This document shows, in pieces, positions 1 to 64,000 of a DNA stretch of 64,000 nucleotides (its first letter is position 1; each line of letters starts with the position of its first letter). The position numbers were made by a program, and so were the translations under genes. The stretch covers positions 186,001-250,000 of the forward strand of contig CAJTFG010000001.1 in assembly GCA_910575705.1 (NCBI GenBank), read 5' to 3'. This DNA comes from Erysipelotrichales bacterium. GTDB lineage: Bacteria; Bacillota_I; Bacilli_A; Erysipelotrichales; Erysipelotrichaceae. The notes beneath the pieces are model-generated. The model made no database searches, was not told the DNA's origin, and worked only from the letters and a program-made list of their open reading frames with translations.

Positions 1-183
1 TTCTGCCGCAAATTTACAATGCCAGCCATAGCCGCAGCCTAAATCAAGGACATGCTTCCCTTGCAAGGAAGGAAACAGGGGCATCAGCTGATGCCATTCT
101 CCGGCGGCACATAACCCGTCCCGGCTGCGAGACATCTTCGCATATGCTTCAAAAAATCGTTTATCATCATATTCATTCTTCAC
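1..183 (-). CDS. class I SAM-dependent methyltransferase, N-terminal part (runs off window)
   Basis: Only the first 61 codons are inside the window; the gene continues past base 1. About 45 residues in, the sequence reads VLDLGCGYGWHCKFA, the glycine-rich motif I that binds S-adenosylmethionine in class I methyltransferases. The N-terminus has the YDDKRFFEAYAKMSRS type of opening often seen in Methyltransf_11/25 proteins. The start is taken as GTG at 183 because AGGTGA lies 9 bases upstream; an in-frame GTG at 192 overlaps that ribosome-binding site. The substrate cannot be told from this fragment. It is divergent from nagA. Confidence 0.75.
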   Translation of the reverse strand, partial: MKNEYDDKRFFEAYAKMSRSRDGLCAAGEWHQLMPLFPSLQGKHVLDLGCGYGWHCKFAAE

Positions 184-212
184 GTTTTTCACTCACCTAC
201 TCTGTTTTAATG

Positions 213-241
213 ATTATATCACGAATTCAAAGCCGTAAAAA
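213..241 (-). promoter_or_regulatory. putative sigma-A promoter of the methyltransferase gene
   Basis: A perfect TATAAT lies at 218-213 on the minus strand. The upstream box is weak: TTTTTA at 17 bases spacing, or TTTACG at 15. It sits about 30 bases before the GTG start. Confidence 0.45.
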
Positions 242-407
242 CAAAGACCCTTCCAACAGTCATACACCTGTACAAAAAGACATGCGTTTTCTTAATAAAA
301 GAAAGAACCAAATAAGGCGTCATCTTTATGAATTTTTTTGTTATCCAAAAAAAATCACGGTTGTCTCTTGGTTATACATGCAAAATTATTGGTTATAAAA
401 GTTGCAT

Positions 408-436
408 ATTTTACCGCATGATCCGGGTGCTATAAT
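408..436 (+). promoter_or_regulatory. putative promoter of nagA
   Basis: TATAAT at 431-436 is a perfect -10 box and lies 25 bases before the nagA start codon. The -35 region is poor (ATTTTA at 408-413, 17-base spacing), so an activator or a different box may be used. The 200 bases further upstream are AT-rich and hold no other gene that I can support. Confidence 0.45.
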
Positions 437-461
437 GAAGCCGTTAACAGGAGGTATGACT

Positions 462-1631
462 ATGATCATTAAAAATGCACATGTTTTTATCGACGGAGAA
501 TTCCATGATGTCGATGTTCGGTTCGATGAACAGAAAATTTTAGAAATCGGAAAACAGCTTCGCGGTGATGATATTATCGATGCGAAAGGAAACTACTTAT
601 ATGCCGGGTTTGTCGAAACACATATGCACGGCGGATTTCGAAAAAACTTCTTTCCTCATAACTATGACAGTACGGGAAGCGATTGGAGCGAAGATGACGT
701 ACGCTACATCGTAGCACAGCTTCCTAAGTACGGCGTTACCAGCGTTATCCCTACACTCAATTCATTATCCATTGAAGACAGCTGCAGAGCATTGCGGGCA
801 ATCAGAAAGGTCCGTCGGGAACATGCAGGCGCCGATCCGTTTAAAATACATTTTGAAGGTCCGTATATCAACCCTAATAGAACGGCTTCCATCGATGCTT
901 CCTTGAGCGCTTTACCGACTAAAGAACATACGCTCGCTTTGACCGATAACGATCTGAGTGATATTGCGATCATATGTTTAGCTCCGGAACTGCCCGGTGC
1001 CGAAGAATGGTGCAAATGGATCACTGCACAAGGAGTACATGTGGAACTCGGTTATACCTTATGCAGCAGCCTTCAAGTGCGGGAATGCGTAGCGTGGGGA
1101 GCGGATACTACCACGCACTTCTTTAACGGATTTGAAACGATGCATCAACGAAAAGAAGGCGGAATCGTAGGTTGTCTGTTGGAAGATGGATTGACACATC
1201 AGATGACTTGTGACGGAATGGTCGTATCTCCGTCTTGGATCCATCTGGCAATCAAAGTAAAAGGAATCGATAACATTTACGGAATGACCGATCTGGTTCA
1301 TTTCCATGGCTTAACGGAAGGCGAATATGAAAACGAACACTTCGGTCCTATCGTTGTAAAAGATGATTTCGCAACCACGAAAAAAAACGGTTTGATATTG
1401 GGAGGTATCAATACCTGGGACAATATGATGAGAAGAGCACGGGATGTTGTCGGGTTGGATTTCCTTCAGGTTGCTAAGCTATACGGAGAAAATCCATGCA
1501 AATGCCTCGGCATCCATGATCGAGGAAAAATCGAAGTCGACCGAAAAAGCGATTTCTGTTTGATGGACAAAGATTATAATGTGAAAAAAACGATCATCGA
1601 CGGAAAAACAGTTTACGAGAATACAAAATAA
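462..1631 (+). CDS. nagA: N-acetylglucosamine-6-phosphate deacetylase family protein
   Basis: 389-residue amidohydrolase. NagA hydrolyses GlcNAc-6-phosphate to glucosamine-6-phosphate and acetate in the cytosol, feeding amino sugars into glycolysis. Visible motifs: the metal-binding ETHMHGG near residue 50, HFEGPYI near 130, THFFNGFETMHQR near 225, CDGMVVSP near 255, and a TD pair near 280 that should supply the catalytic Asp. ATG 462 is chosen because GGAGGT ends six bases upstream; the ATG at 456 is too close. It is followed after 95 bases by a DeoR-type regulator, a common partner of amino-sugar genes. nagB is not in the window, so the exact substrate rests on family membership. Confidence 0.85.
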   Translation: MIIKNAHVFIDGEFHDVDVRFDEQKILEIGKQLRGDDIIDAKGNYLYAGFVETHMHGGFRKNFFPHNYDSTGSDWSEDDVRYIVAQLPKYGVTSVIPTLNSLSIEDSCRALRAIRKVRREHAGADPFKIHFEGPYINPNRTASIDASLSALPTKEHTLALTDNDLSDIAIICLAPELPGAEEWCKWITAQGVHVELGYTLCSSLQVRECVAWGADTTTHFFNGFETMHQRKEGGIVGCLLEDGLTHQMTCDGMVVSPSWIHLAIKVKGIDNIYGMTDLVHFHGLTEGEYENEHFGPIVVKDDFATTKKNGLILGGINTWDNMMRRARDVVGLDFLQVAKLYGENPCKCLGIHDRGKIEVDRKSDFCLMDKDYNVKKTIIDGKTVYENTK

Positions 1632-1726
1632 AACTCCTGATAAAGGCAAGGGATATAAAACATGATATAATGTTCTATATCCCTTTTATAGCGATGGATA
1701 AGCAACGATAGCTCAGAGGAAACGAT

Positions 1727-2476
1727 ATGAAGAAAAGCGAAAGACACTTGAAAATAAGAGAAATACTGGAAGAAAAAGGACGAACCAAAGTCACGGATCT
1801 GGCGGTTTTATTGGAAACTTCCACCGAAACGATCCGGGCCGATCTGGAACAATTAGAAGAACAATCTCTCATAATAAAAGAACACGGGTGGGCGAGGATC
1901 AATAAATCCATAGATGTAGTTCCTTTAGTATACCGTTTTAATGAGGACTTAAATGATAAACAGCGCATATCGGTTCGCGCTCTTCAGGAGATCAAAGACG
2001 GTCAAATCGTCTATATTGACGGAGGAAGCACCATTCTTGCGGGAATTCGATTATTGAAATCAAAAAACGATATAACGATCGTAACGGATTCTTTTTCTGT
2101 CGTCTCAAAATGCATGGAGATGAAAATAAATACCATATTTTTAGGAGGAGACGTTCATCTCTTAGAACAAAGGACCGGCGGTTATTTCGCTATACAGATG
2201 ATCAATCACTTACAGATAGATTTAGCGATACTCGGTTCAAGAGGTATAAAGAATACGAACGGATTTACGACAGTCGCAACTTATGGCATTGAATTAATGA
2301 GACATGTGATCGATCATTGCGAAAAAGTCATCGTTGTTTGTGATCAAAATAAATTCCAAAAAAACGGTTCTTTCGTTTATGCAAATTTTAATGAAATAGA
2401 TACCTTAATTACGAATGTTCTTTCCGACGAACAGTTTGAGCTGGTTAAGGATATCAAAACCATCATTCAGGTTTAA
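1727..2476 (+). CDS. DeoR/GlpR-family transcriptional regulator
   Basis: 249 residues. An N-terminal DeoR helix-turn-helix (residues about 5-57, with VTDLAVLLETSTETIRADL) is followed by the DeoR C-terminal sugar-phosphate sensor domain, recognisable by YIDGGSTILAG, TIVTDSFSV, FLGGDVH and the late VVCDQNKF segment. These proteins usually repress sugar-catabolic operons and release DNA when a phosphosugar binds. It is the same strand as nagA and probably governs it; that is inferred from proximity. An AGAGGA ribosome-binding site precedes ATG 1727. A TATAAT at 1666-1671 hints at its own promoter, but no good -35 accompanies it. Confidence 0.85.
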   Translation: MKKSERHLKIREILEEKGRTKVTDLAVLLETSTETIRADLEQLEEQSLIIKEHGWARINKSIDVVPLVYRFNEDLNDKQRISVRALQEIKDGQIVYIDGGSTILAGIRLLKSKNDITIVTDSFSVVSKCMEMKINTIFLGGDVHLLEQRTGGYFAIQMINHLQIDLAILGSRGIKNTNGFTTVATYGIELMRHVIDHCEKVIVVCDQNKFQKNGSFVYANFNEIDTLITNVLSDEQFELVKDIKTIIQV

Positions 2477-2769
2477 GCAGGAGCTGTTTAAGAAAAGCGA
2501 GTTGATAAAGATGTTTTTCTCTTCCACTTAGCACATTATCCCCCGAAACTCGCATTTTTTCATGACTATAAAAATAAAGAGCTTTCCCACAAAACAAGTT
2601 AATTGTTTCACAGCCCTACATATCTATCCCAAAGTCAAGGGTCATGCAACAACTTTAATACTATGATAGTATCTAAACATATAAATGACTATACATTAAC
2701 TTTTAATATCATTTATTAATACTAATGCAAAAAACGCCCTATCTAAAGGCGTTTTTTCATTTCATCTAC
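2477..2769. other. non-coding stretch between the DeoR gene and the island
   Basis: No gene is visible. A GCGAGTT (2497-2503) / AACTCGC (2547-2553) pair followed by T6 could be a weak terminator for the DeoR gene, though its loop of over 40 bases makes this doubtful. The only strong element is the hairpin at 2729-2757, listed separately. Confidence 0.5.
2729..2757. terminator. strong bidirectional terminator, probably the original guaA terminator
   Basis: AAAAAACGCC and GGCGTTTTTT form a perfect 10-base stem with a 9-base loop. It lies just outside the left copy of the guaA-end direct repeat (2770-2783). Deleting the island would put it about 12 bases beyond the guaA stop codon, so it is best read as the native guaA terminator displaced 8.3 kb by the insertion. 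Confidence 0.85.
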
Positions 2770-2783
2770 TATTCGAACTCAAT
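2770..2783. repeat. left attachment-site repeat (copy of guaA 3' end)
   Basis: TATTCGAACTCAAT is identical over 14 bases to 11050-11063, which spans the last codons and stop of guaA. The bases on either side differ between the copies. A direct repeat of a conserved gene end at both borders of a compositionally foreign block is the signature of tyrosine-recombinase integration. Confidence 0.8.
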
Positions 2784-2880
2784 TTTGTGTACTTTTAAAT
2801 CCATGCAACATATACATTATATGGTTATTTATACAATTATTTCCTGTATTATTTTACATTCCAAATCATTTATGTATATT

Positions 2881-2922
2881 ATGTACTCATTTTGGAGTCA
2901 CTATGAGTACATATTGAGTACA
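2881..2922. repeat. possible recombinase arm-site cluster, left end of island
   Basis: The octamer TGTACTCA occurs at 2882-2889 and, inverted, at 2904-2911 and 2915-2922. It recurs at the right end (10983-10990, plus a one-mismatch copy at 10972-10979). Bases 2881-2901 match 10971-10991 at 18 of 21 positions in the same orientation. The rest of 2784-3187 is AT-rich and holds no gene I can support. Confidence 0.5.
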
Positions 2923-3187
2923 TGCTATTCCTAAACACTTAAGATTTTGCTTCACTCAATCGCTAGAATTTGATTCATCAATTGTTTTATTATTTCTAAA
3001 TTTGTAGAAAACTCAATATGACTCGCATATTTATATTAAAATTCTGTTTTATCAATCAAATACAAATTTTAACCATTTTATAAACATATATTAAATAAGC
3101 AGTAAATTGAAATGCTATATTGTGATATAACATCTTATATTTACTGCTTTTGCATCATCAATTTGTAATTTTTCTTGTTTAAAGTTC

Positions 3188-4576
3188 TTATTTAATTACT
3201 TTTAAAGCTTTATCATGAGCTAGTAAGAATGGTCTTAAATAAGCAACTGTAGAGCACATAGGCATCACATCTTCAGATAGATTAATACCTAAAACATTAA
3301 TTAAGTAATTTCTTCTTTCAATCATTCTGTTATACATATCTGGATATTCTTTTTTGATTTGATTACGTAAAGATCCATTTGCTAAAAGAATTGTACTTTC
3401 AGCAGAAGAACCTGTATAACCAGAAACAGATGGAATAATGTCGATTTGTAATAACATTCCAGATTGTAATACTTCAGTTGAGTTTTCATAAATAGGAGAA
3501 GACATCCATTCTTCTTCAGCCGTTAAATGACCTGGACATAATGACCAACCATATTTTTCTCGTGGTAATTCACTTTCAATTAAATCAAATATTTCATGAC
3601 CTTGTAATCCACATTTAATGTTTTCAAGCCATGCAACATAGGCGTTGAAGTATGGAATTGCTACTCTTTCTAAATAATCTTTTTGACCTTCAGGAAGTTG
3701 TGTTTCATTTTCAACTGCAAGTCCACATCTTGAACTTGAGCCACCACGGTAACCAACAGTTAAAGAAATAGGATCTCCTAATTTGACTGTATTATCACGT
3801 GGAAACATATTTGCCTTAATAAATCTAGGACCACTGGAAGCAATAGTAACAATAGAAGTATGTTGACCATTTCTAACAAGTTTGTCGCCCAGTTTTAATT
3901 CATTTGTTCCAAGATTTAAGCTATTCATGGCATCTAAAATACAGTCACTTGCTAGTGCTGCACCATATTCATAATAAGCTATTTCGTTTGGATTATTTGT
4001 GCATCTAGCGCCATCTTCACCAATAAATATAGAACATTCATTACTTAATAATGCTTCATCCCCAATAATATCAATAATATTTTTAACAATATAATATGGA
4101 GCATCATATGTGTGTTTGTTATCTTCTAAAATAGAAGTGAAGTTTTTCCATCCAACTAAACCAATTCTTTGTCCTTTATCTAAGCCGGCAGAAATAAGTA
4201 AATCTTTAAATGCTACATCTGTACGATTTGGTTGATTAGGAAGTGAAAACAAAGACACATGAGTAGTTTTTGTGATTTGTACTCTAGATTTACTTGCTTT
4301 ACCTAAATTTTCATTTCCTAAAACAATATTGATTTCACCAGTTTTATCTATAATTAATAACGCTTCCTCAAAACGAGTGAAAAATCCAACTAAATATTCA
4401 AAGTTAGAACCATGCTCTACATCACCATAAATAACTAATTTATCAAGATTGAGTTTATTCATTCTTGTAAGTATTTTTTGCTTTCTTTCTTCAATTGTTT
4501 CATCTGTTAAGAATATAGGACTGCCACTGCAATCTTTTTTTGGCTCAGCAACTGTTGTTAAAACGATATTTCTCAT
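3188..4576 (-). CDS. M24-fold (Xaa-Pro peptidase/creatinase-like) protein with degenerate metal site
   Basis: 462 residues with a creatinase-type N-terminal domain (about 30-165) and a C-terminal pita-bread domain (about 185-420). True M24 metallopeptidases carry a D, D, H, E, E metal set. Here the first Asp region reads PISLTVGYRGGSSSRCG with neither Asp in place, the His segment (CPGHLTAEEEW) is kept, the first Glu is Asp (LLQIDIIP), and the second Glu survives (SSAESTILL). It may therefore be a non-metal hydrolase or a binding protein rather than an aminopeptidase. AGGAGG precedes ATG 4576. It is the last gene of the leftward island run, 130 bases after the HAD gene and separated from it by an inverted repeat. 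Confidence 0.7.
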   Translation of the reverse strand: MRNIVLTTVAEPKKDCSGSPIFLTDETIEERKQKILTRMNKLNLDKLVIYGDVEHGSNFEYLVGFFTRFEEALLIIDKTGEINIVLGNENLGKASKSRVQITKTTHVSLFSLPNQPNRTDVAFKDLLISAGLDKGQRIGLVGWKNFTSILEDNKHTYDAPYYIVKNIIDIIGDEALLSNECSIFIGEDGARCTNNPNEIAYYEYGAALASDCILDAMNSLNLGTNELKLGDKLVRNGQHTSIVTIASSGPRFIKANMFPRDNTVKLGDPISLTVGYRGGSSSRCGLAVENETQLPEGQKDYLERVAIPYFNAYVAWLENIKCGLQGHEIFDLIESELPREKYGWSLCPGHLTAEEEWMSSPIYENSTEVLQSGMLLQIDIIPSVSGYTGSSAESTILLANGSLRNQIKKEYPDMYNRMIERRNYLINVLGINLSEDVMPMCSTVAYLRPFLLAHDKALKVIK

Positions 4577-4643
4577 TTTTCCTCCTCATAAATACACAAA
4601 ATTTGATAAACTTTTTAAATTGTCAGCAATTATTGATTACAAA

Positions 4644-4701
4644 TATAACTGACCATGCAACTTATGTTTATTTGCTAATTCATATTTGATGGTCAGTTAT
4701 A
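4644..4701. promoter_or_regulatory. 13-bp perfect inverted repeat (hairpin or operator)
   Basis: TATAACTGACCAT at 4644-4656 and ATGGTCAGTTATA at 4689-4701 are perfect complements with a 32-base loop. It starts six bases after the HAD stop codon and ends about 70 bases before the M24-like start. It could end the PTS operon transcript or serve as an operator for the M24-like gene. There is no clear U-run on the leftward strand, so a simple terminator is not certain. Confidence 0.55.
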
Positions 4702-4706
4702 ATTTT

Positions 4707-5357
4707 TTATTCGATTATTTTTATCGCATTTTTATAATCAGAAATGATATTATCTGCTTTTTCGCAAGGTAGCATTTTATTTTTATTTATTGCTACTACT
4801 TTATAAACTCCAGCATTCTTTGCTGCAATAATCCCTGATATAGAATCTTCGAATACTATACATTCATCTTTTTTTAAATTAAGATTTTGAATACATTTCT
4901 CATAAATTTCGGGTGAAGGTTTTCCTTTGAAACTATAATCATTATAAATAATACTATTCCAATCAAACCATTTATATAATTTTAATTTTTCATAATGAAA
5001 TCTTATATTATCTAGTCCAGATGCTGTTGCTATAGCACATACATAATTTTTCTTTTTTAAATCATCTAAAAATTCTGGCAACCCGTCAACCAACTTATAA
5101 TTTTCTGTATCTGTTTCGCAAAAATCTCTATATATTTTTTCTTTCTCTAGCTTTAATGTATTGATATTTTCTACATCATCACCTAAAAAATAATGTATGC
5201 TCTCTTCTATATTTCTGCCATGAATGTATTTGGAAAATTCTTCATCAGTTGGTTTTCTATGTATTAAATTTTTTAAAAACAATGTCCAAGATTTTTCTAT
5301 AATTTCTTGGTCGAAAATCATAGTACCATTAAAATCAAATATAATTGCTTTTATCAT
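4707..5357 (-). CDS. HAD-superfamily hydrolase, beta-phosphoglucomutase/phosphatase-like
   Basis: 216 residues from ATG 5357; an in-frame TTG at 5408 would add 17 residues and overlap the preceding gene. Motif I reads FDFNGT, keeping the nucleophilic Asp but with Asn where the general acid/base Asp of beta-phosphoglucomutase stands. Motif II is IATAS, motif III the Lys in KGKPSPEIY, and motif IV FEDSISGI. The family dephosphorylates or isomerises phosphosugars, which fits a place behind a sugar PTS. The Asn substitution argues against simple mutase assignment. Substrate unknown. Confidence 0.8.
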   Translation of the reverse strand: MIKAIIFDFNGTMIFDQEIIEKSWTLFLKNLIHRKPTDEEFSKYIHGRNIEESIHYFLGDDVENINTLKLEKEKIYRDFCETDTENYKLVDGLPEFLDDLKKKNYVCAIATASGLDNIRFHYEKLKLYKWFDWNSIIYNDYSFKGKPSPEIYEKCIQNLNLKKDECIVFEDSISGIIAAKNAGVYKVVAINKNKMLPCEKADNIISDYKNAIKIIE

Positions 5358-5397
5358 AAAATCTTTTACATTTAAATCAAGCACAGCATTATAAATT

Positions 5398-6099
5398 CTA
5401 TCTATCAAATTTCAAATAGTATTTATATGCTAAACGAATCACTTCTGCCTCTTTGCCAAATCGAGGAATTCCATGGCCAGCCAATGCAAGATCTGGTTCT
5501 TCTTTTAATTTATATAATTTTTCAAAAGATTCGCCTAATTTTTTAGAGCTATAAGACAAATCTCCTTTCCATCCAGTTCTTGTTTCTTCTCCCCATTTTC
5601 CATCTGTATAAAACATGTCTCCACTAAACATAACATTTTCATTATCAATTCGAACAAAATATAATAATGTTCCATCTGTATGTCCTGGTAAGCATAATAT
5701 TTCAAATTCTAAATCACCAATCTTTAATGTTTCATCTTTATCAATCAGAATATCAGCTTTACAAGCTGGCATAATATGATTTGTACAAGGACTATATTCT
5801 CCTAAATGGCCATCTTCCAACATTTTGGAATCTGCTTTTCCTATTACAATTTTTGCACCACATTTCTGAAAATAATGAGCACATCCAGTATGATCGTCGT
5901 GTGCATGAGTTATTAAGACATGTGTAATTTTGTTCTCATCAATATTCCAATATTTTAAATTTTTAACAATTACATCTAATGCTTCTGGGCTTCCTGTATC
6001 AACTAACACATAACCATCTGAATGTTTAATAGCGTATGCATTGCCTAAATAACCCCATGGTCCCCCAGAAATCCAATAAATTCTGTCAGTTATTTTCAT
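5398..6099 (-). CDS. metallo-beta-lactamase-fold hydrolase
   Basis: 233 residues. It has the classic metal motif THAHDDH (about residue 62), the later PGHT (about 140) and SGD (about 160) ligands, and a C-terminal AGHGIPRFG segment. The family hydrolyses thioesters, lactones and phosphoesters. It lies eight bases after the PTS EIIBC stop and just ahead of the HAD gene, so the three are probably cotranscribed. No signal peptide, hence cytosolic. A lactonase or thioesterase acting on the PTS-imported compound is a guess from context only. Confidence 0.85.
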   Translation of the reverse strand: MKITDRIYWISGGPWGYLGNAYAIKHSDGYVLVDTGSPEALDVIVKNLKYWNIDENKITHVLITHAHDDHTGCAHYFQKCGAKIVIGKADSKMLEDGHLGEYSPCTNHIMPACKADILIDKDETLKIGDLEFEILCLPGHTDGTLLYFVRIDNENVMFSGDMFYTDGKWGEETRTGWKGDLSYSSKKLGESFEKLYKLKEEPDLALAGHGIPRFGKEAEVIRLAYKYYLKFDR

Positions 6100-6107
6100 A
6101 TATTCAC

Positions 6108-7511
6108 CTATTTACCTAAATCTCTCTTATCATCAAACCCAAAGAACCAAGTTAATACAAATGTAACAGTAAATACTAATAATATTCCAATTATAGCAAG
6201 CATAAAGTTGTTTCCACCTGCTGGATCTAAGAATTGAGGTAAACTTAAAAGAGAAACATTAATCATTTGGAATACTTTTACTTTAAAGATTCCAAAGAAT
6301 AATCCACCTACAGCACATCCAATAAAAGAAGGAATGATTGGTTTTTTGTATTTTAATGTTAAGCCATATGCACAAGGTTCAGAAATACCTGCGGTCGCAA
6401 TAGAAAATGCGGCAGAACCTGCGATTTGTTTTAATTCTTTATCTTTTGTTTTTAGCATAATTGCTGTTGATACAGCCAACTGTGAAAAGTTCCATGCAGT
6501 AAATCCAAGCCATAAGAATGGATCAAATCCTAAATTTGTCATATTTGATAATGCTACTGGCATAAAAACCCAATGGCTTCCTGTCCAAATAAATAAAGGC
6601 ATCAAGAAACAAATAGCAAATATACCTACTACTGCATATTTGTTGTAAATTACCAACATTGCATTCGCGATTATTTCTCCAACAATTGATCCAAATGGCC
6701 CTGTTACAACCAATGTTAGTGGAGCCATAATTAGAAATGTTGGGAATAAGGATAGCATTCCTAGTTTAGTAAAAAATGTCTTACTTACTAATTTTTCAAG
6801 TTTTGATTGAACCCAAACTGTAAACAATACAGGTAATAATGAAGCATTATAAGAAATAGCATGAACAGGTAACCCAAACAAACTAATACTTTCTCCACTA
6901 TTTACTAAATCTATGAAATTCGGATGAAGCAAAATACCAGCTAACATTAAACTTAATACCGTATTACACTTAAAATATTTTGAAGCACTATAAGCAACTA
7001 ATACAGGCATAAAATAGAAGAAAGAATCACCCATTAAATTTAATAAAATATAAGTTTGACTATCTGCACTTACAATATTTGCCAAAGTCAAAATGGTTAA
7101 TATTGCTTTAAATAATCCAGCAACTACCATCCCCATTAAAATTGGACTGACAGTTTGTGAAATTGCATTTAAAATTTGACCACCATAATATTTAATTCCT
7201 TTAGGTGTTTTTTCTTTTTTTGTTTCTACTGGTTCTTCTAATTTGGAAACATCTATACTTGTTCCTTCCAAACATTTTTCTACAGCTTTATAAACTTCAT
7301 CTATTTCATTTCCTACAACAACTTGAATCTGACCCATTGTTTTCATAACTCGAACTACGCAAGGTATTTTTTCTAGCATTTCCACATTTACTTTCGAGTT
7401 ATCTTTCACTTTAAATCTCAGTCTAGTAAAACAATGCTTAACTTCTTCAATATTTTTACTGTCACCTAAATATGTAATAATATCTTCTGCATTTTTAGAA
7501 TAATTTGACAT
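6108..7511 (-). CDS. PTS EIIBC component, glucose/beta-glucoside superfamily
   Basis: 467 residues. The N-terminal EIIB domain (about 1-85) has the phosphorylated Cys in HCFTRLRFKVKD. It is followed by a linker and a hydrophobic EIIC domain (about 105-460) opening with GGQILNAISQTVSPILMGMV and about ten membrane segments. EIIC carries the sugar across the membrane while EIIB phosphorylates it. EIIA is encoded separately at 8605-9081. GGGAG precedes ATG 7511. Expression depends on antitermination at 7708-7777. The association with LicT points to an aryl- or beta-glucoside-like substrate, but specificity cannot be read from sequence. Confidence 0.9.
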   Translation of the reverse strand: MSNYSKNAEDIITYLGDSKNIEEVKHCFTRLRFKVKDNSKVNVEMLEKIPCVVRVMKTMGQIQVVVGNEIDEVYKAVEKCLEGTSIDVSKLEEPVETKKEKTPKGIKYYGGQILNAISQTVSPILMGMVVAGLFKAILTILTLANIVSADSQTYILLNLMGDSFFYFMPVLVAYSASKYFKCNTVLSLMLAGILLHPNFIDLVNSGESISLFGLPVHAISYNASLLPVLFTVWVQSKLEKLVSKTFFTKLGMLSLFPTFLIMAPLTLVVTGPFGSIVGEIIANAMLVIYNKYAVVGIFAICFLMPLFIWTGSHWVFMPVALSNMTNLGFDPFLWLGFTAWNFSQLAVSTAIMLKTKDKELKQIAGSAAFSIATAGISEPCAYGLTLKYKKPIIPSFIGCAVGGLFFGIFKVKVFQMINVSLLSLPQFLDPAGGNNFMLAIIGILLVFTVTFVLTWFFGFDDKRDLGK

Positions 7512-7707
7512 TTATTTTTCTCCCTTCACAATTTAAAAATTCATTAATGTCGTATACTTTACAATTTTCAATTAATATGTGCTTTTAGCTAAAGTATTAA
7601 ATTTGATTCATAAAATAAGTTATCAACAATATCTTTTTTCTGGTATCAACCTCCTATAAATATGTGTTAAATGCCATTAAAAGGCGCCTATTTTAATTTC
7701 ATTTAAC

Positions 7708-7777
7708 AAAAAAACCTAAAACATAATCAAAAACAATTTGATTTGTGTTCTAGGTTAAGCCCTACTGGTAACAATCC
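7708..7777 (-). promoter_or_regulatory. RAT antiterminator overlapping a terminator, ahead of EIIBC
   Basis: On the minus strand 7777-7753 begins GGATTGTTACCAGTAGGGCT, a match to the ribonucleic antiterminator bound by BglG/LicT proteins. It overlaps the licT stop codon. Its 3' part also begins a long imperfect stem (AACCTA...TAGGTT) ending in T7 at 7714-7708, the competing terminator. The remaining bases up to EIIBC (7512-7707) contain no gene. Confidence 0.85.
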
Positions 7778-8598
7778 TCTCGTGAACATAATCGATTTAT
7801 ATGTATAATCAAGTATAGTTTTTCTTCAATTGACAATTCCCATTTGAAAAGTTGCAATAAATACTCAGATATTGAATCTACGCAATCTGAAGTATCTGGA
7901 AATGATTTTTTCATTGTTATATACAACTCTTTATTTTCACTTTTTATTTCCTCTTTACTTTCAATGCGTCTTAATAAGTATTGAATATGTGAAACAAATC
8001 TTGAATAATTCGCTCCATCTTTGTTAATACTTATATTGAATTTATTTTCTATCAGTTTTGTAATTTTATTAATAATCACTTTATTTTCTGCATAGCCATC
8101 TACTTCACCTGCTTTTCTAGCTTCTGCATTTATAATATGTAAACTAATAAAACTAGCCTCTTCTAACGGTAATTTTATATTTAGTTTTTTTTCTATCAAA
8201 AATAACGCATATCTACCTATAGCATATTCCTTTTCATACAAGAATTTTATATCTTGAACAATAGGAAGGGTTATATTTAATTTTTCTTTGCACCTTACTA
8301 TAGCAAAATTGATATGATCAGCTAATGTAAAGATAATATTAGGACTAAAGATATAATCCAGTTCATATTCTGCGTATTTTATAATTTCTTCAGAAAGTAA
8401 CAAAATTTCTTCAGGAATTTCATTTATCATATGAACATAATTTTCATCAATACCATAATATGTCTTTTGAATAACGGCTACATCAATTTCGAAAGGCGGC
8501 TTTTTAAACCCTATTCCTTTCCCGAAAGCAACCAATTCATTATTATCATCATCAAGGCATATAGCTACGTTATTATTAATGCATTTGACAACTTTCAT
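7762..8598 (-). CDS. licT: BglG/LicT-family transcriptional antiterminator
   Basis: 278 residues. The CAT RNA-binding domain (1-57, MKVVKCINNNVAICLDD and FGKGIGFKK) is followed by two PTS regulation domains (about 65-170 and 175-275) with conserved His residues such as LADHINFAI and SLHIINAEAR. Unphosphorylated sensor/HPr state controls dimerisation and binding to RAT RNA, which prevents termination. RAT elements stand both upstream of the EIIA gene and at the end of this gene, so the protein should control its own operon. It starts six bases after the EIIA stop. Confidence 0.9.
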   Translation of the reverse strand: MKVVKCINNNVAICLDDDNNELVAFGKGIGFKKPPFEIDVAVIQKTYYGIDENYVHMINEIPEEILLLSEEIIKYAEYELDYIFSPNIIFTLADHINFAIVRCKEKLNITLPIVQDIKFLYEKEYAIGRYALFLIEKKLNIKLPLEEASFISLHIINAEARKAGEVDGYAENKVIINKITKLIENKFNISINKDGANYSRFVSHIQYLLRRIESKEEIKSENKELYITMKKSFPDTSDCVDSISEYLLQLFKWELSIEEKLYLIIHINRLCSREDCYQ

Positions 8599-8604
8599 CT
8601 TTTA

Positions 8605-9081
8605 TCACCTATTTATCATCATTACAACATCTTTTATAGTTACTTCCTCTTTATTTGTAAATTCTATATTCAATCCTTTAGTTGTCACAACAACAGGTGT
8701 TATCAAATCGGTATGATGTGTTTCAAAAAAATCTCTATCAATTTTTAATAATGGCTGCCCTATTGTTACTTTATCATTTTGATTAACTAACAATTCAAAT
8801 CCATTACCATTAAACTCAGCAGTTTCTAATCCAACATGTATCAAGATTTCAATACCATCTTCTGTTTCTATACCTAATGCGTGCTTCGTACTTGCCACTG
8901 CAACAATTTTACCTTTACACGGAGAATATATAGTATTTCCATTGTATTTGAATGCAACTCCTTCTCCCATAATTTTATCGGCAAACATTTGATCATTTAC
9001 ATCTTTTAAATCTACACACTTCCCATTAACTGGAGAATATATTTGAAATTTTTTTTTCACTTTGAATATATTTTTTAACAT
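8605..9081 (-). CDS. PTS EIIA component, glucose/beta-glucoside type
   Basis: 158 residues, a free-standing Crr-like domain: FQIYSPVNGKCVDLKDV near the start, GEGVAF, and the phosphorylation site IEILIHVGLET with its active His. It passes phosphate from HPr to EIIB at 6108-7511. It is the first gene of the island PTS operon, with AAGGAGTTG upstream of ATG 9081. EIIA and EIIBC as separate polypeptides with licT between them is an unusual order compared with the fused bgl permease. Confidence 0.9.
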   Translation of the reverse strand: MLKNIFKVKKKFQIYSPVNGKCVDLKDVNDQMFADKIMGEGVAFKYNGNTIYSPCKGKIVAVASTKHALGIETEDGIEILIHVGLETAEFNGNGFELLVNQNDKVTIGQPLLKIDRDFFETHHTDLITPVVVTTKGLNIEFTNKEEVTIKDVVMMINR

Positions 9082-9103
9082 ACCATCAACTCCTTATATA
9101 TAC

Positions 9104-9177
9104 AAAAAACTCTTCGAAGCTTCACAAACATGCAATCTAAAAACACATGTAGGTAAAGCCTCAAAGAGTAACAATCC
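9104..9177 (-). promoter_or_regulatory. RAT antiterminator and terminator in the leader of the island PTS operon
   Basis: Minus-strand 9177-9152 begins GGATTGTTACTCTTTGAGGC, a near-perfect LicT RAT. CTCTTTGAGGCTTTAC (9168-9153) can pair along 16 bases, using G-U pairs, with GTGAAGCTTCGAAGAG (9125-9110). T6 follows directly. The transcript therefore terminates before the EIIA gene unless the antiterminator binds. Confidence 0.9.
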
Positions 9178-9190
9178 TATATTCGCTTAC

Positions 9191-9219
9191 ATTATAATCC
9201 TGATAATAAATAATGTCAA
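9191..9219 (-). promoter_or_regulatory. consensus sigma-A promoter of the island PTS operon
   Basis: Perfect TTGACA (9219-9214) and perfect TATAAT (9196-9191) with 17-base spacing. Transcription would start about six bases before the RAT, leaving virtually no untranslated RNA ahead of the switch. Regulation thus lies in antitermination rather than initiation. Confidence 0.9.
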
Positions 9220-9456
9220 TCCCGTCTTTAGAATATTTCTATAGTATAAAAATCGGGTGCCGACTTTTATATTCGCTACTTTTACTCTTTATATAAAGGC
9301 AAGATTGAATACGCAAGCTGGAAATGTTTTGTGGTTTAATTATTTATAAAACCCCTATATATAAAGCATTTTCACGAGGTTCAAAGCAGATATAGTTCCT
9401 TTAGCACCCGTTTTTTAGACTATAGAGTTAGAATATAGCACCATGAATTTTTAGGG
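9220..9456. other. non-coding gap between PTS promoter and AbiEii
   Basis: AT-rich, with no gene visible. A short TCGG-GTG-CCGA hairpin flanked by A and T runs near 9250-9267 may terminate transcripts leaving the AbiE pair, but the stem is only four to five bases. Confidence 0.35.
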
Positions 9457-10293
9457 TTAAGTAAGAAAAAAAACTTGATTGCTTTCGAAACTTTTCATAA
9501 TTTTTGCAAAGAAAAGAAGCAGCCTATATTTACGACAATAATTCTTCCATAAATTCTGCAATGTTGAATCTTCACTTATTGAGCATAATATTTCTTCATA
9601 TTGCTCTAATACAGAAAGTGTCTCTCTTTTTCTACATGTTTTATCAAATGCCAATGATAAATCATTATAGTTTATTGAATCGTTATAACGATCAAATAAA
9701 GTCGTTACATCATAAAAATCACGCATACGTGTATTCAACAATCCTCTAGAAAGAATTGTTTGAATTTTTTCTGCAAGTATTGTCTCTAAATCATATGACC
9801 AAAGTTGTATTGATTTGTCTTCTAACAACAACGAATAATCATATCTTACTTCTCTAGGCGTAATCACATCACCTGTCGATATATCTATTTTGATTGGCAC
9901 TATTAAATTTTCTAATTTTACATCCATATGGATTCTTATTCCAGGATACTCCATGTTATCCATGATATCAGATACATCACTTAAGATAAATTCAATGTGA
10001 TCATCAAGAGAAATATCTTTAATTTCATTTATAATTCTCGTAGTTTCTTCTTTTGTTAAATCAAAATTACGTATTGTTGTATCAATATCCATAGTCGATC
10101 GCATCGATATACCAATCATAGAAGTAACCAAGATTCCACCCTTAACAATGAAATCGTCTTTATATTTAGAATACGTTATTCTTTCAAGAAAACGTTCCAT
10201 CATATAAATACGTAACAAAGTTATAGAATCCGATCCATTTTGTTTCGCAACATTTTTAATTCTACCTTTTATTTGTGCCGGAGTTAGATACAT
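9457..10293 (-). CDS. AbiEii/AbiGii-type toxin (nucleotidyltransferase)
   Basis: 278 residues. The nucleotidyltransferase signature appears as FIVKGGILVTSMIG followed by RSTMDIDTTI (about 47-72), i.e. GG then R-x-T-x-D-x-D. AbiEii toxins are nucleotidyltransferases that stop growth or abort phage infection, and are countered by AbiEi (type IV toxin-antitoxin). The start codon overlaps the antitoxin stop (TAATG), so translation is coupled. Located inside the guaA island, where it would both defend against phage and stabilise the island. Confidence 0.85.
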   Translation of the reverse strand: MYLTPAQIKGRIKNVAKQNGSDSITLLRIYMMERFLERITYSKYKDDFIVKGGILVTSMIGISMRSTMDIDTTIRNFDLTKEETTRIINEIKDISLDDHIEFILSDVSDIMDNMEYPGIRIHMDVKLENLIVPIKIDISTGDVITPREVRYDYSLLLEDKSIQLWSYDLETILAEKIQTILSRGLLNTRMRDFYDVTTLFDRYNDSINYNDLSLAFDKTCRKRETLSVLEQYEEILCSISEDSTLQNLWKNYCRKYRLLLFFAKIMKSFESNQVFFLT

Positions 10294-10871
10294 TACAATA
10301 ACACCTCCATATATTGTCTAATTATCTTTTCAATTCGAAATGCTTTTGCATAAATCATTAAACGATTAAGATCCTTATCGCTTCTTTGTAAATAAGTTTT
10401 AATCGCCATATTAAAATCCTGAATTTTGAAATTACGTCTACTTCTCACTAAATCACAAATTGTTCTTTCCAAATCATACATTGGGATTTCATGACCAAAT
10501 TGATTTGTGATTGTAGTCTTTCCTAGATCCAAAAACTCTCTTTTTACAGTATAAACCTTGTAACCTGAATTTGTTAAAACAGAAGGATTATACCCACTAT
10601 AAATTGTAATACAATGCACAAAAGGTTCTCGATCAACCAACCCATAATAATATAATGCATCATCATGAGAAATAATTCCTTTTGGACAACGCTGTGACAA
10701 AACATAAGCTTCATCTTCCAACACATCTTTTGAAATATAAATACCTGGGCCAACTTTTTCCATACAATTCTTTTTTATATAATTATAAATAGACTGTCTA
10801 GATACATTCACATTCTTTAATTCTTTAACATTCAAAACATCAATTTTTTTAAAATCCATTACCCCTTTCAT
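10293..10871 (-). CDS. AbiEi-type antitoxin/transcriptional regulator
   Basis: 192 residues from ATG 10871, chosen because AGGTGA lies just upstream; an in-frame ATG at 10886 has no such site. An N-terminal winged-helix region (about 15-45, NVSRQSIYNYIKKN) is followed by the AbiEi core: IISHDDALYYYGLVDREP, then YDLERTICDLVRSRRNF. Family antitoxins bind inverted repeats in their own promoter and neutralise AbiEii. Such a repeat overlaps the promoter here (10887-10930). Confidence 0.85.
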   Translation of the reverse strand: MKGVMDFKKIDVLNVKELKNVNVSRQSIYNYIKKNCMEKVGPGIYISKDVLEDEAYVLSQRCPKGIISHDDALYYYGLVDREPFVHCITIYSGYNPSVLTNSGYKVYTVKREFLDLGKTTITNQFGHEIPMYDLERTICDLVRSRRNFKIQDFNMAIKTYLQRSDKDLNRLMIYAKAFRIEKIIRQYMEVLL

Positions 10872-10886
10872 ATTCTCACCTCGCAT

Positions 10887-10931
10887 TTACATTCTTGCTA
10901 ATATTATACTTTATATTAGTAAGATTGTAAA
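10887..10931 (-). promoter_or_regulatory. promoter and autoregulatory inverted repeat of the AbiE operon
   Basis: TTTACA (10931-10926), 17 bases, TATAAT (10908-10903). The promoter is embedded in an imperfect palindrome: TTACATTCTTGCTAATAT at 10887-10904 pairs with ATATTAGTAAGATTGTAA at 10913-10930 at 16 of 18 positions. A repressor bound there would cover the -10 and reach the -35, as expected for AbiEi. Confidence 0.8.
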
Positions 10932-10970
10932 TCGACTTCAATTTATTTAATTATTCATATCCAATAATTT

Positions 10971-10991
10971 ATGTGCTCATTTTGTACTCAC
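10971..10991. repeat. right-end copy of the island's 21-base subterminal repeat
   Basis: ATGTGCTCATTTTGTACTCAC matches 2881-2901 at 18 of 21 positions. It contains TGTACTCA exactly (10983-10990) and once with one mismatch. It lies about 60 bases inside the right border. Confidence 0.5.
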
Positions 10992-11010
10992 AGCCAAAAT
11001 CGACATAAAT

Positions 11011-11035
11011 AAAAGCCCTTATATAAAGGACTTTT
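11011..11035. terminator. terminator supplied by the island to guaA
   Basis: AAAAGCCCTT / AAGGACTTTT forms a stem (one mismatch) with a short AT loop, 14 bases beyond the guaA stop on its strand. It lies inside the right border, so it replaces the native terminator that is now at 2729-2757. Confidence 0.7.
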
Positions 11036-11048
11036 GATGTTTATTGAA

Positions 11049-12590
11049 TTATTCGAACTCAATCGTTCCCGGAGGCTTGGATGTAATATCATACAATACA
11101 CGATTCACATGCTTCACTTCATTCACGATCCTCGTAGAAATCACATTCAGCACATCATAAGGAACCTTCGCCCAATCCGCTGTCATACCATCAATCGACG
11201 TAACAGCACGAATCGCTACCGCATAATCATACGTTCTCTGATCTCCCATGACACCCACAGAACGCATATTCGTAAGACACGTAAAATATTGCCAGATATC
11301 TTTTTCCAGCCCTGCCTTCGCGATCTCCTCACGCAGGATCGCATCAGATTCACGAACAATTTCCAACTTCTCTTCCGTCACATCACCCAAAATGCGAATG
11401 CCTAACCCGGGACCCGGGAACGGCTGACGCCACACCATCTCCGCAGGAAGCCCCAGCTCGATGCCTAACGCCCGCACTTCATCCTTAAACAATGTATTCA
11501 AGGGTTCAATCAAAGAAAACTGCATATCCTCCGGCAAACCGCCGACATTATGATGCGATTTGATCGTCTGCGCCGTATTCGTACCGCTCTCGATCACATC
11601 CGTATACAATGTTCCCTGCGCAAGCCATTTGATATCTTCACCGACAACCAGTTTCTTCACTTCTTCATCAAAGGTATAAACAAACTCATTGCCGATGATC
11701 TTACGCTTCTTCTCCGGATCGCTCACACCGGCAAGCTTGCTTAAAAAACGCTCTCTGGCATCGATCTTCGTCAGATTGATCTTCATATTCTTACCGAACA
11801 TCTCCACAACGCTCTCCGCTTCCCCTTTACGCAGCAGCCCATGATCGATAAACATACAATACAGCTGATCCCCGATCGCTCTATGCAGCAGCGCCGCAAC
11901 AACACTGGAATCCACACCGCCGGACAATGCCAGCAATACCTTATCATCCTTGACCTGTTCTTTGATCTTTTTAATCTCTACATCGATAAACGCCTGCATA
12001 CTCCAATTCTTCTCGGCCTTGCAGACATCAAAAACAAAATTATGGATCATCTCATTACCATGAATGGAATGACGTACTTCCGGATGAAACTGGATAGCAT
12101 AGAAACGACGTTTTGCATCTGCCATCATAACGATCGGACACGTTCCGGTAGACGCACAGACCTCAAAGCCTTCCGGTGCCTGCGTTACCTGATCGCCATG
12201 GCTCATCCATACTTGCTGCTCCTTATCCAATCCCTTTACCAACGCATTTTCTTTTACAACGGTAATATCCGCTTTCCCATATTCCGCATGCGCACAGGAT
12301 TCCACTTTACCTCCGAGTTCATAAGCCATGATCTGCATGCCATAGCAGATCCCCAAAATAGGAATCCCAAGCTGAAACAGCTCTTTGTCCGCTTTCATCG
12401 CATTTACATCATATACGGAATTCGGCCCTCCGGAAAAAATGATACCCTTAATATCCTTATCGGCCTTTATTTCAGCGGCGGTCAACGTATGTGGACATAA
12501 CTCGCTGTAAACACCCATTTCACGTACACGACGAGCGATCAACTGATTATACTGACTGCCAAAATCCAACACGATTATTTTATCTGCCAT
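11049..12590 (-). CDS. guaA: GMP synthase (glutamine-hydrolysing)
   Basis: 513 residues, full length. It converts XMP, ATP and glutamine to GMP in the cytosol. The N-terminal class I glutamine amidotransferase has the catalytic Cys in GICYGMQ and the His/Glu in QFHPEV. The ATP-pyrophosphatase domain has LSGGVDSS. The C-terminal dimerisation domain ends in [13 protein letters not shown] precedes ATG 12590. The 3' end is the target of the island. The neighbouring permease gives a purine theme. Confidence 0.97.
11050..11063. repeat. right attachment-site repeat within the guaA 3' end
   Basis: TATTCGAACTCAAT is identical to 2770-2783. Here it covers the last guaA codons (I-E-F-E) and part of the stop codon, so guaA remains intact. 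Confidence 0.8.
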
Positions 12591-12695
12591 AAGATCTCCT
12601 TTATCCGTTTATCGTTATTATCATATCATTAAATCCTTAAAAAAACTATACTTATCCTGCGTTTCCAAAGGATTCTTATCAAGATGCCCGACTAT

Positions 12696-12726
12696 GAAAA
12701 AAAGCGGAAAATCCGCTTTTCTTTTT
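12696..12726 (-). terminator. terminator of the purine permease gene
   Basis: AAAAGCGGA-AAA-TCCGCTTTT stem flanked by A-rich and T-rich runs on both sides, directly after the permease stop and about 105 bases before guaA on the same strand. The two genes are therefore probably separate units. Confidence 0.85.
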
Positions 12727-14060
12727 TATAACAATGTCAACGAAAAGAAGTAGAAGATGAAGATGGCATCCAGTCCCCAAATGATCGGACTGACTTCTTT
12801 TCCTTTACCTGTGGCAATCATCGCGATTCCATACGTAACGAAGCCTAATGCAATACCGTTAGAAATGGAATATGTCAGGATCATCATCAAAATCGTGATG
12901 AAACCCGCAGTCGCAAACACAAAATCATTCCAATCAACACCGCCCAGCTGCTGTGCCATCAGGATACCGACAACGACAAGAGCCGGCGCCGTTACCGCAT
13001 TTGTCGCAGCGCTTAATACGATCGGTGATACAAAGATAGATAAGAAAAACAAAACACCTGTCGTGATGGCCGTCAATCCGGTCCTTCCGCCGACTTCTAC
13101 ACCGGATGAAGATTCTACGAAGGAAGTAACCGTAGAAGTACCCAGAGCAGCACCTGCCACCGTACCGATGGCATCCGCCAACAATGCACGTTCTGCATTT
13201 TCCAGTTCTCCTTTTTCATTGATCAACCCACAACGGTTACCGATCGCAACCAGTGTTCCGGCCGTATCAAAGAAATCTACAAACAGGAATGAGAAGATAA
13301 CGATAAAAGCATTAAACGGATCCGCAAACAAGTCATTGAACCCTTCCGCAAAAGATCCGATCGTATTCATAGAGAAATCGGTCGTAACAAAGTCACTTGC
13401 CAAAGCCGGCATACCTTCCAATCCGCCGACAGTTCCCAACACGATCCCTGTAACAGCCGTAATGACCATTCCGACAAACACAGCAGCCGGAACTTTTTTC
13501 GCAACTAACGCGATCGTTACCAAAATACCGAAAATAGCTAAAAGCACAGTAGGTTCGCTAAAGCTTCCCAAAGCAACTGCCGTAGATTCGCTGGCAATGA
13601 TAATTCCCGCATTCTTTAATCCGACAAAAGCGATAAAGAACCCGATACCGGCACCGATCGCCAATTTCAGCTGCTGCGGGATCGCATTGATGATCATCTT
13701 GCGAATTCCCGTTACCGAAATCACCAAGAAGATGAGACCGGATACGAATACCGCCGCCAAAGCTGCCTGCCATGTATGACCCATACCGAACACGACCGTA
13801 TATGTAAACAACGCATTGACACCCATACCCGGAGCCAAAGAAACCGGATAATTCGCAAGCAATCCCATGACGATAGACGCAAGACCGGCAGATAATGCCG
13901 TTGCCATAAAGACAGAATGCATATCCATTCCGGATTCTCCCAAAATACCGGGATTAACCGCAAGAATATACGCCATTGCCAGGAAGGTCGTCACACCGGC
14001 AATGATCTCTGTTTTCACAGAGGAATTCTTCTCACTTAAATGAAACAATTTTTCTAACAT
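12726..14060 (-). CDS. NCS2-family guanine/hypoxanthine permease (AzgA/PbuG type)
   Basis: 444 residues with about 12-14 membrane segments. The N-terminus (KTEIIAGVTTFLAMAYILAV) and PGMGVNALFTY are diagnostic of the AzgA/PbuG branch, and FVDFFDTAGTLVAIG and ESSSGVEVGGRTGLTA are the conserved core motifs. It imports purine bases by proton symport. ATG 14060 is chosen because GAGGGAAC lies just before it; an upstream in-frame ATG would add 28 atypical residues. Its position upstream of guaA fits purine salvage. Confidence 0.9.
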   Translation of the reverse strand: MLEKLFHLSEKNSSVKTEIIAGVTTFLAMAYILAVNPGILGESGMDMHSVFMATALSAGLASIVMGLLANYPVSLAPGMGVNALFTYTVVFGMGHTWQAALAAVFVSGLIFLVISVTGIRKMIINAIPQQLKLAIGAGIGFFIAFVGLKNAGIIIASESTAVALGSFSEPTVLLAIFGILVTIALVAKKVPAAVFVGMVITAVTGIVLGTVGGLEGMPALASDFVTTDFSMNTIGSFAEGFNDLFADPFNAFIVIFSFLFVDFFDTAGTLVAIGNRCGLINEKGELENAERALLADAIGTVAGAALGTSTVTSFVESSSGVEVGGRTGLTAITTGVLFFLSIFVSPIVLSAATNAVTAPALVVVGILMAQQLGGVDWNDFVFATAGFITILMMILTYSISNGIALGFVTYGIAMIATGKGKEVSPIIWGLDAIFIFYFFSLTLL

Positions 14061-14171
14061 ACGTTCCCTCTTTTCTTTTATTTGTCCTTTAAATAAGGAA
14101 TAAAATACAAACTCCCATGCGATCCGGACCATATCAAAAAGCATAGAAGTATTTATTTAAAAGACTTATTT

Positions 14172-14201
14172 ATTATATAATATCTTATCGTTATCCGACA
14201 A
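14172..14201 (-). promoter_or_regulatory. promoter of the purine permease gene
   Basis: TTGTCG (14201-14196), 18 bases, TATAAT (14177-14172). The leader of about 105 bases was inspected for a purine riboswitch and none was recognised. Confidence 0.6.
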
Positions 14202-14316
14202 GATATTTTTATAGACGCATCCTATTTTACATATATTGACATTTTTAACAATAGAAAGTAATAACGGATCATCTGCCAGCTTTCCGCTACCGTACCACTG
14301 CATAGGAATTCCTCAT

Positions 14317-14344
14317 AAAAAAGGATAGAAACACAGTTCTATCC
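14317..14344 (-). terminator. terminator after the second phosphotransacetylase gene
   Basis: GGATAGAAC...TTCTATCC stem followed by T6 on the minus strand. It overlaps the stop codon of the gene at 14339-15310. Confidence 0.85.
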
Positions 14345-15310
14345 ATGAAGATCATGCTTTTGCGCAGCCGTTATGATTGCCATCTTGTATACCTCATTCG
14401 CATTACAGCCGCGGGAAAGATCATTGATCGGTGCATTCAATCCCTGCAAGATCGGACCCAGCGCTTCAAATTCACCAAGCTGTGCAACTAATTTATAACC
14501 GATATTACCGGCATCGATGTTCGGAAAGATCAACGTATTTACCTGTCCCGCAATCGGACTTTGAGGTGCTTTCAAACGTGCGACCCGCGGTGACAAAGCA
14601 CAGTCCACCTGCATCTCCCCGTCTACCTCATAATCCAGCGGCATACGTTTCAAACGAACGACTGCCTCTCTCACTTTATTTACACTCTCACCGCTGCCGG
14701 ACCCGTAAGTAGAATAAGAAAGCAGCCCTATTTTCGGCTCTATGCCAAACTGTCTCGCTGTCCGTGCTGTCTGCAATGTAATCTCTACCAATTGATCGGC
14801 ATCGGGATCGACATTCAGCGAACAATCCGCCATTACCAAGGTACGCGTATCTTTCGTCATCAAGAAACAGCTGGACACTGCCAGATTACCGGGCTTCGCC
14901 TTGATCAGCTGCAACGCCGGACGCACCGTATCCGCAGTAGACGTCGCCGCTCCTCCCAAAAGACCGTCCGCATACCCCATTTCTACATACATCGTCGTAA
15001 AATAATTCACTTCCCGCAATCGGCGGCAGCATTCTTCCAGGCTCCATTTCCCACGGCGAAGTTCTACCATACGCTCTGCCATCTCTTTCATATAGGAAAA
15101 TTCAGCAGGATCAAGTATTTCTATCCCCTGCACATCAAAGTTATGCTCCTGCGCCGAAGAAAGAATCTCTTGGCGTGTTCCGTATAATATCGGCTCCAGC
15201 ACACGTTCCCGTTTCAGTCGTGACGCCGCCTCCAATACACGGGGATCCTTCCCATCCGCAAATACGATTCTGGTCGGCAATCCCTTTAACTGCTGTATCA
15301 ATTTTTCCAT
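14339..15310 (-). CDS. phosphate acetyltransferase, paralogue 2
   Basis: 323 residues. Phosphotransacetylase interconverts acetyl-CoA and acetyl-phosphate (cytosolic; usually coupled to acetate kinase for ATP). The family signature appears at the C-terminus as GLNAPINDLSRGC; the core has YADGLLGGAATSTADTVRPA and IFPNIDAGNIGYK. It shares extended runs with the gene immediately upstream (15403-16374): same length, same strand. It is therefore a tandem duplicate. No ackA is nearby. It has its own promoter and terminator, so the copies can be expressed independently. Which one is the main Pta cannot be told. Confidence 0.9.
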   Translation of the reverse strand: MEKLIQQLKGLPTRIVFADGKDPRVLEAASRLKRERVLEPILYGTRQEILSSAQEHNFDVQGIEILDPAEFSYMKEMAERMVELRRGKWSLEECCRRLREVNYFTTMYVEMGYADGLLGGAATSTADTVRPALQLIKAKPGNLAVSSCFLMTKDTRTLVMADCSLNVDPDADQLVEITLQTARTARQFGIEPKIGLLSYSTYGSGSGESVNKVREAVVRLKRMPLDYEVDGEMQVDCALSPRVARLKAPQSPIAGQVNTLIFPNIDAGNIGYKLVAQLGEFEALGPILQGLNAPINDLSRGCNANEVYKMAIITAAQKHDLHG

Positions 15311-15329
15311 AATATCACCCTATAAGTTT

Positions 15330-15357
15330 ATTATATCTCAGCTTAGAAAATTGTCTA
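15330..15357 (-). promoter_or_regulatory. promoter of phosphotransacetylase paralogue 2
   Basis: TAGACA (15357-15352), 16 bases, TATAAT (15335-15330), 20 bases before the start codon. Confidence 0.65.
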
Positions 15358-15382
15358 TCTTTTCTTAACCGATGCCCCATAT

Positions 15383-15404
15383 AAAAAAGCGCCGCAGCGC
15401 TTTT
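15383..15404 (-). terminator. terminator after phosphotransacetylase paralogue 1
   Basis: AAAAGCGC-CGCA-GCGCTTTT perfect stem followed by a T-run on the minus strand, overlapping the gene's stop codon. Confidence 0.85.
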
Positions 15405-16374
15405 AAATATCCATAAATTTCTGTGAAGCCGTAACAACCGCCATCTTGTAGATCTCATCAGCTGTACATCCGCGGGAAAGATCATTGATCGGAGCGTTCA
15501 ACCCTTGCAGAATAGGTCCGATCGCTTCAAAATTACCCAAGCGTGACGCAATCTTATATCCGATATTTCCGGAATCGATATTCGGGAAGATAAACGTATT
15601 GACATTACCGGCGATCTCACTGTCCGGCGCTTTCAGGCTGGCAACTTCTTCCGCTACCGCCGCATCAAACTGCAATTCTCCTTCTACCTTGAAATCCAAA
15701 GGCATACGTTTTAAACGGGTACTTGCTTCCTGTACTTTGGATACGCTTTCTCCTTTTGCGGAACCGAGCGTTGAATAAGAAAGCAGCCCTACCCTCGGCT
15801 CGATACCGAACTGACGTACGGTATTTGCCGTCTGTAATGCAATTTCCACCAGTTCATCCGCATTCGGATCGATATTGATCGAACAATCCCCCATTACCAG
15901 AGATTCTTTTCCTCTGACTAAGATAAAGCAACTGGAAACGATGCTCTGGTTCGGTTTTGTCTTCACTAACTGCAAAGCCGGGCGTACCGTATCTGCCGTT
16001 GAATAGGTAGCCCCTCCCAGTAGGCCATCCGCATACCCCATCTTCACATACATCGTACCGAAATAGTTCGTCTTTTCCAATGCTGCACGGCAAGCATCCT
16101 CATCCATCTTACCTTTGCGAAGCTCTACCATCTTAATAACCAGAGAATCCATGATATCGCTTTCCAATGGATCAATGATCTCCATTCCCTCTACCGAAAG
16201 TCCCAGTGATGCCGCAGAAGCTTCAATTTCCTTACGGCTACCAAGAAGGATCGGATGAACGATATCCTCTCTATGTAAACGTACTGTCGCTTCCAAAACA
16301 CGGGAATCCGATCCTTCGGTAAAAACGATCTTTACTCCCTTTCCCCGAATATTTTCTATTAATCTGTTAATCAT
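15403..16374 (-). CDS. pta: phosphate acetyltransferase, paralogue 1
   Basis: 323 residues. Signature GLNAPINDLSRGC is present at the C-terminus, with YADGLLGGATYSTADTVRPA and FPNIDSGNIGYK in the core. It catalyses acetyl-CoA + phosphate to acetyl-phosphate + CoA, the step before ATP-yielding acetate formation in fermenters. It keeps a more typical N-terminus (IVFTEGSDSRVLEATVRL) than its neighbour (VFADGKDPRVLEAASRL), which suggests it is the parental copy; that is a guess. It is transcribed from its own promoter with a terminator between the two paralogues. Confidence 0.92.
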   Translation of the reverse strand: MINRLIENIRGKGVKIVFTEGSDSRVLEATVRLHREDIVHPILLGSRKEIEASAASLGLSVEGMEIIDPLESDIMDSLVIKMVELRKGKMDEDACRAALEKTNYFGTMYVKMGYADGLLGGATYSTADTVRPALQLVKTKPNQSIVSSCFILVRGKESLVMGDCSINIDPNADELVEIALQTANTVRQFGIEPRVGLLSYSTLGSAKGESVSKVQEASTRLKRMPLDFKVEGELQFDAAVAEEVASLKAPDSEIAGNVNTFIFPNIDSGNIGYKIASRLGNFEAIGPILQGLNAPINDLSRGCTADEIYKMAVVTASQKFMDI

Positions 16375-16401
16375 ACCTTAATCCTCGCTTTCTCTTTCGT
16401 T

Positions 16402-16429
16402 ATTATACACCCACGATGTAAACGTATAA
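16402..16429 (-). promoter_or_regulatory. putative promoter of phosphotransacetylase paralogue 1
   Basis: TTATAC (16429-16424), 16 bases, TATAAT (16407-16402), about 28 bases before the start codon. Confidence 0.5.
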
Positions 16430-16610
16430 AGGGCTTTTCCATAAGTTCTTTTTTTCACGAATTACCTTTATAATAAGAATAGTATAAGCGATTTCTTTTG
16501 TATTATACATTTCCGACACAGCACATAAAAAAACAAGTTCTTTGTCGGTTCCATGAAACCTGATATAATAAAATTATCATAAGTAAATATTTCAAAGGGG
16601 GCTCTCATAT

Positions 16611-17150
16611 ATGACAAGATATATTGCGCTACTACGGGGCATCAATATAAGCGGCAAACACAAGATTTCGATGACAGAATAAAAAAAAGACTTTGAAAAC
16701 ATCGGATTTACAGAAATCAAAACATATCTAAACAGCGGCAATGTAATCTTTTCAAGCAATAAAACGGATAAAGAGAACATTACAAGACAATTGGAAACAA
16801 TGCTGAAAGATCGCTTTGATTTTGATATCCCCATTGCCGTCATACCAAAAGAACAGCTCATGGATATTTTACATAATGCGCCCGAATGGTGGGGCAATGA
16901 AGATAAAGAAATATACGATAATTTGATCTTTATCATACCACCCACTACATTCACCGATATTTTTAATAAGATCGGAGAACCCAAACATGAATTAGAAAAA
17001 ATAAAAAACTACAAAAACGCGATCTTTTGGTCTTTCAGCCGAAAAGATTATCAAAAAACGAACTGGTGGCCAAAAACAGCAAACGCAAGCATCCGCAACA
17101 GCTTAACGATAAGAACAGCAAATACCGTGAAAAAAATCGCTGCAATGTAG
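16611..17150 (+). pseudogene. DUF1697 family gene interrupted by a nonsense codon
   Basis: The reading frame from ATG 16611 gives the typical DUF1697 opening (MTRYIALLRGINISGKHK), meets TAA at 16680-16682 after 23 codons, then continues in the same frame with the rest of the family (IGFTEIKTYLNSGNVIFSSN, ..., SLTIRTANTVKKIAAM) to 17150. Family members have a Leu at the stop position, so a single-base change explains it. AAAGGGGG is a good ribosome-binding site at 16594-16601. DUF1697 has no assigned reaction. The stop sits just before a run of nine A, so a base-call error should be excluded. Confidence 0.8.
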
Positions 17151-17317
17151 GTTTTTAATCTCTGTCTCAGTAAGCTTATACCTCTGTCTTTAACAGCGAA
17201 GCTTACAAGAGCAACCGCTTTTGTTTATAAAACAACAAATTTTTATCAACAAACTGCCTCTATCCTGCCTTTATAAAGGCGATCGGATACTTGCATAAAT
17301 TTTATGTAAATTAAATA

Positions 17318-17346
17318 TTGTAAAATAAAACAAAGCCGTATATAAT
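17318..17346 (+). promoter_or_regulatory. promoter of the folT leader
   Basis: TTGTAA (17318-17323), 17 bases, TATAAT (17341-17346). Transcription would begin just before the riboswitch. Confidence 0.8.
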
Positions 17347-17356
17347 ACTCCCATAA

Positions 17357-17455
17357 GCAGAGTAGAAATATGAGCGTTAAGTATCGTGAGAACGGGGAGT
17401 TGTCTCGCGGGCGAAAAGAGAAATCTTGCGGTTCATATTTTGCATCCCGCTGTGC
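17357..17455 (+). promoter_or_regulatory. tetrahydrofolate (THF-I, folT-type) riboswitch
   Basis: The order of conserved blocks matches the THF-I aptamer: AGAGTAGA (17360-17367), GAGCGTTAAGT (17372-17382), GGGAGTTGTC (17395-17404), CGAAAAGAGA (17412-17421), GCGGTTCAT (17428-17436) and TTGCATCCCGCT (17440-17451). The ends GCAGAG and CTGTGC can close P1. It directly precedes a FolT-like folate transporter gene. Ligand-bound RNA should reduce folate uptake. Confidence 0.85.
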
Positions 17456-17467
17456 ATGTAAAAGAAT

Positions 17468-17500
17468 ACCTCTTTTTTCGTGCATGACGTGAAAGGAGGT
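17468..17500 (+). promoter_or_regulatory. ribosome-binding-site sequestering hairpin of folT
   Basis: ACCTC followed by TTTTTTCG (17468-17480) can pair with CGTGAAAGGAGGT (17488-17500), burying the AGGAGG that serves ATG 17507. Placed right behind the aptamer, this suggests translational control. Confidence 0.65.
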
Positions 17501-17506
17501 TTTTAT

Positions 17507-18067
17507 ATGCAAATACTGCTTGAAATGAAACAGCTGCCGCAGCTGATCAAGGAATCCGCCAAAGAAATGCGCAGGATCTCCTCTTTGTGCGGATGTGCCC
17601 TTCTTACTGCCTTGAATACGGTGATCGGTCAGTTTAAGATCGTTTTATCCGATCTTCTTCAGATCAGCTTTACATCACTGGCGGCAGGGATCTGTGCCTT
17701 TTATTATGGACCTGTCATCAGTGCCGTAGCCGGAGGATGTGCGGATATCATAAAATTTATGATTCATCCCACAGGGCCTTTCTTTTTAGGTTTTACCTTA
17801 AATGAAATCGTATTGGGATTTCTCTACGGCATGTTCTTCTATAAAAAGAAGATCACTTTAAAAAGGGTAATCCTCGCTAGGATATGCGTTACTATTCTCA
17901 TCAATTTACTGATGAATTCATTATGGCTATCCATGATGTACGGAGACACGTTCTTCGCTTACGTCAGCGTTCGTTTGTTGAAAAACATCGTAATGCTGCC
18001 GATCGATATCACTATTTTATACTTCGTTTTGAAGTTCGCAGAAAAAAATCCTGCCCTTCGAAAATAG
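17507..18067 (+). CDS. folT: ECF transporter S component, folate-specific (FolT-like)
   Basis: 186 residues with five to six membrane segments. Substrate-binding S protein of a group II energy-coupling-factor transporter: it captures folate and docks on the shared EcfA-A'-T module, not encoded here. Family features are the long hydrophobic start after a basic N-terminus, GPVISAVAGGCADIIKFM, FLGFTLNEIVLGFLYGMFFY and the final helix. ATG 17507 lies seven bases after AGGAGG; an in-frame ATG at 17480 lies inside the sequestering hairpin. The THF riboswitch upstream and folC nearby support the folate assignment. Confidence 0.88.
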   Translation: MQILLEMKQLPQLIKESAKEMRRISSLCGCALLTALNTVIGQFKIVLSDLLQISFTSLAAGICAFYYGPVISAVAGGCADIIKFMIHPTGPFFLGFTLNEIVLGFLYGMFFYKKKITLKRVILARICVTILINLLMNSLWLSMMYGDTFFAYVSVRLLKNIVMLPIDITILYFVLKFAEKNPALRK

Positions 18068-18092
18068 TGCGGCAATGTCTTGAGGTAATGAT

Positions 18093-18437
18093 ATGAAAAA
18101 ATTGGGAATCAATACGGCTGCGGCGATCATGGACATTATCGGCGCCAGCATTTATCTAATCGCTTTGCTTACAGCTTTGATCACATATGATATGGATAAG
18201 AACATCGTTTTCGACATCTTCTTTTTGATCCTGCGCGGTTTTGCCATCGGCGGCGGCATTGTCGTTTTGATTTCCTACATCTTATCAAAAAAGGCAAACA
18301 TGAGATTATCCGGCCAGATAATGGGACTTATCGGCCATATATCCTATGCCCTAGGCGGGAAGTATCTGACTTTGATAAGCCTTGTGTTATGCATATTGGG
18401 AGCGGTTTTCACACTGAAAGACAACCACATCGATTAA
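18093..18437 (+). CDS. small four-helix membrane protein, unknown function
   Basis: 114 residues with four predicted membrane segments (about 10-30, 42-62, 72-88, 92-108). I do not recognise the family. GAGG lies 8 bases before ATG 18093, 25 bases behind folT, and a terminator follows, so it is probably cotranscribed with folT and under the same riboswitch. A role in folate uptake is possible but rests only on the operon. Confidence 0.65.
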   Translation: MKKLGINTAAAIMDIIGASIYLIALLTALITYDMDKNIVFDIFFLILRGFAIGGGIVVLISYILSKKANMRLSGQIMGLIGHISYALGGKYLTLISLVLCILGAVFTLKDNHID

Positions 18438-18438
18438 C

Positions 18439-18477
18439 AAAGGAACGGTATACCAATTATATAGTTCCTTTTCTTTA
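18439..18477 (+). terminator. terminator of the folT operon
   Basis: AAAGGAAC / GTTCCTTT stem with an AT-rich loop, followed by TCTTT, immediately after the small membrane protein gene. Confidence 0.7.
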
Positions 18478-18556
18478 TCATAAAACCGCTATCCATACAT
18501 TTTGGTTTATGATATGATCATAAACAAAGGCAGTATCACATCGTTTGATACACACA

Positions 18557-18864
18557 GCACGATTTCTGTCGGACATAACATCAAGGTACAGCCCTCCGGC
18601 GGAGGAAGATGGTATTCAAAAGACATCACTTTTTCTGTAAAATCATGGCCCATCACAGGAGAACAAAGAGCGGTATTATCTTCCGTACGTCCTCCAGATC
18701 CCTCTGGAGATGAAAGCCGTCATTATGCCGCTACCATATATCAGCCCGGCTATATAGATGGCAGACCTGCCAATTTTGCCAGTTGGGCACAGCGTCCGGC
18801 TCTGTATAAATTGGATAACTATGATGGGTATCATGGTTCAAATAGCATGCAGAGGAAAAAGTAG
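18557..18864 (+). repeat. dispersed variable cassette A (start-less coding segment)
   Basis: Begins with GCACGATTTCTG (18557-18568) and ends with CAGCGTCCGGCTCTG (18790-18804). Between them the frame is fully open (from ACG 18559) and encodes TISVGHNIK..., rich in Ser, Trp, Tyr, Pro and Gly, to WAQRPALY, with a tail to the stop at 18864. Lacks a convincing start: an ATG at 18502 is in frame but has no ribosome-binding site. Shares only its ends with cassettes B-F. Best seen as a silent donor segment of a variable surface protein; the identity of that protein is unknown. Confidence 0.7.
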
Positions 18865-18961
18865 AAAAAAGAGGATTGGGGTTCCGTTGTAAGGTGGGAT
18901 TCGGTTAAAATGGTGAGGAGAAGGTAAAAGAAAAATGAGGCTAGGAGTTCCATTGTAAGGC
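18865..18961 (+). repeat. tandem cassette leaders between cassettes A and B
   Basis: Two copies of a leader lie here: GATTGGGGTTCCGTTGTAAGG at about 18877 (no cassette follows; it runs into unrelated sequence) and CTAGGAGTTCCATTGTAAGG ending at 18960, which runs straight into cassette B. The same leader precedes cassettes C and E. The first copy looks like the scar of a lost cassette. Confidence 0.55.
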
Positions 18962-19245
18962 GCACGATTTCTGCCTATCATAAAGTAAATACGATCATAT
19001 CCATAGATTGTCCGCAGCAATCGTCGTGTGATGGTTCACAGGATGTATTTTTGCGATACACATCATTCCAGGTAAGACCGTATTTCAATGCATGGCAGTC
19101 CAGTATTAGCCAAACTAAACCTTATCAGTTTCGTGCCGGCGGTTATGTTACTCTTTATCAAAACAGTAATTTTATCAGTGACCGCAATGATGACCAACAT
19201 CAGCGTCCGGCTTTGTATACATTCCATAGTAGGTATAATAAATAA
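18962..19245 (+). repeat. dispersed variable cassette B
   Basis: GCACGATTTCTG at 18962-18973 and CAGCGTCCGGCTTTG at 19201-19215. The frame from ACG 18964 is open through TISAYHKVNT..., then a Gln/Tyr/Asn-rich stretch, to HQRPALY and the stop at 19243-19245. There is no plausible start codon or ribosome-binding site. The core is 254 bases, close to cassette A (248), yet the internal residues are unrelated to it. Confidence 0.75.
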
Positions 19246-19272
19246 TTATAGTAAGCATTATAATTTCATATT

Positions 19273-20496
19273 TTATACAGAGGATAATATTTCTTGAAGA
19301 TACTTTCGCACAGAAGAAATAAAATATAAGCTGCCGGTGATCAATATCGTCCCTTTTTTTCTCATCGCAAGATCGATCGCTTTTTTATAATCTCTCTCTA
19401 CCGCAATCGGATAAGATCGTGCCAACACTTCACAGGCGGATTCCCGATAACATGCAAAATCACAAACAGTGACATCCCGGCTGAGCTTCAACAGCCTTTC
19501 CAGCATCGCATTATGATCCTTATCTTTCAAAACAGCAAAGATAATATGAATATCTTCATAAGATGCCATCGAAGCACACAGCGCTTCCACACCTTCTACA
19601 TTATGAGCTCCATCAACGATGATCAGCGGATCCACGCACATCGTTTCAAACCTGCCCTTCCAGCGGGCTTTTTTTAATCCGGCCATAAGCTGATCGCGAT
19701 CAACCGATACATGCGGCGATAATACAGATAACGCTTCTAAAACACACGTAATATTATTGATCTGATAATACGGCGTATGCTCCAGCGATATGGAATGATC
19801 GCCATACGTAAACGATATGCCGTCAAGAACAACTGTTCCCTCTATCTGCTTAGTTACAATGAGCGGACTTTTCTTTTCTTTGCAGATCTTTTGAAACACA
19901 TCTAGACAAGAAGGCTTATGTTCCGCCGTGATCAAAGGAATGCCATCCTTTACGATACCTGCTTTTTCATAAGCGATCTGTTCATGCGTATCACCTAATA
20001 ATTCCATATGATCCATACCTATATTCGTAATGATAGAAACCAGCGGCAATAAAACGTTCGTCGCATCCTTTCTGCCCCCTAAGCCAGCCTCATAGATCGC
20101 CACATCGACTGCATACGCATAAAAATAAAGTGCCGCAATCACAAAATCGATTTCAAACATGTTCAACTCATGCGCGATCCATTCCTCATAATGCGCATTG
20201 ACCGTATCCAGAAAAAACTCTTCGGGAATATTTTGCGCATTGATGCAGATACGATCAAAATGCGTTTCCAGATATGGTGAAGAAAACGTTCCTATCTTGT
20301 ATCCCGCCTCTTGTAACACACAACGCAAATAGTTTAATGTACTCCCTTTTCCGTTTGTTCCGGCAATATGAATACAAGAAATTTTTCTATGTGGATCGCC
20401 GAGCGTCTTCATATACGCCGCAAAAGCTTCTGTCCCCTTTGTGATAAAACGCCGTTCCTCCATCCACTTTACAGCATCTTCCGCACTTACAAACAT
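19273..20496 (-). CDS. folC: folylpolyglutamate synthase/dihydrofolate synthase family
   Basis: 408 residues, a Mur-ligase-type ATP-dependent ligase. The P-loop GTNGKGST is near residue 45, followed by TNIGMDHMELLGDT and the C-terminal GAHNVEG motif. It adds glutamates to folates, trapping them in the cell, which complements the folate importer at 17507. ATG 20496 is chosen for GGAGGAG directly upstream; it overlaps the ung stop by 10 bases, so translation is probably coupled. Confidence 0.92.
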   Translation of the reverse strand: MFVSAEDAVKWMEERRFITKGTEAFAAYMKTLGDPHRKISCIHIAGTNGKGSTLNYLRCVLQEAGYKIGTFSSPYLETHFDRICINAQNIPEEFFLDTVNAHYEEWIAHELNMFEIDFVIAALYFYAYAVDVAIYEAGLGGRKDATNVLLPLVSIITNIGMDHMELLGDTHEQIAYEKAGIVKDGIPLITAEHKPSCLDVFQKICKEKKSPLIVTKQIEGTVVLDGISFTYGDHSISLEHTPYYQINNITCVLEALSVLSPHVSVDRDQLMAGLKKARWKGRFETMCVDPLIIVDGAHNVEGVEALCASMASYEDIHIIFAVLKDKDHNAMLERLLKLSRDVTVCDFACYRESACEVLARSYPIAVERDYKKAIDLAMRKKGTILITGSLYFISSVRKYLQEILSSV

Positions 20497-21152
20497 AACT
20501 CCTCCAAATGCCAATCGATCGGAGTACGCCCATGTTCTGTCAAAAAGCAATTGATCTTTGAAAACGGACGGCTGCCGAAAAACCCATGAAACGCACTTAA
20601 CGGAGACGGATGCGCGGATGTGATGATCTTATGTTGCGGCTGTGTAATAAGAGCGCTCTTTTTTTTCGCCCAGTTTCCCCAGAAGACAAAAACGATCGGC
20701 AAAGGATGCTGATCAAGCGCCATGATCACATGATCGCTGAACGTTTCCCACCCGCGATTCGCATGACTTCCCGCCTTTCCCGCTTCTACACTCATAACGG
20801 CATTCATCATCAAAACACCTTGTTTGGCCCACTCGATCAAATATCCATGTGAAGGCGCATCGATATCCAAGTCGCTTTTCAGCTCTTTGTATATATTACG
20901 AAGACTCGGCGGAATTTTCACTCCCGGTTTCACGGAAAAACTCAAACCGTGTGCCTGCCCCGGTTCATGATAAGGATCCTGACCTAAGATCACTACCTTT
21001 ACCTCCTCATAGGAACAAAGCCGAAAACCGGAAAACAGATCCTCTCTTGCAGGATATATCGTTTTCGTTCGATATTCTTCGTTTAAAAACGTCATCAGAT
21101 CCTCATAATATTCCTGTTGCTGTTCCATAGAAAAAAAAGTTTCCCAATCCAT
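20487..21152 (-). CDS. ung: uracil-DNA glycosylase
   Basis: 221 residues, full length for family 1. It excises uracil from DNA. The catalytic water-activating motif GQDPYHEPGQAHGLSF and the leucine-loop HPSPLSAFHGFFGSRPFS are both intact. AGGGAT precedes ATG 21152. Cotranscribed with folC, with which it overlaps. Confidence 0.96.
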   Translation of the reverse strand: MDWETFFSMEQQQEYYEDLMTFLNEEYRTKTIYPAREDLFSGFRLCSYEEVKVVILGQDPYHEPGQAHGLSFSVKPGVKIPPSLRNIYKELKSDLDIDAPSHGYLIEWAKQGVLMMNAVMSVEAGKAGSHANRGWETFSDHVIMALDQHPLPIVFVFWGNWAKKKSALITQPQHKIITSAHPSPLSAFHGFFGSRPFSKINCFLTEHGRTPIDWHLEELCL

Positions 21153-21195
21153 ACATATCCCTGCTTTCTTTCCCCCATTATAGCATATTTGCCAA

Positions 21196-21226
21196 TTGAC
21201 TTTTATAAATGCTTAGAAGATACTAT
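21196..21226 (+). promoter_or_regulatory. putative promoter of the GH13-like gene
   Basis: TTGACT (21196-21201) with GATACT at 17 bases (21219-21224) or TACTAT at 19 bases (21221-21226). It lies within the short gap between divergent ung and the GH13-like gene. Confidence 0.5.
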
Positions 21227-21245
21227 ATATAAAGGAGCAGTACCT

Positions 21246-23141
21246 ATGAAATATCTACAAAAACTATATGAACAGCTATGCAGTGAACAGGAAAAAACTA
21301 AAGGCATCTATAATTATACGATACCGGAAACATGGAATTTATACGGCTTCGCAAAGCATATCCCTACTCGGCAAAAAGAGATCATCATCGATCCGTACGC
21401 GTTTGCCCGCTTTACCATCGAACATATCCTAAATGAAAAAAAGCGCCCGTTAAAAACGCAGGAATGGTATCGGGAAAGCGTCATCTATCATCTTATTCCG
21501 CGGCTCAGCACTGCCTGGGATCACGACCGCACTTCCGTTATCGAAAAAAAGAATCTCTATCACCTCAATGACCACGGGACCTTTTTAAAAGCGATCTTGC
21601 TGCTGCCGCTATATCGCAGGATGGGCATCAATACCATCATGCTCACAGCTCCCTTCGCTTTAGGCAAAAGCAAACAGCACGCGTTTGCTCCTCTTCCTGC
21701 CGTCTATAGCTTTGAAGAACTGGATACGACCTTACACGATCCTTTATTAGGAAATTACCCTTTAGAAGATGAATACCGCGCCTTCGAAGAAACGGCACAC
21801 CATCTGGGATTTCACATGCTATGGCAGATCGATATGGGAACGATGGCAAGAGATAACGCCTATATCCGGCAACATCCCGAATGGTTTTACTGGATAGACA
21901 AAAAACAGCTCCCTCATATGCATGCGCCGAATATGCCATACCTTTCCACGAATTGTCCGCCTGATAACATGGTCGTTTCTCTGTTAAAAACAAGCGAAGA
22001 CGTCCTTTTACAAAACGAACATTTCCGCAATGCTCCGAAAGCAGGGCAAACACTGACAGAGATCGAAAAACAAGAACAGCTGACAACCGTTCCGTTTATG
22101 CACGATCGCATCAACAGCACCCAACCAGTAGAAGAAACCTATACTCCATTTCGCTTTTATACGGATACTATATACACAAATCCAGCCGTTCTCCGTGCGG
22201 ATAAATATCCCGGTCAAAAAGAAAACAGCTCCTTATGGGAACATCTTTTACAAAGCCTGCAGCATCTTCTTACAGCGTATGACATCGACGGCTTTTATTT
22301 CACACGTACCTATCTTCTTCCGCAAAAGCTTCTGCGTATGCTGATCGATACCGTTAAACAAAAAGAAAAAGCCGTTATCATAGAAGAAAGCAATCCTACC
22401 TCCGTAACAGGTGCCGATGGAATCAGCGGCAACAGCGCCTATATTGAATTTGATGTATGGAATCATCAGTTGCAAAACTTTGCCTATCGCTTAAAAGAAC
22501 AGCCGATGCCTGTATTTGCTGCAGCGGAATTCTTAGATTCACCGAGAATCACACAGCACGGAAACGAACGCCTCAGCATTCTTCTCCATGTCCTGAATCA
22601 ATTTCTTCCCAACTCCATCCCTTTGTATATAAGCGGCATGGAGTGCATGGAACAACAGCCTCTGCTTCTTTCCTATTTTCAAGAGCCGCATTACCGCAAT
22701 GCCTTGGATATTCATGATATGCGTTATCAAAAACAGCCATTGCTTGATGACTATTACTTTGAATACCGCAATGACGGCATGTATAAACTCCCTCATCTAT
22801 TAGAGAGAATCAAAAAAATACGTGAGGTTTATAAAGATGTCATCCTGAACAACGATACCTGCATTCCGCTATGGTTCCATTCTTCCGCCGACGGGATCGG
22901 CTTTGCCTATCGTAAGGTAAATTCCGCTCTTCTTGTGATCGCAAATACAAATATCGATAAACAAACAACGCTCTGTATACATGCGGCACATGCATTCACA
23001 AATATGACAAATATAAAGATCAAACAGATCTTCTCTACTGAACATCCGTTTACATACGATGTGAAAACAGAAGAGAACGGGAATATCACCATGCTGTTTG
23101 AGCCGGGAGAAATAAAATTTCTGGAAACCGAACAACTATGA
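21246..23141 (+). CDS. GH13-like (alpha-amylase superfamily) protein with degenerate active site
   Basis: 631 residues. It resembles the GH13/GlgE side of the alpha-amylase clan: ESVIYHLIPRL, then WQIDMGTMARDN and RQHPEWFYW (region I area), IDGFYFTRTYL (region II), VIIEESNP (region III) and ITQHGNER (possible region IV). Where active enzymes have the catalytic nucleophile Asp in GFRxD, this protein has GFYFT. The transition-state Asp of region IV also seems lost, though the acid Glu is kept. It may be an inactive regulator or glucan-binding protein. AAAGGAGC precedes ATG 21246. It faces pulA tail to tail in the glycogen neighbourhood. Confidence 0.75.
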   Translation: MKYLQKLYEQLCSEQEKTKGIYNYTIPETWNLYGFAKHIPTRQKEIIIDPYAFARFTIEHILNEKKRPLKTQEWYRESVIYHLIPRLSTAWDHDRTSVIEKKNLYHLNDHGTFLKAILLLPLYRRMGINTIMLTAPFALGKSKQHAFAPLPAVYSFEELDTTLHDPLLGNYPLEDEYRAFEETAHHLGFHMLWQIDMGTMARDNAYIRQHPEWFYWIDKKQLPHMHAPNMPYLSTNCPPDNMVVSLLKTSEDVLLQNEHFRNAPKAGQTLTEIEKQEQLTTVPFMHDRINSTQPVEETYTPFRFYTDTIYTNPAVLRADKYPGQKENSSLWEHLLQSLQHLLTAYDIDGFYFTRTYLLPQKLLRMLIDTVKQKEKAVIIEESNPTSVTGADGISGNSAYIEFDVWNHQLQNFAYRLKEQPMPVFAAAEFLDSPRITQHGNERLSILLHVLNQFLPNSIPLYISGMECMEQQPLLLSYFQEPHYRNALDIHDMRYQKQPLLDDYYFEYRNDGMYKLPHLLERIKKIREVYKDVILNNDTCIPLWFHSSADGIGFAYRKVNSALLVIANTNIDKQTTLCIHAAHAFTNMTNIKIKQIFSTEHPFTYDVKTEENGNITMLFEPGEIKFLETEQL

Positions 23142-23143
23142 TC

Positions 23144-23170
23144 ATGCACTCCAAATGGAGTGCATTTTTT
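23144..23170. terminator. terminator between the GH13-like gene and pulA
   Basis: ATGCACTCC-AAAT-GGAGTGCAT perfect 9-base stem followed by T6 on the plus strand. It sits in the 30-base gap between two convergent genes. Confidence 0.9.
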
Positions 23171-23171
23171 A

Positions 23172-25283
23172 CTATCTGCTTAATACGATGACCGATACGG
23201 GCAAAATATTGATCTCGGATATCATTTCCCCCGCTGTCTTTCCGTTATGATAAAGGAGACGATAATCGCCATCAAAACAGTAATGGAAGGATTCCTGCAT
23301 CGGATTAAAGATCACAATGATATCCGAATGATCATCTTTTATCTTATAAAGCAATACCTTACGCTCCAAATCTTCAAACGACACATAGCGATTTACTTCC
23401 TCTGCCGATGCATACCGAAAACATGCATATTCTTTGCGTAGTTCGATCAGTTCCTTTGTACATCGGACAATATCCGCATAACGATCACGCCGGTCATAAT
23501 CGATCTTATTGACTTCATCACTTTCTTCATACGTATTGTGTAAGCCATGTTTGGTTCTGGCAAACTCTTGTCCGCTATGTATAAACGGAATCCCCTGCGC
23601 CAGCAAAACGGCAGCCAAAAACATCTTCTGACGTTCTATCCGCACCTCTCTCGTCTCTTCCTTGCAGCATTCCTTCAGCTTATCCCAGGAAGTCATATTA
23701 TCATGGCATTCTACATAGTTAACAACATGAACAGGATCCGCAAACATACGGCTGCCCCCCAGATCATTGACACTGCCGCATAAACAGTTTTTCATAATAT
23801 CGATAAGGTATGCCGCCCCGCTGCAATACCCTTTTACCGCTACATCATACGGCGACGTCTTTCCTTTCACCACGTCGCGAAAGCGATCGGAAAAATGTCC
23901 GATCCCCGGCATCTCCCATGTATGAAACATAGAAGCCCTCTTATCCGACGACAGAAAAGACGGCATGTCCCATCCTTCGCCATAAATCATAAAATCCGGC
24001 CGGATGCTGCGGCATACACGGTAAATCTCATTCATCGTATCAATATCTAAGATCCCCATAAGATCAAAGCGAAAACCGTCTATATGATACAATTCGCATA
24101 AGATCCGGCAAGTTTCCACAAAATAACGCGAACTCATCTTTCTTGTCGTATCGATATCGTTGCCGCAGAAACTACCGTTAGAATAACTGCCTTCTTCATT
24201 CATCTGAAAAAAATAATCGGGAACCGTCCTCTGCAATGCATGACGCCCCATATCATACACATGATTAAACACCACGTCCAATATGACGCGTATTCCACTT
24301 TTATGACAATCTTCCACAAGCTTTATAAATTCAAAAATACGGGAATACGGATTATCGGGATCCTGGGAATAGCTTCCTTCCAAACAGCGATATTGCATAG
24401 GGTCATATCCCCAATTATAATGCATCCGCGGATAATGCTCATCCACGCTTCCGAAATCAAGTACAGGCATGAGCTGGACATGCGTGATCCCCAAGCTTTT
24501 CAAATAAGAAAACCCGGTATGCTTTGCTATCGTCGTTTCATTTTCCTCAATAAACCCCATATATTTTGCAGCATTATGAACGCCGTTTCCTTGCTGTACC
24601 GTAAAATCACGAATATTGACTTCATAGATCACGGCATCACACGCGCTTTTCATCTTCGGCAAAGGATAACACTGCGTACGCAGTTTCTTTTGGTCGATAA
24701 CGGCAGATCGCAAAGAATTCGCATTGGAAGCAATCCCGTAGGGATCAATCGTTTCTTTCCATTCCCCATTGACCCGCACCTGATATACATAGGTGGCGTT
24801 TTCCAAATTATCCAGCACAGTGTAACGGAATACACCTTTTTCATCACGCACCATTTCATATGTGAAACAAACATGCTGTTTTTCGATCTCCAGCTTTATC
24901 CGGCTGGCCGTCGGCGCCCATAGCGCAAAAGCGGCGGAATCTTCACGATATGTCACACCGAGATCATGGCCGTCATAATAAAAATCATCATCAAAACGCT
25001 CTGTTTTTACGATGTAACCATAGTTCAAAACCGCAGCTCGGGCATGTTGATGAACGACGTAATATTCTGTTCCGATAATCGGTTCATCTTCCCATAACAA
25101 AGTATATTTATTATAATTATTTTGGGTCTGCTCCACCGACTGGATTCTGCATTCCCCGATATATCCTTCATTGTCTTTCACATAAAAACGGTTGCTGACA
25201 CCATCATAGCTATTTCTGGACATATAGACGATGATTTTATGATAATCATCCAAATAAGCTTCATAATAATCCTTTTGACGCAT
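23172..25283 (-). CDS. pulA: type I pullulanase (alpha-1,6 debranching enzyme)
   Basis: 703 residues. N-terminal beta-sandwich region (about 1-100), CBM48 (about 105-195, AFALWAPTASRIKLEI), then a GH13_14 catalytic barrel. The family marker YNWGYDPMQY is present, as are region II GFRFDLMG (nucleophile Asp), region III IYGEGWD (acid Glu) and region IV VNYVECHDN. It cleaves alpha-1,6 branches of glycogen, pullulan or limit dextrins. No signal peptide, so it should act on internal glucans with glgP and glgB. ATG 25283 is chosen for AGGTGA five bases upstream. Confidence 0.93.
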   Translation of the reverse strand: MRQKDYYEAYLDDYHKIIVYMSRNSYDGVSNRFYVKDNEGYIGECRIQSVEQTQNNYNKYTLLWEDEPIIGTEYYVVHQHARAAVLNYGYIVKTERFDDDFYYDGHDLGVTYREDSAAFALWAPTASRIKLEIEKQHVCFTYEMVRDEKGVFRYTVLDNLENATYVYQVRVNGEWKETIDPYGIASNANSLRSAVIDQKKLRTQCYPLPKMKSACDAVIYEVNIRDFTVQQGNGVHNAAKYMGFIEENETTIAKHTGFSYLKSLGITHVQLMPVLDFGSVDEHYPRMHYNWGYDPMQYRCLEGSYSQDPDNPYSRIFEFIKLVEDCHKSGIRVILDVVFNHVYDMGRHALQRTVPDYFFQMNEEGSYSNGSFCGNDIDTTRKMSSRYFVETCRILCELYHIDGFRFDLMGILDIDTMNEIYRVCRSIRPDFMIYGEGWDMPSFLSSDKRASMFHTWEMPGIGHFSDRFRDVVKGKTSPYDVAVKGYCSGAAYLIDIMKNCLCGSVNDLGGSRMFADPVHVVNYVECHDNMTSWDKLKECCKEETREVRIERQKMFLAAVLLAQGIPFIHSGQEFARTKHGLHNTYEESDEVNKIDYDRRDRYADIVRCTKELIELRKEYACFRYASAEEVNRYVSFEDLERKVLLYKIKDDHSDIIVIFNPMQESFHYCFDGDYRLLYHNGKTAGEMISEINILPVSVIVLSR

Positions 25284-25372
25284 GTATATCACCTGTTCTT
25301 ATTATAGCAAAGTTCCCTATTGGTTACTACAAATAATCAATATTCAAACAAGGTAGTAAAAAATGAAAAAAG

Positions 25373-25630
25373 ATTGGAGTTCCATCATAATGAGGCACGA
25401 TTTCTGTTTTTCACGGCATTCATGTGATTGCCAAAACACACCACGACGGTAGCATTGATAAAAACTTTCTATGGAATGACTCCTCCATGGTAAATGTTTG
25501 CAATAGCACACCATATTCTAATAACCATTGGACCTATGCTATTGGCTATCCAGGAAGTGCATCTCTTGCTACAGTCTATGAGAATTATTATTATCAGCGT
25601 CCGGCTCAATGTCAAGAACTTAAGAAATAG
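25373..25630 (+). repeat. dispersed variable cassette C with leader
   Basis: Leader GATTGGAGTTCCATCATAATG (from 25373), then GCACGATTTCTG (25395-25406), then a frame open from ACG 25397 encoding TISVFHGIHVIAK... to YYYQRPAQ, with CAGCGTCCGGCTCAA at 25595-25609 and the stop at 25628-25630. The core is 215 bases. Stops lie directly upstream in frame, and no start codon is served by a ribosome-binding site. It marks the left edge of the lower-GC nucleoside module. Confidence 0.75.
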
Positions 25631-25764
25631 AGGGTAAGAATCCTCTATCATAAGAAGACAATGAGGATATTTCTTCCTATTTTTGGGCGCAGAAAAAACA
25701 ACTTCCTTTTTACACTCTCCTATCGCAAATTTCATTATATTGCCGAAAATATTAGGCATAAAGA

Positions 25765-25800
25765 AAGGGAACAGACCAAATTGGTGCATCCCCTTTTTTT
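25765..25800. terminator. terminator beyond deoB
   Basis: GGGAACAGACCAA / TTGGTGCATCCCC forms an interrupted stem (ACCAA/TTGGT and GGG/CCC) followed by T7 on the plus strand and a T-rich tract on the minus strand. It can end deoB transcripts or anything read through cassette C. Confidence 0.6.
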
Positions 25801-25816
25801 GTACACTTTTCTTATC

Positions 25817-27007
25817 TTATTTCAATTTGTTCAAATAACTTGTTCCAATTGTATCTTCTGGCATAGCTACACCAAAGTTTTCTGCGATAGTTGCCCCTAT
25901 CATCGCAAAACTGTCACTAAGTGGAAGTAACCCATTTCCTTTCATACTTGGACTATATGCCAAAAATGGCACCATCTCTTTTGTATGCTCTGTTCCTTTA
26001 TGTGTTGGGTCATTCCCATGATCTGCTGTTATAATTAACAAATCATCTTCTTTTAACTTATCTAATACAACACCTAATAACTTGTCAAATCGTTCCAGTT
26101 CTTCCCCATATCCAATGGGATTTCTACGATGTCCCCACAAGGCATCAAAATCTACTAAGTTCACAAAACATAAACCATGGAAATCTTTATTCATTACTTC
26201 AATGGTCTGTTCCATACCATGCACACTGCTTTTGGAGGCATATGCCTGCGTAATTCCTTCTCCATCAAAAATATCTTTGATTTTACCAATACTGATAACA
26301 TCCAATCCTTCATCTTTCAATGCATTCAACACAGTCCTTCCATATGGTTTTAATGCGTAATCATGGCGATTGCTCGTTCGTTTAAACTCTCCAGGCTTCT
26401 TCCCTATATATGGTCGAGCAATTACTCTACCCACTTTCCATTCTGGACGCATTGTTAATTCTCTAGCGATTTCACAATAGTGATATAAAGTTTCTAGTCC
26501 CATCGTTTCTTCATTTCCACATATCTGTAAAACAGAGTCTGCGGATGTATACACAATCAAATCACCATGTTCAACTTCTTGCATGGCCAGTTCTTCTAAA
26601 ATTTCTGTACCGCTTGCGGCTTTATTTCCAACGATATGTCGATTGCATCGTTTTTCTAATTCATCAATTAACTCTTTTGGAAATCCTGTATCCGTAAAGG
26701 TTTGAAATGGCGTCGTAATATGAAGCCCCATCATTTCCCAATGACCGGTCATTGTATCTTTCCCTACACTTGCCTCCAACAATTTTGTATAATACCCCAT
26801 TGGTTCTGTAACAGGTTTTACATGTTGTAAAGGATGCAAATTCGCAAGTCCTAGTCTTGCAAGGTTTGGTATTTGAAAATTTGGCATATGTGCATCAATA
26901 TGTCCTAGGGTATCACTTCCCTCATCATCATATAATGCCGCATTAGGCATTGCCCCAACACCTAGGGAGTCAATCACAATCGTAAATATTCTTTCATACG
27001 GTTTCAT
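25817..27007 (-). CDS. deoB: phosphopentomutase
   Basis: 396 residues, full length, alkaline-phosphatase superfamily. It converts ribose-1-phosphate or deoxyribose-1-phosphate to the 5-phosphates. Metal motifs are [16 protein letters not shown] at the start, SDTLGH near 30, and [17 protein letters not shown] near 325. It processes the product of the nucleoside phosphorylase upstream. GGAG precedes ATG 27007. A terminator separates it from that gene, so it may have its own promoter. Confidence 0.95.
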
Positions 27008-27060
27008 TTGTACATCTCCATTTCATTCATACATACAATTCGTATTTATATTTTATATAG

Positions 27061-27137
27061 AAAAACGAAAAGATACCTATTCTCTTCGTTTTTCTATCAT
27101 AAGAAACTTACAGTTATATAGACGTTATAAGTTTCTT
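27061..27137 (-). terminator. two hairpins between the nucleoside phosphorylase gene and deoB
   Basis: AAAAACGAA / TTCGTTTTT (27061-27093) followed by T-rich sequence is a good terminator. AAGAAACTTA / TAAGTTTCTT (27101-27137) is a second perfect 10-base inverted repeat just upstream of it on the transcript. Confidence 0.7.
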
Positions 27138-27184
27138 AATTCATCATATACGTTTCTATTTCCTTTTCAATTATCTAATAAAGC

Positions 27185-27937
27185 TCATTCATTATCTGTT
27201 GTTTCTAACATAGCATCTAATACTCGCTGTGCCATTTCAAAATGTAATTTACGATAATCTTCTTCGTTTTCCCATTTTTCATTTTTACGACTGACATGAA
27301 CTGCCAAACAGTTCGCAGTTGGTACTTGATACAAAGAACCAAGTATGAATAGAACCGCAGTTTCCATTTCACAATTCATAATTCCACGACTTGACCACTC
27401 TTCAATCATATTTGGCACAGGAAGTCGTTTATCACCAATGGTAATGCCTCTTCCCTGTCCAATATAATAAGTTTCAGATGTCAAACCTAACCCTATATGT
27501 ACTGTTTTATTAGATTTTTTCAAATGCGATACAATTCGACTAACAAGCAGTGGATCGGAAACCGCTGGATAAGTTTCAGGAACATATGTCCCCATCAAAC
27601 CTGGAGTTCTAGCCATACCTGTATTTAAAATGATATTTCCTGGCTCTATATCATCACGCCAAGCACCGCATCCTCCACAACGAACAATTTGTTTCGCGCC
27701 ATTTTCCAATAGTTCTGTAACACAAATTTCTGTAGATCCTACTCCAATTCCTGTAGAGCATATAGATACTTTTTTTCCTTTATAATAACCATTCATAAGA
27801 AGAAATTCACGATTGTTAACTATTGTTTTTCTTTTTTCAAATGCCTCTGCGATAAGAGATACTCGTCCTGGATCTCCCACAATAATTGTAGCTTCTCCAA
27901 GATCTCCTTTTTTCAACTCTTTTAAATGAATGCTCAT
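27185..27937 (-). CDS. nucleoside phosphorylase (PNP/UDP family 1)
   Basis: 250 residues. The phosphate-binding ATIIVGDPGRVSLIAE opens the protein, followed by STGIGVGSTEICV and the substrate region GIMNCEMETAVLFILG. It splits nucleosides with phosphate to a base and (deoxy)ribose-1-phosphate, feeding deoB. The sequence leans to the uridine phosphorylase side (GDPGR), but purine versus pyrimidine preference cannot be settled here. It starts nine bases after the MFS gene, so the two form an operon. Confidence 0.9.
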   Translation of the reverse strand: MSIHLKELKKGDLGEATIIVGDPGRVSLIAEAFEKRKTIVNNREFLLMNGYYKGKKVSICSTGIGVGSTEICVTELLENGAKQIVRCGGCGAWRDDIEPGNIILNTGMARTPGLMGTYVPETYPAVSDPLLVSRIVSHLKKSNKTVHIGLGLTSETYYIGQGRGITIGDKRLPVPNMIEEWSSRGIMNCEMETAVLFILGSLYQVPTANCLAVHVSRKNEKWENEEDYRKLHFEMAQRVLDAMLETTDNE

Positions 27938-27946
27938 GCTTACCTC

Positions 27947-29164
27947 CTATGCGTTGTTTTCTTCAATGCTTGGTTTGTTTACACGTAATGTTAACACTGT
28001 AAACAAAGATATGCAATACAATATGGAAAGGAAAGCCATTGCGACTGTTAAAGAATAATTATCTAAAAAGAACCCAATTGCGATAGAAGAGAAACCTCCA
28101 ACAGCTCGTCCGATATTAAAGATAATATTATTTGCAGTTGCACGAATATGTGTCGGATATAAGTTTCCTACAATTGCTCCATATCCAGCATTCATACCAT
28201 TCGCGAAGAACCCAACGATTGCTCCACCAACTAAAATTAACATTCCAGAGTTCGCAAAAGAATAAGCAAATACAGCAACCGCAGAAGCAATCAAGAAAGA
28301 TGCATAAGCAACTTTTGACCCAATTTTATCCATAATTTGTCCAAATACCAACATACCTAGTGACATCCCCACAATCGTGGCAATCATCCAAATAGAAGAA
28401 CCAGAAATACTCAATCCCGCTTTACTTTGTAAGATAGATGGTAACCAATTCATTAATCCAAAGTATCCTGCAACCTGTACAATTGCCATAATTGTTAAAC
28501 GAATCGTAATCAATGATCTACCTTCTGTAAATAAGTCACGAATCCCCACTTTCTGATCCGCTTTTTCTTCTTTTACAGCTTTCCAAGTTTCAGATTCTGG
28601 TAATTTATAGAAAATAAACACAGCCAAGAAAATTGGCAACGCTCCAAATACAAACAAACCTCTCCATCCAAATGCCGGAATAATAAGTGCAGCAGCAATT
28701 GCAGCAACGATACTACCAATCTGTCCTGCAATTGTTACAAAAGATGTAACTCGACCTCTACGTTTTTCATTAAATGCATCAGCAACAATGGACATGATAA
28801 CGCCATACTCTCCACCGCCACCAACGCCTACTAAGAAACGAAGTACGTATACCATAGCAATATTAGAAGCAAAAGCAGTTGCTCCTGTTGCCAATGAGAA
28901 GATTGCGACAGTAATTGCGAAAATCTTAACTCGTCCATATTTGTCTGCAAGTGTACCAAAGATGATACCTCCTGCTAACATCCCCAAGTTTGTAACAGTT
29001 GAAATCGCTCCCCCTGCTGTAGAACTGATCGCAAAGTCCGCAATAATTGAAGTTAATACGTAAGACAACAACATTGTACTACAACTTTGCATACCAAGCC
29101 CTGCCATAGCAGTACCTAACGCTGTTCTCTGATAGGTACTCATTTTTGTTTGTTCTTGATTCAT
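27947..29164 (-). CDS. MFS permease, probable nucleoside or related uptake
   Basis: 405 residues with 12 membrane segments. The MFS loop 2-3 motif appears as GTLADKYGRVKIFA (about 70) and the symmetry-related FGQIMDKIGSKVA (about 270); GVGGGGEYGVIMSIVAD is the motif seen in the aromatic acid/sialate/sugar MFS group. Direct coupling to the phosphorylase gene suggests it imports the nucleoside. That is inferred from context; the family itself covers many substrates. AGAGGAG precedes ATG 29164. A catabolite-responsive element lies just upstream. Confidence 0.85.
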   Translation of the reverse strand: MNQEQTKMSTYQRTALGTAMAGLGMQSCSTMLLSYVLTSIIADFAISSTAGGAISTVTNLGMLAGGIIFGTLADKYGRVKIFAITVAIFSLATGATAFASNIAMVYVLRFLVGVGGGGEYGVIMSIVADAFNEKRRGRVTSFVTIAGQIGSIVAAIAAALIIPAFGWRGLFVFGALPIFLAVFIFYKLPESETWKAVKEEKADQKVGIRDLFTEGRSLITIRLTIMAIVQVAGYFGLMNWLPSILQSKAGLSISGSSIWMIATIVGMSLGMLVFGQIMDKIGSKVAYASFLIASAVAVFAYSFANSGMLILVGGAIVGFFANGMNAGYGAIVGNLYPTHIRATANNIIFNIGRAVGGFSSIAIGFFLDNYSLTVAMAFLSILYCISLFTVLTLRVNKPSIEENNA

Positions 29165-29203
29165 AAAAATCTCCTCTTTTCATTTTATACCATCATTCTA
29201 GGA

Positions 29204-29219
29204 ATAAAAGCGCTTCCAA
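29204..29219 (-). promoter_or_regulatory. CcpA catabolite-responsive element (cre) before the nucleoside operon
   Basis: Minus strand TTGGAAGCGCTTTTAT matches the cre consensus WTGNAARCGNWWWCAW at 15 of 16 positions. A TTTACA box lies just before it and TATAAA after it, so binding would block initiation or early elongation. The rest of 29165-29391 is the divergent promoter region of the MFS and PucR genes. Confidence 0.65.
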
Positions 29220-29391
29220 ACAATTGTAAAAACACCTAATATTATGTGCTTTTTTTCGTATATAACAACAATTTACATCATATCCATTATTATGGTATAG
29301 TTCAACTAAATAGTATTAATATTATTTGTATATAAAAGTATGTTTTTATTCAAAATATTATAACGAGTGTTGTTGATTGGAGGTGATACAG

Positions 29392-30582
29392 TTGATCTAC
29401 CTTAGCACAATCATGAATAGTGACATTTGGAACCTAACGCCACTACATGAGAGTATAAATGTACAACGAATTGTCGCATCCGTAACAATTATGGAATCAC
29501 TCCCTATTAAAGATTGGGCAAAAGGTGGCGAACTGCTTTTAACAAGTTCTAAAACATTGCCAGAAAGTGAACAAGAGTTACTTGAACTTCTTACCGACAT
29601 GCAACAGTTATCGACTGCTGCTCTAGCAATTAAATGTAAAGAAACAGAGAAAGAATTAGCGCAAGTAAGAAAATTGGCTAACCTTGCACAAGATAAACAA
29701 ATACCGATTTTTCTTATTCCTCCACAGCGAACCTACCTTTCCCTAACAAATGCAATTAATCGACTTCTTTCCCAAGAGGTTGAACGTGACTCTTTGAAAG
29801 AATATTTAATGAAATATTTGTTATTAAGTAAAGAACCAAAAAAGGATCTTATCGTACATCGATGTGCGGAGTCATTACAATTACCTCTTTTTCAAAAAAA
29901 AATCCAACTTATACAGTTTCAACTTCATAAAAGTCACAAAGAAACACAAGTATTTGAACAACAACGCTATTCTTTTTTTCTCCACGCCTGTGACTTGTTT
30001 GAACAAATGAAACAAAACAAATTGTTGTTTGACTTTATTTTCATGCATACGGATAATGTCATTTATACATGCCTTCTTATGGATAATGAAAAAAAATCAA
30101 TAGCTTGTATTGCAGAACTATCAAACATGCTTAAAAAGTTCCCATCTGTTCATGCCGGTATTAGTTCTATTCAAACAGCAGAACATACAGCAAACATGAT
30201 GATGGAAGCCGAATTTAGTGTACATGCTGGAACTGCTTTAGCCCATCAACAGATTACTTCCTACTCAAAAATTCAGTTACTCCATGTTATTTATAACTTA
30301 CAAACACAAGACAATAACCAATATTTACATAAAGTAATTGAACCTTTATTGGAACATCCCTTTCTGCTAGATACATTAACGAAGTATTTCCGTAACAATG
30401 AAAACCAAAAAGTGACATGTAAAGAATTATTTATTCATGTCAATACGTTACAATACCGATTGAAAAAAATAGAAACACTAACAAATTTACACTTAAATAA
30501 TATTCAGGACAAAATGTATCTTTATGTCGCTTTATTGTCATATATGATAGAAAATTGGAGGGATGAGTATGACTATGATTGA
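29392..30582 (+). CDS. PucR-family transcriptional regulator
   Basis: 396 residues. The N-terminal purine-catabolism (PucR) domain reads LTPLHESINVQRIVASVTIM and WAKGGELLLTSSKTLPES. A middle GGDEF-like region precedes the C-terminal PucR helix-turn-helix, CKELFIHVNTLQYRLKKIET (about 350-372). These regulators activate purine or allantoin catabolic and transport genes in response to metabolites. The start is taken as TTG 29392, five bases after GGAGGTGA; ATG 29413 is an alternative. It overlaps the ABC ATPase gene by 14 bases and is divergent from the nucleoside operon, so it may control both. Confidence 0.88.
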   Translation: MIYLSTIMNSDIWNLTPLHESINVQRIVASVTIMESLPIKDWAKGGELLLTSSKTLPESEQELLELLTDMQQLSTAALAIKCKETEKELAQVRKLANLAQDKQIPIFLIPPQRTYLSLTNAINRLLSQEVERDSLKEYLMKYLLLSKEPKKDLIVHRCAESLQLPLFQKKIQLIQFQLHKSHKETQVFEQQRYSFFLHACDLFEQMKQNKLLFDFIFMHTDNVIYTCLLMDNEKKSIACIAELSNMLKKFPSVHAGISSIQTAEHTANMMMEAEFSVHAGTALAHQQITSYSKIQLLHVIYNLQTQDNNQYLHKVIEPLLEHPFLLDTLTKYFRNNENQKVTCKELFIHVNTLQYRLKKIETLTNLHLNNIQDKMYLYVALLSYMIENWRDEYDYD

Positions 30583-31321
30583 AATGAAGAATATTTCGAA
30601 AAGCTTTACATCTACAAATGGAGAACGAATACAAGCAATTAAAGACGTATCTCTCTCTGTTGAGAAAGATGAATTTATCTCAATTATTGGACCTAGCGGT
30701 TGCGGTAAGTCAACATTATTGCGTATTCTTAGTGAATTGCAAGAATATGACAGTGGAGAAATTCTATTTCATGATGAAAATTTGAAAGATAATTTAGGAT
30801 TTGTCTTTCAAGACTCTGTCCTATTACCATGGAAAAGTGTCTACGAAAACATTGTAATGCCTTTAAAAATCAAACATATGGAAACACCAGAGACACTTGC
30901 GCATGTTGAAGAACTACTAGATCTAATGAACCTCAAAGAATTCCGTAATTCTTTACCAAAAGAACTTAGTGGTGGTATGAAACAACGTACTTCTATTGCA
31001 CGTTCCTTAAGTTATAATCCAAAGCTTTTATTAATGGATGAACCCTTTGGCGCTTTGGATGCAATGACACGCGACCATTTAAATCTAGAGCTTCGCCGTC
31101 TATGGAAACAAACAAAAAAGACAATTTTGTTTGTTACGCATGATATTGAAGAAGCTGTCTTTTTATCAACTCGTGTTGTCGTTTTAAGCAACCGACCTTC
31201 TACTATACATGATATTGTCACAATTGATTTACCAGAAGAAAGAACTTTAGAACTTCGTGATACTCCAGATTTTATAAACTATGTATCTAGATTGAGAGGT
31301 ATGCTGAATGAACAATCTTAA
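30569..31321 (+). CDS. ABC transporter ATP-binding protein, NitT/TauT family
   Basis: 250 residues. Walker A GPSGCGKST, Q-loop FVFQDSVLLPW, signature LSGGMKQRTSIARSL, Walker B LLLMDEPFGALD and the H-loop VTHDIEEAVF are all intact. It energises the two permeases encoded downstream. ATG 30569 is six bases after GGAGGG; ATG 30563 abuts it. The start lies inside the end of the PucR gene, so the regulator and transporter are translationally coupled. Confidence 0.93.
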   Translation: MTMIEMKNISKSFTSTNGERIQAIKDVSLSVEKDEFISIIGPSGCGKSTLLRILSELQEYDSGEILFHDENLKDNLGFVFQDSVLLPWKSVYENIVMPLKIKHMETPETLAHVEELLDLMNLKEFRNSLPKELSGGMKQRTSIARSLSYNPKLLLMDEPFGALDAMTRDHLNLELRRLWKQTKKTILFVTHDIEEAVFLSTRVVVLSNRPSTIHDIVTIDLPEERTLELRDTPDFINYVSRLRGMLNEQS

Positions 31322-32072
31322 AAAAACAATTACCTATACTGTGATATCCTTGACTGTTTTTGTACTAGTATGGCAGTTGTATATTTCTATATTTGATGTT
31401 CCAGCATTCATTTTACCTTCTCCTGTTACGGTAGGAAAAGAAATGATCAATCAAATAACCCAAGTATCCTTTTATAAAAATATGTTATATACATTAAGTG
31501 AAGTATTGCTTGGTTTCGCCTTATCCATAGTATTTGGATTACTAATTGGCTATTTCATTGGAAAACATCCACATATTAAACGACTTAGCATGCCACTTCT
31601 TGTATTCTTCCAGGTATCTCCAAAAATTGCACTAATTCCGATTTTCATCATTTGGTTTGGTTTAGGATATGGATCTAAATTATTCGTTGTCTTCATTATG
31701 TCCTTCTTCCCTATTATTGAAAGTATACTTCTTGGTTTAGGGAATATTTCAAAAGAAATGTATGAATATATGAAGATATTAAAAGCAAATCGTATACAAA
31801 TTTTAACACAGTTAGAAGCTCCATGCTGTATTCCTTATATACTATCATCATTTAAAGTTGGAATCATACAGGCAATTATCGGTGCAACCGTTGCAGAATG
31901 GATGGCTGGACAATTAGGGATTGGCTATCTCCAGTCATTTGCTAGCTCCACATTTAACAGTCCATTGCTGATCACAGGAATTGCCTTCACAATTCTACTT
32001 GGAATTTTACTGTATGGTGGCGTTACCCTTCTGGAACATCATTTCCAACGTTATCAGGAGGTAAAACAATGA
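31308..32072 (+). CDS. ABC transporter permease 1, NitT/TauT family
   Basis: 254 residues with six membrane segments. The N-terminal hydrophobic region and FILPSPVTVGKEM are typical of SsuC/TauC-type permeases. The EAA loop, which docks on the ATPase, is around LEAPCCIPYILSSFKVGIIQ and is followed by GATVAEWMAGQLGIGYL. It overlaps the ATPase gene by 14 bases and the next gene by four. Confidence 0.9.
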   Translation: MNNLKKTITYTVISLTVFVLVWQLYISIFDVPAFILPSPVTVGKEMINQITQVSFYKNMLYTLSEVLLGFALSIVFGLLIGYFIGKHPHIKRLSMPLLVFFQVSPKIALIPIFIIWFGLGYGSKLFVVFIMSFFPIIESILLGLGNISKEMYEYMKILKANRIQILTQLEAPCCIPYILSSFKVGIIQAIIGATVAEWMAGQLGIGYLQSFASSTFNSPLLITGIAFTILLGILLYGGVTLLEHHFQRYQEVKQ

Positions 32073-33076
32073 AAAAAATATACCTTGCATTGCTTTCCAT
32101 TTTTTTGTTGAGTGCTTGCAGCAGTTCTACTTTGGAACTTCAAAAAAATGGAGAAGGTCTTACAGAAGTAGATATTCAAATTGATGGTGCAGCAACTCCA
32201 TATTATGCTCCTCTTTATCTTGCTCAAGAAAAAGGATATTTTAAGGAAGCTGGACTACATGTTAATTTTTATTATGCATCTGCCGCAGAAATCGTTAAAA
32301 ACGTTGGTGCTAACAATGTAATGTTTGGATTTCCAAATGCAGATACTGTCTTATTGGGACGAGGAAACGGTGTTCCAGTAAACATTATTCATACAACCTA
32401 TCAACACGGATTAGGCGCCATCATTTATAAAAACAGTTCTAATATTCGAACAATTCAAGATTTAAAAGGAAAAACAATTGCTATCACTAGTTATGGTAGT
32501 CCAAATTATATTCAACTAAAGGTTATCTTACAACAGAACGGTATGAGTATTGAGGATGTGAACGTAAAAGTAATTGGTACTGGTGCTATTGTTAATGCCC
32601 TTGTATCCGATCAAGTGGATGCTATTTGCTTCTCAAAATTACGTACATATGAGCTCCGTTCTAGTAATATTGATGTGGAGCAGTTCTTAAGTAATGATTA
32701 TATGCCATCTTATGGTAATGTTGTTATTACATCCGAAACATTCTTAAAAGAACATCCGGAAATATGTAAAGCTTTTACCTCCGCTTTAAATCGTGGAATG
32801 CAGGATATTGTTGATGGAAATGTAGAAGAAGCTGTTAACATTGCTAGAGATCACTACACACCAAACATTGCAGGAAGTGAACAAAAATATATTAATATTA
32901 TTTCACAGGAATTTATTGGTAACTTATGGATTTCTGAAGATACAAAGAAATATGATTTTGGTTACAGCAATATACATGATTACCAAAATTATATTGATCT
33001 TCTACAAAAAAATGGATTATTCCAAAATGTATTTCCTGCAGAAGATCTAGTTGTTAATCTAGGAGATCAATCATGA
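32069..33076 (+). CDS. substrate-binding lipoprotein, NMT1/THI5-like
   Basis: 335 residues. The signal peptide ends in LLSAC, so Cys17 should be lipidated and the protein anchored outside the membrane. The mature domain has the NMT1-like pattern: DGAATPYYAPLYLAQEKGYF, then LHVNFYYASAAEIVKNV and DLKGKTIAITSYGSPN. Family members bind thiamine precursors, pyrimidines, riboflavin-like or sulfonate ligands. With a PucR regulator and nucleoside genes beside it, a nucleobase or pyrimidine-like ligand is the best guess. It overlaps both flanking permease genes by four bases. Confidence 0.88.
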   Translation: MKKIYLALLSIFLLSACSSSTLELQKNGEGLTEVDIQIDGAATPYYAPLYLAQEKGYFKEAGLHVNFYYASAAEIVKNVGANNVMFGFPNADTVLLGRGNGVPVNIIHTTYQHGLGAIIYKNSSNIRTIQDLKGKTIAITSYGSPNYIQLKVILQQNGMSIEDVNVKVIGTGAIVNALVSDQVDAICFSKLRTYELRSSNIDVEQFLSNDYMPSYGNVVITSETFLKEHPEICKAFTSALNRGMQDIVDGNVEEAVNIARDHYTPNIAGSEQKYINIISQEFIGNLWISEDTKKYDFGYSNIHDYQNYIDLLQKNGLFQNVFPAEDLVVNLGDQS

Positions 33077-33822
33077 AAAAATCAAAAATTTATATTGAAT
33101 TATGTGCATTAGTAATCGCTTTAATTGCATTATGGCAAGCAATAACCGTTATCTTTGATATTCCAAGCTACTACCTTCCTTCCCCTGTTGAATTCTTTAC
33201 TTATTTCTCACAATTTTTACAAACTGGTAAGCTAGCTTCCCACATCAGCACAACCTTGTATGAAGTATTCATTGGTACTTTCTGGGGAATTGTCGTTGGA
33301 ATGGTTTTAGGATATTTCATTGCGAAAAGCAAAGTACTTGAACATTTGCTCATGCCATTACTATTAATCATGCAGATTTCTCCGAAAATCTCAATTGCCC
33401 CACTATTCATTCTATGGTTTGGTCTTGGTTTAACTTCCAAAGTAGCGCTTGTTATTCTAGTTGTTTCATTCCCTATCATGATTGCAGAAAGCAGTGCACT
33501 AAAGAAAATAAATTCAGGATATACAGAGTTAATGAATATATGGCACGCGAACAAATGGCAAGTATTTACACGTGTAGAGCTTCCATGTGCATGTCATGAA
33601 GTAATCAGTGGTATCAAAATTGCTGTTACACAAGCTATCACAAGTGCTGTCATTGGTGAAATGATGGGAGCAAAAGCTGGTTTAGGATATTTGTTAACAA
33701 ATGGGGCAGAAATGTATGATTTAAATATGATTTTATCTTCTATTTTCTTGCTATCCTTGCTAGGTTTATTCTTATATGAAATCTGCCAGGTAGTTGAACG
33801 AAAAGTTCTTTATTGGAAATAA
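33073..33822 (+). CDS. ABC transporter permease 2, NitT/TauT family
   Basis: 249 residues with six membrane segments, related to permease 1 (same PSYYLPSPVEFFTYF opening and MLLLIMQISPKISIAPLFI-like core with small changes). The EAA region is VELPCACHEVISGIKIAVTQ. Two different permeases flanking one binding protein suggest a heterodimeric channel, whereas TauT-type systems usually have one permease. It is the last gene before a strong terminator. Confidence 0.9.
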   Translation: MKKSKIYIELCALVIALIALWQAITVIFDIPSYYLPSPVEFFTYFSQFLQTGKLASHISTTLYEVFIGTFWGIVVGMVLGYFIAKSKVLEHLLMPLLLIMQISPKISIAPLFILWFGLGLTSKVALVILVVSFPIMIAESSALKKINSGYTELMNIWHANKWQVFTRVELPCACHEVISGIKIAVTQAITSAVIGEMMGAKAGLGYLLTNGAEMYDLNMILSSIFLLSLLGLFLYEICQVVERKVLYWK

Positions 33823-33861
33823 AGGATAGGATAATAGAGTAGAGGAAGTGTGGGGAAAATA

Positions 33862-33907
33862 AACTGTGTAAGTTAAGAGCGTACAGCTTAACTTATACAG
33901 TTTTTTA
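33862..33907 (+). terminator. terminator of the PucR-ABC operon
   Basis: AACTGTGTAAGTTAAG / CTTAACTTATACAGTT makes a 16-base stem with one mismatch, followed by T6. Confidence 0.9.
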
Positions 33908-34064
33908 ATAACCATGATAGATTTCATGATTTTATATAAGGTTCAGCGGTATTAATTTACAGTATTTACCAATAATTATTTGAATATTATCTGGTATGCT
34001 TTTCTTAATAGGTAGGTTAAAAAAGACAGAATCTTATACATAAGAGGAACCTTGTTTAAAGAAT

Positions 34065-34294
34065 TGGATGGAGGTTCACTCGCTTTGGAAGCACGATTTC
34101 TGTGAAAAACAACCGGGTTGCTACAATGCTCAGCACCTTATCCAAACGCTTATTGGTTATCTTCTTTCCAAACAGATCGTGTTAGCATTATCGTGATTAA
34201 TGATGGCTCTATGGATGGAGAAACATGGGATGATAATTATGCATACCAGCAAATTTTCCCCCAGCGTCCAGCTCTGCATCTCATGTTGTGGTAA
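34065..34294 (+). repeat. dispersed variable cassette D (frameshifted)
   Basis: Leader GGATGGAGGTTC, then GCACGATTTCTG (34091-34102), and CAGCGTCCAGCTCTG at 34262-34276 (one change from the other copies). The first frame (TISVKNNRVATML...) stops at 34155-34157. A +1 shift near 34110-34125 restores a frame that encodes CSAPYPNAYWLSSFQTDRV and ends in FPQRPALHLMLW and a stop at 34292-34294. The start and end blocks are 169 bases apart, not a multiple of three, so this copy cannot be expressed as it stands. It marks the right edge of the lower-GC nucleoside module. Confidence 0.75.
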
Positions 34295-34300
34295 AGCAAA

Positions 34301-34352
34301 AAAAACAGATGATTTCCAGAAAACTTTTCCGGATAAAACTATCATCTGTTTT
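34301..34352. terminator. terminator after cassette D
   Basis: AAACAGATGAT / ATCATCTGTTT stem with a roughly 25-base loop and T7 on the plus strand. The 34355-34560 stretch beyond it holds no gene I can support. Confidence 0.65.
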
Positions 34353-34560
34353 TTTATGATCATTTAATGAAATATAGCTGTAACCGCCTTTATAAAGGCT
34401 GCCATCCACACATCATACAAGATAGCCGGACAAATCGACTGATCAACACCAAGCGGGCATTTCCAAAGACGGTATATGGGAAAACAGATCCCAGAAGCTT
34501 TCATAAACATTCCTTTCTTTTATGGGAATATTCCCCTATATGCATAGTATATGACATAGT

Positions 34561-34588
34561 AAAGAGCGAAGCACTCTTCGCTCTTTAT
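34561..34588 (-). terminator. terminator of the esterase gene
   Basis: AAAGAGCGAAG-CACT-CTTCGCTCTTT perfect 11-base stem, overlapping the esterase stop codon. Confidence 0.8.
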
Positions 34589-35328
34589 AAAAACTGCAGA
34601 AAATAAGACAGCTGTTTCCTCCACCATGTAAAATCGTGAGTCACATCATATCCCCAATAGGTCACCCAACCATTGATCCCCTTTTCCTGAAATATCTGTT
34701 CTATGCGTTTATGCATATTCACAAAGTCGAGTTCTCCGCTGCCCTGACCACAGCACAGCGTGATATCCGATACATTATACTGTCCGATATATTCATGATT
34801 GGGATCTATTTGCGATAAATACGTCAGCGGGGAATTACAATATGTCAAATCATCATGATAATCCATGAAATAATCAGATGTCAGCATAGCGCTCATAGAG
34901 AGGACGAGATCAAACAGATCCGGTCTTCTTAACATGATATTGAGAGCCTGAAACCCACCGATACTGCAGCCGCATGTCATCAGTTTCTGTTTCTCACCTG
35001 TTTCCTGTTCATTCGTTTTTAAAATCTTCGGTGCTAATTCTTCTACGATGTAATGATACCAGCACTCATGTTTTTGCATACGCTCTGCCGGATCTCCGTC
35101 TTCATCCAGCCATGTTTCATGATAATTACTGTCGCAGCAAATAAACCGGATCTTACCCTCATCAATATATTTCTGTGCTTCCTCTATCATGCCGTTTTTT
35201 TCAAAATCATCAAAACGGCCTCCTTCTGCCGGAAAAACAAGACACGGCTTTCCGCTCTTACCATATACCTTATACTCCATATCGCGATTCAAATACGTAC
35301 TGTGAAACTTGTGATATTCTATGATCAT
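34585..35328 (-). CDS. alpha/beta-hydrolase, esterase D-like family
   Basis: 247 residues. The nucleophile elbow reads TCGCSIGGFQ (Ser about 118), an Asp is available in ITLCCGQGSGELDF, and the catalytic His is likely in YDVTHDFTWW near the end. No signal peptide. Members of this putative-esterase family hydrolyse short acyl esters and some act on carbohydrate or polyphosphate esters. Substrate unknown. ATG 35328 is chosen for GGGAG seven bases upstream over GTG 35334. It stands alone between cassettes D and E. Confidence 0.8.
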   Translation of the reverse strand: MIIEYHKFHSTYLNRDMEYKVYGKSGKPCLVFPAEGGRFDDFEKNGMIEEAQKYIDEGKIRFICCDSNYHETWLDEDGDPAERMQKHECWYHYIVEELAPKILKTNEQETGEKQKLMTCGCSIGGFQALNIMLRRPDLFDLVLSMSAMLTSDYFMDYHDDLTYCNSPLTYLSQIDPNHEYIGQYNVSDITLCCGQGSGELDFVNMHKRIEQIFQEKGINGWVTYWGYDVTHDFTWWRKQLSYFLQFL

Positions 35329-35498
35329 AAACACACTCCCTTTATAAAATTATCATATCCCTTTTCACAGTCATCGTCCAGTTTTCCAAGCGGTTACGCA
35401 ATGAAAACGCATATATTGTACAAAAAAAGACATGTTTTAACATCGACAAACAGCCTCTGCTTTTTACCGCATGCAAGATCCATACCTTGCATTCTCAT

Positions 35499-35780
35499 CT
35501 ACAGCAGAGCCGGACGCTGCGAACCCATAGTCTTTGCTTCACCATTTGGTTCCCCTATCGCATACATAAGATCGACACCACCTTTATCCCCATAGGAATA
35601 AGCAGCTTTCGGTGAATAAATATCCTTAGCGGGAATCGTCGTAGATGACCACATGCGGATATCACCAAATGTATACAAGGTTGCTAAAAAGTCATGCAAA
35701 GAACCGCATTGCTGCCATAGACTGTATACTCCAAAAGAAGCAGAAATCGTGCCCACCTTAGAATGGAACCCCAATCCAAT
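35499..35780 (-). repeat. dispersed variable cassette E with leader
   Basis: On the minus strand: leader GATTGGGGTTCCATTCTAAGG (35780-35760), GCACGATTTCTG (35752-35741), an open frame TISASFGVYSLWQQ..., through Ser/Tyr/Gly-rich sequence, to MGSQRPALL and the stop, with CAGCGTCCGGCTCTG at 35519-35505. The core is 248 bases. An in-frame ATG exists at 35792, but no ribosome-binding site is visible. It is intact in frame. It lies between the esterase gene and glgP, both on the same strand. Confidence 0.75.
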
Positions 35781-35854
35781 CATGTTAAACAAAGTCCCCC
35801 CTATGCATAAAACCTCATCCTCTTTTTTCCTTCACCTTTTTTATAAGATAACAT

Positions 35855-35887
35855 AAAAGACCATATCGCATAAAGGATATGATCTTA
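35855..35887 (-). terminator. terminator of glgP
   Basis: AAGATCATATC / GATATGGTCTT stem (one G-U pair) followed by a T-run on the minus strand, just beyond the glgP stop. Confidence 0.75.
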
Positions 35888-35893
35888 AAAGTT

Positions 35894-38308
35894 TTATTTT
35901 ACATTTACCGGATGGATCTGCCAAATTTCCTCCGCATACTGCGCAATGGTACGATCGCTGGAAAAGAAACCGGAATTGGCAATGTTGATCAAACACATTC
36001 TCGCCCATGCATGTCTGTCCTGATAGCGTTGTTCGATACGCTCCTGTGCATGAACATAAGCCGGGAAATCCTTCAACAGCAAATACTCATCGTTCTTAAA
36101 CATCAATTCATTGTAAACAAGCTTAAAATCCTGCGGATCATTAGAGAAGAAACCATTTGTAAGACTGTCTACAACACGGCGGATATCTTCATCTCGATGA
36201 TATTCATCCCAAACCTTATAAGAATTCTCATGTTTCAATGCCGCAACTTCATCTGCTCTAAGACCGAAGATCTCCGCATTTTCCATGCCGACACGCTCTA
36301 CGATCTCCACATTCGCACCATCCATCGTACCAAGGGTAATCGCACCGTTCATCATGAATTTCATATTTCCGGTACCGCTTGCCTCTTTCCCTGCCGTAGA
36401 GATCTGTTCCGATACATCTGCGGCATTCATCAGTATTTCCGCAATACTGACACCGTAGTTCGGAATAAAGACGACTTTCAAATACGGAGAGATATCCGGA
36501 TCGCTGTTTACCTTTTGCGCAACGCAATGAATGAGCTTGATGACTTCTTTCGCAAACAGATAGCTCGGAGCGGCCTTTGCCGCAAAGATAAACGTACGCG
36601 GATAAATTCGATATTCGGAATCTGCCTTCATGCGCTGATACAAGTAGATGACATTCATGATATTCAGTAACTGGCGCTTATAAGCATGCAGACGCTTTGC
36701 CTGTACATCAAAGATAGAATTGACATCCACATCAATGTTCAACGTCTTTTTAATATAATCGGCCAGTATCTGTTTACGCTGCATTTTCACATTCAAAAAT
36801 GCTTCCTGCAGCTGCGGATCATCCACATGATCCATCAGCTTGATCAGCTTTTGCGGATCTTTTACAAAATCATCGGATATCGTACGCTTCAAAAGATCGC
36901 TTAACTGCGGATTGGAATACAGCAGCCAGCGGCGATGCGTAATACCGTTCGTCTTATTGTTGAACTTCTCCGGCATAAGCGTATAGAAATCTTTCATGAC
37001 ATCCTTTTTCAAGATCTCCGTATGCAATGCCGCAACACCGTTTACACTATGAGAACCGACGATCGCCAAATGTGCCATATGCACTTGACCGTCTTTCAAG
37101 ATCGCTACCTGATTCATCAGATCCCCACGTCCGAAATCATGAGAAAGCTGATATTGGAAACGGCGGTCGATCTCTTCGATGATCATATAGATACGCGGCA
37201 GTAAAGACTGCACATAGCTGATCGGCCATTTTTCCAACGCCTCACTTAACACGGTATGATTCGTATATGCCATCGTCTTTGTCGTAATATCCCAAGCTTC
37301 ATCCCATTCATAAGAATACTCGTCCATCAAAAGGCGCATCAATTCCGGAATACACAATACCGGATGGGTATCATTCAGCTGTACGCATACCTTTTCCGCC
37401 AGATTATCCAAGCTAGGATATACGCGAAGATGAGATTTCAGCATTACCGTCAATCCGGCAGATACAAAGAAATACTGCTGTTTCAGACGCAAAAGCTTTC
37501 CATGTTCCGTGGAGTCATCCGGATATACATTGCGGCAGATCTCTCTTACCTCGTTTACATAATCATTCAAATTTTCGGCACTGCAGGAATCCGCAGCTAC
37601 TTCTGCACTCCACAAACGAAGCGTATTGGTTACCTTCGTGTCATAGCCGACGATCGGCATATCATACGGAATCGCCCGTACGACAAGATCGGGAATATGA
37701 TTGACTACAGATTTTCCCTGTTCATTCATCCACATATCCACATGACCGCCGAATTTCACATCCACAGCGTGTTTTGCTTTTCTTACTTCCCATACGTTGC
37801 CAAGCTCCATCCACACATCCGGAGCTTCAACCTGTTCGTTGTTTACGATTTTCTGACGGAACAACCCATATTCATAACGAATGCAGTTGCCGTGTCCAGC
37901 CAGATTCAAAGATGCCAGCGAATCTAAAAAACACGCAGCTAATCTACCCAGACCGCCGTTTCCTAATGCCGCATCTGTTTCCAGTTCTTCGATCTCATTG
38001 ATATCCAAATCCAGATCCGCAAGACCTTTCTTTACAATATCATAGATACCCAGATTCATCAGATTGTTGGTTAATAGTCTTCCCATCAAAAATTCCATGG
38101 AGAAATAGTACATCTGTTTTTCTTCCTTTTTCGCAATTGCATTTTTGGATTCCTTCCAGTTGATGCTTGCGTAATCACGTACCATTTCACCTAATACCAT
38201 ATATTTTTCCGTTTTATGAGCTTCTTCAATGGATCTCCCGTATTTTTCGATGATCCGTCGCTTAAATTCTTCTTTAAACTCTTTCACATTGCTGAATTTA
38301 TTTGTCAT
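35894..38308 (-). CDS. glgP: glycogen/starch phosphorylase
   Basis: 804 residues, full-length GT35. It releases glucose-1-phosphate from alpha-1,4 glucans. The pyridoxal-phosphate site EASGTGNMKFMMNGAITLGT with its Lys is intact. The N-terminal DAALGNGGLGRLAACFLDS and the substrate motif NGITHRRWLLYSNPQL are also present. GAGGGG precedes ATG 38308. It works with pulA (debranching), glgB (branching) and the phosphoglucomutase at 42837 to move glucose in and out of storage glucan. Confidence 0.97.
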   Translation of the reverse strand: MTNKFSNVKEFKEEFKRRIIEKYGRSIEEAHKTEKYMVLGEMVRDYASINWKESKNAIAKKEEKQMYYFSMEFLMGRLLTNNLMNLGIYDIVKKGLADLDLDINEIEELETDAALGNGGLGRLAACFLDSLASLNLAGHGNCIRYEYGLFRQKIVNNEQVEAPDVWMELGNVWEVRKAKHAVDVKFGGHVDMWMNEQGKSVVNHIPDLVVRAIPYDMPIVGYDTKVTNTLRLWSAEVAADSCSAENLNDYVNEVREICRNVYPDDSTEHGKLLRLKQQYFFVSAGLTVMLKSHLRVYPSLDNLAEKVCVQLNDTHPVLCIPELMRLLMDEYSYEWDEAWDITTKTMAYTNHTVLSEALEKWPISYVQSLLPRIYMIIEEIDRRFQYQLSHDFGRGDLMNQVAILKDGQVHMAHLAIVGSHSVNGVAALHTEILKKDVMKDFYTLMPEKFNNKTNGITHRRWLLYSNPQLSDLLKRTISDDFVKDPQKLIKLMDHVDDPQLQEAFLNVKMQRKQILADYIKKTLNIDVDVNSIFDVQAKRLHAYKRQLLNIMNVIYLYQRMKADSEYRIYPRTFIFAAKAAPSYLFAKEVIKLIHCVAQKVNSDPDISPYLKVVFIPNYGVSIAEILMNAADVSEQISTAGKEASGTGNMKFMMNGAITLGTMDGANVEIVERVGMENAEIFGLRADEVAALKHENSYKVWDEYHRDEDIRRVVDSLTNGFFSNDPQDFKLVYNELMFKNDEYLLLKDFPAYVHAQERIEQRYQDRHAWARMCLINIANSGFFSSDRTIAQYAEEIWQIHPVNVK

Positions 38309-38464
38309 TGACTTACCCCTCTCAAAATTCCGGTTTTTATTTTACCATCAAATCTTTCTTTTTACAAATTTCTTTTTATAATACATGGAATATCCTCAGT
38401 ATAGTCATATATATGATTTTTATACGATTTTGTGATGCTCCCACACCATTTTCCTTGCGGTAAT

Positions 38465-38487
38465 AAAAACGGGCAATGCCCGTTTCT
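38465..38487 (-). terminator. terminator between glgB and glgP
   Basis: AAACGGGCATTGCCCGTTT palindromic stem followed by T-rich sequence on the minus strand. glgP therefore probably has its own promoter in 38309-38464; no clear one was found. Confidence 0.8.
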
Positions 38488-38518
38488 TTCCGTCACATTC
38501 GACAGTTACCTTTTCATA

Positions 38519-40360
38519 TCACTGCGCCTTTTCCGCTTTCTTCACTTCCAGCATCACCCCGCCGAAAGGCGGCACATTGACATGTATCGTATACGGCAGA
38601 TGATTGCATTCTTTTTTCACCGCCCGGCATGCTTTTGCATTCCCGATACCGCAGCCGCCGTAAATATCTTCTTCGGAATTGAGGATCTGGCGATAACTTC
38701 CCTTCTCCAAAACACCAAACGCATGATGTTCATACGTATTCGGTGAAAAATTCAGTATGACGACGATATCCTTTTTCTCGGATCTCCGTATATAGCTAAA
38801 TAGATTTTCATCGGCATTATCCGCATCGATCCACTGAAAACTGTGATAGTCATAATCATTTTCATATAAAGCCGGATGTTTTTTATACAGTTTGCCAAGC
38901 GTCGCAAAATATGTATGAAACGCATCGTGCACCGGATAGCGCAGCAAGAACCAGTCATTTTCCTTCGTTTCATCCCATTCCCGGAAATGAGCCAGTTCAT
39001 TCCCCATAAAGTTCAGCTTCTTACCAGGATGGGTAAACATATACATGTACAAGGTCCTCAACTGAGAAAATTTCTGTTCATACGTTCCCCATATCTTATC
39101 CACGATGGTCTTTTTCCCATGCACGACTTCATCATGTGAGAACTCCATGATAAAATTCTCGCTGTAAAAATACGCCATAGAAAATGTGATCTGGTTATGA
39201 TGCCATTTGCGATAAATCGGATCTTTCTCCAAATACTTCAGCGTATCGTTCATCCATCCCAGATCCCATTTATAATCAAACCCAAGACCGCCGTCCAGCG
39301 TACTGTGCGTTACCTTAGGAAAATCGGAACTGTCCTCCGCGATCAGCATCACACCCTTGAATTTATGAGAAAGATTATAATTGAGACGGCGTATAAAATC
39401 TAACGCCCCATCATTAGCGCCTAACTGCTTGTTGCCATGCCAGAAGATGATGTTGCTGATGGCATCCATGCGCAACCCGTCAATATGATATTTATCGATC
39501 CAGAAAGCTGCCGCGGACATCAAAAAGCTGCGTACCTCTTCCTTCCATAAATTGAAGTTCGCCGTTCCCCACTGCGAATCCGCATCACATGCTTTTTCAT
39601 ATTCATACAGCGGTGTACCGTCAAAATAAGAAAGCGCAAAATCATCTTTGACGAAATGAACCGGTACATAATCCATAATAACACCGATGTTTGCCTTATG
39701 CAGCGCATTGATCAGATACATCAGATCATGGCACGTTCCATATCGGGAAGTAGCACTGTAATATCCGCTGCACTGATATCCCCAGGAACCGTCAAACGGA
39801 TATTCATTCAACGGCATGAACTCCACATGAGTAAAATTATTCCGCTTCAAATAAGTGATCAGATCTTTCGCAATCTCTTTATAATTGATCCATTCCACAT
39901 CTTCCGCCTTTTTCCATGAACCGATGTGCATCTCATAAATATTTACCGGTTCATGCATACCCTTGCTGCGGTTTTTTACCCACTCTTCATCTTTCCATTT
40001 ATCATAGGAAAGATCGGCGATGATCGATGCCGTATTCGGCCGCAGTTCACTGTAAAATGCAAACGGATCGATCTTATCGACAACGCGCCCTGTTGCCTGA
40101 GTAACGCGGTATTTATACATATCGCCTGCTTTCGCTCCTTTGACGAAGCAAGTCCAGCATCCGCGATCATCTATTTTTTTCATCATATGATCTTCACAGC
40201 TCCAGCCGTTAAAGGAACCGATGACCTGAATACTCTGTGCATGCGGTGCATATACGGTAAAATCCACACCCTTTTTCTTTTCGTTAATATGTGCCCCGAA
40301 GATCTCATAGGCATTCAGACAATGCCCCTCATAAAACTCTTTCCATATCTTCTTATTCAT
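38519..40360 (-). CDS. glgB: 1,4-alpha-glucan branching enzyme
   Basis: 613 residues: CBM48 (about 20-110, VIGSFNGWS) plus a GH13_9 barrel. Region I is DYVPVHF, region II GLRMDAISN (nucleophile Asp), region III IAEDSSDFP (acid Glu), region IV FSHDEVVHGK. It makes alpha-1,6 branches in glycogen. It lacks the long N1 domain of the E. coli enzyme, as do many Firmicutes. GGAGGT precedes ATG 40360. glgC and glgA are not in the window. A cre site lies 83 bases upstream. Confidence 0.96.
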   Translation of the reverse strand: MNKKIWKEFYEGHCLNAYEIFGAHINEKKKGVDFTVYAPHAQSIQVIGSFNGWSCEDHMMKKIDDRGCWTCFVKGAKAGDMYKYRVTQATGRVVDKIDPFAFYSELRPNTASIIADLSYDKWKDEEWVKNRSKGMHEPVNIYEMHIGSWKKAEDVEWINYKEIAKDLITYLKRNNFTHVEFMPLNEYPFDGSWGYQCSGYYSATSRYGTCHDLMYLINALHKANIGVIMDYVPVHFVKDDFALSYFDGTPLYEYEKACDADSQWGTANFNLWKEEVRSFLMSAAAFWIDKYHIDGLRMDAISNIIFWHGNKQLGANDGALDFIRRLNYNLSHKFKGVMLIAEDSSDFPKVTHSTLDGGLGFDYKWDLGWMNDTLKYLEKDPIYRKWHHNQITFSMAYFYSENFIMEFSHDEVVHGKKTIVDKIWGTYEQKFSQLRTLYMYMFTHPGKKLNFMGNELAHFREWDETKENDWFLLRYPVHDAFHTYFATLGKLYKKHPALYENDYDYHSFQWIDADNADENLFSYIRRSEKKDIVVILNFSPNTYEHHAFGVLEKGSYRQILNSEEDIYGGCGIGNAKACRAVKKECNHLPYTIHVNVPPFGGVMLEVKKAEKAQ

Positions 40361-40442
40361 GAGGCTTACCTCCCTATCTCATTATTTATATTTTACTCTA
40401 TTTTCATTGTAATTCCTATTATTTTTTATGTTTTCTATAAAT

Positions 40443-40458
40443 ATGTAATCGTTTTCAG
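40443..40458 (-). promoter_or_regulatory. CcpA catabolite-responsive element upstream of glgB
   Basis: Minus strand CTGAAAACGATTACAT fits the cre consensus at 15 of 16 positions. It suggests carbon catabolite control of the glucan genes. Confidence 0.6.
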
Positions 40459-40544
40459 CGTGTTGTATTCAAAAAGAGCAAATGCATGCTCATGTAAAAA
40501 AGCCTCTGTATGTCATATGAACTATAATACCGATCATAGTTATC

Positions 40545-40825
40545 TCACATCAACAGAGCCGGACGCTGCGAAAACTGTTGTATACTTCGGCCATCCTCCC
40601 AAGTTTGTCCTGCTGCATTCCCTCCACGATATGTTATTGTGGTAGATGTAGAACTGCTTGGATAAAACTGTGGAAACGGAAAATGAGAAAGTCCATCTAT
40701 AAGATAACAAAAAGTTGTATCGACACTTGCTTCTGCACATATTCCAAGAATTCCGACAGTACATTTGGTACCCGTTTTTACAGATTACTTATGATACACA
40801 GAAATCGTGCTATAGCAGAACCTCC
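40545..40825 (-). repeat. dispersed variable cassette F (internal stop codon)
   Basis: On the minus strand: leader GATGGAGGTTCTGC, GCACGATTTCTG (40810-40799), TISVYHK then TAA at 40787-40785. The same frame then continues open for over 70 codons (SVKTGTKCTVGILGICAEAS ...) to FSQRPALLM and the stop at 40547-40545; CAGCGTCCGGCTCTG is at 40568-40554. The core is 257 bases and in phase, so only the early stop blocks it. It occupies the gap between glgB and the GNAT gene. Confidence 0.75.
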
Positions 40826-40842
40826 ATCTCTTTTCCCTCCGC

Positions 40843-42555
40843 TTATAAAACTTCACTGAAAAAGAGCGATCCGTCCAATCTTCTGTTATCATGATACAGT
40901 GTCATAAGACAAGGTACAATATCACTTTTTTCTTCCAGATGCACACTGGTATCCGCCCATATTTCCATATGCGGATGCATGGTGTATAAAACGTGCTGCA
41001 TCTGCATGTTGGCAGTTTCATTCAACGGCAGATATTCACTGCACAGCGCATCATAGACGATCATGCTTCCTATCGGCTGTTCTTTCTCATACGCAACATA
41101 TATCTTGCCCCCGTCCATAGAAACATATGGAATGAGGTACGTTTCATAATATTCGCGGTCACGTAAACGATAGCCGTTTTTCGTTTTGCAGAAAGTCCGA
41201 TAAACACTCAGCAGCACTTCCGGATCATAACACTCTTTCACCGTGATTTCCGCCATTTCGGAATATGGATGCGGGTGTGCCTTTTGACGGACATGGCTGA
41301 TCTGAAACCCAAAAGGTTTATACAGATCCCAGTCATAAGCCTGCAATACGGTAAACGGCTCTTTTTTTCGCAATATATCCAATACATACTGTAAAAGCTC
41401 CCGCATCAATCCATTGCGGCGATAGGTCTCTTTGGTCGCAACACCGACGATAAAAGAAATGCGCTCATCTGTTTCGTTTGCTTGCATAACGATCTCACGG
41501 CATTGCAGCATACTGAGAATTTCTTCTTCATAAACGATGACATAGCAGTCATCCTCACGAAACAAATGCTGAAAAAAATAATCGGTTGTCTCTAGCGTTT
41601 CTTCCGCAAAACTGTTCAGCCAAAGCGCATGCAGCTGTCCCACATCTTCAAAGCGCGCTTTGCGTATATGAAGGTGACGCTCATAAATACCGTACTTCTT
41701 CACTTTATAAGCGGGATGCATATTCATCTTTGCAGTCCTCAGATAAGCCAGCCCCATATCATCTTCTCGGTTGATATACGTATATGCCGGATCCTGATGC
41801 ATCAAAAAATGCTTCAGCATCGCAATATAAAGTCCCCGTATTTCCTTATCCGCTTTCTCCACATGGATTTCCAGCATATCCGCTGACAATTCGGAAGCTA
41901 TCAAAAACGCTTTCATTTCTCCATCAATATAGATGCCTCCACCCATCAGCCGAAGAACATCACGATGCTCTAAAAGAAAACGAATACCTCTTTTCTCGCT
42001 TTCCAAAGAACGACTCGCTTCATGATGTTCATTCCAAACATGCAGATAATCCAAGATCTCCTCATTATCTATTTCATGAAGTTCTTTATAAAGGTAGCGT
42101 CCTTCATATTCCTTCACAAAGGCGTTATAATGATTTCTCCTCTTTTGCATCTTCTTCCCGCACAGCGTACGATGCTGCTCGCTTACATATATGTAATCCT
42201 GCGCATTCACGAGATCCTCATATAGAAATACATGCGGATACTGCTTGGAACACCAAGATACAAATTCCTCTGTTGCGGAAACAACAGAAAAAACTTCCCC
42301 CTGCCTGCGGCTGTATGCGAGCATATGCTCCATAGCTTCCTTCCAGTGCACCTTTTCACATAATGGCATCATCCATGAACAGCCGTCTTTATGATGCCAG
42401 CGGACAAGAGCAAACGTATCGTATGTCTCATAAGTTATCGGGTAACTGAACTGCCACATCATCATCGTTACCACATTTGAATTATATTCTCGATAATCTG
42501 CTTTTTTAAGATATGGACGCAGTTTATCGATATCGTTAATCGTAAGGCTTTCCAT
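40843..42555 (-). CDS. DUF2156 (LPG-synthase C-like) and GNAT acyltransferase fusion
   Basis: 570 residues. The N-terminal half (about 1-285) matches the DUF2156/phosphatidylglycerol-lysyltransferase C-terminal fold: YNSNVVTMMMWQF, LCGKKMQKRRNHYNAF, MLEIHVEKADKEIRGLY and NREDDMGLAYLRTAKM. The C-terminal half (about 290-570) is an Eis-like GNAT with the acetyl-CoA loop VGVATKETYRRNGLMREL. Both halves transfer acyl groups, so a two-step or two-substrate acyltransferase is likely. No membrane segments, unlike MprF. Substrate unknown. It stands alone between cassette F and the mutase gene. Confidence 0.75.
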   Translation of the reverse strand: MESLTINDIDKLRPYLKKADYREYNSNVVTMMMWQFSYPITYETYDTFALVRWHHKDGCSWMMPLCEKVHWKEAMEHMLAYSRRQGEVFSVVSATEEFVSWCSKQYPHVFLYEDLVNAQDYIYVSEQHRTLCGKKMQKRRNHYNAFVKEYEGRYLYKELHEIDNEEILDYLHVWNEHHEASRSLESEKRGIRFLLEHRDVLRLMGGGIYIDGEMKAFLIASELSADMLEIHVEKADKEIRGLYIAMLKHFLMHQDPAYTYINREDDMGLAYLRTAKMNMHPAYKVKKYGIYERHLHIRKARFEDVGQLHALWLNSFAEETLETTDYFFQHLFREDDCYVIVYEEEILSMLQCREIVMQANETDERISFIVGVATKETYRRNGLMRELLQYVLDILRKKEPFTVLQAYDWDLYKPFGFQISHVRQKAHPHPYSEMAEITVKECYDPEVLLSVYRTFCKTKNGYRLRDREYYETYLIPYVSMDGGKIYVAYEKEQPIGSMIVYDALCSEYLPLNETANMQMQHVLYTMHPHMEIWADTSVHLEEKSDIVPCLMTLYHDNRRLDGSLFFSEVL

Positions 42556-42816
42556 TCATATCACTCTCTTGCTGTTATTATACGACAAATAAAAGAAAAT
42601 ACAATTTTAATAAACCGGAATTCTATAATCGAAGATATGTAAGATTAAATATTTTATTTGTGGATATTCCTTATTTTTACATGGAAATGCTTTATATTAA
42701 ATGTAGTGGAAGATTCTCGTTAAAAAAATATGCTTATTGGAGATATACTCTCCGCCTACCTTTGAACAGCTAACGCTGTTAAGTGCATATTGAGAACTCC
42801 GCTTTTTTAGTAAAAG

Positions 42817-42839
42817 AAAAAGCACGGCTGTGCTTTTTA
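42817..42839 (-). terminator. terminator of the phosphoglucomutase gene
   Basis: AAAAAGCAC-GGCT-GTGCTTTTT perfect stem with T-run on both strands. The 42556-42816 gap upstream of the GNAT gene shows nothing else I can name. Confidence 0.85.
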
Positions 42840-44531
42840 CTTTATCATCTCATCCATTGCCGCCTGCAGCTGCAATGTTTTTTTATGCGCATCTTCCAGA
42901 CTTGTTCCTTTTACACAATAATAGAACTTACATTTCGGTTCCGTTCCGCTAGGACGTATCGCGATCCAGCTTCCGTCTTCCAAATAGTATTTCAATACAT
43001 CGGAAGATGTGAAACCTGTCAGTTTTGCTTTTTTACCGTTTTCTATGACTACGGCTTCTTTATAGTCCTCAAAGCGAATAACCGCAAGATCGGCGATCGC
43101 TTCCAATTGCGTATTGCGCAACCCGCTGAGAATGGACTGGATCTTTTCCGCGCCTTCTTTTCCGGCAAGCGTCAATGATTTCTGACTTTCTTCATAGTAA
43201 CCCAATTCCTCATACAGACCATACAGCACATCGACCAGATCCTTGCCTTGCTGTTTATAGTAGCAAGCTGCTTCTGCCAGCATCAGACAAGCCTGCGGAG
43301 CATCCTTATCACGAACGAACGGACGGATCAAAGAACCGTAGCTTTCCTCATATCCAAAGACATACTGCTTTTCACCGGTCTTCTCATACTTTGCGACTTT
43401 TTCACCGATAAATTTGAATCCGGTTAATGTCTTTTCACATTCTACACCGTATTTATTTGCGATCTTCTCTCCCAGATCACTTGTAACAACCGTGTTGAAC
43501 ATCACCGGATGTGCCGGCATCTTATGCTGTGCCTTCATCTGGGAGAAAATATATTCGATAAGTACAGAACCGCTCTGATTGCCGGTCAACAGCATATACT
43601 CCCCATCGTGCTTGACTCCGACACCCATTCTGTCCGCATCCGGATCACAGACGAGTATGATATCCGCATCATGCTTCTTCGCATACTGAAGCGCCAATTC
43701 ATAGGCACCCTTTTCTTCCGGATTCGGCGTCGGCGTATTAGAGAAATCAGGATCCGGAGAACACTGTTCCTCAACAGCTGTAAACCGATACCCGCAACGT
43801 TTGTACACTTCTTTTACCGGAATGTTCGCTGTACCGTGTTCCGGAGTAAAGATGATCTTCACATCATCTTTCGGAATATCGGGATGAAACTGAATGGACA
43901 TCACATGTCGGTAATAATCCTCATCTACCTCTTGCGGGATCACCGTGATCAATTTCTTTTGTTCTTCACTCGGCTGTGCCGTAATCGCCAGTTCATCTTC
44001 CACCGCATTGACATGATCAATCACCTGCTGAGCAAGAGCAGGAACGAGTTGACATCCTGTTTCATCGTACAGCTTATAGCCGTTATATTCCTTCGGATTA
44101 TGAGAAGCAGTGATCATGACTCCCCCAAAGCAATGGAAATAACGAACGGCAAATGACAGCATCGGCGTCGGACGCAGAGATTCATAAACATATGTGCGGA
44201 TATTATACGACGCCAACAAGTTTGCGGAATCCATCGCGAATTCATAAGACATATGGCGGTTATCATAACCGATCGCTACACCGCGCTTCATCGCTTCTTC
44301 GCCATGATCGCATATATATTTCGCAAATCCCACATTTGCCTTACGAATCGTATGGATATTGATGCGATTCGTTCCCGGGCCTAATAACCCTCTCATGCCG
44401 GCCGTTCCAAATTCGATATTCGTATAGAAGCTATCCGCCTTCTGTTTTTCATCCATCGCTTCCAATACATGTTTATAAGACGGCTCTAAATTCGGATGAT
44501 GCAGCCATCTTTCATACGTTTCATTTGACAT
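42837..44531 (-). CDS. pgcA: phospho-sugar mutase (alpha-phosphoglucomutase, PgcA type)
   Basis: 564 residues, alpha-D-phosphohexomutase superfamily. Phospho-Ser loop MITASHNPKEYNGYK, metal loop CDPDADRMGVG, sugar loop FGYEESYGS and phosphate loop RPSGTEPK are all intact. It interconverts glucose-1- and glucose-6-phosphate, linking glgP products to glycolysis and providing glucose-1-phosphate for glycogen or UDP-glucose. AGGAGAT lies upstream of ATG 44531. It is monocistronic. Confidence 0.95.
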   Translation of the reverse strand: MSNETYERWLHHPNLEPSYKHVLEAMDEKQKADSFYTNIEFGTAGMRGLLGPGTNRINIHTIRKANVGFAKYICDHGEEAMKRGVAIGYDNRHMSYEFAMDSANLLASYNIRTYVYESLRPTPMLSFAVRYFHCFGGVMITASHNPKEYNGYKLYDETGCQLVPALAQQVIDHVNAVEDELAITAQPSEEQKKLITVIPQEVDEDYYRHVMSIQFHPDIPKDDVKIIFTPEHGTANIPVKEVYKRCGYRFTAVEEQCSPDPDFSNTPTPNPEEKGAYELALQYAKKHDADIILVCDPDADRMGVGVKHDGEYMLLTGNQSGSVLIEYIFSQMKAQHKMPAHPVMFNTVVTSDLGEKIANKYGVECEKTLTGFKFIGEKVAKYEKTGEKQYVFGYEESYGSLIRPFVRDKDAPQACLMLAEAACYYKQQGKDLVDVLYGLYEELGYYEESQKSLTLAGKEGAEKIQSILSGLRNTQLEAIADLAVIRFEDYKEAVVIENGKKAKLTGFTSSDVLKYYLEDGSWIAIRPSGTEPKCKFYYCVKGTSLEDAHKKTLQLQAAMDEMIK

Positions 44532-44679
44532 ATCTTCCTATCTCCTTTTCTGTTATCTTTATTTTAGCACATTCATTCCTGCAATAGCATGGATAAAATT
44601 GAAAGTTTCTGTACTATTTTGGCAGCGCTTACGAAGATATCGTCCTTCTGTATCCAATATATTCCTATTTTATAATATG

Positions 44680-44708
44680 AAAAAACTGACAGCTTCCACT
44701 GTCAGTTC
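44680..44708 (-). terminator. terminator of ptsH
   Basis: AACTGACAG / CTGTCAGTT stem followed by T5 on the minus strand. Confidence 0.85.
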
Positions 44709-44724
44709 ATATCACCAAAGATAA

Positions 44725-44991
44725 TTAACCGATGATCTTTTGAGCACGCAATACTTCTTCGATTGCAGCTACGGCAGCATCTTCGTCTTCACCGTTGCAG
44801 GAAATCGTTATTTCAGACTGCGTAGGAATACCCAATGACATAACACCCATGATGGATTTCATGTTCACTTCGCGTCCCTTGAAAGATACGTTAACTTCAC
44901 ATTTGAATTTACTGGCTGCGTTTACTGCAACAGTTGCAGGACGTGCATGCAATCCAACTGGATCAATTACGGATACAGTAATCTGTTTCAT
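44725..44991 (-). CDS. ptsH: phosphocarrier protein HPr
   Basis: 88 residues, full length. His15 (GLHARPAT) takes phosphate from enzyme I, and Ser46 (MKSIMGVMSLG) is the HPr kinase site used in CcpA-dependent catabolite control. Both are present, which fits the cre sites seen upstream of glgB and the nucleoside operon. It donates phosphate to EIIA proteins such as the island EIIA and to LicT. ptsI is not adjacent, unlike the usual ptsHI pair. AGGAGG precedes the start. Confidence 0.97.
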   Translation of the reverse strand: MKQITVSVIDPVGLHARPATVAVNAASKFKCEVNVSFKGREVNMKSIMGVMSLGIPTQSEITISCNGEDEDAAVAAIEEVLRAQKIIG

Positions 44992-45030
44992 TTCTCATGT
45001 TCCTCCTATAGCTTCTTTTGTACATCTTCT

Positions 45031-45059
45031 ATTTTAAACCATTTTGCAAACACTTACAA
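45031..45059 (-). promoter_or_regulatory. promoter of ptsH
   Basis: TTGTAA (45059-45054), 17 bases, TAAAAT (45036-45031), 40 bases before the start codon. Confidence 0.65.
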
Positions 45060-45109
45060 TGTGTTTTTTTACTTTTTTATGGAAAAGATTAGAATTAAAT
45101 ACGCATTTC

Positions 45110-45565
45110 TTACCGTTCCTTCTCTTCTTTGCTTTTTTCCAACACATCCATAAATACATCGACATCCATTGCCAAAATATTCTCTGTATGCAGCAGTTTT
45201 GCAAATATACCGCGACCGGAAACCAAGCGTCCATCAAAATATCCGCTGTAAACGCACGTATTTCCGCAAGACGGACTGCGCGGCTGTAAAATCACCATAT
45301 CCGCCTGAAATTCCTTCACCTTATGTACCGCTATAGCAGCACCGTTTCGAAATGCTTCGCTGACATCCTTTCCATGTTCATCTATGACCTTGCCCTCACG
45401 GATCTCACAGCAAGCACGAGGGGAAGGAAGACCTCCCAAAACTTCCGGACATACCGTCAGCACTTCTTTGCCCTGTAAGAATTCTTTCAATCCCTGATGC
45501 AGATTATTGCTGCCGTTATATTTACAATTCACGCCGAGCAAGCAAGCACTTACAGCATATTTCAT
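45110..45565 (-). CDS. DUF523 family protein
   Basis: 151 residues. Conserved Cys-rich pattern: SACLLGVNCKYNG at the N-terminus, VCPEVLGGLPSPR, a CC pair, and QPRSPSCG near residue 100. The Cys arrangement suggests metal or Fe-S binding, or thiol chemistry; no reaction is established for the family. It begins nine bases after the YhfZ-like gene, so the two are cotranscribed. Confidence 0.85.
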   Translation of the reverse strand: MKYAVSACLLGVNCKYNGSNNLHQGLKEFLQGKEVLTVCPEVLGGLPSPRACCEIREGKVIDEHGKDVSEAFRNGAAIAVHKVKEFQADMVILQPRSPSCGNTCVYSGYFDGRLVSGRGIFAKLLHTENILAMDVDVFMDVLEKSKEEKER

Positions 45566-45574
45566 ATAGTCTCC

Positions 45575-46219
45575 TTAATAATGCAGTTTCAGCATTCCTT
45601 TCTCATATGCTTCCTTCAGCTTTACCATATCGGGCATATGCAGATGTTCATGAAGATGGCGATACAGATCTTCCTGTTTTTCACGGATCAGCACCGCTTC
45701 GATTTGCTCATCGATACATCCCCCACAAAGCAATAGCGCTATCTGAAATCCGGGATACTTTCGTATACAGTTCTCTGCCGTTTCTTTAGAACACAGCATA
45801 AAATCACATATCCCATTCCGCAGATATTGCAGCTGCATCTCTTCCGTTTGCATATAGTCCAGCTCTACGGATATATAGTCGGTTTGAAGGTTTTGTTTCA
45901 AATGATGCGCCAATAGTTCCAACGCCGTATTATGCGGCAAGGGCATGCAGCCTCGCCAACGCTTCGCTTCACAATACTCCATCAAGATATCATAGTCGAT
46001 CGCCTCGATATACGATCCCTGATATCCTTTATTACGAAGCTTGATCGCACCCTTTTCCTTTAAAAAATTAATAGCGTTCTGCACCGTTCCCTGTGATGCA
46101 TGAAACTTCTTTTGATAATACATGATCGGCATAAAACGCTCATGCACTTCTTTCCCCAAAAGCTCCGCGGCAATCGCAGAAACGATCCTGCCTTTTTTCT
46201 GTAACAGTTTATCGTTCAT
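45575..46219 (-). CDS. YhfZ-like transcriptional regulator, shortened
   Basis: 214 residues. The N-terminal winged helix (about 25-68) includes FHASQGTVQNAINFLKEKGA and is followed by the YhfZ hinge (GSYIEAIDYDILM, RGCMPLPHN) and a small periplasmic-binding-like C-terminal fold. E. coli YhfZ is about 300 residues, so the sensor region appears truncated here. Family members usually sit in yhf/php-like carbohydrate or phosphotriesterase clusters, none of which is nearby. Its only operon partner is the DUF523 gene. Confidence 0.65.
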   Translation of the reverse strand: MNDKLLQKKGRIVSAIAAELLGKEVHERFMPIMYYQKKFHASQGTVQNAINFLKEKGAIKLRNKGYQGSYIEAIDYDILMEYCEAKRWRGCMPLPHNTALELLAHHLKQNLQTDYISVELDYMQTEEMQLQYLRNGICDFMLCSKETAENCIRKYPGFQIALLLCGGCIDEQIEAVLIREKQEDLYRHLHEHLHMPDMVKLKEAYEKGMLKLHY

Positions 46220-46297
46220 ATTTCCTCCCTATCCCATATAATAATATTATTACATCTATAAAGGTATAACTCAAGCAATTTCACACATCCACCGCAT

Positions 46298-46330
46298 AAA
46301 AAAAGAATATTCTAAACGAATACTCTTTTT
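46298..46330 (-). terminator. terminator of the EcsC-like gene
   Basis: AAAAAGAATATTC / GAATACTCTTTTT stem with one mismatch and T-rich 3' flank, adjacent to the stop codon. Confidence 0.75.
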
Positions 46331-46332
46331 AC

Positions 46333-47085
46333 TTATAATTCCTTTTTTAACTGCCGCAGCTCCTCATCGCTCAGATACCCGGCTTCCGCATACTGATAAA
46401 GCTCTTTCAGCCTTTTCAGATTGCAGAATCTCTGCAAGACCGCTTCCGCCTCCTGATACTCTACATCGATAAACGTTTCGATCTGTTTCATCAATGGAGC
46501 GTTTTCACGTTCCACCACAGACTGCTGACGAAGATAATTCACAAACTCATTCGCAATAGAAACCATGGATGTATATGTAAATGCCGCAGAGCTGATGCCG
46601 CCCACTACCGGCACAAAGCGAAAAGCAAGTTTTCGCCCGCTTTTTTTCAGAAGAAATCTGCTGCAGGCACTAAGCGCGGAGCCTGTGCTTTTCAATGCGC
46701 CGCTTCCACCGGCCGCCATACACAGCAACGCATCCATCTGTGCAGAACCGGGATCCAATACCGAACGATCACCGCCGTATAAATAATACAATTCCTGAAA
46801 CAGCTGCGTACCGCTTATAAAAAACTGCGCATAATCTGCCGGCAACATCCAGATGCCGCCGATGCTCCCAGCACAAAAGGATATTTTGGAAGCCTCTAAC
46901 GCATAGGTATGTATTCTTTCCTTCGCTATCTTTTCAAGAACGGAAGGATCGATATCAACCGCATGTATCCCTTCTTCTAAAACGACCTTTACCTCATCCA
47001 ATGCTATATGATCAACTAGTACAGAACGCAGAAAAGAAGACCGGTCGACAACGGTAGCAGATGCTATAAAATCTTTGATATTCAT
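46333..47085 (-). CDS. EcsC-family protein with SHOCT-like tail
   Basis: 250 residues. GGIWMLPADYAQFFISGTQL and LYYLYGGD are typical of EcsC domains. Glycine- and alanine-rich segments (about 110-190) may insert into or lie on the membrane. The last 30 residues (LYQYAEAGYLSDEELRQLKK) look like a SHOCT oligomerisation motif. EcsC is linked to the EcsAB exporter in Bacillus but has no known activity; ecsAB is not here. Confidence 0.7.
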   Translation of the reverse strand: MNIKDFIASATVVDRSSFLRSVLVDHIALDEVKVVLEEGIHAVDIDPSVLEKIAKERIHTYALEASKISFCAGSIGGIWMLPADYAQFFISGTQLFQELYYLYGGDRSVLDPGSAQMDALLCMAAGGSGALKSTGSALSACSRFLLKKSGRKLAFRFVPVVGGISSAAFTYTSMVSIANEFVNYLRQQSVVERENAPLMKQIETFIDVEYQEAEAVLQRFCNLKRLKELYQYAEAGYLSDEELRQLKKEL

Positions 47086-47144
47086 ATAACTATGCCTCTT
47101 TCCTCGAACATTGTATCATATATAAAACAGAAGTAAAAGGACGT

Positions 47145-47621
47145 TCACTTGTGATACGGCTCGTGATGCAAAATTTTATAAGCACGGTAGATCTGTTCCA
47201 ACACAAGCAGACGTACCAGCTGATGCGGAAAGGTCATATCCGATAATTTCAAGCGCAGATCCGCTCGCTGTATAAGTTCTTTGGAAACACCTAAAGAACC
47301 CCCGATAACAAAGGCGATATCACAAGAGCGGTACGTCTGTATGCGCTCGATGGCAGACGCAAGCTGTTCACTGTCCATCGTAGTTCCGGCCAGATCTAAC
47401 AAAACGACATGATCCTGCTCTTTCAAACGCGTTAATACGCGATCCCCTTCTTTTTTCTTAACCGCTTCATCAAGCGCGGATGAATTCGATGCGGGCGCAG
47501 CCTCATCCGCTACTTCGATGATCTCCAACTTCACATATGGACGCAATCTTTTCAGATATTCGTCAATGAGCTGCTGCAGCGGCTTTTCTTTTATTTTCCC
47601 GATAGCGATGATCTTGATCAT
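47145..47621 (-). CDS. rlmH: 23S rRNA (pseudouridine-1915-N3) methyltransferase
   Basis: 158 residues, SPOUT-class. It methylates pseudouridine 1915 in helix 69 of 23S rRNA. The deep-knot residues are visible: AFVIGGSLGVS near 105 and FPHQLVRLLVLEQIYRAYKI, ending in EPYHK. ATG 47621 is used because GGAAAGGA lies eight bases before it; an in-frame ATG at 47636 has none. It sits 30 bases behind walJ. Confidence 0.95.
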   Translation of the reverse strand: MIKIIAIGKIKEKPLQQLIDEYLKRLRPYVKLEIIEVADEAAPASNSSALDEAVKKKEGDRVLTRLKEQDHVVLLDLAGTTMDSEQLASAIERIQTYRSCDIAFVIGGSLGVSKELIQRADLRLKLSDMTFPHQLVRLLVLEQIYRAYKILHHEPYHK

Positions 47622-47651
47622 ATATATCCTTTCCAAAAAGAGATAGACGCG

Positions 47652-48395
47652 CTATCTCTTTCCTCCTCTGTAAATCCCGAACTGTTCTGCCGGATACAAA
47701 CGTATATTGCTATGATACATGCACTTTCTATGCAGCGTGGATAAAACCGTATCATACGCCAACCGGCGGGTATTTCCTTCTTGAGAAATATGCGCCAAAA
47801 CGATTTCCTTCGTCTTATCCCCAATAACTTCACTCAATACATTGGCACAGTCATCATTGCACAAATGACCGCTGTCATTGATGATACGCTGTTTGATATA
47901 TACCGGACGGGATGTCTGCATCAGCATCTCAATGTCATGATTGCTTTCAAACACATAGTAATCCGCATTCATCAAATACGGCTTTACCTCGTTTTTGATA
48001 TAACCGGTATCCGTCACATATACCATCTTTTCCTTACCGCAAGCAATCACATACCCTACCGTGTTTTCACAGTCATGCGACATCGGAAGCACGGAGATTT
48101 CAAAAGCACCGCAGGAAAACGTATCAAACGCTTCGATATGCTGAAGGTGATCGGTTTCCACATCCTGTGCCGCATACGTCGCAATATCGCGAAACATACG
48201 GATCTGCGATATGTGATCCTGATGCGTATGGGTGATCAGCAGCGCATCGGAAGCTAAAGGATCGATCTCCAAAGCCGCAAAAGACGCTGTCAGATATCGT
48301 TTGGTACTGCCGCAATCGATAATGATCTGACTGTCTTCATGGCGGATGACGCAGCAATTTCCTTTAGAGCCGCTCGCTAGCAATGCAAATTCCAT
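47652..48395 (-). CDS. walJ: WalJ/YycJ-type metallo-beta-lactamase-fold exonuclease
   Basis: 247 residues. FALLASGSKGNCCVI and ITHTHQDH (metal site, about 60) plus PMSHDCENTVGYV and VTDTGYI are diagnostic of YycJ/WalJ. In Bacillus it accompanies the walRK operon and dnaB and has been described as a 5'-3' exonuclease in mismatch repair. Here it follows the M23 peptidase gene by nine bases and precedes rlmH, a conserved order. walRK is absent from the window. Confidence 0.9.
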   Translation of the reverse strand: MEFALLASGSKGNCCVIRHEDSQIIIDCGSTKRYLTASFAALEIDPLASDALLITHTHQDHISQIRMFRDIATYAAQDVETDHLQHIEAFDTFSCGAFEISVLPMSHDCENTVGYVIACGKEKMVYVTDTGYIKNEVKPYLMNADYYVFESNHDIEMLMQTSRPVYIKQRIINDSGHLCNDDCANVLSEVIGDKTKEIVLAHISQEGNTRRLAYDTVLSTLHRKCMYHSNIRLYPAEQFGIYRGGKR

Positions 48396-48404
48396 GAACC
48401 ACCT

Positions 48405-49916
48405 CTAATGGAAAAATTGATAGAACGGCAGTGAATTCCCCATCATTCCTCCGGAACTGCGTATCTCGAAGTGTACGTGAGGTCCGCTCGCAAGCCCGGT
48501 CATTCCGATATCACCGATGACTTCACCTTGCGCCACAACTTCTCCTACTCCCATAAATCCTGGACGTGCCATATGTCCATAGTATGTCCAATATCCGTTG
48601 TTATGGTTGATAACGTAGTAATATCCGTTGATCGGATGATAAGAATTGATCTCTACGACACCGCGGTCAGCTGCCAATACATGGCCATAGAGATTATAGC
48701 GATTTTGAATATCCGTTCCCATATGTCCGTAGTAGCATCCTTGTGCACAGGAAATAACCGGATTTTCTACCGGCCATACAAACCGTCCGCTACCGATACG
48801 CGGTTCGATATACGTACCTACCTTACGTATCTCGCGAACCGGCTCTTTCGTCGTAATAGAAGATATCTCCGTACCTCCCTGACCGATGCCGTTGATCAGC
48901 GTTTCTTCTATGATCACATTTTTCGATCCGCTTTCCGCATACTGGATGATCTCTTCTTTTCCTTCTCGCAAAGTCGGATCTTCAATAATTTCCGGTTCTC
49001 CAGGAAGGATCTCTTTTTTCTCTTTATGCTGTATGGTTACCGAAAACTGGATCGGTGAATTCAGAGGCGTAACATCCAATTCCGTTCCCACCTGAAGGAT
49101 CTGATTCGCCGATGTCAGCTTATCCGTGTTGTTCGCAAGGAGCTGTTCTACCTTGATCCCCTCCAGCCAGGCAACACCTTGTACGGTATCATATTCTACC
49201 GTTTTATAAATGACCGGTTCCGCATCATAGCCATAGCTCAAGTAGGAAATGACTTCTTCCTTTGTCTTCGCAATCTTATTGACCGGCGCCAGTCCATCGG
49301 ACACCGATGCTGTCTGTATGTAATCTGCGCTGACAACGCGGTCACCGTATTCGCCGTCTGCCAATTCCGGTACCTTTTGATTGTTCTTCAAAAGATCATA
49401 GGACTCCTTGTCGACGAAATTTAATACGTATTCGTCTCTCGCCGCATAAAAATCCTCAATATTTTTCACATATAGGATCGCTCCGTTGGAAAAGGATATC
49501 CTCGTCGCATTAACGCTGAAAGCATCATGTTCATCCAAATACTGCAAGATCTCTTCATCCTTATCCTCATAATCAAACATGGTGAACGTTTCTGTCGTAT
49601 AAATATCCTCTCCCAAACCTAATTCCGTATTCGGGAAATCATTTTCATAACGTTCAGTATATACCCGATCCAACAATGCATCTAATTTCTTGCCATCATG
49701 AAGAACACCGAGCAGGCGATCCTTTTCATAGATCATGAATACCTCGTGTTCTCCTTCCGGACGCAGAACGGCTTCCTGTGAAATAATGGCATCGCCGCCC
49801 TGTAGCTGACGCAAGGAAGCACTATCCAAAGATTTCGCCTGAAGGCTGTCCGATATAAATACGATACCGACGCTTACCAAAAAAGCAATGCATAAAACAA
49901 GTGCTTTTCTCATCAT
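48405..49916 (-). CDS. secreted/anchored M23 peptidoglycan endopeptidase with LysM-like and G5 domains
   Basis: 503 residues. The N-terminal hydrophobic segment (about 3-23) is a signal peptide or anchor. A long extracellular region leads to a LysM-like stretch (about 240-290, EQLLANNTDKLTSANQI), a G5 domain (about 300-375) and a C-terminal M23 domain with GHMGTDI (H, D ligands) and GPHVHFEIR (H-x-H). It cleaves peptidoglycan cross-links. It lies between dnaB and walJ, where Bacillus has walHI; a role in wall turnover is inferred. Confidence 0.88.
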   Translation of the reverse strand: MMRKALVLCIAFLVSVGIVFISDSLQAKSLDSASLRQLQGGDAIISQEAVLRPEGEHEVFMIYEKDRLLGVLHDGKKLDALLDRVYTERYENDFPNTELGLGEDIYTTETFTMFDYEDKDEEILQYLDEHDAFSVNATRISFSNGAILYVKNIEDFYAARDEYVLNFVDKESYDLLKNNQKVPELADGEYGDRVVSADYIQTASVSDGLAPVNKIAKTKEEVISYLSYGYDAEPVIYKTVEYDTVQGVAWLEGIKVEQLLANNTDKLTSANQILQVGTELDVTPLNSPIQFSVTIQHKEKKEILPGEPEIIEDPTLREGKEEIIQYAESGSKNVIIEETLINGIGQGGTEISSITTKEPVREIRKVGTYIEPRIGSGRFVWPVENPVISCAQGCYYGHMGTDIQNRYNLYGHVLAADRGVVEINSYHPINGYYYVINHNNGYWTYYGHMARPGFMGVGEVVAQGEVIGDIGMTGLASGPHVHFEIRSSGGMMGNSLPFYQFFH

Positions 49917-49927
49917 ACCGCTCCTTT

Positions 49928-51277
49928 CTAATTCTCATATCCGCTGGCATAATTATAAAATGCCGATACGTGCTTGCGGAAAACAAACTGGATCCTTCCG
50001 GTCGCGCCATTACGATGTTTCGCAATATCCAAATCCGTGACATCATCTTTTGATGAATCATCTTCCGTTTTATCTTTATTGTAATAATCTTCCCGGTATA
50101 AAAACATAACGATATCGGCATCCTGCTCGATCGCACCGGATTCACGAAGATCGGAAAGCATCGGATGCTTATCCGGACGCGTTTCCACCGAACGGGTCAG
50201 CTGTGATAAAGCGATCACCGGGCATTCCATCTCTCTGGCAAGTCCTTTTAATGATCTCGATATCTCGCTTACTTCCTGCTGGCGGTTATCCGCATTGCTT
50301 TTGCCGCTGCCGGAAATCAGCTGCAAGTAGTCGATAATGATCAGATCCAACCCTTGTTCACTACGCAATTTACGGCATTTCGAAAAAACTTCCGACACCT
50401 TGATATTCGCACTGTCATCGATAAAGATCTTGCATGCCGCTAGTTCATTCGCCGCTTCATTCAATTTATTGAATTCCTGATCACGAAGATTACCGCTGCG
50501 CAGCTTATTGCCCTCTACATCGGATTTTGCGCTGAGAATACGCTTCATCAAGGATTCCGCCGGCATCTCCAATGAAAAAATAGCGATCGCTCCGGAATTT
50601 CGCATCGCAGCCTGCAAACCGAGATTCAGCGCAAAAGCGGTCTTCCCCATAGCCGGACGAGCCGCCAATATGATCAGATCTCCACGCTGAAATCCGTTCG
50701 TAATATTATCAAGGGCATGATATCCCGTTTTTATTCCCGTAATATGATCTTCCGATTTGCGCAGGCGAATGAGTTCGTCCATAACTTCCTGAATGACGGA
50801 CCGGCTGCTTTTAAAATCGATCGTACGGCGGCTTCGGGTAACTTCCAGAATTTCCTTTTCCGCCTGATCCATCACGACATCCAGAGCTTCGCTCGTATCA
50901 AAACCATCTTCAGCGATCTTTTCGGCAGTTTCAATCAGCCGGCGCAAATGTGCACGACTGCGGATCAACTCTATGTAATAGACGGCATTGGCACTGGAAA
51001 CCGCCGTATCGCTTAGTTTGATGACATAATCCACACCGCCGACAAGATGCAGCTGCGCCGTATCGTTCAAACGAGTGATCAGACCGGTCACATCGATCGG
51101 CTTCGCTTCCTCCAGCAGATCCATCATCGCAGAAAAAATCCGCTGATGGATCTCTAAAAAGAAGTCTTCCTTTACAAGTCCCTGATCATATACGACCGTC
51201 GATACGCTCGGATATACCATCATGGCTCCCAGGATCGCCTGTTCCGCCTCATTGCTATGTGGTAATTCTCTACTCAT
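49928..51277 (-). CDS. dnaB: replicative DNA helicase
   Basis: 449 residues. N-terminal DnaB domain (about 5-105, LPHSNEAEQAILGAMMVYPS) and a RecA-like C-terminal domain with Walker A AARPAMGKTAFAL, Walker B LIIIDYLQLI and the arginine-finger region. It unwinds DNA ahead of the fork. It follows rplI by nine bases, the standard Firmicute order rplI-dnaB. Confidence 0.97.
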   Translation of the reverse strand: MSRELPHSNEAEQAILGAMMVYPSVSTVVYDQGLVKEDFFLEIHQRIFSAMMDLLEEAKPIDVTGLITRLNDTAQLHLVGGVDYVIKLSDTAVSSANAVYYIELIRSRAHLRRLIETAEKIAEDGFDTSEALDVVMDQAEKEILEVTRSRRTIDFKSSRSVIQEVMDELIRLRKSEDHITGIKTGYHALDNITNGFQRGDLIILAARPAMGKTAFALNLGLQAAMRNSGAIAIFSLEMPAESLMKRILSAKSDVEGNKLRSGNLRDQEFNKLNEAANELAACKIFIDDSANIKVSEVFSKCRKLRSEQGLDLIIIDYLQLISGSGKSNADNRQQEVSEISRSLKGLAREMECPVIALSQLTRSVETRPDKHPMLSDLRESGAIEQDADIVMFLYREDYYNKDKTEDDSSKDDVTDLDIAKHRNGATGRIQFVFRKHVSAFYNYASGYEN

Positions 51278-51286
51278 GACAGCCTC

Positions 51287-51733
51287 CTATTCACTTACGT
51301 GAACTTTGATGACACCGATCACCTTATTGCGGTATAGATCGACACGTACATTCGTATATCCCAAACTGGAAATATGATCAGTATCCAAAAGCTTCTGCTT
51401 CTTGACATGGATATCGTGCTCTTTTGCCAACTGTTCTACGATCTGCTTTGTAGAGATACTGCCGAAGACACGCCCGTCCTTCCCTGTTTTCAGATGAAAG
51501 TGAAGTGTGATCTTCTCCAGCTGTTTACTGATATCCTCTGCTTGCTTTTCCATATCCTTCTCTTCCAGCTGATGCTCCAGATTCTGACGGTCGAGAATTT
51601 CCATGCTTTTCGGTGTTGCTTCTACTGCCAATCCCTGACGAACGAGAAAGTTCCTTCCGTATCCGTCCGCAACATTCACGATATCGCCTTTTTTTCCCAG
51701 CTTTTTAACATCACTTATCAATATTACCTTCAT
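51287..51733 (-). CDS. rplI: 50S ribosomal protein L9
   Basis: 148 residues. The N-terminal signature [20 protein letters not shown] and [13 protein letters not shown] is intact, followed by the long connecting helix and the C-terminal RNA-binding domain. Its start lies inside the end of gdpP (23-base overlap), indicating coupled translation. Confidence 0.97.
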
Positions 51734-53693
51734 GCTGATCTTCCTCCTCTTTCAAATATTCATCGATCGTCTTCACAAGCTCTTCTCGAAGCTCATGGAC
51801 GCTCATATGTTCTCTTTGCAAAGCAGCGGCTGTAAAATGTCCGCCGCCCTGCATTCTTTCCATCAGTGACTGCACATTGATGATGCCCTTTGAACGGGCA
51901 GAAATCGCTACGCTGTCATCCGATGTCTTCGCAATGACAAAGCCCGCTTCAATACCTTTGATATTCAGCATGGCATCCGCACTCTGTGACATCAGGGTAC
52001 GAGAAATGACATTGACATCATCGACTGCGGATATGATCATATTCCCTTTATAAACCTTCGCATATTTTAAAATATTCGTCTTTATATAGAAATCCTCAAA
52101 AGATTCTTTCAGCATATTCTCCGCTTCGATCGGATCGACATTCAACTTCTTCAGCTGAGCTGCCGTTTCAAAGGTACGGCTTCCCGTACGTGTTTTAAAG
52201 CGGTTGGTATCTACCAAAATACCAAGATACATCAGTGTAGCCTCTTCCAAAGAGATATCTACCTTGTTTGTCTGATACGGCAATAACTCCGTTACCAGCT
52301 CGCTTACCGAACTGGCGGAAGATTCTATATAGACAAGCAGAGGATTCTCCATAAACGTTTCAGAGCGACGGTGGTGATCGATCACCATGATCTTCTCGGC
52401 ACGATCCAGTGTCAAAGGCGCTCCGCACTGACTCGGGCTGTTATGATCAACCGCGATGACCAAATCATTTTCTCTCAGCATGCGAGACGCTTCATGATCA
52501 TCGATAAATTCATGACGTCCGGCCAGCTTATCGTCATACGCATCCAAAGCGTTGCTCAATTGTTTCTCAATGCCGCCGCTTCGCGATACGATGAAGCCCT
52601 GCTTACCATACGCGCGGCATATGCGATCAACGCACAGCGCAGATCCCATACAGTCAAAATCCATGATCTTATGTCCGACAATAAATACTCGATCCGCATC
52701 TGTGATCGCTTCTTTGATCGCTTGCGCCATCACACGGACACGCACCTTGCTGCGCTTTTCCTGCGCTTCGCTGTTGCCGCCGTAATATTTGACATTCTCA
52801 CCAAAACGCTTGACTGCCACTTGATCACCACCGCGGCTTTGCGCCAGTTCCAAGAGATCGTTTACCATCATATCCATCTGTGCGTAATCATTGGTGCCGC
52901 GGGCAAACGCCATACTTAGGGTAATGGATACATCGATATCATCCGCTGCTTGACGGATTTGGTTTAAAATGACAAAACGATCTTTTACCACCGCGGCAAA
53001 GATCTCTTCATTCATCACGACCAAATAGCGGTCAGAACGTAAACGACGGATGAACATACCATAAGAAGTCGCCCAATGAATAAGCGGCTGCCGCAAATTC
53101 GTATTGATCAATCCCATCTTCGCTTCATCTTCATACTGCTGTATTTCCATGTAATTATCCAGATGCAATAAACCGATGACGATCTGTTCACGCTCATAAG
53201 CATCTTTCATATTATACAATTTCGTAACATCACGCACATATAATACCTGTCCGTTTTCCTTACGGGTGATCTCATAAATATAATCTCCGTCTTTTCCGAT
53301 GATCGTATCCACATCGCCTTGAAACAGCTCATTGATCTCCGCGATCCAAGAAGTGACTTTCTTTCCGCATATATCGATATGACGAAGTTCCATGAAATCA
53401 TTGATCCATGTTGCCGTATGCTGCTCATCATATGTGATGATACCGACCTCACCGAACAACAACGCATCTTTGGCATCCGTCCCCAAAATTCTGGATATGT
53501 CGATATCACGGTTTGCTTTATCGTTTTGATAACGATACATGATCCAGATGATCAGCGCGATATTGAACGTCAAAAAGATCGCCAAAGCGATTGCAATCTG
53601 CGTAAACTCAGCGATATACAAAACAATCAACGCAATGATCTGGGCAAGAAGCAGGACACCTACCTGCAATTTAAAGTTTTCTAATCGTTCCAT
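51711..53693 (-). CDS. gdpP: cyclic-di-AMP phosphodiesterase GdpP
   Basis: 660 residues: two N-terminal membrane helices (about 10-52), a PAS domain (about 65-165), a degenerate GGDEF (about 175-300), then DHH (about 335-490, [16 protein letters not shown] and [11 protein letters not shown]) and DHHA1 (about 575-650, [16 protein letters not shown]). It hydrolyses c-di-AMP, tuning potassium, osmotic and wall homeostasis. ATG 53693 is six bases after GGGGTG and lies inside the preceding gene. The fixed order yybS-gdpP-rplI-dnaB is kept. Confidence 0.95.
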
Positions 53694-54591
53694 TTGCAAC
53701 ACCCCGTTTCAGTTTCTGACGAAACGCACAGCATATATCGAATATTCCTAAAAAGGAAATACCTATATTGATAAACGGCACAAAGACGAGCACCGCAACC
53801 AGAAAGATACGATTTTTCTTTCCCTGCAAAGCAAACATCGTCATCATCGTCATAGCACCGTAAGCAATGCTGACCATCATCATGATCAGCCATATGACAA
53901 TGATCCATGTCTGAATGCTTTCATTTAATTTTACCATATTTGATATAAAAAATAGAAGCCATATAACGATACAAATATATCCAATGCATTTGGGAGCCTT
54001 AATATCATAGGCGCTCTTCAATGGAAACATGCTGATATGCAGACGTTTCATCAAAACGTGAGCGATCATATGAATACAGATCGTCTGCAATACGCTCAAC
54101 AAAACAGCCGACAGCACCGATATCGCCATCACAAGTTCACCGATGGCAACACCACCGATATGAAACGCATTCAACATATCGGTTAAAAGCTTTACATCTT
54201 CCATCGGATCGTAGCCGAACAGCTGAGCAAATACAATGGTCGTGATGATATAAGAAAACAATGTAATGACACCGGTGATCCATAAAAGCCGGGCATTGGG
54301 CCATTTTTTTCTTACACCCTCACCATAGGCGATCCCGACGATCAGCGATACCGCCAAGTAAAAGATCGTCGTAGGGAGCGACAGCATAAAGCTGATCGCC
54401 AACATACAAAAACTGACGATCAACGCATTGCGCATACCATAGCGTACCGTATAAACGAGGATCGGGAACGTCAGCACCCAGTATAAGGCATATTCCAAGA
54501 TACCGGCTAACTGACGGTTTGCCAAAAGAGCGGCACCCACGAGCGCTACCATCATAGAACCTTCTGTTATGTGATGCGTTCTCTTATTCAT
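53671..54591 (-). CDS. yybS: YybS-like DUF2232 membrane protein
   Basis: 306 residues with about eight membrane segments, the usual neighbour of gdpP. MVALVGAALLANRQLAG near the start and the large central hydrophobic region match the family; function unproven. ATG 54591 is taken for AAAGGAG upstream rather than ATG 54606. It overlaps gdpP by 23 bases. Confidence 0.85.
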   Translation of the reverse strand: MNKRTHHITEGSMMVALVGAALLANRQLAGILEYALYWVLTFPILVYTVRYGMRNALIVSFCMLAISFMLSLPTTIFYLAVSLIVGIAYGEGVRKKWPNARLLWITGVITLFSYIITTIVFAQLFGYDPMEDVKLLTDMLNAFHIGGVAIGELVMAISVLSAVLLSVLQTICIHMIAHVLMKRLHISMFPLKSAYDIKAPKCIGYICIVIWLLFFISNMVKLNESIQTWIIVIWLIMMMVSIAYGAMTMMTMFALQGKKNRIFLVAVLVFVPFINIGISFLGIFDICCAFRQKLKRGVANGTIRKL

Positions 54592-54610
54592 AAAGTCTCC
54601 TTTCAAAGCG

Positions 54611-54642
54611 AAAAACCTCCATCACAGACGACGGAGGCTTCT
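54611..54642 (-). terminator. terminator after rpsR
   Basis: AAGCCTCCGTC...GATGGAGGTTTTT on the minus strand: stem GCCTCC/GGAGGT with further pairs, then T5. It separates the rpsF-ssb-rpsR operon from yybS-gdpP. Confidence 0.8.
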
Positions 54643-54646
54643 TTTA

Positions 54647-54877
54647 TTATTCGCTTACGTAAGGCAATAATGCCATCTGGCGGGCACGCTTGATAGCGGT
54701 TGCCAGCATACGCTGATATTTTGCACGGGTTCCCGTTACACGGCGAGGAATGATCTTCCCGTTTGCGGAAATAAACCGTTTCAACAATTCAACATCTTTA
54801 TAGTCGATCGTCTCAATTTTATTTTTCGTAAAGTAGCAAACTTTCTTGCGTCCCATACGCTGTTTCTTAAAAGCCAT
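54647..54877 (-). CDS. rpsR: 30S ribosomal protein S18
   Basis: 76 residues, full length. Core motif [19 protein letters not shown] and [20 protein letters not shown] are intact. It binds S6 on the platform of the small subunit, and is the last gene of rpsF-ssb-rpsR. Confidence 0.97.
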
Positions 54878-54897
54878 GTCTATTCTCCTTTCTGCTG

Positions 54898-55392
54898 TTA
54901 GAATGGTAAATCATCGCTAGCGATATCCAATGTATCACTGCTAGCGAAATCAGAAGCAAAATCTTCGGCAGGAGCAGCGCTGTCTGCTGCGTATCCGGCA
55001 TTGTTATTGTCATATGCCGGCGGTTCCTGTGAGAATGTATTGGCATTGCGGTTTGCGTTGGCATTACCGCCGCGGTTGCTGTCAAGGAACTGCACTGTTT
55101 CGGCAACGACCTCTGTCACATAAACACGCCTGCCAGATGCATCATCATAACTGCGGGATTGAATCCTTCCCTCAATGCCGATCATCGCACCTTTATTTAA
55201 ATACTGCGTCATAAGTTCGGCGGTCTTGTTCCAGGCAACACAGCTGATAAAATCAGCCTGCTGACCCTGTCCCGCAATGCGCCGACTTACAGCTATCGTG
55301 AAAGAAACAATAGATGTTCCGGACTGCGTTTTTTTCAGAAGCGGATCCCTTGTCAGGCGTCCTACTAAAATAACACGATTCATGTCACTCAT
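54898..55392 (-). CDS. ssb: single-stranded DNA-binding protein
   Basis: 164 residues. OB fold (about 1-105) with [13 protein letters not shown] and [14 protein letters not shown], a flexible Asn/Ala-rich linker, and the acidic tip ending DDLPF that recruits repair and replication proteins. It lies between rpsF and rpsR as usual. Confidence 0.97.
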
Positions 55393-55402
55393 CCATCCTT
55401 TC

Positions 55403-55696
55403 TTATCTTTCGCCTTCTGTCTTAATGATCAAATAGCGAACGATGCTGTTGTTGATGTTAGCCAAACGATCGAATTCAGCAATTCCTTCGTTGTTGGCAG
55501 TTACATTGATAACAACGTAATACCCTTTTGTCATGTGATTGATCTCATACGCGAATTCTTTTACACCCCACTCGTCCACCTTATCGATGGTTCCTTCATG
55601 GTCCGTGATGATCTTGTGAAGACCATCCATGACCTGCTGGCGTGCAGCATCCTCCAAGGATGCATTCACGATGTACATGATCTCGTATTTCTTCAT
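55403..55696 (-). CDS. rpsF: 30S ribosomal protein S6
   Basis: 97 residues. The start KKYEIMYIVNASLEDAARQ and the core GVKEFAYEINHMTKGYYVVI are typical. It forms a heterodimer with S18. First gene of its operon; AAGGAGG precedes ATG 55696. Confidence 0.97.
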   Translation of the reverse strand: MKKYEIMYIVNASLEDAARQQVMDGLHKIITDHEGTIDKVDEWGVKEFAYEINHMTKGYYVVINVTANNEGIAEFDRLANINNSIVRYLIIKTEGER

Positions 55697-55769
55697 TTGT
55701 ACACCTCCTTATGGTCTGCGGCCTCTATCTTTGTAGAAGCAAGGAGTAGAAGTATCTACTCGTTCTGGT
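55697..55769 (-). promoter_or_regulatory. rpsF leader, candidate S6:S18-binding RNA
   Basis: The roughly 65-base leader folds into GAGTAGA-TACT-TCTACTC and a second stem in which CTCCTT pairs with AAGGAG, the ribosome-binding site. A CCG (GGCCGCAGACC) lies unpaired near the top, the feature recognised by the S6-S18 dimer in known rpsF leaders. The overall match is by eye only. Confidence 0.45.
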
Positions 55770-55798
55770 ATTATACCATTTCACAGCTTTTCTGTAAA
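55770..55798 (-). promoter_or_regulatory. promoter of rpsF-ssb-rpsR
   Basis: TTTACA (55798-55793), 17 bases, TATAAT (55775-55770). Confidence 0.85.
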
Positions 55799-55917
55799 CA
55801 CCATTCTCCATATTTGCAATCCTTACCAAAAATGACCGAACAAAAGAGACGATATATCAAAAAATTTTTAGGAAATCCAACAATTTCTGTGTAAGAGATT
55901 ATCGAGGAGGTAACTTT

Positions 55918-55965
55918 ATGAGACCTGAAAGGCGCTCAGAAAGGAAGGCAATATGGAGTACTTGA
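55918..55965 (+). CDS. 15-residue leader peptide overlapping the small hydrophobic peptide gene
   Basis: ATG 55918 follows a strong GAGGAGG. The frame reads MRPERRSERKAIWST and stops at 55963-55965, 10 bases inside the next small gene. Such an overlapping leader could couple or delay translation of the toxin. Whether it is translated is unknown. Confidence 0.4.
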   Translation: MRPERRSERKAIWST

Positions 55966-56015
55966 TCATACTCTATCTGATCCTTGTGATTACCGCCGCT
56001 TTATTAAGGCGGTAA
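55953..56015 (+). CDS. 20-residue hydrophobic peptide, candidate Fst-like type I toxin
   Basis: ATG 55953 is preceded by AAAGGAAGG. The peptide is MEYLIILYLILVITAALLRR: a single membrane-spanning stretch ending in two Arg, the general build of Fst/PepA1-type toxins, though the residues do not match any family I can name. The 3' end of the frame lies in a perfect 9-base stem (ATTACCGCC 55989-55997 / GGCGGTAAT 56008-56016). Downstream are the direct repeat TTCGGTCAGA and a bidirectional terminator shared with a convergent RNA. Such peptides depolarise the membrane when the antisense RNA is lost. Confidence 0.55.
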   Translation: MEYLIILYLILVITAALLRR

Positions 56016-56081
56016 TATAACCGATCTATGTGAGCCCGACCGTCTTACTCTTGAGCCTTTCGGTCAGAGCCTCCCAAATTT

Positions 56082-56111
56082 AAAAGGAACCAGCGGGAAC
56101 TGGTTCCTTTT
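56082..56111. terminator. bidirectional terminator shared by the peptide mRNA and the antisense RNA
   Basis: AAAAGGAACCAG-CGGGAA-CTGGTTCCTTTT perfect 12-base stem with A-run and T-run flanks on both strands. Confidence 0.85.
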
Positions 56112-56138
56112 CAGATGTCTCCACCTGTTCGGTCAGAT
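56082..56138 (-). ncRNA. candidate antisense antitoxin RNA (RNAII-like)
   Basis: The promoter at 56145-56172 should start an RNA of roughly 57 bases near 56138 that begins TCTGACCGAACAGG and ends at the shared terminator. Its first ten bases complement the repeat TTCGGTCAGA present in the peptide mRNA (56059-56068), because the second repeat copy (56129-56138) is read in the opposite direction. This is the pairing principle of par/Fst loci. The transcription start is inferred, not measured. Confidence 0.55.
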
Positions 56139-56144
56139 ACTTAT

Positions 56145-56172
56145 ATTATAACCGAACAATCTTTTTTTACAA
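56145..56172 (-). promoter_or_regulatory. promoter of the candidate antisense RNA
   Basis: TTGTAA (56172-56167), 16 bases, TATAAT (56150-56145). It sits in the gap before ispD's stop, where no leftward gene needs a promoter. Confidence 0.7.
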
Positions 56173-56188
56173 GTACGTAAATCGAATC

Positions 56189-56848
56189 CTATCCTTTACT
56201 ATATACATCTTCCATCGTCGTAACCTTTTTATTTTCATAGCTTCCCAATACGACGGTTACCTTCGCATCGCCGCAAAGCTCCACGACCTGTGCATCATCG
56301 GTCGCCATAAGGTGACAGCGCATCGCTTTTCGATAAGAGCGCAAGATCAGATCGGTCGCAAATGCCTGCGGTGTCTGCGCCAAATATAAAGAATCCCGAT
56401 TCAATGTCTGAACGACTTCCGATCCTTCCACTTGTTTTACCGTATCTTTCACCGGCACCATCAACAAACAGGCCGGATGCTCTTTCAGTTCTTTCAACAG
56501 ACGATTCAGACAATCCATCGGAAGCCACGGACGCGCTCCGTCATGGATCAGCACATATTCTTCCTTTACTGCCTGCAATCCGTTAAATACAGATTCCTGC
56601 CGCGTTTTTCCTCCTTTGACATACATCACCTTCCCACAGGAAAACAATTCGGTATACGCATGCATATCCGTATCATTCGCGGTAATGATGATCTGTTTAC
56701 ACCGGGGATCATGCAGAAAGATATCCACTGTAGTTTCCAAGATCGTCCGGCCATCCGCCAGCCGATACAGCATTTTATTATAGCCGAGCCCCATTCTTGA
56801 TCCCATTCCTGCCGCAACGACAAGTGCCGTATATTCCATAAGTTCCAT
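56189..56848 (-). CDS. ispD: 2-C-methyl-D-erythritol 4-phosphate cytidylyltransferase
   Basis: 219 residues. It makes CDP-methylerythritol in the non-mevalonate isoprenoid pathway. Nucleotide-binding VVAAGMGSRMG (with Arg), the K of GYNKML, GGKTRQESVFNGL and HDGARPWL are all present, and TDDAQVVE lies near the C-terminus. ATG 56848 and ATG 56839 are both possible starts; MEYTALVVAAG from 56839 matches the usual family opening. Confidence 0.93.
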   Translation of the reverse strand: MELMEYTALVVAAGMGSRMGLGYNKMLYRLADGRTILETTVDIFLHDPRCKQIIITANDTDMHAYTELFSCGKVMYVKGGKTRQESVFNGLQAVKEEYVLIHDGARPWLPMDCLNRLLKELKEHPACLLMVPVKDTVKQVEGSEVVQTLNRDSLYLAQTPQAFATDLILRSYRKAMRCHLMATDDAQVVELCGDAKVTVVLGSYENKKVTTMEDVYSKG

Positions 56849-56909
56849 CCATCCTTTTTTAATATTTTATCATAGATCGGATAAATGCGGATAAAAAGTT
56901 GTTCGCTTT

Positions 56910-56933
56910 AAAAAAGATGCCTTATCGGCATCC
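56910..56933 (-). terminator. terminator of the Clp-like gene
   Basis: GATGCC-TTATC-GGCATC stem followed by T6 on the minus strand, just beyond the stop codon. Confidence 0.85.
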
Positions 56934-56938
56934 GGTTC

Positions 56939-58867
56939 CTATGCGGCAATATTCCCCGTACGAAGCTGACGATACGCTTCTCGTATATCGCCGGTTTTCT
57001 CTAAAACTTCATCGATCTCACTTTCCGCCATCTCGCTGTTCCAGCTGTTCATCTGCCGCAACAATATCTTTTTCTTGATCGAAAGCTGCAGATCATCAAA
57101 CACCATAACTTCATCAAAGATCTTCATAAACGCTTCTCCCAGCATTTTTTCAGCCTGCCGCAGCCAGCTGCAGCCTTCTTGAAAACGCAAGGAGCCGCCC
57201 ATCTTAAAATCGCCGCTCATGATGATGATACTGTGACGAAGATCCGTTTCTTTATCGTCATACTCTATCGTTCCTTTATCAATGCCGTTTTTTAAAAACA
57301 AAAGCTGCGCCATGGAAGCGGACTGCAGATTCGTAACAGACAATGTACAGTAGGGATTTCTCCGTATTTTCGAAAGGATGCTGCGAATGTGCAGATCAAA
57401 CGTCGACATATCTAGTTCCAGCACGCTTTCCTCATTGAAATATGCCTTATTAAATTCCCGAATACACGTTGTCTTGCCGTTTCCCGAATTGCCTAAAAAC
57501 AGCCATACACCAAGCGGACGATTCATGACTACCCCTCGTTCGATCCATGCCAGCTGCCGCATGATCTTTTCAATGACACCTTTTTGTCCTAACAGATGAG
57601 AGGAAAGACAGCTTTTCACTTTCTCCAAGCGATTCTCGGATTGCAGAGGAATATCGGTCATCAGTTCAATCACACGTTTGATTAATATATCGTCCACCGC
57701 TTCCCGATGTTCTCTTTTCGCTGCTACGCAAGCCAGATCCAATACATCGATCGCCTTATCCGGGAACTTTCTTTGCGGCATGAAATAAGCGCTGTAATCC
57801 ACGATCTTCGCAATGCTTTCGGGTTGTATATGCACATGGTGATAGCTTTCATATTCCGCTCTTTTGGCCTCCAACATCGCAATCGTGCGATCCCGGTCCG
57901 GTTCTTTGATCATAATGACTTGAAACCTTCGTTCCAAAGCGCGATCCTGTTCCATATATTTCTCATACTCCTCTACCGTGGTCGCTCCGATACAGCGTAT
58001 GACACCCCTTGCCAAATACGGCTTCAATACGCTGGACACATCGATGGAGCCTTCTGATTTCCCGGCTCCGATCATCTGATGGATCTCATCCACAAACAAA
58101 ATGACATTCGGATACTTTTGTAAAAGATTGATAAGATTCTGCAGTTTTTCCTCAAAATCTCCGCGGTACTTTGTTCCCGCTACCAGCGTATTCAAATGCA
58201 GTTCATAGATCACCGCATCTTCCAGATCCTTAGGCACCTGTTTTTCTTCCATCATAGATGCCAGCTTTTCTACCAATGCCGTCTTCCCCACGCCCGGTTC
58301 TCCGATCAGCAGCGGATTGGCCTTGTCTTTTCTGGATAATACGGAGATCATAAGATCAAGCTCATGCTCTCTTCCGACAATATCGCGGTTATTTTGTGCT
58401 TTATTTAAATTCCGCAGTTCCTTCACATCATCCAGTTCGCAAAAAGAACCGTGATCCAGCTCTCGCAGGATCTCCGCCGTATTGATATCATAACGGCGCA
58501 GTATTTCGATAGCGACACAGCTAGGCGTCTGCAGCAAAGCGATGCTCAGCGCATCCGCATCGACCAGTTTCTGTTTTCTCTGTTTCGCAAAAAGGATGCT
58601 TCGCTGAACGATACCTTCCACGACTTGTGTGATCTGAATATTTTCTACCTCTTTATCCTGCAAGCCGAATAAGATCATCAGATCCTCTTTCAGCTGAAAA
58701 TAAAATACGCACTGCTTCGCCAAAAGTTTGGAAAATGCCGTCGTTGTATCTTGTATGATCGCCAGCAGTAAATGCTCGCTGCCGATATAATTATTTCCCA
58801 TTTCTTTTGCCTGCAGCTGGGCATCCTTCATGATATCCGCCGCCTGTTTATCGAAATGTAAATTCAT
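56939..58867 (-). CDS. divergent Clp/Hsp100 AAA+ ATPase
   Basis: 642 residues. Clp N-domain (about 1-130), then a complete first AAA+ module (about 165-400): Walker A LLIGEPGVGKTALVEKL, Walker B VILFVDEIHQMIGAG, arginine finger near RALERRFQ. The second module (about 430-640) keeps a Walker A (LFLGNSGNGKTTC) but no clear Walker B, is short, and shows no ClpP-docking loop. ClpC is about 810 residues, so this is a reduced relative lacking the coiled middle domain. Probably a disaggregase or remodeller that works without ClpP. ATG 58867 is used because the Clp N-domain starts there. Confidence 0.8.
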   Translation of the reverse strand: MNLHFDKQAADIMKDAQLQAKEMGNNYIGSEHLLLAIIQDTTTAFSKLLAKQCVFYFQLKEDLMILFGLQDKEVENIQITQVVEGIVQRSILFAKQRKQKLVDADALSIALLQTPSCVAIEILRRYDINTAEILRELDHGSFCELDDVKELRNLNKAQNNRDIVGREHELDLMISVLSRKDKANPLLIGEPGVGKTALVEKLASMMEEKQVPKDLEDAVIYELHLNTLVAGTKYRGDFEEKLQNLINLLQKYPNVILFVDEIHQMIGAGKSEGSIDVSSVLKPYLARGVIRCIGATTVEEYEKYMEQDRALERRFQVIMIKEPDRDRTIAMLEAKRAEYESYHHVHIQPESIAKIVDYSAYFMPQRKFPDKAIDVLDLACVAAKREHREAVDDILIKRVIELMTDIPLQSENRLEKVKSCLSSHLLGQKGVIEKIMRQLAWIERGVVMNRPLGVWLFLGNSGNGKTTCIREFNKAYFNEESVLELDMSTFDLHIRSILSKIRRNPYCTLSVTNLQSASMAQLLFLKNGIDKGTIEYDDKETDLRHSIIIMSGDFKMGGSLRFQEGCSWLRQAEKMLGEAFMKIFDEVMVFDDLQLSIKKKILLRQMNSWNSEMAESEIDEVLEKTGDIREAYRQLRTGNIAA

Positions 58868-58999
58868 TTCATCACCATCCTGTTCTATAGCATATGATAA
58901 AGCGCTTCTGCTTTTGTTAGTATAGCCAGAATATTTCAATATATTTCCTTTTCCATCAAAAGATATACGCAGCTTACAAAAAAGAAGCTCTTTCCTTTA

Positions 59000-59029
59000 T
59001 TGATATCCGAAAGGACACTGCGTTATAAT
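59000..59029 (+). promoter_or_regulatory. promoter of the response regulator-kinase operon
   Basis: TTGATA (59000-59005), 18 bases, TATAAT (59024-59029), 20 bases before the start codon. Confidence 0.75.
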
Positions 59030-59048
59030 ACTACAAAGAGGTGATCTC

Positions 59049-59726
59049 ATGTACCGTATCATGATAATCGAAGACAATGATAAAATCCGTCAGGAGCTCT
59101 GCGACTTTATCGCGAAAAACGGCTATGAAACGATTCCCTGCAGTGATTTCGAACATATTTTATCCTGCATCGATCAGGAAAAGCCAGACTTGTTGCTACT
59201 GGATCTGAACCTTCCGATCGTAGACGGACACTACATATGCAGAGAAGTAAGAAAGACGAATACAGCGCTGCCGATCATCATCGTTACCAGCCGTGATTCA
59301 GAAATCGACGAACTCATATCTATGAACTTAGGCGCGGATGATTTCATTACCAAACCTTACAACTTACAGATCCTGCTCGCCAGAATCGAGCGCATCATCA
59401 AGCGCACGTATGAAAACTCTTCCTCGCATACGCTTTCTATCAATCACATCACATTGGATATTTCCAAAAGCGCCCTTACCTATCAGGATAAGACCATCGA
59501 TCTCACCAAAAACGAACTGCGCATCATGCATTGCCTGTTCCTGCATAAAAACACCATTGTCTCTCGAAGCGAATTGATGCAGCATATGTGGGACTGTGAA
59601 CTGTTCGTCGATGACAACACGCTGACCGTCAATATCAACCGACTGCGAAAAAAACTGGAGTATATCCGTCTGGATGATCTCATTCAAACAAAGCGCGGAT
59701 TAGGGTATATCATCTATGAGTCTTAA
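59049..59726 (+). CDS. OmpR-family response regulator, BceR-like
   Basis: 225 residues. Receiver domain with phosphoacceptor Asp52 (LLLLDLNLP), the acidic pair near 8-9 and Lys in FITKPYN; winged-helix DNA-binding domain from about 130, ending DDLIQTKRGLGYIIYES. Regulates the downstream transporter in response to peptide antibiotics in BceRSAB systems. GAGGTGA precedes ATG 59049. It overlaps the kinase gene by 11 bases. Confidence 0.92.
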   Translation: MYRIMIIEDNDKIRQELCDFIAKNGYETIPCSDFEHILSCIDQEKPDLLLLDLNLPIVDGHYICREVRKTNTALPIIIVTSRDSEIDELISMNLGADDFITKPYNLQILLARIERIIKRTYENSSSHTLSINHITLDISKSALTYQDKTIDLTKNELRIMHCLFLHKNTIVSRSELMQHMWDCELFVDDNTLTVNINRLRKKLEYIRLDDLIQTKRGLGYIIYES

Positions 59727-60723
59727 AAACTATATACGAGATAAGCTGTATTTGATCATCAGCTCCATCATTACCGCCATCATAATCACTTTCTTTCTTT
59801 TCGCCGTCAAAACAAACCGCGCCGCTATCCTTATGGTCAACGCCTTGTTTTGGATCCTTATCATCAGTATCCTGATCAAGGAATATACACGAAGAAAAGA
59901 ATACTACGTAGATCTGGAATCCACCATGGAAGCACTGGATCAGAAATATTTGATCACCGAACTTTTAAAAGAACCGGAATTCCTCGATGGCAAACTGCTG
60001 TTTCAAACGCTGCGCGATGTCGATAAATCCATGTGTGATCATGTAAATCTCTATAAAAACAAACAGCTGGATTACAAAGAATACATCGAAATGTGGGTGC
60101 ATGAAATCAAAACGCCGCTGGCAGCCAGCAAACTGATCATATCCAATAATAAAAACGAAGTAACGGCAAGCATCGACGAAGAGCTCGAAAAATTGGACGA
60201 CCTTGTAGAACAAGCGCTGTATTACGCCCGCAGCGCCGCTTTAGAAAAAGATTATCTCATCAGAGAAACCAACTTGGCCCCGCTCATCAACAAGGTAATA
60301 CGCAAACATGCCAAATCTTTTATCTATAAAAATATACGGGCAGATCTGCACGATATCGATACCATCGTCTATACCGATATCAAATGGATGGAATTCATAC
60401 TGAATCAGATCATCGCAAATTCACTAAAATACATCCGCCACGATCACGGCACGATACATATATACACATGCCAACAAAAAAACAGCGTACAGCTGTACAT
60501 ACAGGATAACGGCATCGGTATCCGCAGCAATGAACTTCCGCGCATCTTCGATAAGGGATTTACGGGAAGCAATGGGCGAACGAATGAAAAAGCGACCGGA
60601 ATGGGACTTTATCTATGTAAGACCCTCTGTGAAAAACTGCATTTGGATATACAGGCAGAATCTCACGACGGAACGACGATCATCATTACGTTTCTGATAA
60701 ACAAACAGCTGCTGTTTCAATAA
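59716..60723 (+). CDS. intramembrane-sensing histidine kinase, BceS-like
   Basis: 335 residues. Two membrane helices (about 10-32 and 37-55) joined by only a few residues, so it has no extracellular sensor; such kinases read the state of their ABC transporter. H box EMWVHEIKTPLAASK (His about 130), N box NQIIANSLKYI, G boxes DNGIGIRSNELPRIF and GMGLYLCKTL are intact. It is followed by a terminator that separates it from the transporter genes. Confidence 0.93.
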   Translation: MSLKNYIRDKLYLIISSIITAIIITFFLFAVKTNRAAILMVNALFWILIISILIKEYTRRKEYYVDLESTMEALDQKYLITELLKEPEFLDGKLLFQTLRDVDKSMCDHVNLYKNKQLDYKEYIEMWVHEIKTPLAASKLIISNNKNEVTASIDEELEKLDDLVEQALYYARSAALEKDYLIRETNLAPLINKVIRKHAKSFIYKNIRADLHDIDTIVYTDIKWMEFILNQIIANSLKYIRHDHGTIHIYTCQQKNSVQLYIQDNGIGIRSNELPRIFDKGFTGSNGRTNEKATGMGLYLCKTLCEKLHLDIQAESHDGTTIIITFLINKQLLFQ

Positions 60724-60727
60724 TGAC

Positions 60728-60759
60728 AAAAGGAACACCCACAAGGTGCTTCCTTTTTA
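60728..60759 (+). terminator. terminator after the kinase gene
   Basis: AAAAGGAACACC / GGTGCTTCCTTTT stem (one mismatch) followed by T-rich sequence. Confidence 0.8.
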
Positions 60760-60764
60760 AAACA

Positions 60765-60828
60765 TTACAAAAGTGTAAGAATGCTGTAATGTGATCCTAT
60801 GGATGTCCGCAGACGATCATCGTACAAT
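60765..60828 (+). promoter_or_regulatory. BceR-type operator and promoter of the transporter operon
   Basis: TTACA-AAAG-TGTAA (60765-60778) is a perfect interrupted palindrome like the binding sites of BceR-family regulators, with a further TGTAAT half-site at 60785. A TACAAT -10 (60823-60828) has only a weak TGGATG -35 at 17 bases, as expected for an activated promoter. Confidence 0.6.
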
Positions 60829-60853
60829 AAAAACGTACAAGGGAGGCAGACAT

Positions 60854-61045
60854 ATGAAACTATGGAAAGACTATAAAATACAGCTGCTGCTCATGCTGTT
60901 GGCATTTTCACAACTATTCGCATATTTCTATCCGGGATATGCAAAGGGAACATCCTTTATCCTATTGCAAGCATCACTGACAGTCGCTGTCATATGGCTG
61001 CTCATCATGGAAAAAAACCATGGGATACACCGCAGACTACATTAA
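60854..61045 (+). CDS. 63-residue two-helix membrane protein in the Bce-like operon
   Basis: Two membrane segments (about 10-28 and 33-52) between a basic start (MKLWKDYKIQ) and a basic end (EKNHGIHRRLH). GGGAGG precedes ATG 60854. It is the first gene behind the regulated promoter and lies 11 bases before the ATPase gene. I do not recognise the family. Its place suggests a small accessory or signalling partner of the transporter or kinase, but nothing in the sequence proves it. Confidence 0.65.
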   Translation: MKLWKDYKIQLLLMLLAFSQLFAYFYPGYAKGTSFILLQASLTVAVIWLLIMEKNHGIHRRLH

Positions 61046-61056
61046 GGAGGATCATT

Positions 61057-61824
61057 ATGAATACAATTCTGCAAGTAGAAAACATTGAAAAATATTACGG
61101 CAACAAGGGAAATATCACCAAGGCGCTGGACAACATCAGCTTCACGGTATCCAAAGGTGAATTCGTCGGGGTCATGGGACCAAGCGGAAGCGGTAAAACA
61201 ACACTGTTAAACTGTATATCTACCATTGATACGGTTACCAGCGGACATATCTCCATTCAAGAGCAGGACATCACAAAACTGAAAAGCGGAAGTCTGGCTC
61301 GATTCCGTCGCGAATCGCTCGGCTTCATCTTTCAGGATTTCAATCTTCTGGATACGCTGACCGCCTACGAAAATATCGCTCTGGCACTGACGATTCAAAA
61401 AACAAAGGCTTCCGCTATCAACGATCGCGTTCAGGACGTTGCCCGCAAGCTGGAAATCGAAGATGTCTTAAAAAAATATCCATACCAGATGAGCGGCGGG
61501 CAAAAACAGCGCGTAGCCAGCGCCCGTGCGCTGATCACCGACCCCAGCCTCGTTCTGGCTGACGAACCGACCGGCGCCTTGGATTCCAAGTCCAGCCGAA
61601 TGTTATTAGACAGCATGGAAAAAATGAATCGGGAACTTCACGCCACTATCATGATGGTTACCCATGACGCCTTTACCGCTTCCTATGCACACCGTATCTT
61701 ATTTATCAAAGACGGTAAGATCTTCAATGAGCTCATACGCGGCAACGATACCCGCAAAGAATTCTTCAAACGCATTATGGAAGTCGTTACGTTATTAGGA
61801 GGTGACACGTCTAATGTACTTTAA
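61057..61824 (+). CDS. ABC transporter ATP-binding protein, BceA-like
   Basis: 255 residues, MacB/LolD-type. Walker [11 protein letters not shown]-loop [10 protein letters not shown], signature [15 protein letters not shown], Walker [14 protein letters not shown]-loop VTHDAFTAS. It powers the large permease that removes peptide antibiotics from their lipid targets. AAGGAGG precedes ATG 61057. It overlaps the permease start by 11 bases. Confidence 0.94.
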
Positions 61825-63841
61825 GCTAGCTCTTCGCAATGTCAAAAAAAGCTATAAAGACTACATGATCTACTTTTTGACATTAGCTTTCTCCGTATGC
61901 TTGTTTTATACATTCAACTCCTTCCAGGAACAGGAAGCCGTCATCAGTATGACCGAAGCACAGTTTTCATTGATGGCCGGCGTAACGGACATCATGGTAG
62001 CCTTATCGGTCATCGTCGCTTTCATATTAGGATTTCTGATCTTATATGCCAATAACTTTCTCATCCGCAGAAGAAAAAAAGAACTCGGCCTGTATACGCT
62101 CTTAGGTATGCCACGCCGCAATATATCCGCAATACTCATATATGAAACGCTGATCATCGGTATCATCTCCTTGCTTACCGGTCTGGTTCTCGGTATTTTC
62201 ATGTCCCAGATGATTACCGTCTTAACAGCCAGCCTGTTTGAAGCGGAACTGAACTATCACTTTATCTTTTCCATGGATGCGACGATCTTTACCATCTTGT
62301 CGTTTGCGATCATCTTCTTTATCATTATGGTCTTCAACACATTCATTTTAAACCGCTATAAGCTGATCGATCTGATCAATGCGGATAAACAAAGCGAAAA
62401 CCTGAAAATAAAAAACGTGTATATTTCCATAATTCTGTTTCTGCTTTCCATGGTGCTATTAGGCGGCGATTATTGGTTTGCATGGCACTATCCTCTGGAC
62501 GCCTTTGGCCTCTTCCTGATGCCGGTCACTCTCGTAGGCTGCACCGGAACCCTGCTGTTCTTCATGTCCTTATCCGGCTTCTTACTGAAATTCATCCAGA
62601 CGAGCAAAACGCTTTACTACCGTAAGCTCAATATGTTCGTCCTGCGTCAGATCAACGCCAATATCAACAGCAACTTCGTATCCATGAGCGTTGTGTGCGT
62701 CATGCTGCTGCTGAGCATCGGCGCTTTGGCAACCGGTATGAACCTGAATAAGACATTGAACAACTCCGTCCGCATGTCTACCCCATACGACTGGAGCTAT
62801 TCCCCTACCCGTAACGAACATTACGAAATCATCATTCCGAATTTTGAAGAAAAGGTAAAAGCATTACCGATCGACCGTTCTCAAGTTGAAGAAGAAATAT
62901 TTCTCCATCAATATGCGACGCAGCACAATCTTGCGGATGTTTTTGAGGAACTTCATATCAACGGTTCATTACTGGTATCTCATGAACTTTTGGAAGCCAC
63001 TCCTATCTCTGCTGTGAAGCTTTCGGAATACAACAAACTGCTTGAAAATTTCCATGAAGATCCAATACAGCTCGCAGATAATGAAGCATATGTGTTTTCC
63101 AACCTGAACCTCATAAGCGAGGACATAACCAAATTTCTGGAATCTAAAAAAAGTCTGGAGCTGTTCGGTCATGCCGTTACTCCTATCAATACCGAGTATG
63201 ATGAATATATGATGGCAACAACCGGTTTTGTCGGCAATGAACCTATGGTATTCGTCTTAAATGACGAACAGATCCCAGACGATGCCAAAATGGTAGGAAC
63301 CTATTGGAATGTCGATCTGAAAAAAGAAACAGACGCCGATACCTTCTCCGATAACGTATATAGAGCCATCGACGGATATAATGAAACGGTTCCCCCGGAA
63401 GAACAGATCATGGGCTCTACGGATACAAGACAAGGCATACGGGAAAATTCCAAGGGTATGGCAGTCATCTTTACCTATATCGGTATCTACCTCGGGATCG
63501 TCTTCCTGATCGCCAGCGCTGTCATATTGGCATTGCAGCAGCTTTCTCAGGCAAGCGATAACCGCAAGCGTTATCTGGTATTAGATAAAATCGGTGCTTC
63601 CCGCACGATGATGGATCACTCCATCTTGCAACAATTAGGGATCTACTTCTTCCTACCGCTGTTTCTGGCAATCGTTCACAGTGTTGTCGGCATCAAAGTA
63701 GTCAACTCCATCGTCGTATATATGGGAAAAGGCGATCTCTTTGGAGCATCGATCATTACCGGCGGTATCATCCTGCTCATTTACGGAACCTATTTCCTGG
63801 TCACATACTTCGGATATAAAAATATCCTGCATCAAAAATAA
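61814..63841 (+). CDS. FtsX-like ABC permease, BceB-like
   Basis: 675 residues. The topology is that of BceB: one helix near 20-40, an FtsX helix group (about 55-180), further helices, a large extracellular domain between helices 7 and 8 (about 315-545) that sets drug specificity, and a final FtsX bundle (about 555-670, YLVLDKIGASRTMM). The N-terminus LALRNVKKSYKDYMIYFLT is typical. ATG 61814 is preferred to GTG 61802, which overlaps the ribosome-binding site. Probably confers resistance to bacitracin-like or lantibiotic peptides; the ligand is unknown. Confidence 0.92.
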   Translation: MYFKLALRNVKKSYKDYMIYFLTLAFSVCLFYTFNSFQEQEAVISMTEAQFSLMAGVTDIMVALSVIVAFILGFLILYANNFLIRRRKKELGLYTLLGMPRRNISAILIYETLIIGIISLLTGLVLGIFMSQMITVLTASLFEAELNYHFIFSMDATIFTILSFAIIFFIIMVFNTFILNRYKLIDLINADKQSENLKIKNVYISIILFLLSMVLLGGDYWFAWHYPLDAFGLFLMPVTLVGCTGTLLFFMSLSGFLLKFIQTSKTLYYRKLNMFVLRQINANINSNFVSMSVVCVMLLLSIGALATGMNLNKTLNNSVRMSTPYDWSYSPTRNEHYEIIIPNFEEKVKALPIDRSQVEEEIFLHQYATQHNLADVFEELHINGSLLVSHELLEATPISAVKLSEYNKLLENFHEDPIQLADNEAYVFSNLNLISEDITKFLESKKSLELFGHAVTPINTEYDEYMMATTGFVGNEPMVFVLNDEQIPDDAKMVGTYWNVDLKKETDADTFSDNVYRAIDGYNETVPPEEQIMGSTDTRQGIRENSKGMAVIFTYIGIYLGIVFLIASAVILALQQLSQASDNRKRYLVLDKIGASRTMMDHSILQQLGIYFFLPLFLAIVHSVVGIKVVNSIVVYMGKGDLFGASIITGGIILLIYGTYFLVTYFGYKNILHQK

Positions 63842-63845
63842 ATAT

Positions 63846-63869
63846 CCACCAGCTTAGCTGGTGGTTTTT
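63846..63869 (+). terminator. terminator of the Bce-like operon
   Basis: CCACCAGC-TTA-GCTGGTGG perfect stem followed by T5. Confidence 0.9.
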
Positions 63870-64000
63870 CATATGCGCCTGTAAGGCTTTTCTACTAGCT
63901 GCACTTTACAGCACTTGTCAGTCCGTCTCTCACTTCTACTTTCTGCTGCCTGTAAACGGGTCTATGTTTTCCAATGTCAACTGTTCTGCTATTTGATCTT
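63870..64000. other. right-edge sequence, unassigned
   Basis: A leftward frame is open from the window edge to a stop near 63896 and encodes RTVDIGKHRPVYRQQKVEV and a short tail. It could be the C-terminus of a gene beginning beyond the window. I do not recognise it. Confidence 0.25.

Follow-up and report, generated by a model that had tools for sequence, protein, structure and literature searches.

Cassette D and its surroundings

Cassette D lies in a 64,000-nt stretch of DNA (the window, analysed at its full length), between an operon that ends at 33822, in which the gene at 32069-33073 is NMT1-like, and an opposite-strand ORF at 34585-35334. The features at the locus, in window coordinates, are the following.

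33886..33941, + strand: weak hairpin-model match 5' of D (E 0.03), possibly the remnant of a lost neighbour unit
33992..34016, + strand: promoter-like element of D, an extended -10 TGGTATGCT, then AATAGGTAGG
34090..34276, + strand: cassette D, both borders kept, interior out of frame, 172 nt from the opening codon to the closing CAG
34090..34102, + strand: opening border of D, AGCACGATTTCTG, from the border pattern search
34128..34129, + strand: junction in D at which 47 nt are absent relative to two paralogues, from the alignment
34262..34276, + strand: closing border of D, CAGCGTCCAGCTCTG, one letter off the family CAGCGTCCGGCTCTG
34299..34355, + strand: inverted repeat and T run 3' of D, terminator-like (T run and terminator look judged by eye)

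The first-pass annotation had described D as a frameshifted cassette that keeps both constant borders, and the border coordinates and frame reading confirm this. It had placed the opening and closing blocks 169 nt apart, as against 172 nt here; the difference reflects the choice of block cut points, and both distances leave a remainder of 1 on division by three, so that the blocks are indeed out of phase. The early stop that it had noted in the first frame falls after 31 codons, and the second frame resumes a cassette end as it had read (...FPQRPALHLMLW), the fuller translation of this other frame being QIFPQRPALHLMLW.

A whole-genome search with D identified two paralogues, C1:394859-395092 (+) and C1:632605-632372 (-), and in both of them extra sequence separates the two matching parts of D. 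The alignment contains a single 47-nt gap, with the remaining 187 positions approximately 80% identical. A simple base-call error at D is unlikely, since the frame is lost through this gap and not through a one-base slip. Moreover, the mismatches fall preferentially at third codon positions (18 of 37 against one paralogue, with 12 first and 7 second; 19 of 38 against the other, again with 12 first and 7 second), which suggests that D was a coding unit until recently. A covariance-model search of the window gave no hairpin-model match at D, where the inverted repeat at 34299..34355 takes the place that the family hairpin occupies in other units. Out of frame and lacking a hairpin-model match, D is probably a poor or dead donor, and we are confident in regarding it as a decayed member of a silent-cassette family.

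Elsewhere in the window, positions 2001-10000 are low in GC (28-31%, against 33-47% in the other 2-kb bins) and hold PTS genes, a PRD antiterminator and an AbiEii-type toxin gene (9460-10293); this region was possibly acquired. A THF riboswitch lies at 17356-17454 (82.4 bits).

The cassette family across the genome

Cassettes were collected by border pairing in fetched stretches, allowing at most two mismatches. The 1.845 Mb genome contains 137 border-paired cassettes, 136 silent and one expressed, the status of the latter being read from its long frame. The silent cassettes are spread over 61 loci of 1 to 7 units each, with a median spacing of 413 nt. An earlier set of 138 included a chance pairing (C1:577432), later removed, and seven more chance pairings were removed by eye. 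The opening core GCACGATTTCTG occurs 84 times in the genome, compared with once for a reversed-pattern control, and the closing block CAGCGTCCNGCTYTG 124 times, compared with none (100 of these 124 places being among the matches listed); these controls rule out chance borders. Five other cassettes lie in the window.

18556..18804, + strand: silent cassette, in frame, no stop; hairpin 18799-18853
18961..19215, + strand: silent cassette, in frame, no stop; hairpin 19210-19281
25394..25609, + strand: silent cassette, in frame, no stop, closing end CTCAA; weak hairpin 25604-25658 (E 0.011)
35505..35753, - strand: silent cassette, in frame, no stop; weaker hairpin 35456-35510 (E 0.003)
40554..40811, - strand: silent cassette, in frame, stop after 8 codons; hairpin 40505-40559

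In total, 135 of the 137 cassettes are in frame, with lengths of 165-279 nt, and two of those 135 have a stop. Among the silent units, 132 of 136 are in frame and free of stops, two carry a stop, and two, D and C1:152332, are out of frame. The latter (minus strand, stretch L090) keeps its hairpin match at C1:152067-152124, unlike D.

A profile built from 65 cassettes, aligned out of 126 in-frame ones, gave 137 genome matches (best 150 of 158 candidates scored). This set differs from the border-paired one, as C1:420920 and C1:603860 are matches to the profile only. The mean protein column identity of the alignment is 23%, and only 53 cassette pairs align as DNA over at least 80% of the shorter member. 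In Pfam, none of the 65 aligned cassettes had a match below E 0.032, and the PDB chains gave none at all. Outside the genome, a 36% match in Cytophagales was rejected as an Asp-rich, EF-hand-like stretch of an unrelated protein (by eye), and a phage-borne source was set aside, with no exact pattern matches in viral_contigs. The family was found in one of 395 class genomes, its own, each genome being represented by no more than some 14 scored candidates.

Selection on interiors and borders

Between ungapped paralogues of at least 80% identity, changes at codon positions 1, 2 and 3 number 140, 117 and 234; codons with a single change comprise 170 synonymous and 142 nonsynonymous cases, and, where a codon has changed at two or all three positions, 3 cases are synonymous and 79 nonsynonymous, all of these counts being non-independent because the pairs share members. 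The borders behave differently from the interiors at the codon level: the closing border has CCG and CGT each in 134 of 135 cassettes, against 22% and 29% in interiors, and the opening border has ACG in all 135 in-frame cassettes, against 15%, a fixation that is partly built in because the cassettes were collected by border patterns. Third-position bias together with fixed border codons indicates that the interior is maintained at the protein level and the borders at the level of DNA or RNA.

Mostly open frames with third-position bias would also be found if the units were some 135 independent small protein genes and not donors, and in 52 of the 136 silent units the open stretch ahead of the opening border does contain a possible start codon in frame (ATG, GTG or TTG; ATG in 36). 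However, the other 84 have no such start, this open stretch has fewer than 25 codons in 109 of 136, fixation extends to the synonymous sites of the border codons, and an exact copy of one unit lies inside a giant gene (see below). We consider independent small genes scarcely credible.

A promoter-like element in many silent units and a hairpin in most

An extended -10-like pattern followed by AAAGGTAG is present in 54 of 137 upstream regions (those of the 136 silent units and of the chance pairing C1:577432), the 54 cases being partly related units and so not independent. The same pattern occurred 0-1 times in each of 20 shuffles and not at all on the reverse strand; in its strict form it is absent from 83 of the 137 regions. 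The silent units may thus be transcribed, as judged from this element and from the sense-strand bias of the hairpin described next. Degenerate tandem repeats of approximately 25-30 nt, GGATTCGTTTAAAGCGGTGAGG-like, were seen by eye between the promoter-like element and the opening border in one class of silent units, for example at L110:14562-14640 (-).

Most closing blocks are followed by a hairpin, the outer stem of which begins inside the border (CTCTG). In an alignment of 135 of the 137 stretches (125 distinct; D and the chance pairing left out), 89.9% of the hairpin cells are paired, compared with 80.2% in shuffles (reached in 0 of 500) and 28-50% with slid partners, although this percentage is tilted in favour of the structure, because these very sequences served to define it. 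Two-sided changes affect 204 cells, against 53.8 in shuffles; pairs with two-sided change number 13, against 10.0, an only modest excess that 7 of 500 shuffles reach. On the structure named, most loops hold four letters. The inner stem contains 119 G.T and 29 A.C combinations, an asymmetry that favours a sense strand (RNA or single-stranded DNA) over a cruciform, whereas the outer stem, with 21 and 16, shows little strand asymmetry. The hairpin could alternatively assist recombination of DNA or have a part in transcription.

A covariance model of the hairpin gave at least 122 genome matches (best 150 of 1,691 candidates scored), of which 118 lie beside profile-matched cassettes and four beside degenerate or unmatched ones. 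On the same best 150 of 1,691 candidates, 19 of the 137 profile-matched cassettes, including the expression site and D, are without a match. Smaller searches gave weak matches for some cassettes unmatched in the genome-wide one, at window 25604 and 35456 and in L162 (E 0.007), L123 (E 0.05), L089 (E 0.18) and L102 (E 0.71). In the search of the window, all five cassettes other than D matched, and no match was obtained by covariance-model search at the expression locus or the reverse transcriptase (RT) locus. In a few units, at window 25394-25658, L160 ~2129-2184 (-) and L088 ~2506-2561 (-), the closing end is altered (CTCAA) or the hairpin is longer, and these variant units apparently carry matching 3'-arm changes (by eye).

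The expression site and evidence for copying

The cassette at C3:196138-195908 (minus strand) is the sole profile match of 137 that lies in a long frame, one of 6,858 codons (C3:197107-176531) with approximately 310 codons from the first Met to the cassette; the open frames of the other matches span 62-254 aa. The encoded protein has a signal-peptide-like start and a hydrophobic, membrane-anchor-like end followed by lysines (by eye). Further along, MBG_2 and Big_3_2 score above their Pfam cut-offs and Big_13 and Big-like below theirs; no Pfam family was found for the N-terminal domain, which was detected in one of 60 genomes, its own. The frame reads like that of a giant Ig-rich surface protein. 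Just 5' of the giant gene, L174:182-1258 (-) is a 358-aa ORF resembling an ECF sigma factor with a membrane part (by eye), a possible regulator of that gene.

The expressed cassette, extended by 14 nt upstream and 2 nt downstream, is identical at 247 of 247 nt to silent cassette C1:633035. The flanks of the two differ, they lie on different contigs, and the silent copy is still in place. Furthermore, the cassette comparison yielded three silent pairs with identical interiors: in two of them the flanks diverge 0-1 nt outside both borders, and in the third the upstream side diverges at once and 59 nt are shared downstream. Identical interiors between different flanks argue that the segment moves between borders. 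The comparison strongly suggests that the cell varies the outer part of the protein by placing a copy of a silent segment between the borders, with no change to the donor; the direction, from silent to expressed, we infer from a single genome snapshot. We hold a silent repertoire with templated switching to be very likely. The first-pass annotation had taken kept borders with broken coding potential to suit a silent donor. At family level the donor half of that proposal stands, given one long-frame site among 137, an exact silent copy and two silent pairs with identical interiors, but the broken-coding half does not, with 132 of 136 silent units in frame and stop-free. It had also suggested looking for a repaired version of the D segment at an expression locus, where the genome search with D gave no match.

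The main rival to an RNA-based copying step is RecA-type gene conversion as at pilE and vlsE, in which DNA recombination through the short borders would do the copying and the RT and Avd described below would be unrelated leftovers. Exact donor-recipient identity and an unchanged donor are in its favour. Against it, border homology is only ~12-26 nt upstream and 15-17 nt downstream, lengths that are short for RecA. It also leaves the covarying hairpin, the inner-stem sense bias and the promoter-like element unexplained. It has known precedents, as in vls, where the silent arrays lack a promoter (PMC11499132).

Sixty-one dispersed loci, precise boundaries and a folded 3' end could also be produced by a transposon- or integron-like cassette moved by a site-specific recombinase that acts at the hairpin. 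In two of the three identical silent pairs, however, the hairpin stays with the site and not with the segment, and a hairpin match is absent at the expression site, which makes such an element highly improbable.

At 18 of the 136 silent sites, 14-49 nt of expression-site coding sequence lie 5' of the cassette at 90% identity or more (25-49 nt at six of them), and downstream sharing with the expression site is at most 4 nt at all 136. An edge that is constant on the 3' side but variable on the 5' side is in keeping with reverse transcription; the same polarity is also expected if downstream changes are selected against, both kinds of site needing their own 3' sequence. The upstream sharing suggests that silent sites have at some time received sequence from the expression site, something not expected under a one-way donor model. 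It would fit a reverse flow in which cDNA of the expressed gene is archived in silent sites with 3' hairpins and recombination returns the segments, as would the four-letter loops of most hairpins: in BPP-1 a target site requires, 3' of its variable repeat, a stem whose sequence is free and a loop of 4 nt (PMC3240598). By analogy with BPP-1, in which a hairpin is also present at the recipient (PMC3240598), silent sites could be recipients. However, the inner-stem excess of G.T over A.C favours sense RNA over a two-strand cruciform, a promoter-like element is unexplained in an archive, and the return path requires a second mechanism. Reverse flow appears unlikely as the main account; it overlaps with our best explanation, faithful RNA-templated copying of cassettes, if both directions occur.

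An orphan DGR-type reverse transcriptase with Avd

The genome encodes a single RVT_1 match, on contig C2, with an Avd gene preceding it.

L172:1141-2379, - strand: DGR-type RT, 412 aa
L172:2392-2937, - strand: Avd, 181 aa

The best PDB match of the RT is 8ub7 (E 3.6e-43), which we take to be the BPP-1 RT; the next is at 1e-14, with group II RTs far behind. Its motif 4, GLAQGNLVSQ (an SQ motif), and its YMDD agree with an RT of the DGR clade. Avd scores 45.6 bits with bAvd (Pfam cut-off 40) and 1.8e-21 with the PHROG Avd; its NCBIfam score of 41 bits is below that cut-off of 80. No second copy of the 2.1 kb RT-avd segment was found in the genome (best other match E 0.04; best 40 of 50 candidates). 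RT and avd lie on C2 and the expression site on C3, the sole link between RT and cassettes being the shared genome.

Among 115 family genomes, two have the RT at E 1e-30, its own and another in which the identity is 31%; among 395 class genomes, three have it at E 1e-60. Avd occurs in 18 of 395 class genomes, its own being the only family member among these. RT and Avd thus also occur in class genomes in which no cassettes were found, a pattern for which ordinary DGRs there would account.

A template/variable pair in the neighbourhood of the RT was considered and rejected, as a comparison of 7 kb around the RT with the 50 fetched stretches revealed none. Adenine mutagenesis among paralogues was likewise rejected, with A in 265 of 535 substitutions and T in 296 (CT 181, AG 148, AT 61, AC 56, GT 54, CG 35). 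Between the expressed and the silent copy no adenine-specific changes were found, there being 0 changes over 247 nt. The absence of both features counts for RecA-type gene conversion, which we regard as a real possibility, if a doubtful one.

Residue I181 of bRT sets adenine infidelity. In the present RT motif 4 reads QGNLVSQ, and a V, I or L stands before that G in 76 of 80 readable relatives (86 examined), including I or L in the six first examined; the Q is found only in this RT among the relatives read. The five residues other than V, I or L are this Q, a T, and R, R and A, the last three resembling wrong-frame pattern matches. In this survey 6 of 87 loci were without the motif, and, of 159 relatives, the best 80 supplied the viral loci. 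Q151 of the HIV QGxxxSP motif affects fidelity, and motif 4 has been proposed to set DGR mutagenesis (PMC3521204). The Q here, the glutamine of QGxxxSP-type RTs, is consistent with faithful copying and is no proof of it.

Proposed mechanism

A silent unit consists of a promoter-like element (in many), a leader, the opening border, a segment of 165-279 nt (a protein frame in most), the closing border and a hairpin (in most). Such a unit would be transcribed from a start near AAAGGTAGG through the hairpin, which, standing 3' of the segment, would recruit or prime the orphan DGR-type RT and its Avd, in the role that the spacer downstream of the template has in BPP-1 (PMC12875486). The cDNA would then replace the resident segment at the expression site by way of the short borders. 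The RT would copy faithfully, and variety would come from the stored repertoire in place of adenine mutagenesis.

For an RNA step we count the covarying hairpin, the inner-stem G.T excess, the lack of a hairpin match at the expression and RT loci, and the promoter-like element; against it, the lack of an adenine signature and the ability of RecA-type conversion to explain the copying without an RT. The case for a step carried out by RT and Avd seems to us evenly balanced, and the full explanation, faithful RNA-templated cassette copying, we place at the same midpoint. That the retroelement serves as a faithful part library, from which any of ~136 cassettes could pass as cDNA into the outer domain of the giant protein, we put forward a little more tentatively.

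Comparison with known systems

The system works like silent-cassette variation and may use DGR parts. It is not classed as a DGR because a repeat pair at the RT and adenine-specific substitutions were both looked for and neither was found. A search of titles and abstract openings in the open-licence PMC literature found no report of a DGR RT working with silent cassettes. To our knowledge, known bacterial silent-cassette systems rely on DNA recombination and known DGRs on adenine mutagenesis. If the proposal is correct, a stored repertoire served by a retroelement enzyme would join both kinds, with a mutator RT turned copier, and would give a handle on cDNA entry into DGR targets, a process called incompletely understood in 2026 (PMC12875486).

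The likeness to the BPP-1 DGR lies in an RT with an SQ motif, in Avd and in target copying through short shared ends; in BPP-1 the template is followed on its 3' side by structured RNA, and the target by a hairpin (PMC12875486; PMC3240598). The system differs from BPP-1 in that neither a template/variable repeat by the RT nor adenine-specific changes were found, motif 4 has Q instead of V, I or L, and many possible templates are dispersed. It also resembles the SQ-motif RTs that lack obvious template/variable repeats, 'sloppy' DGRs among them (PMC3521204), in having a DGR-clade RT but no detectable adenine-mutated repeat pair. For those repeat-less RTs, short contigs, reduced adenine specificity or decay were suspected (PMC3521204); unlike them, this RT shares its genome with a large candidate template set.

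In the pilS/pilE scheme, silent partial copies with constant borders accompany an expression site, and the donor is kept. The present system shares with vls and pilS/pilE one expression site, many silent partial copies and short constant borders, together with a kept donor and a segment swapped into a surface protein, where the direction is one that we infer. It differs from both in that most interiors are too diverged for DNA alignment, and in the promoter-like element of many units and the covarying 3' hairpin of most. Should the RT play no part, a set of 136 dispersed donors serving a single gene in a genome of 1.85 Mb would still constitute a very large switching repertoire; vls has 13-24 silent cassettes in contiguous arrays (PMC11499132), whereas here 136 silent units are distributed over 61 loci.
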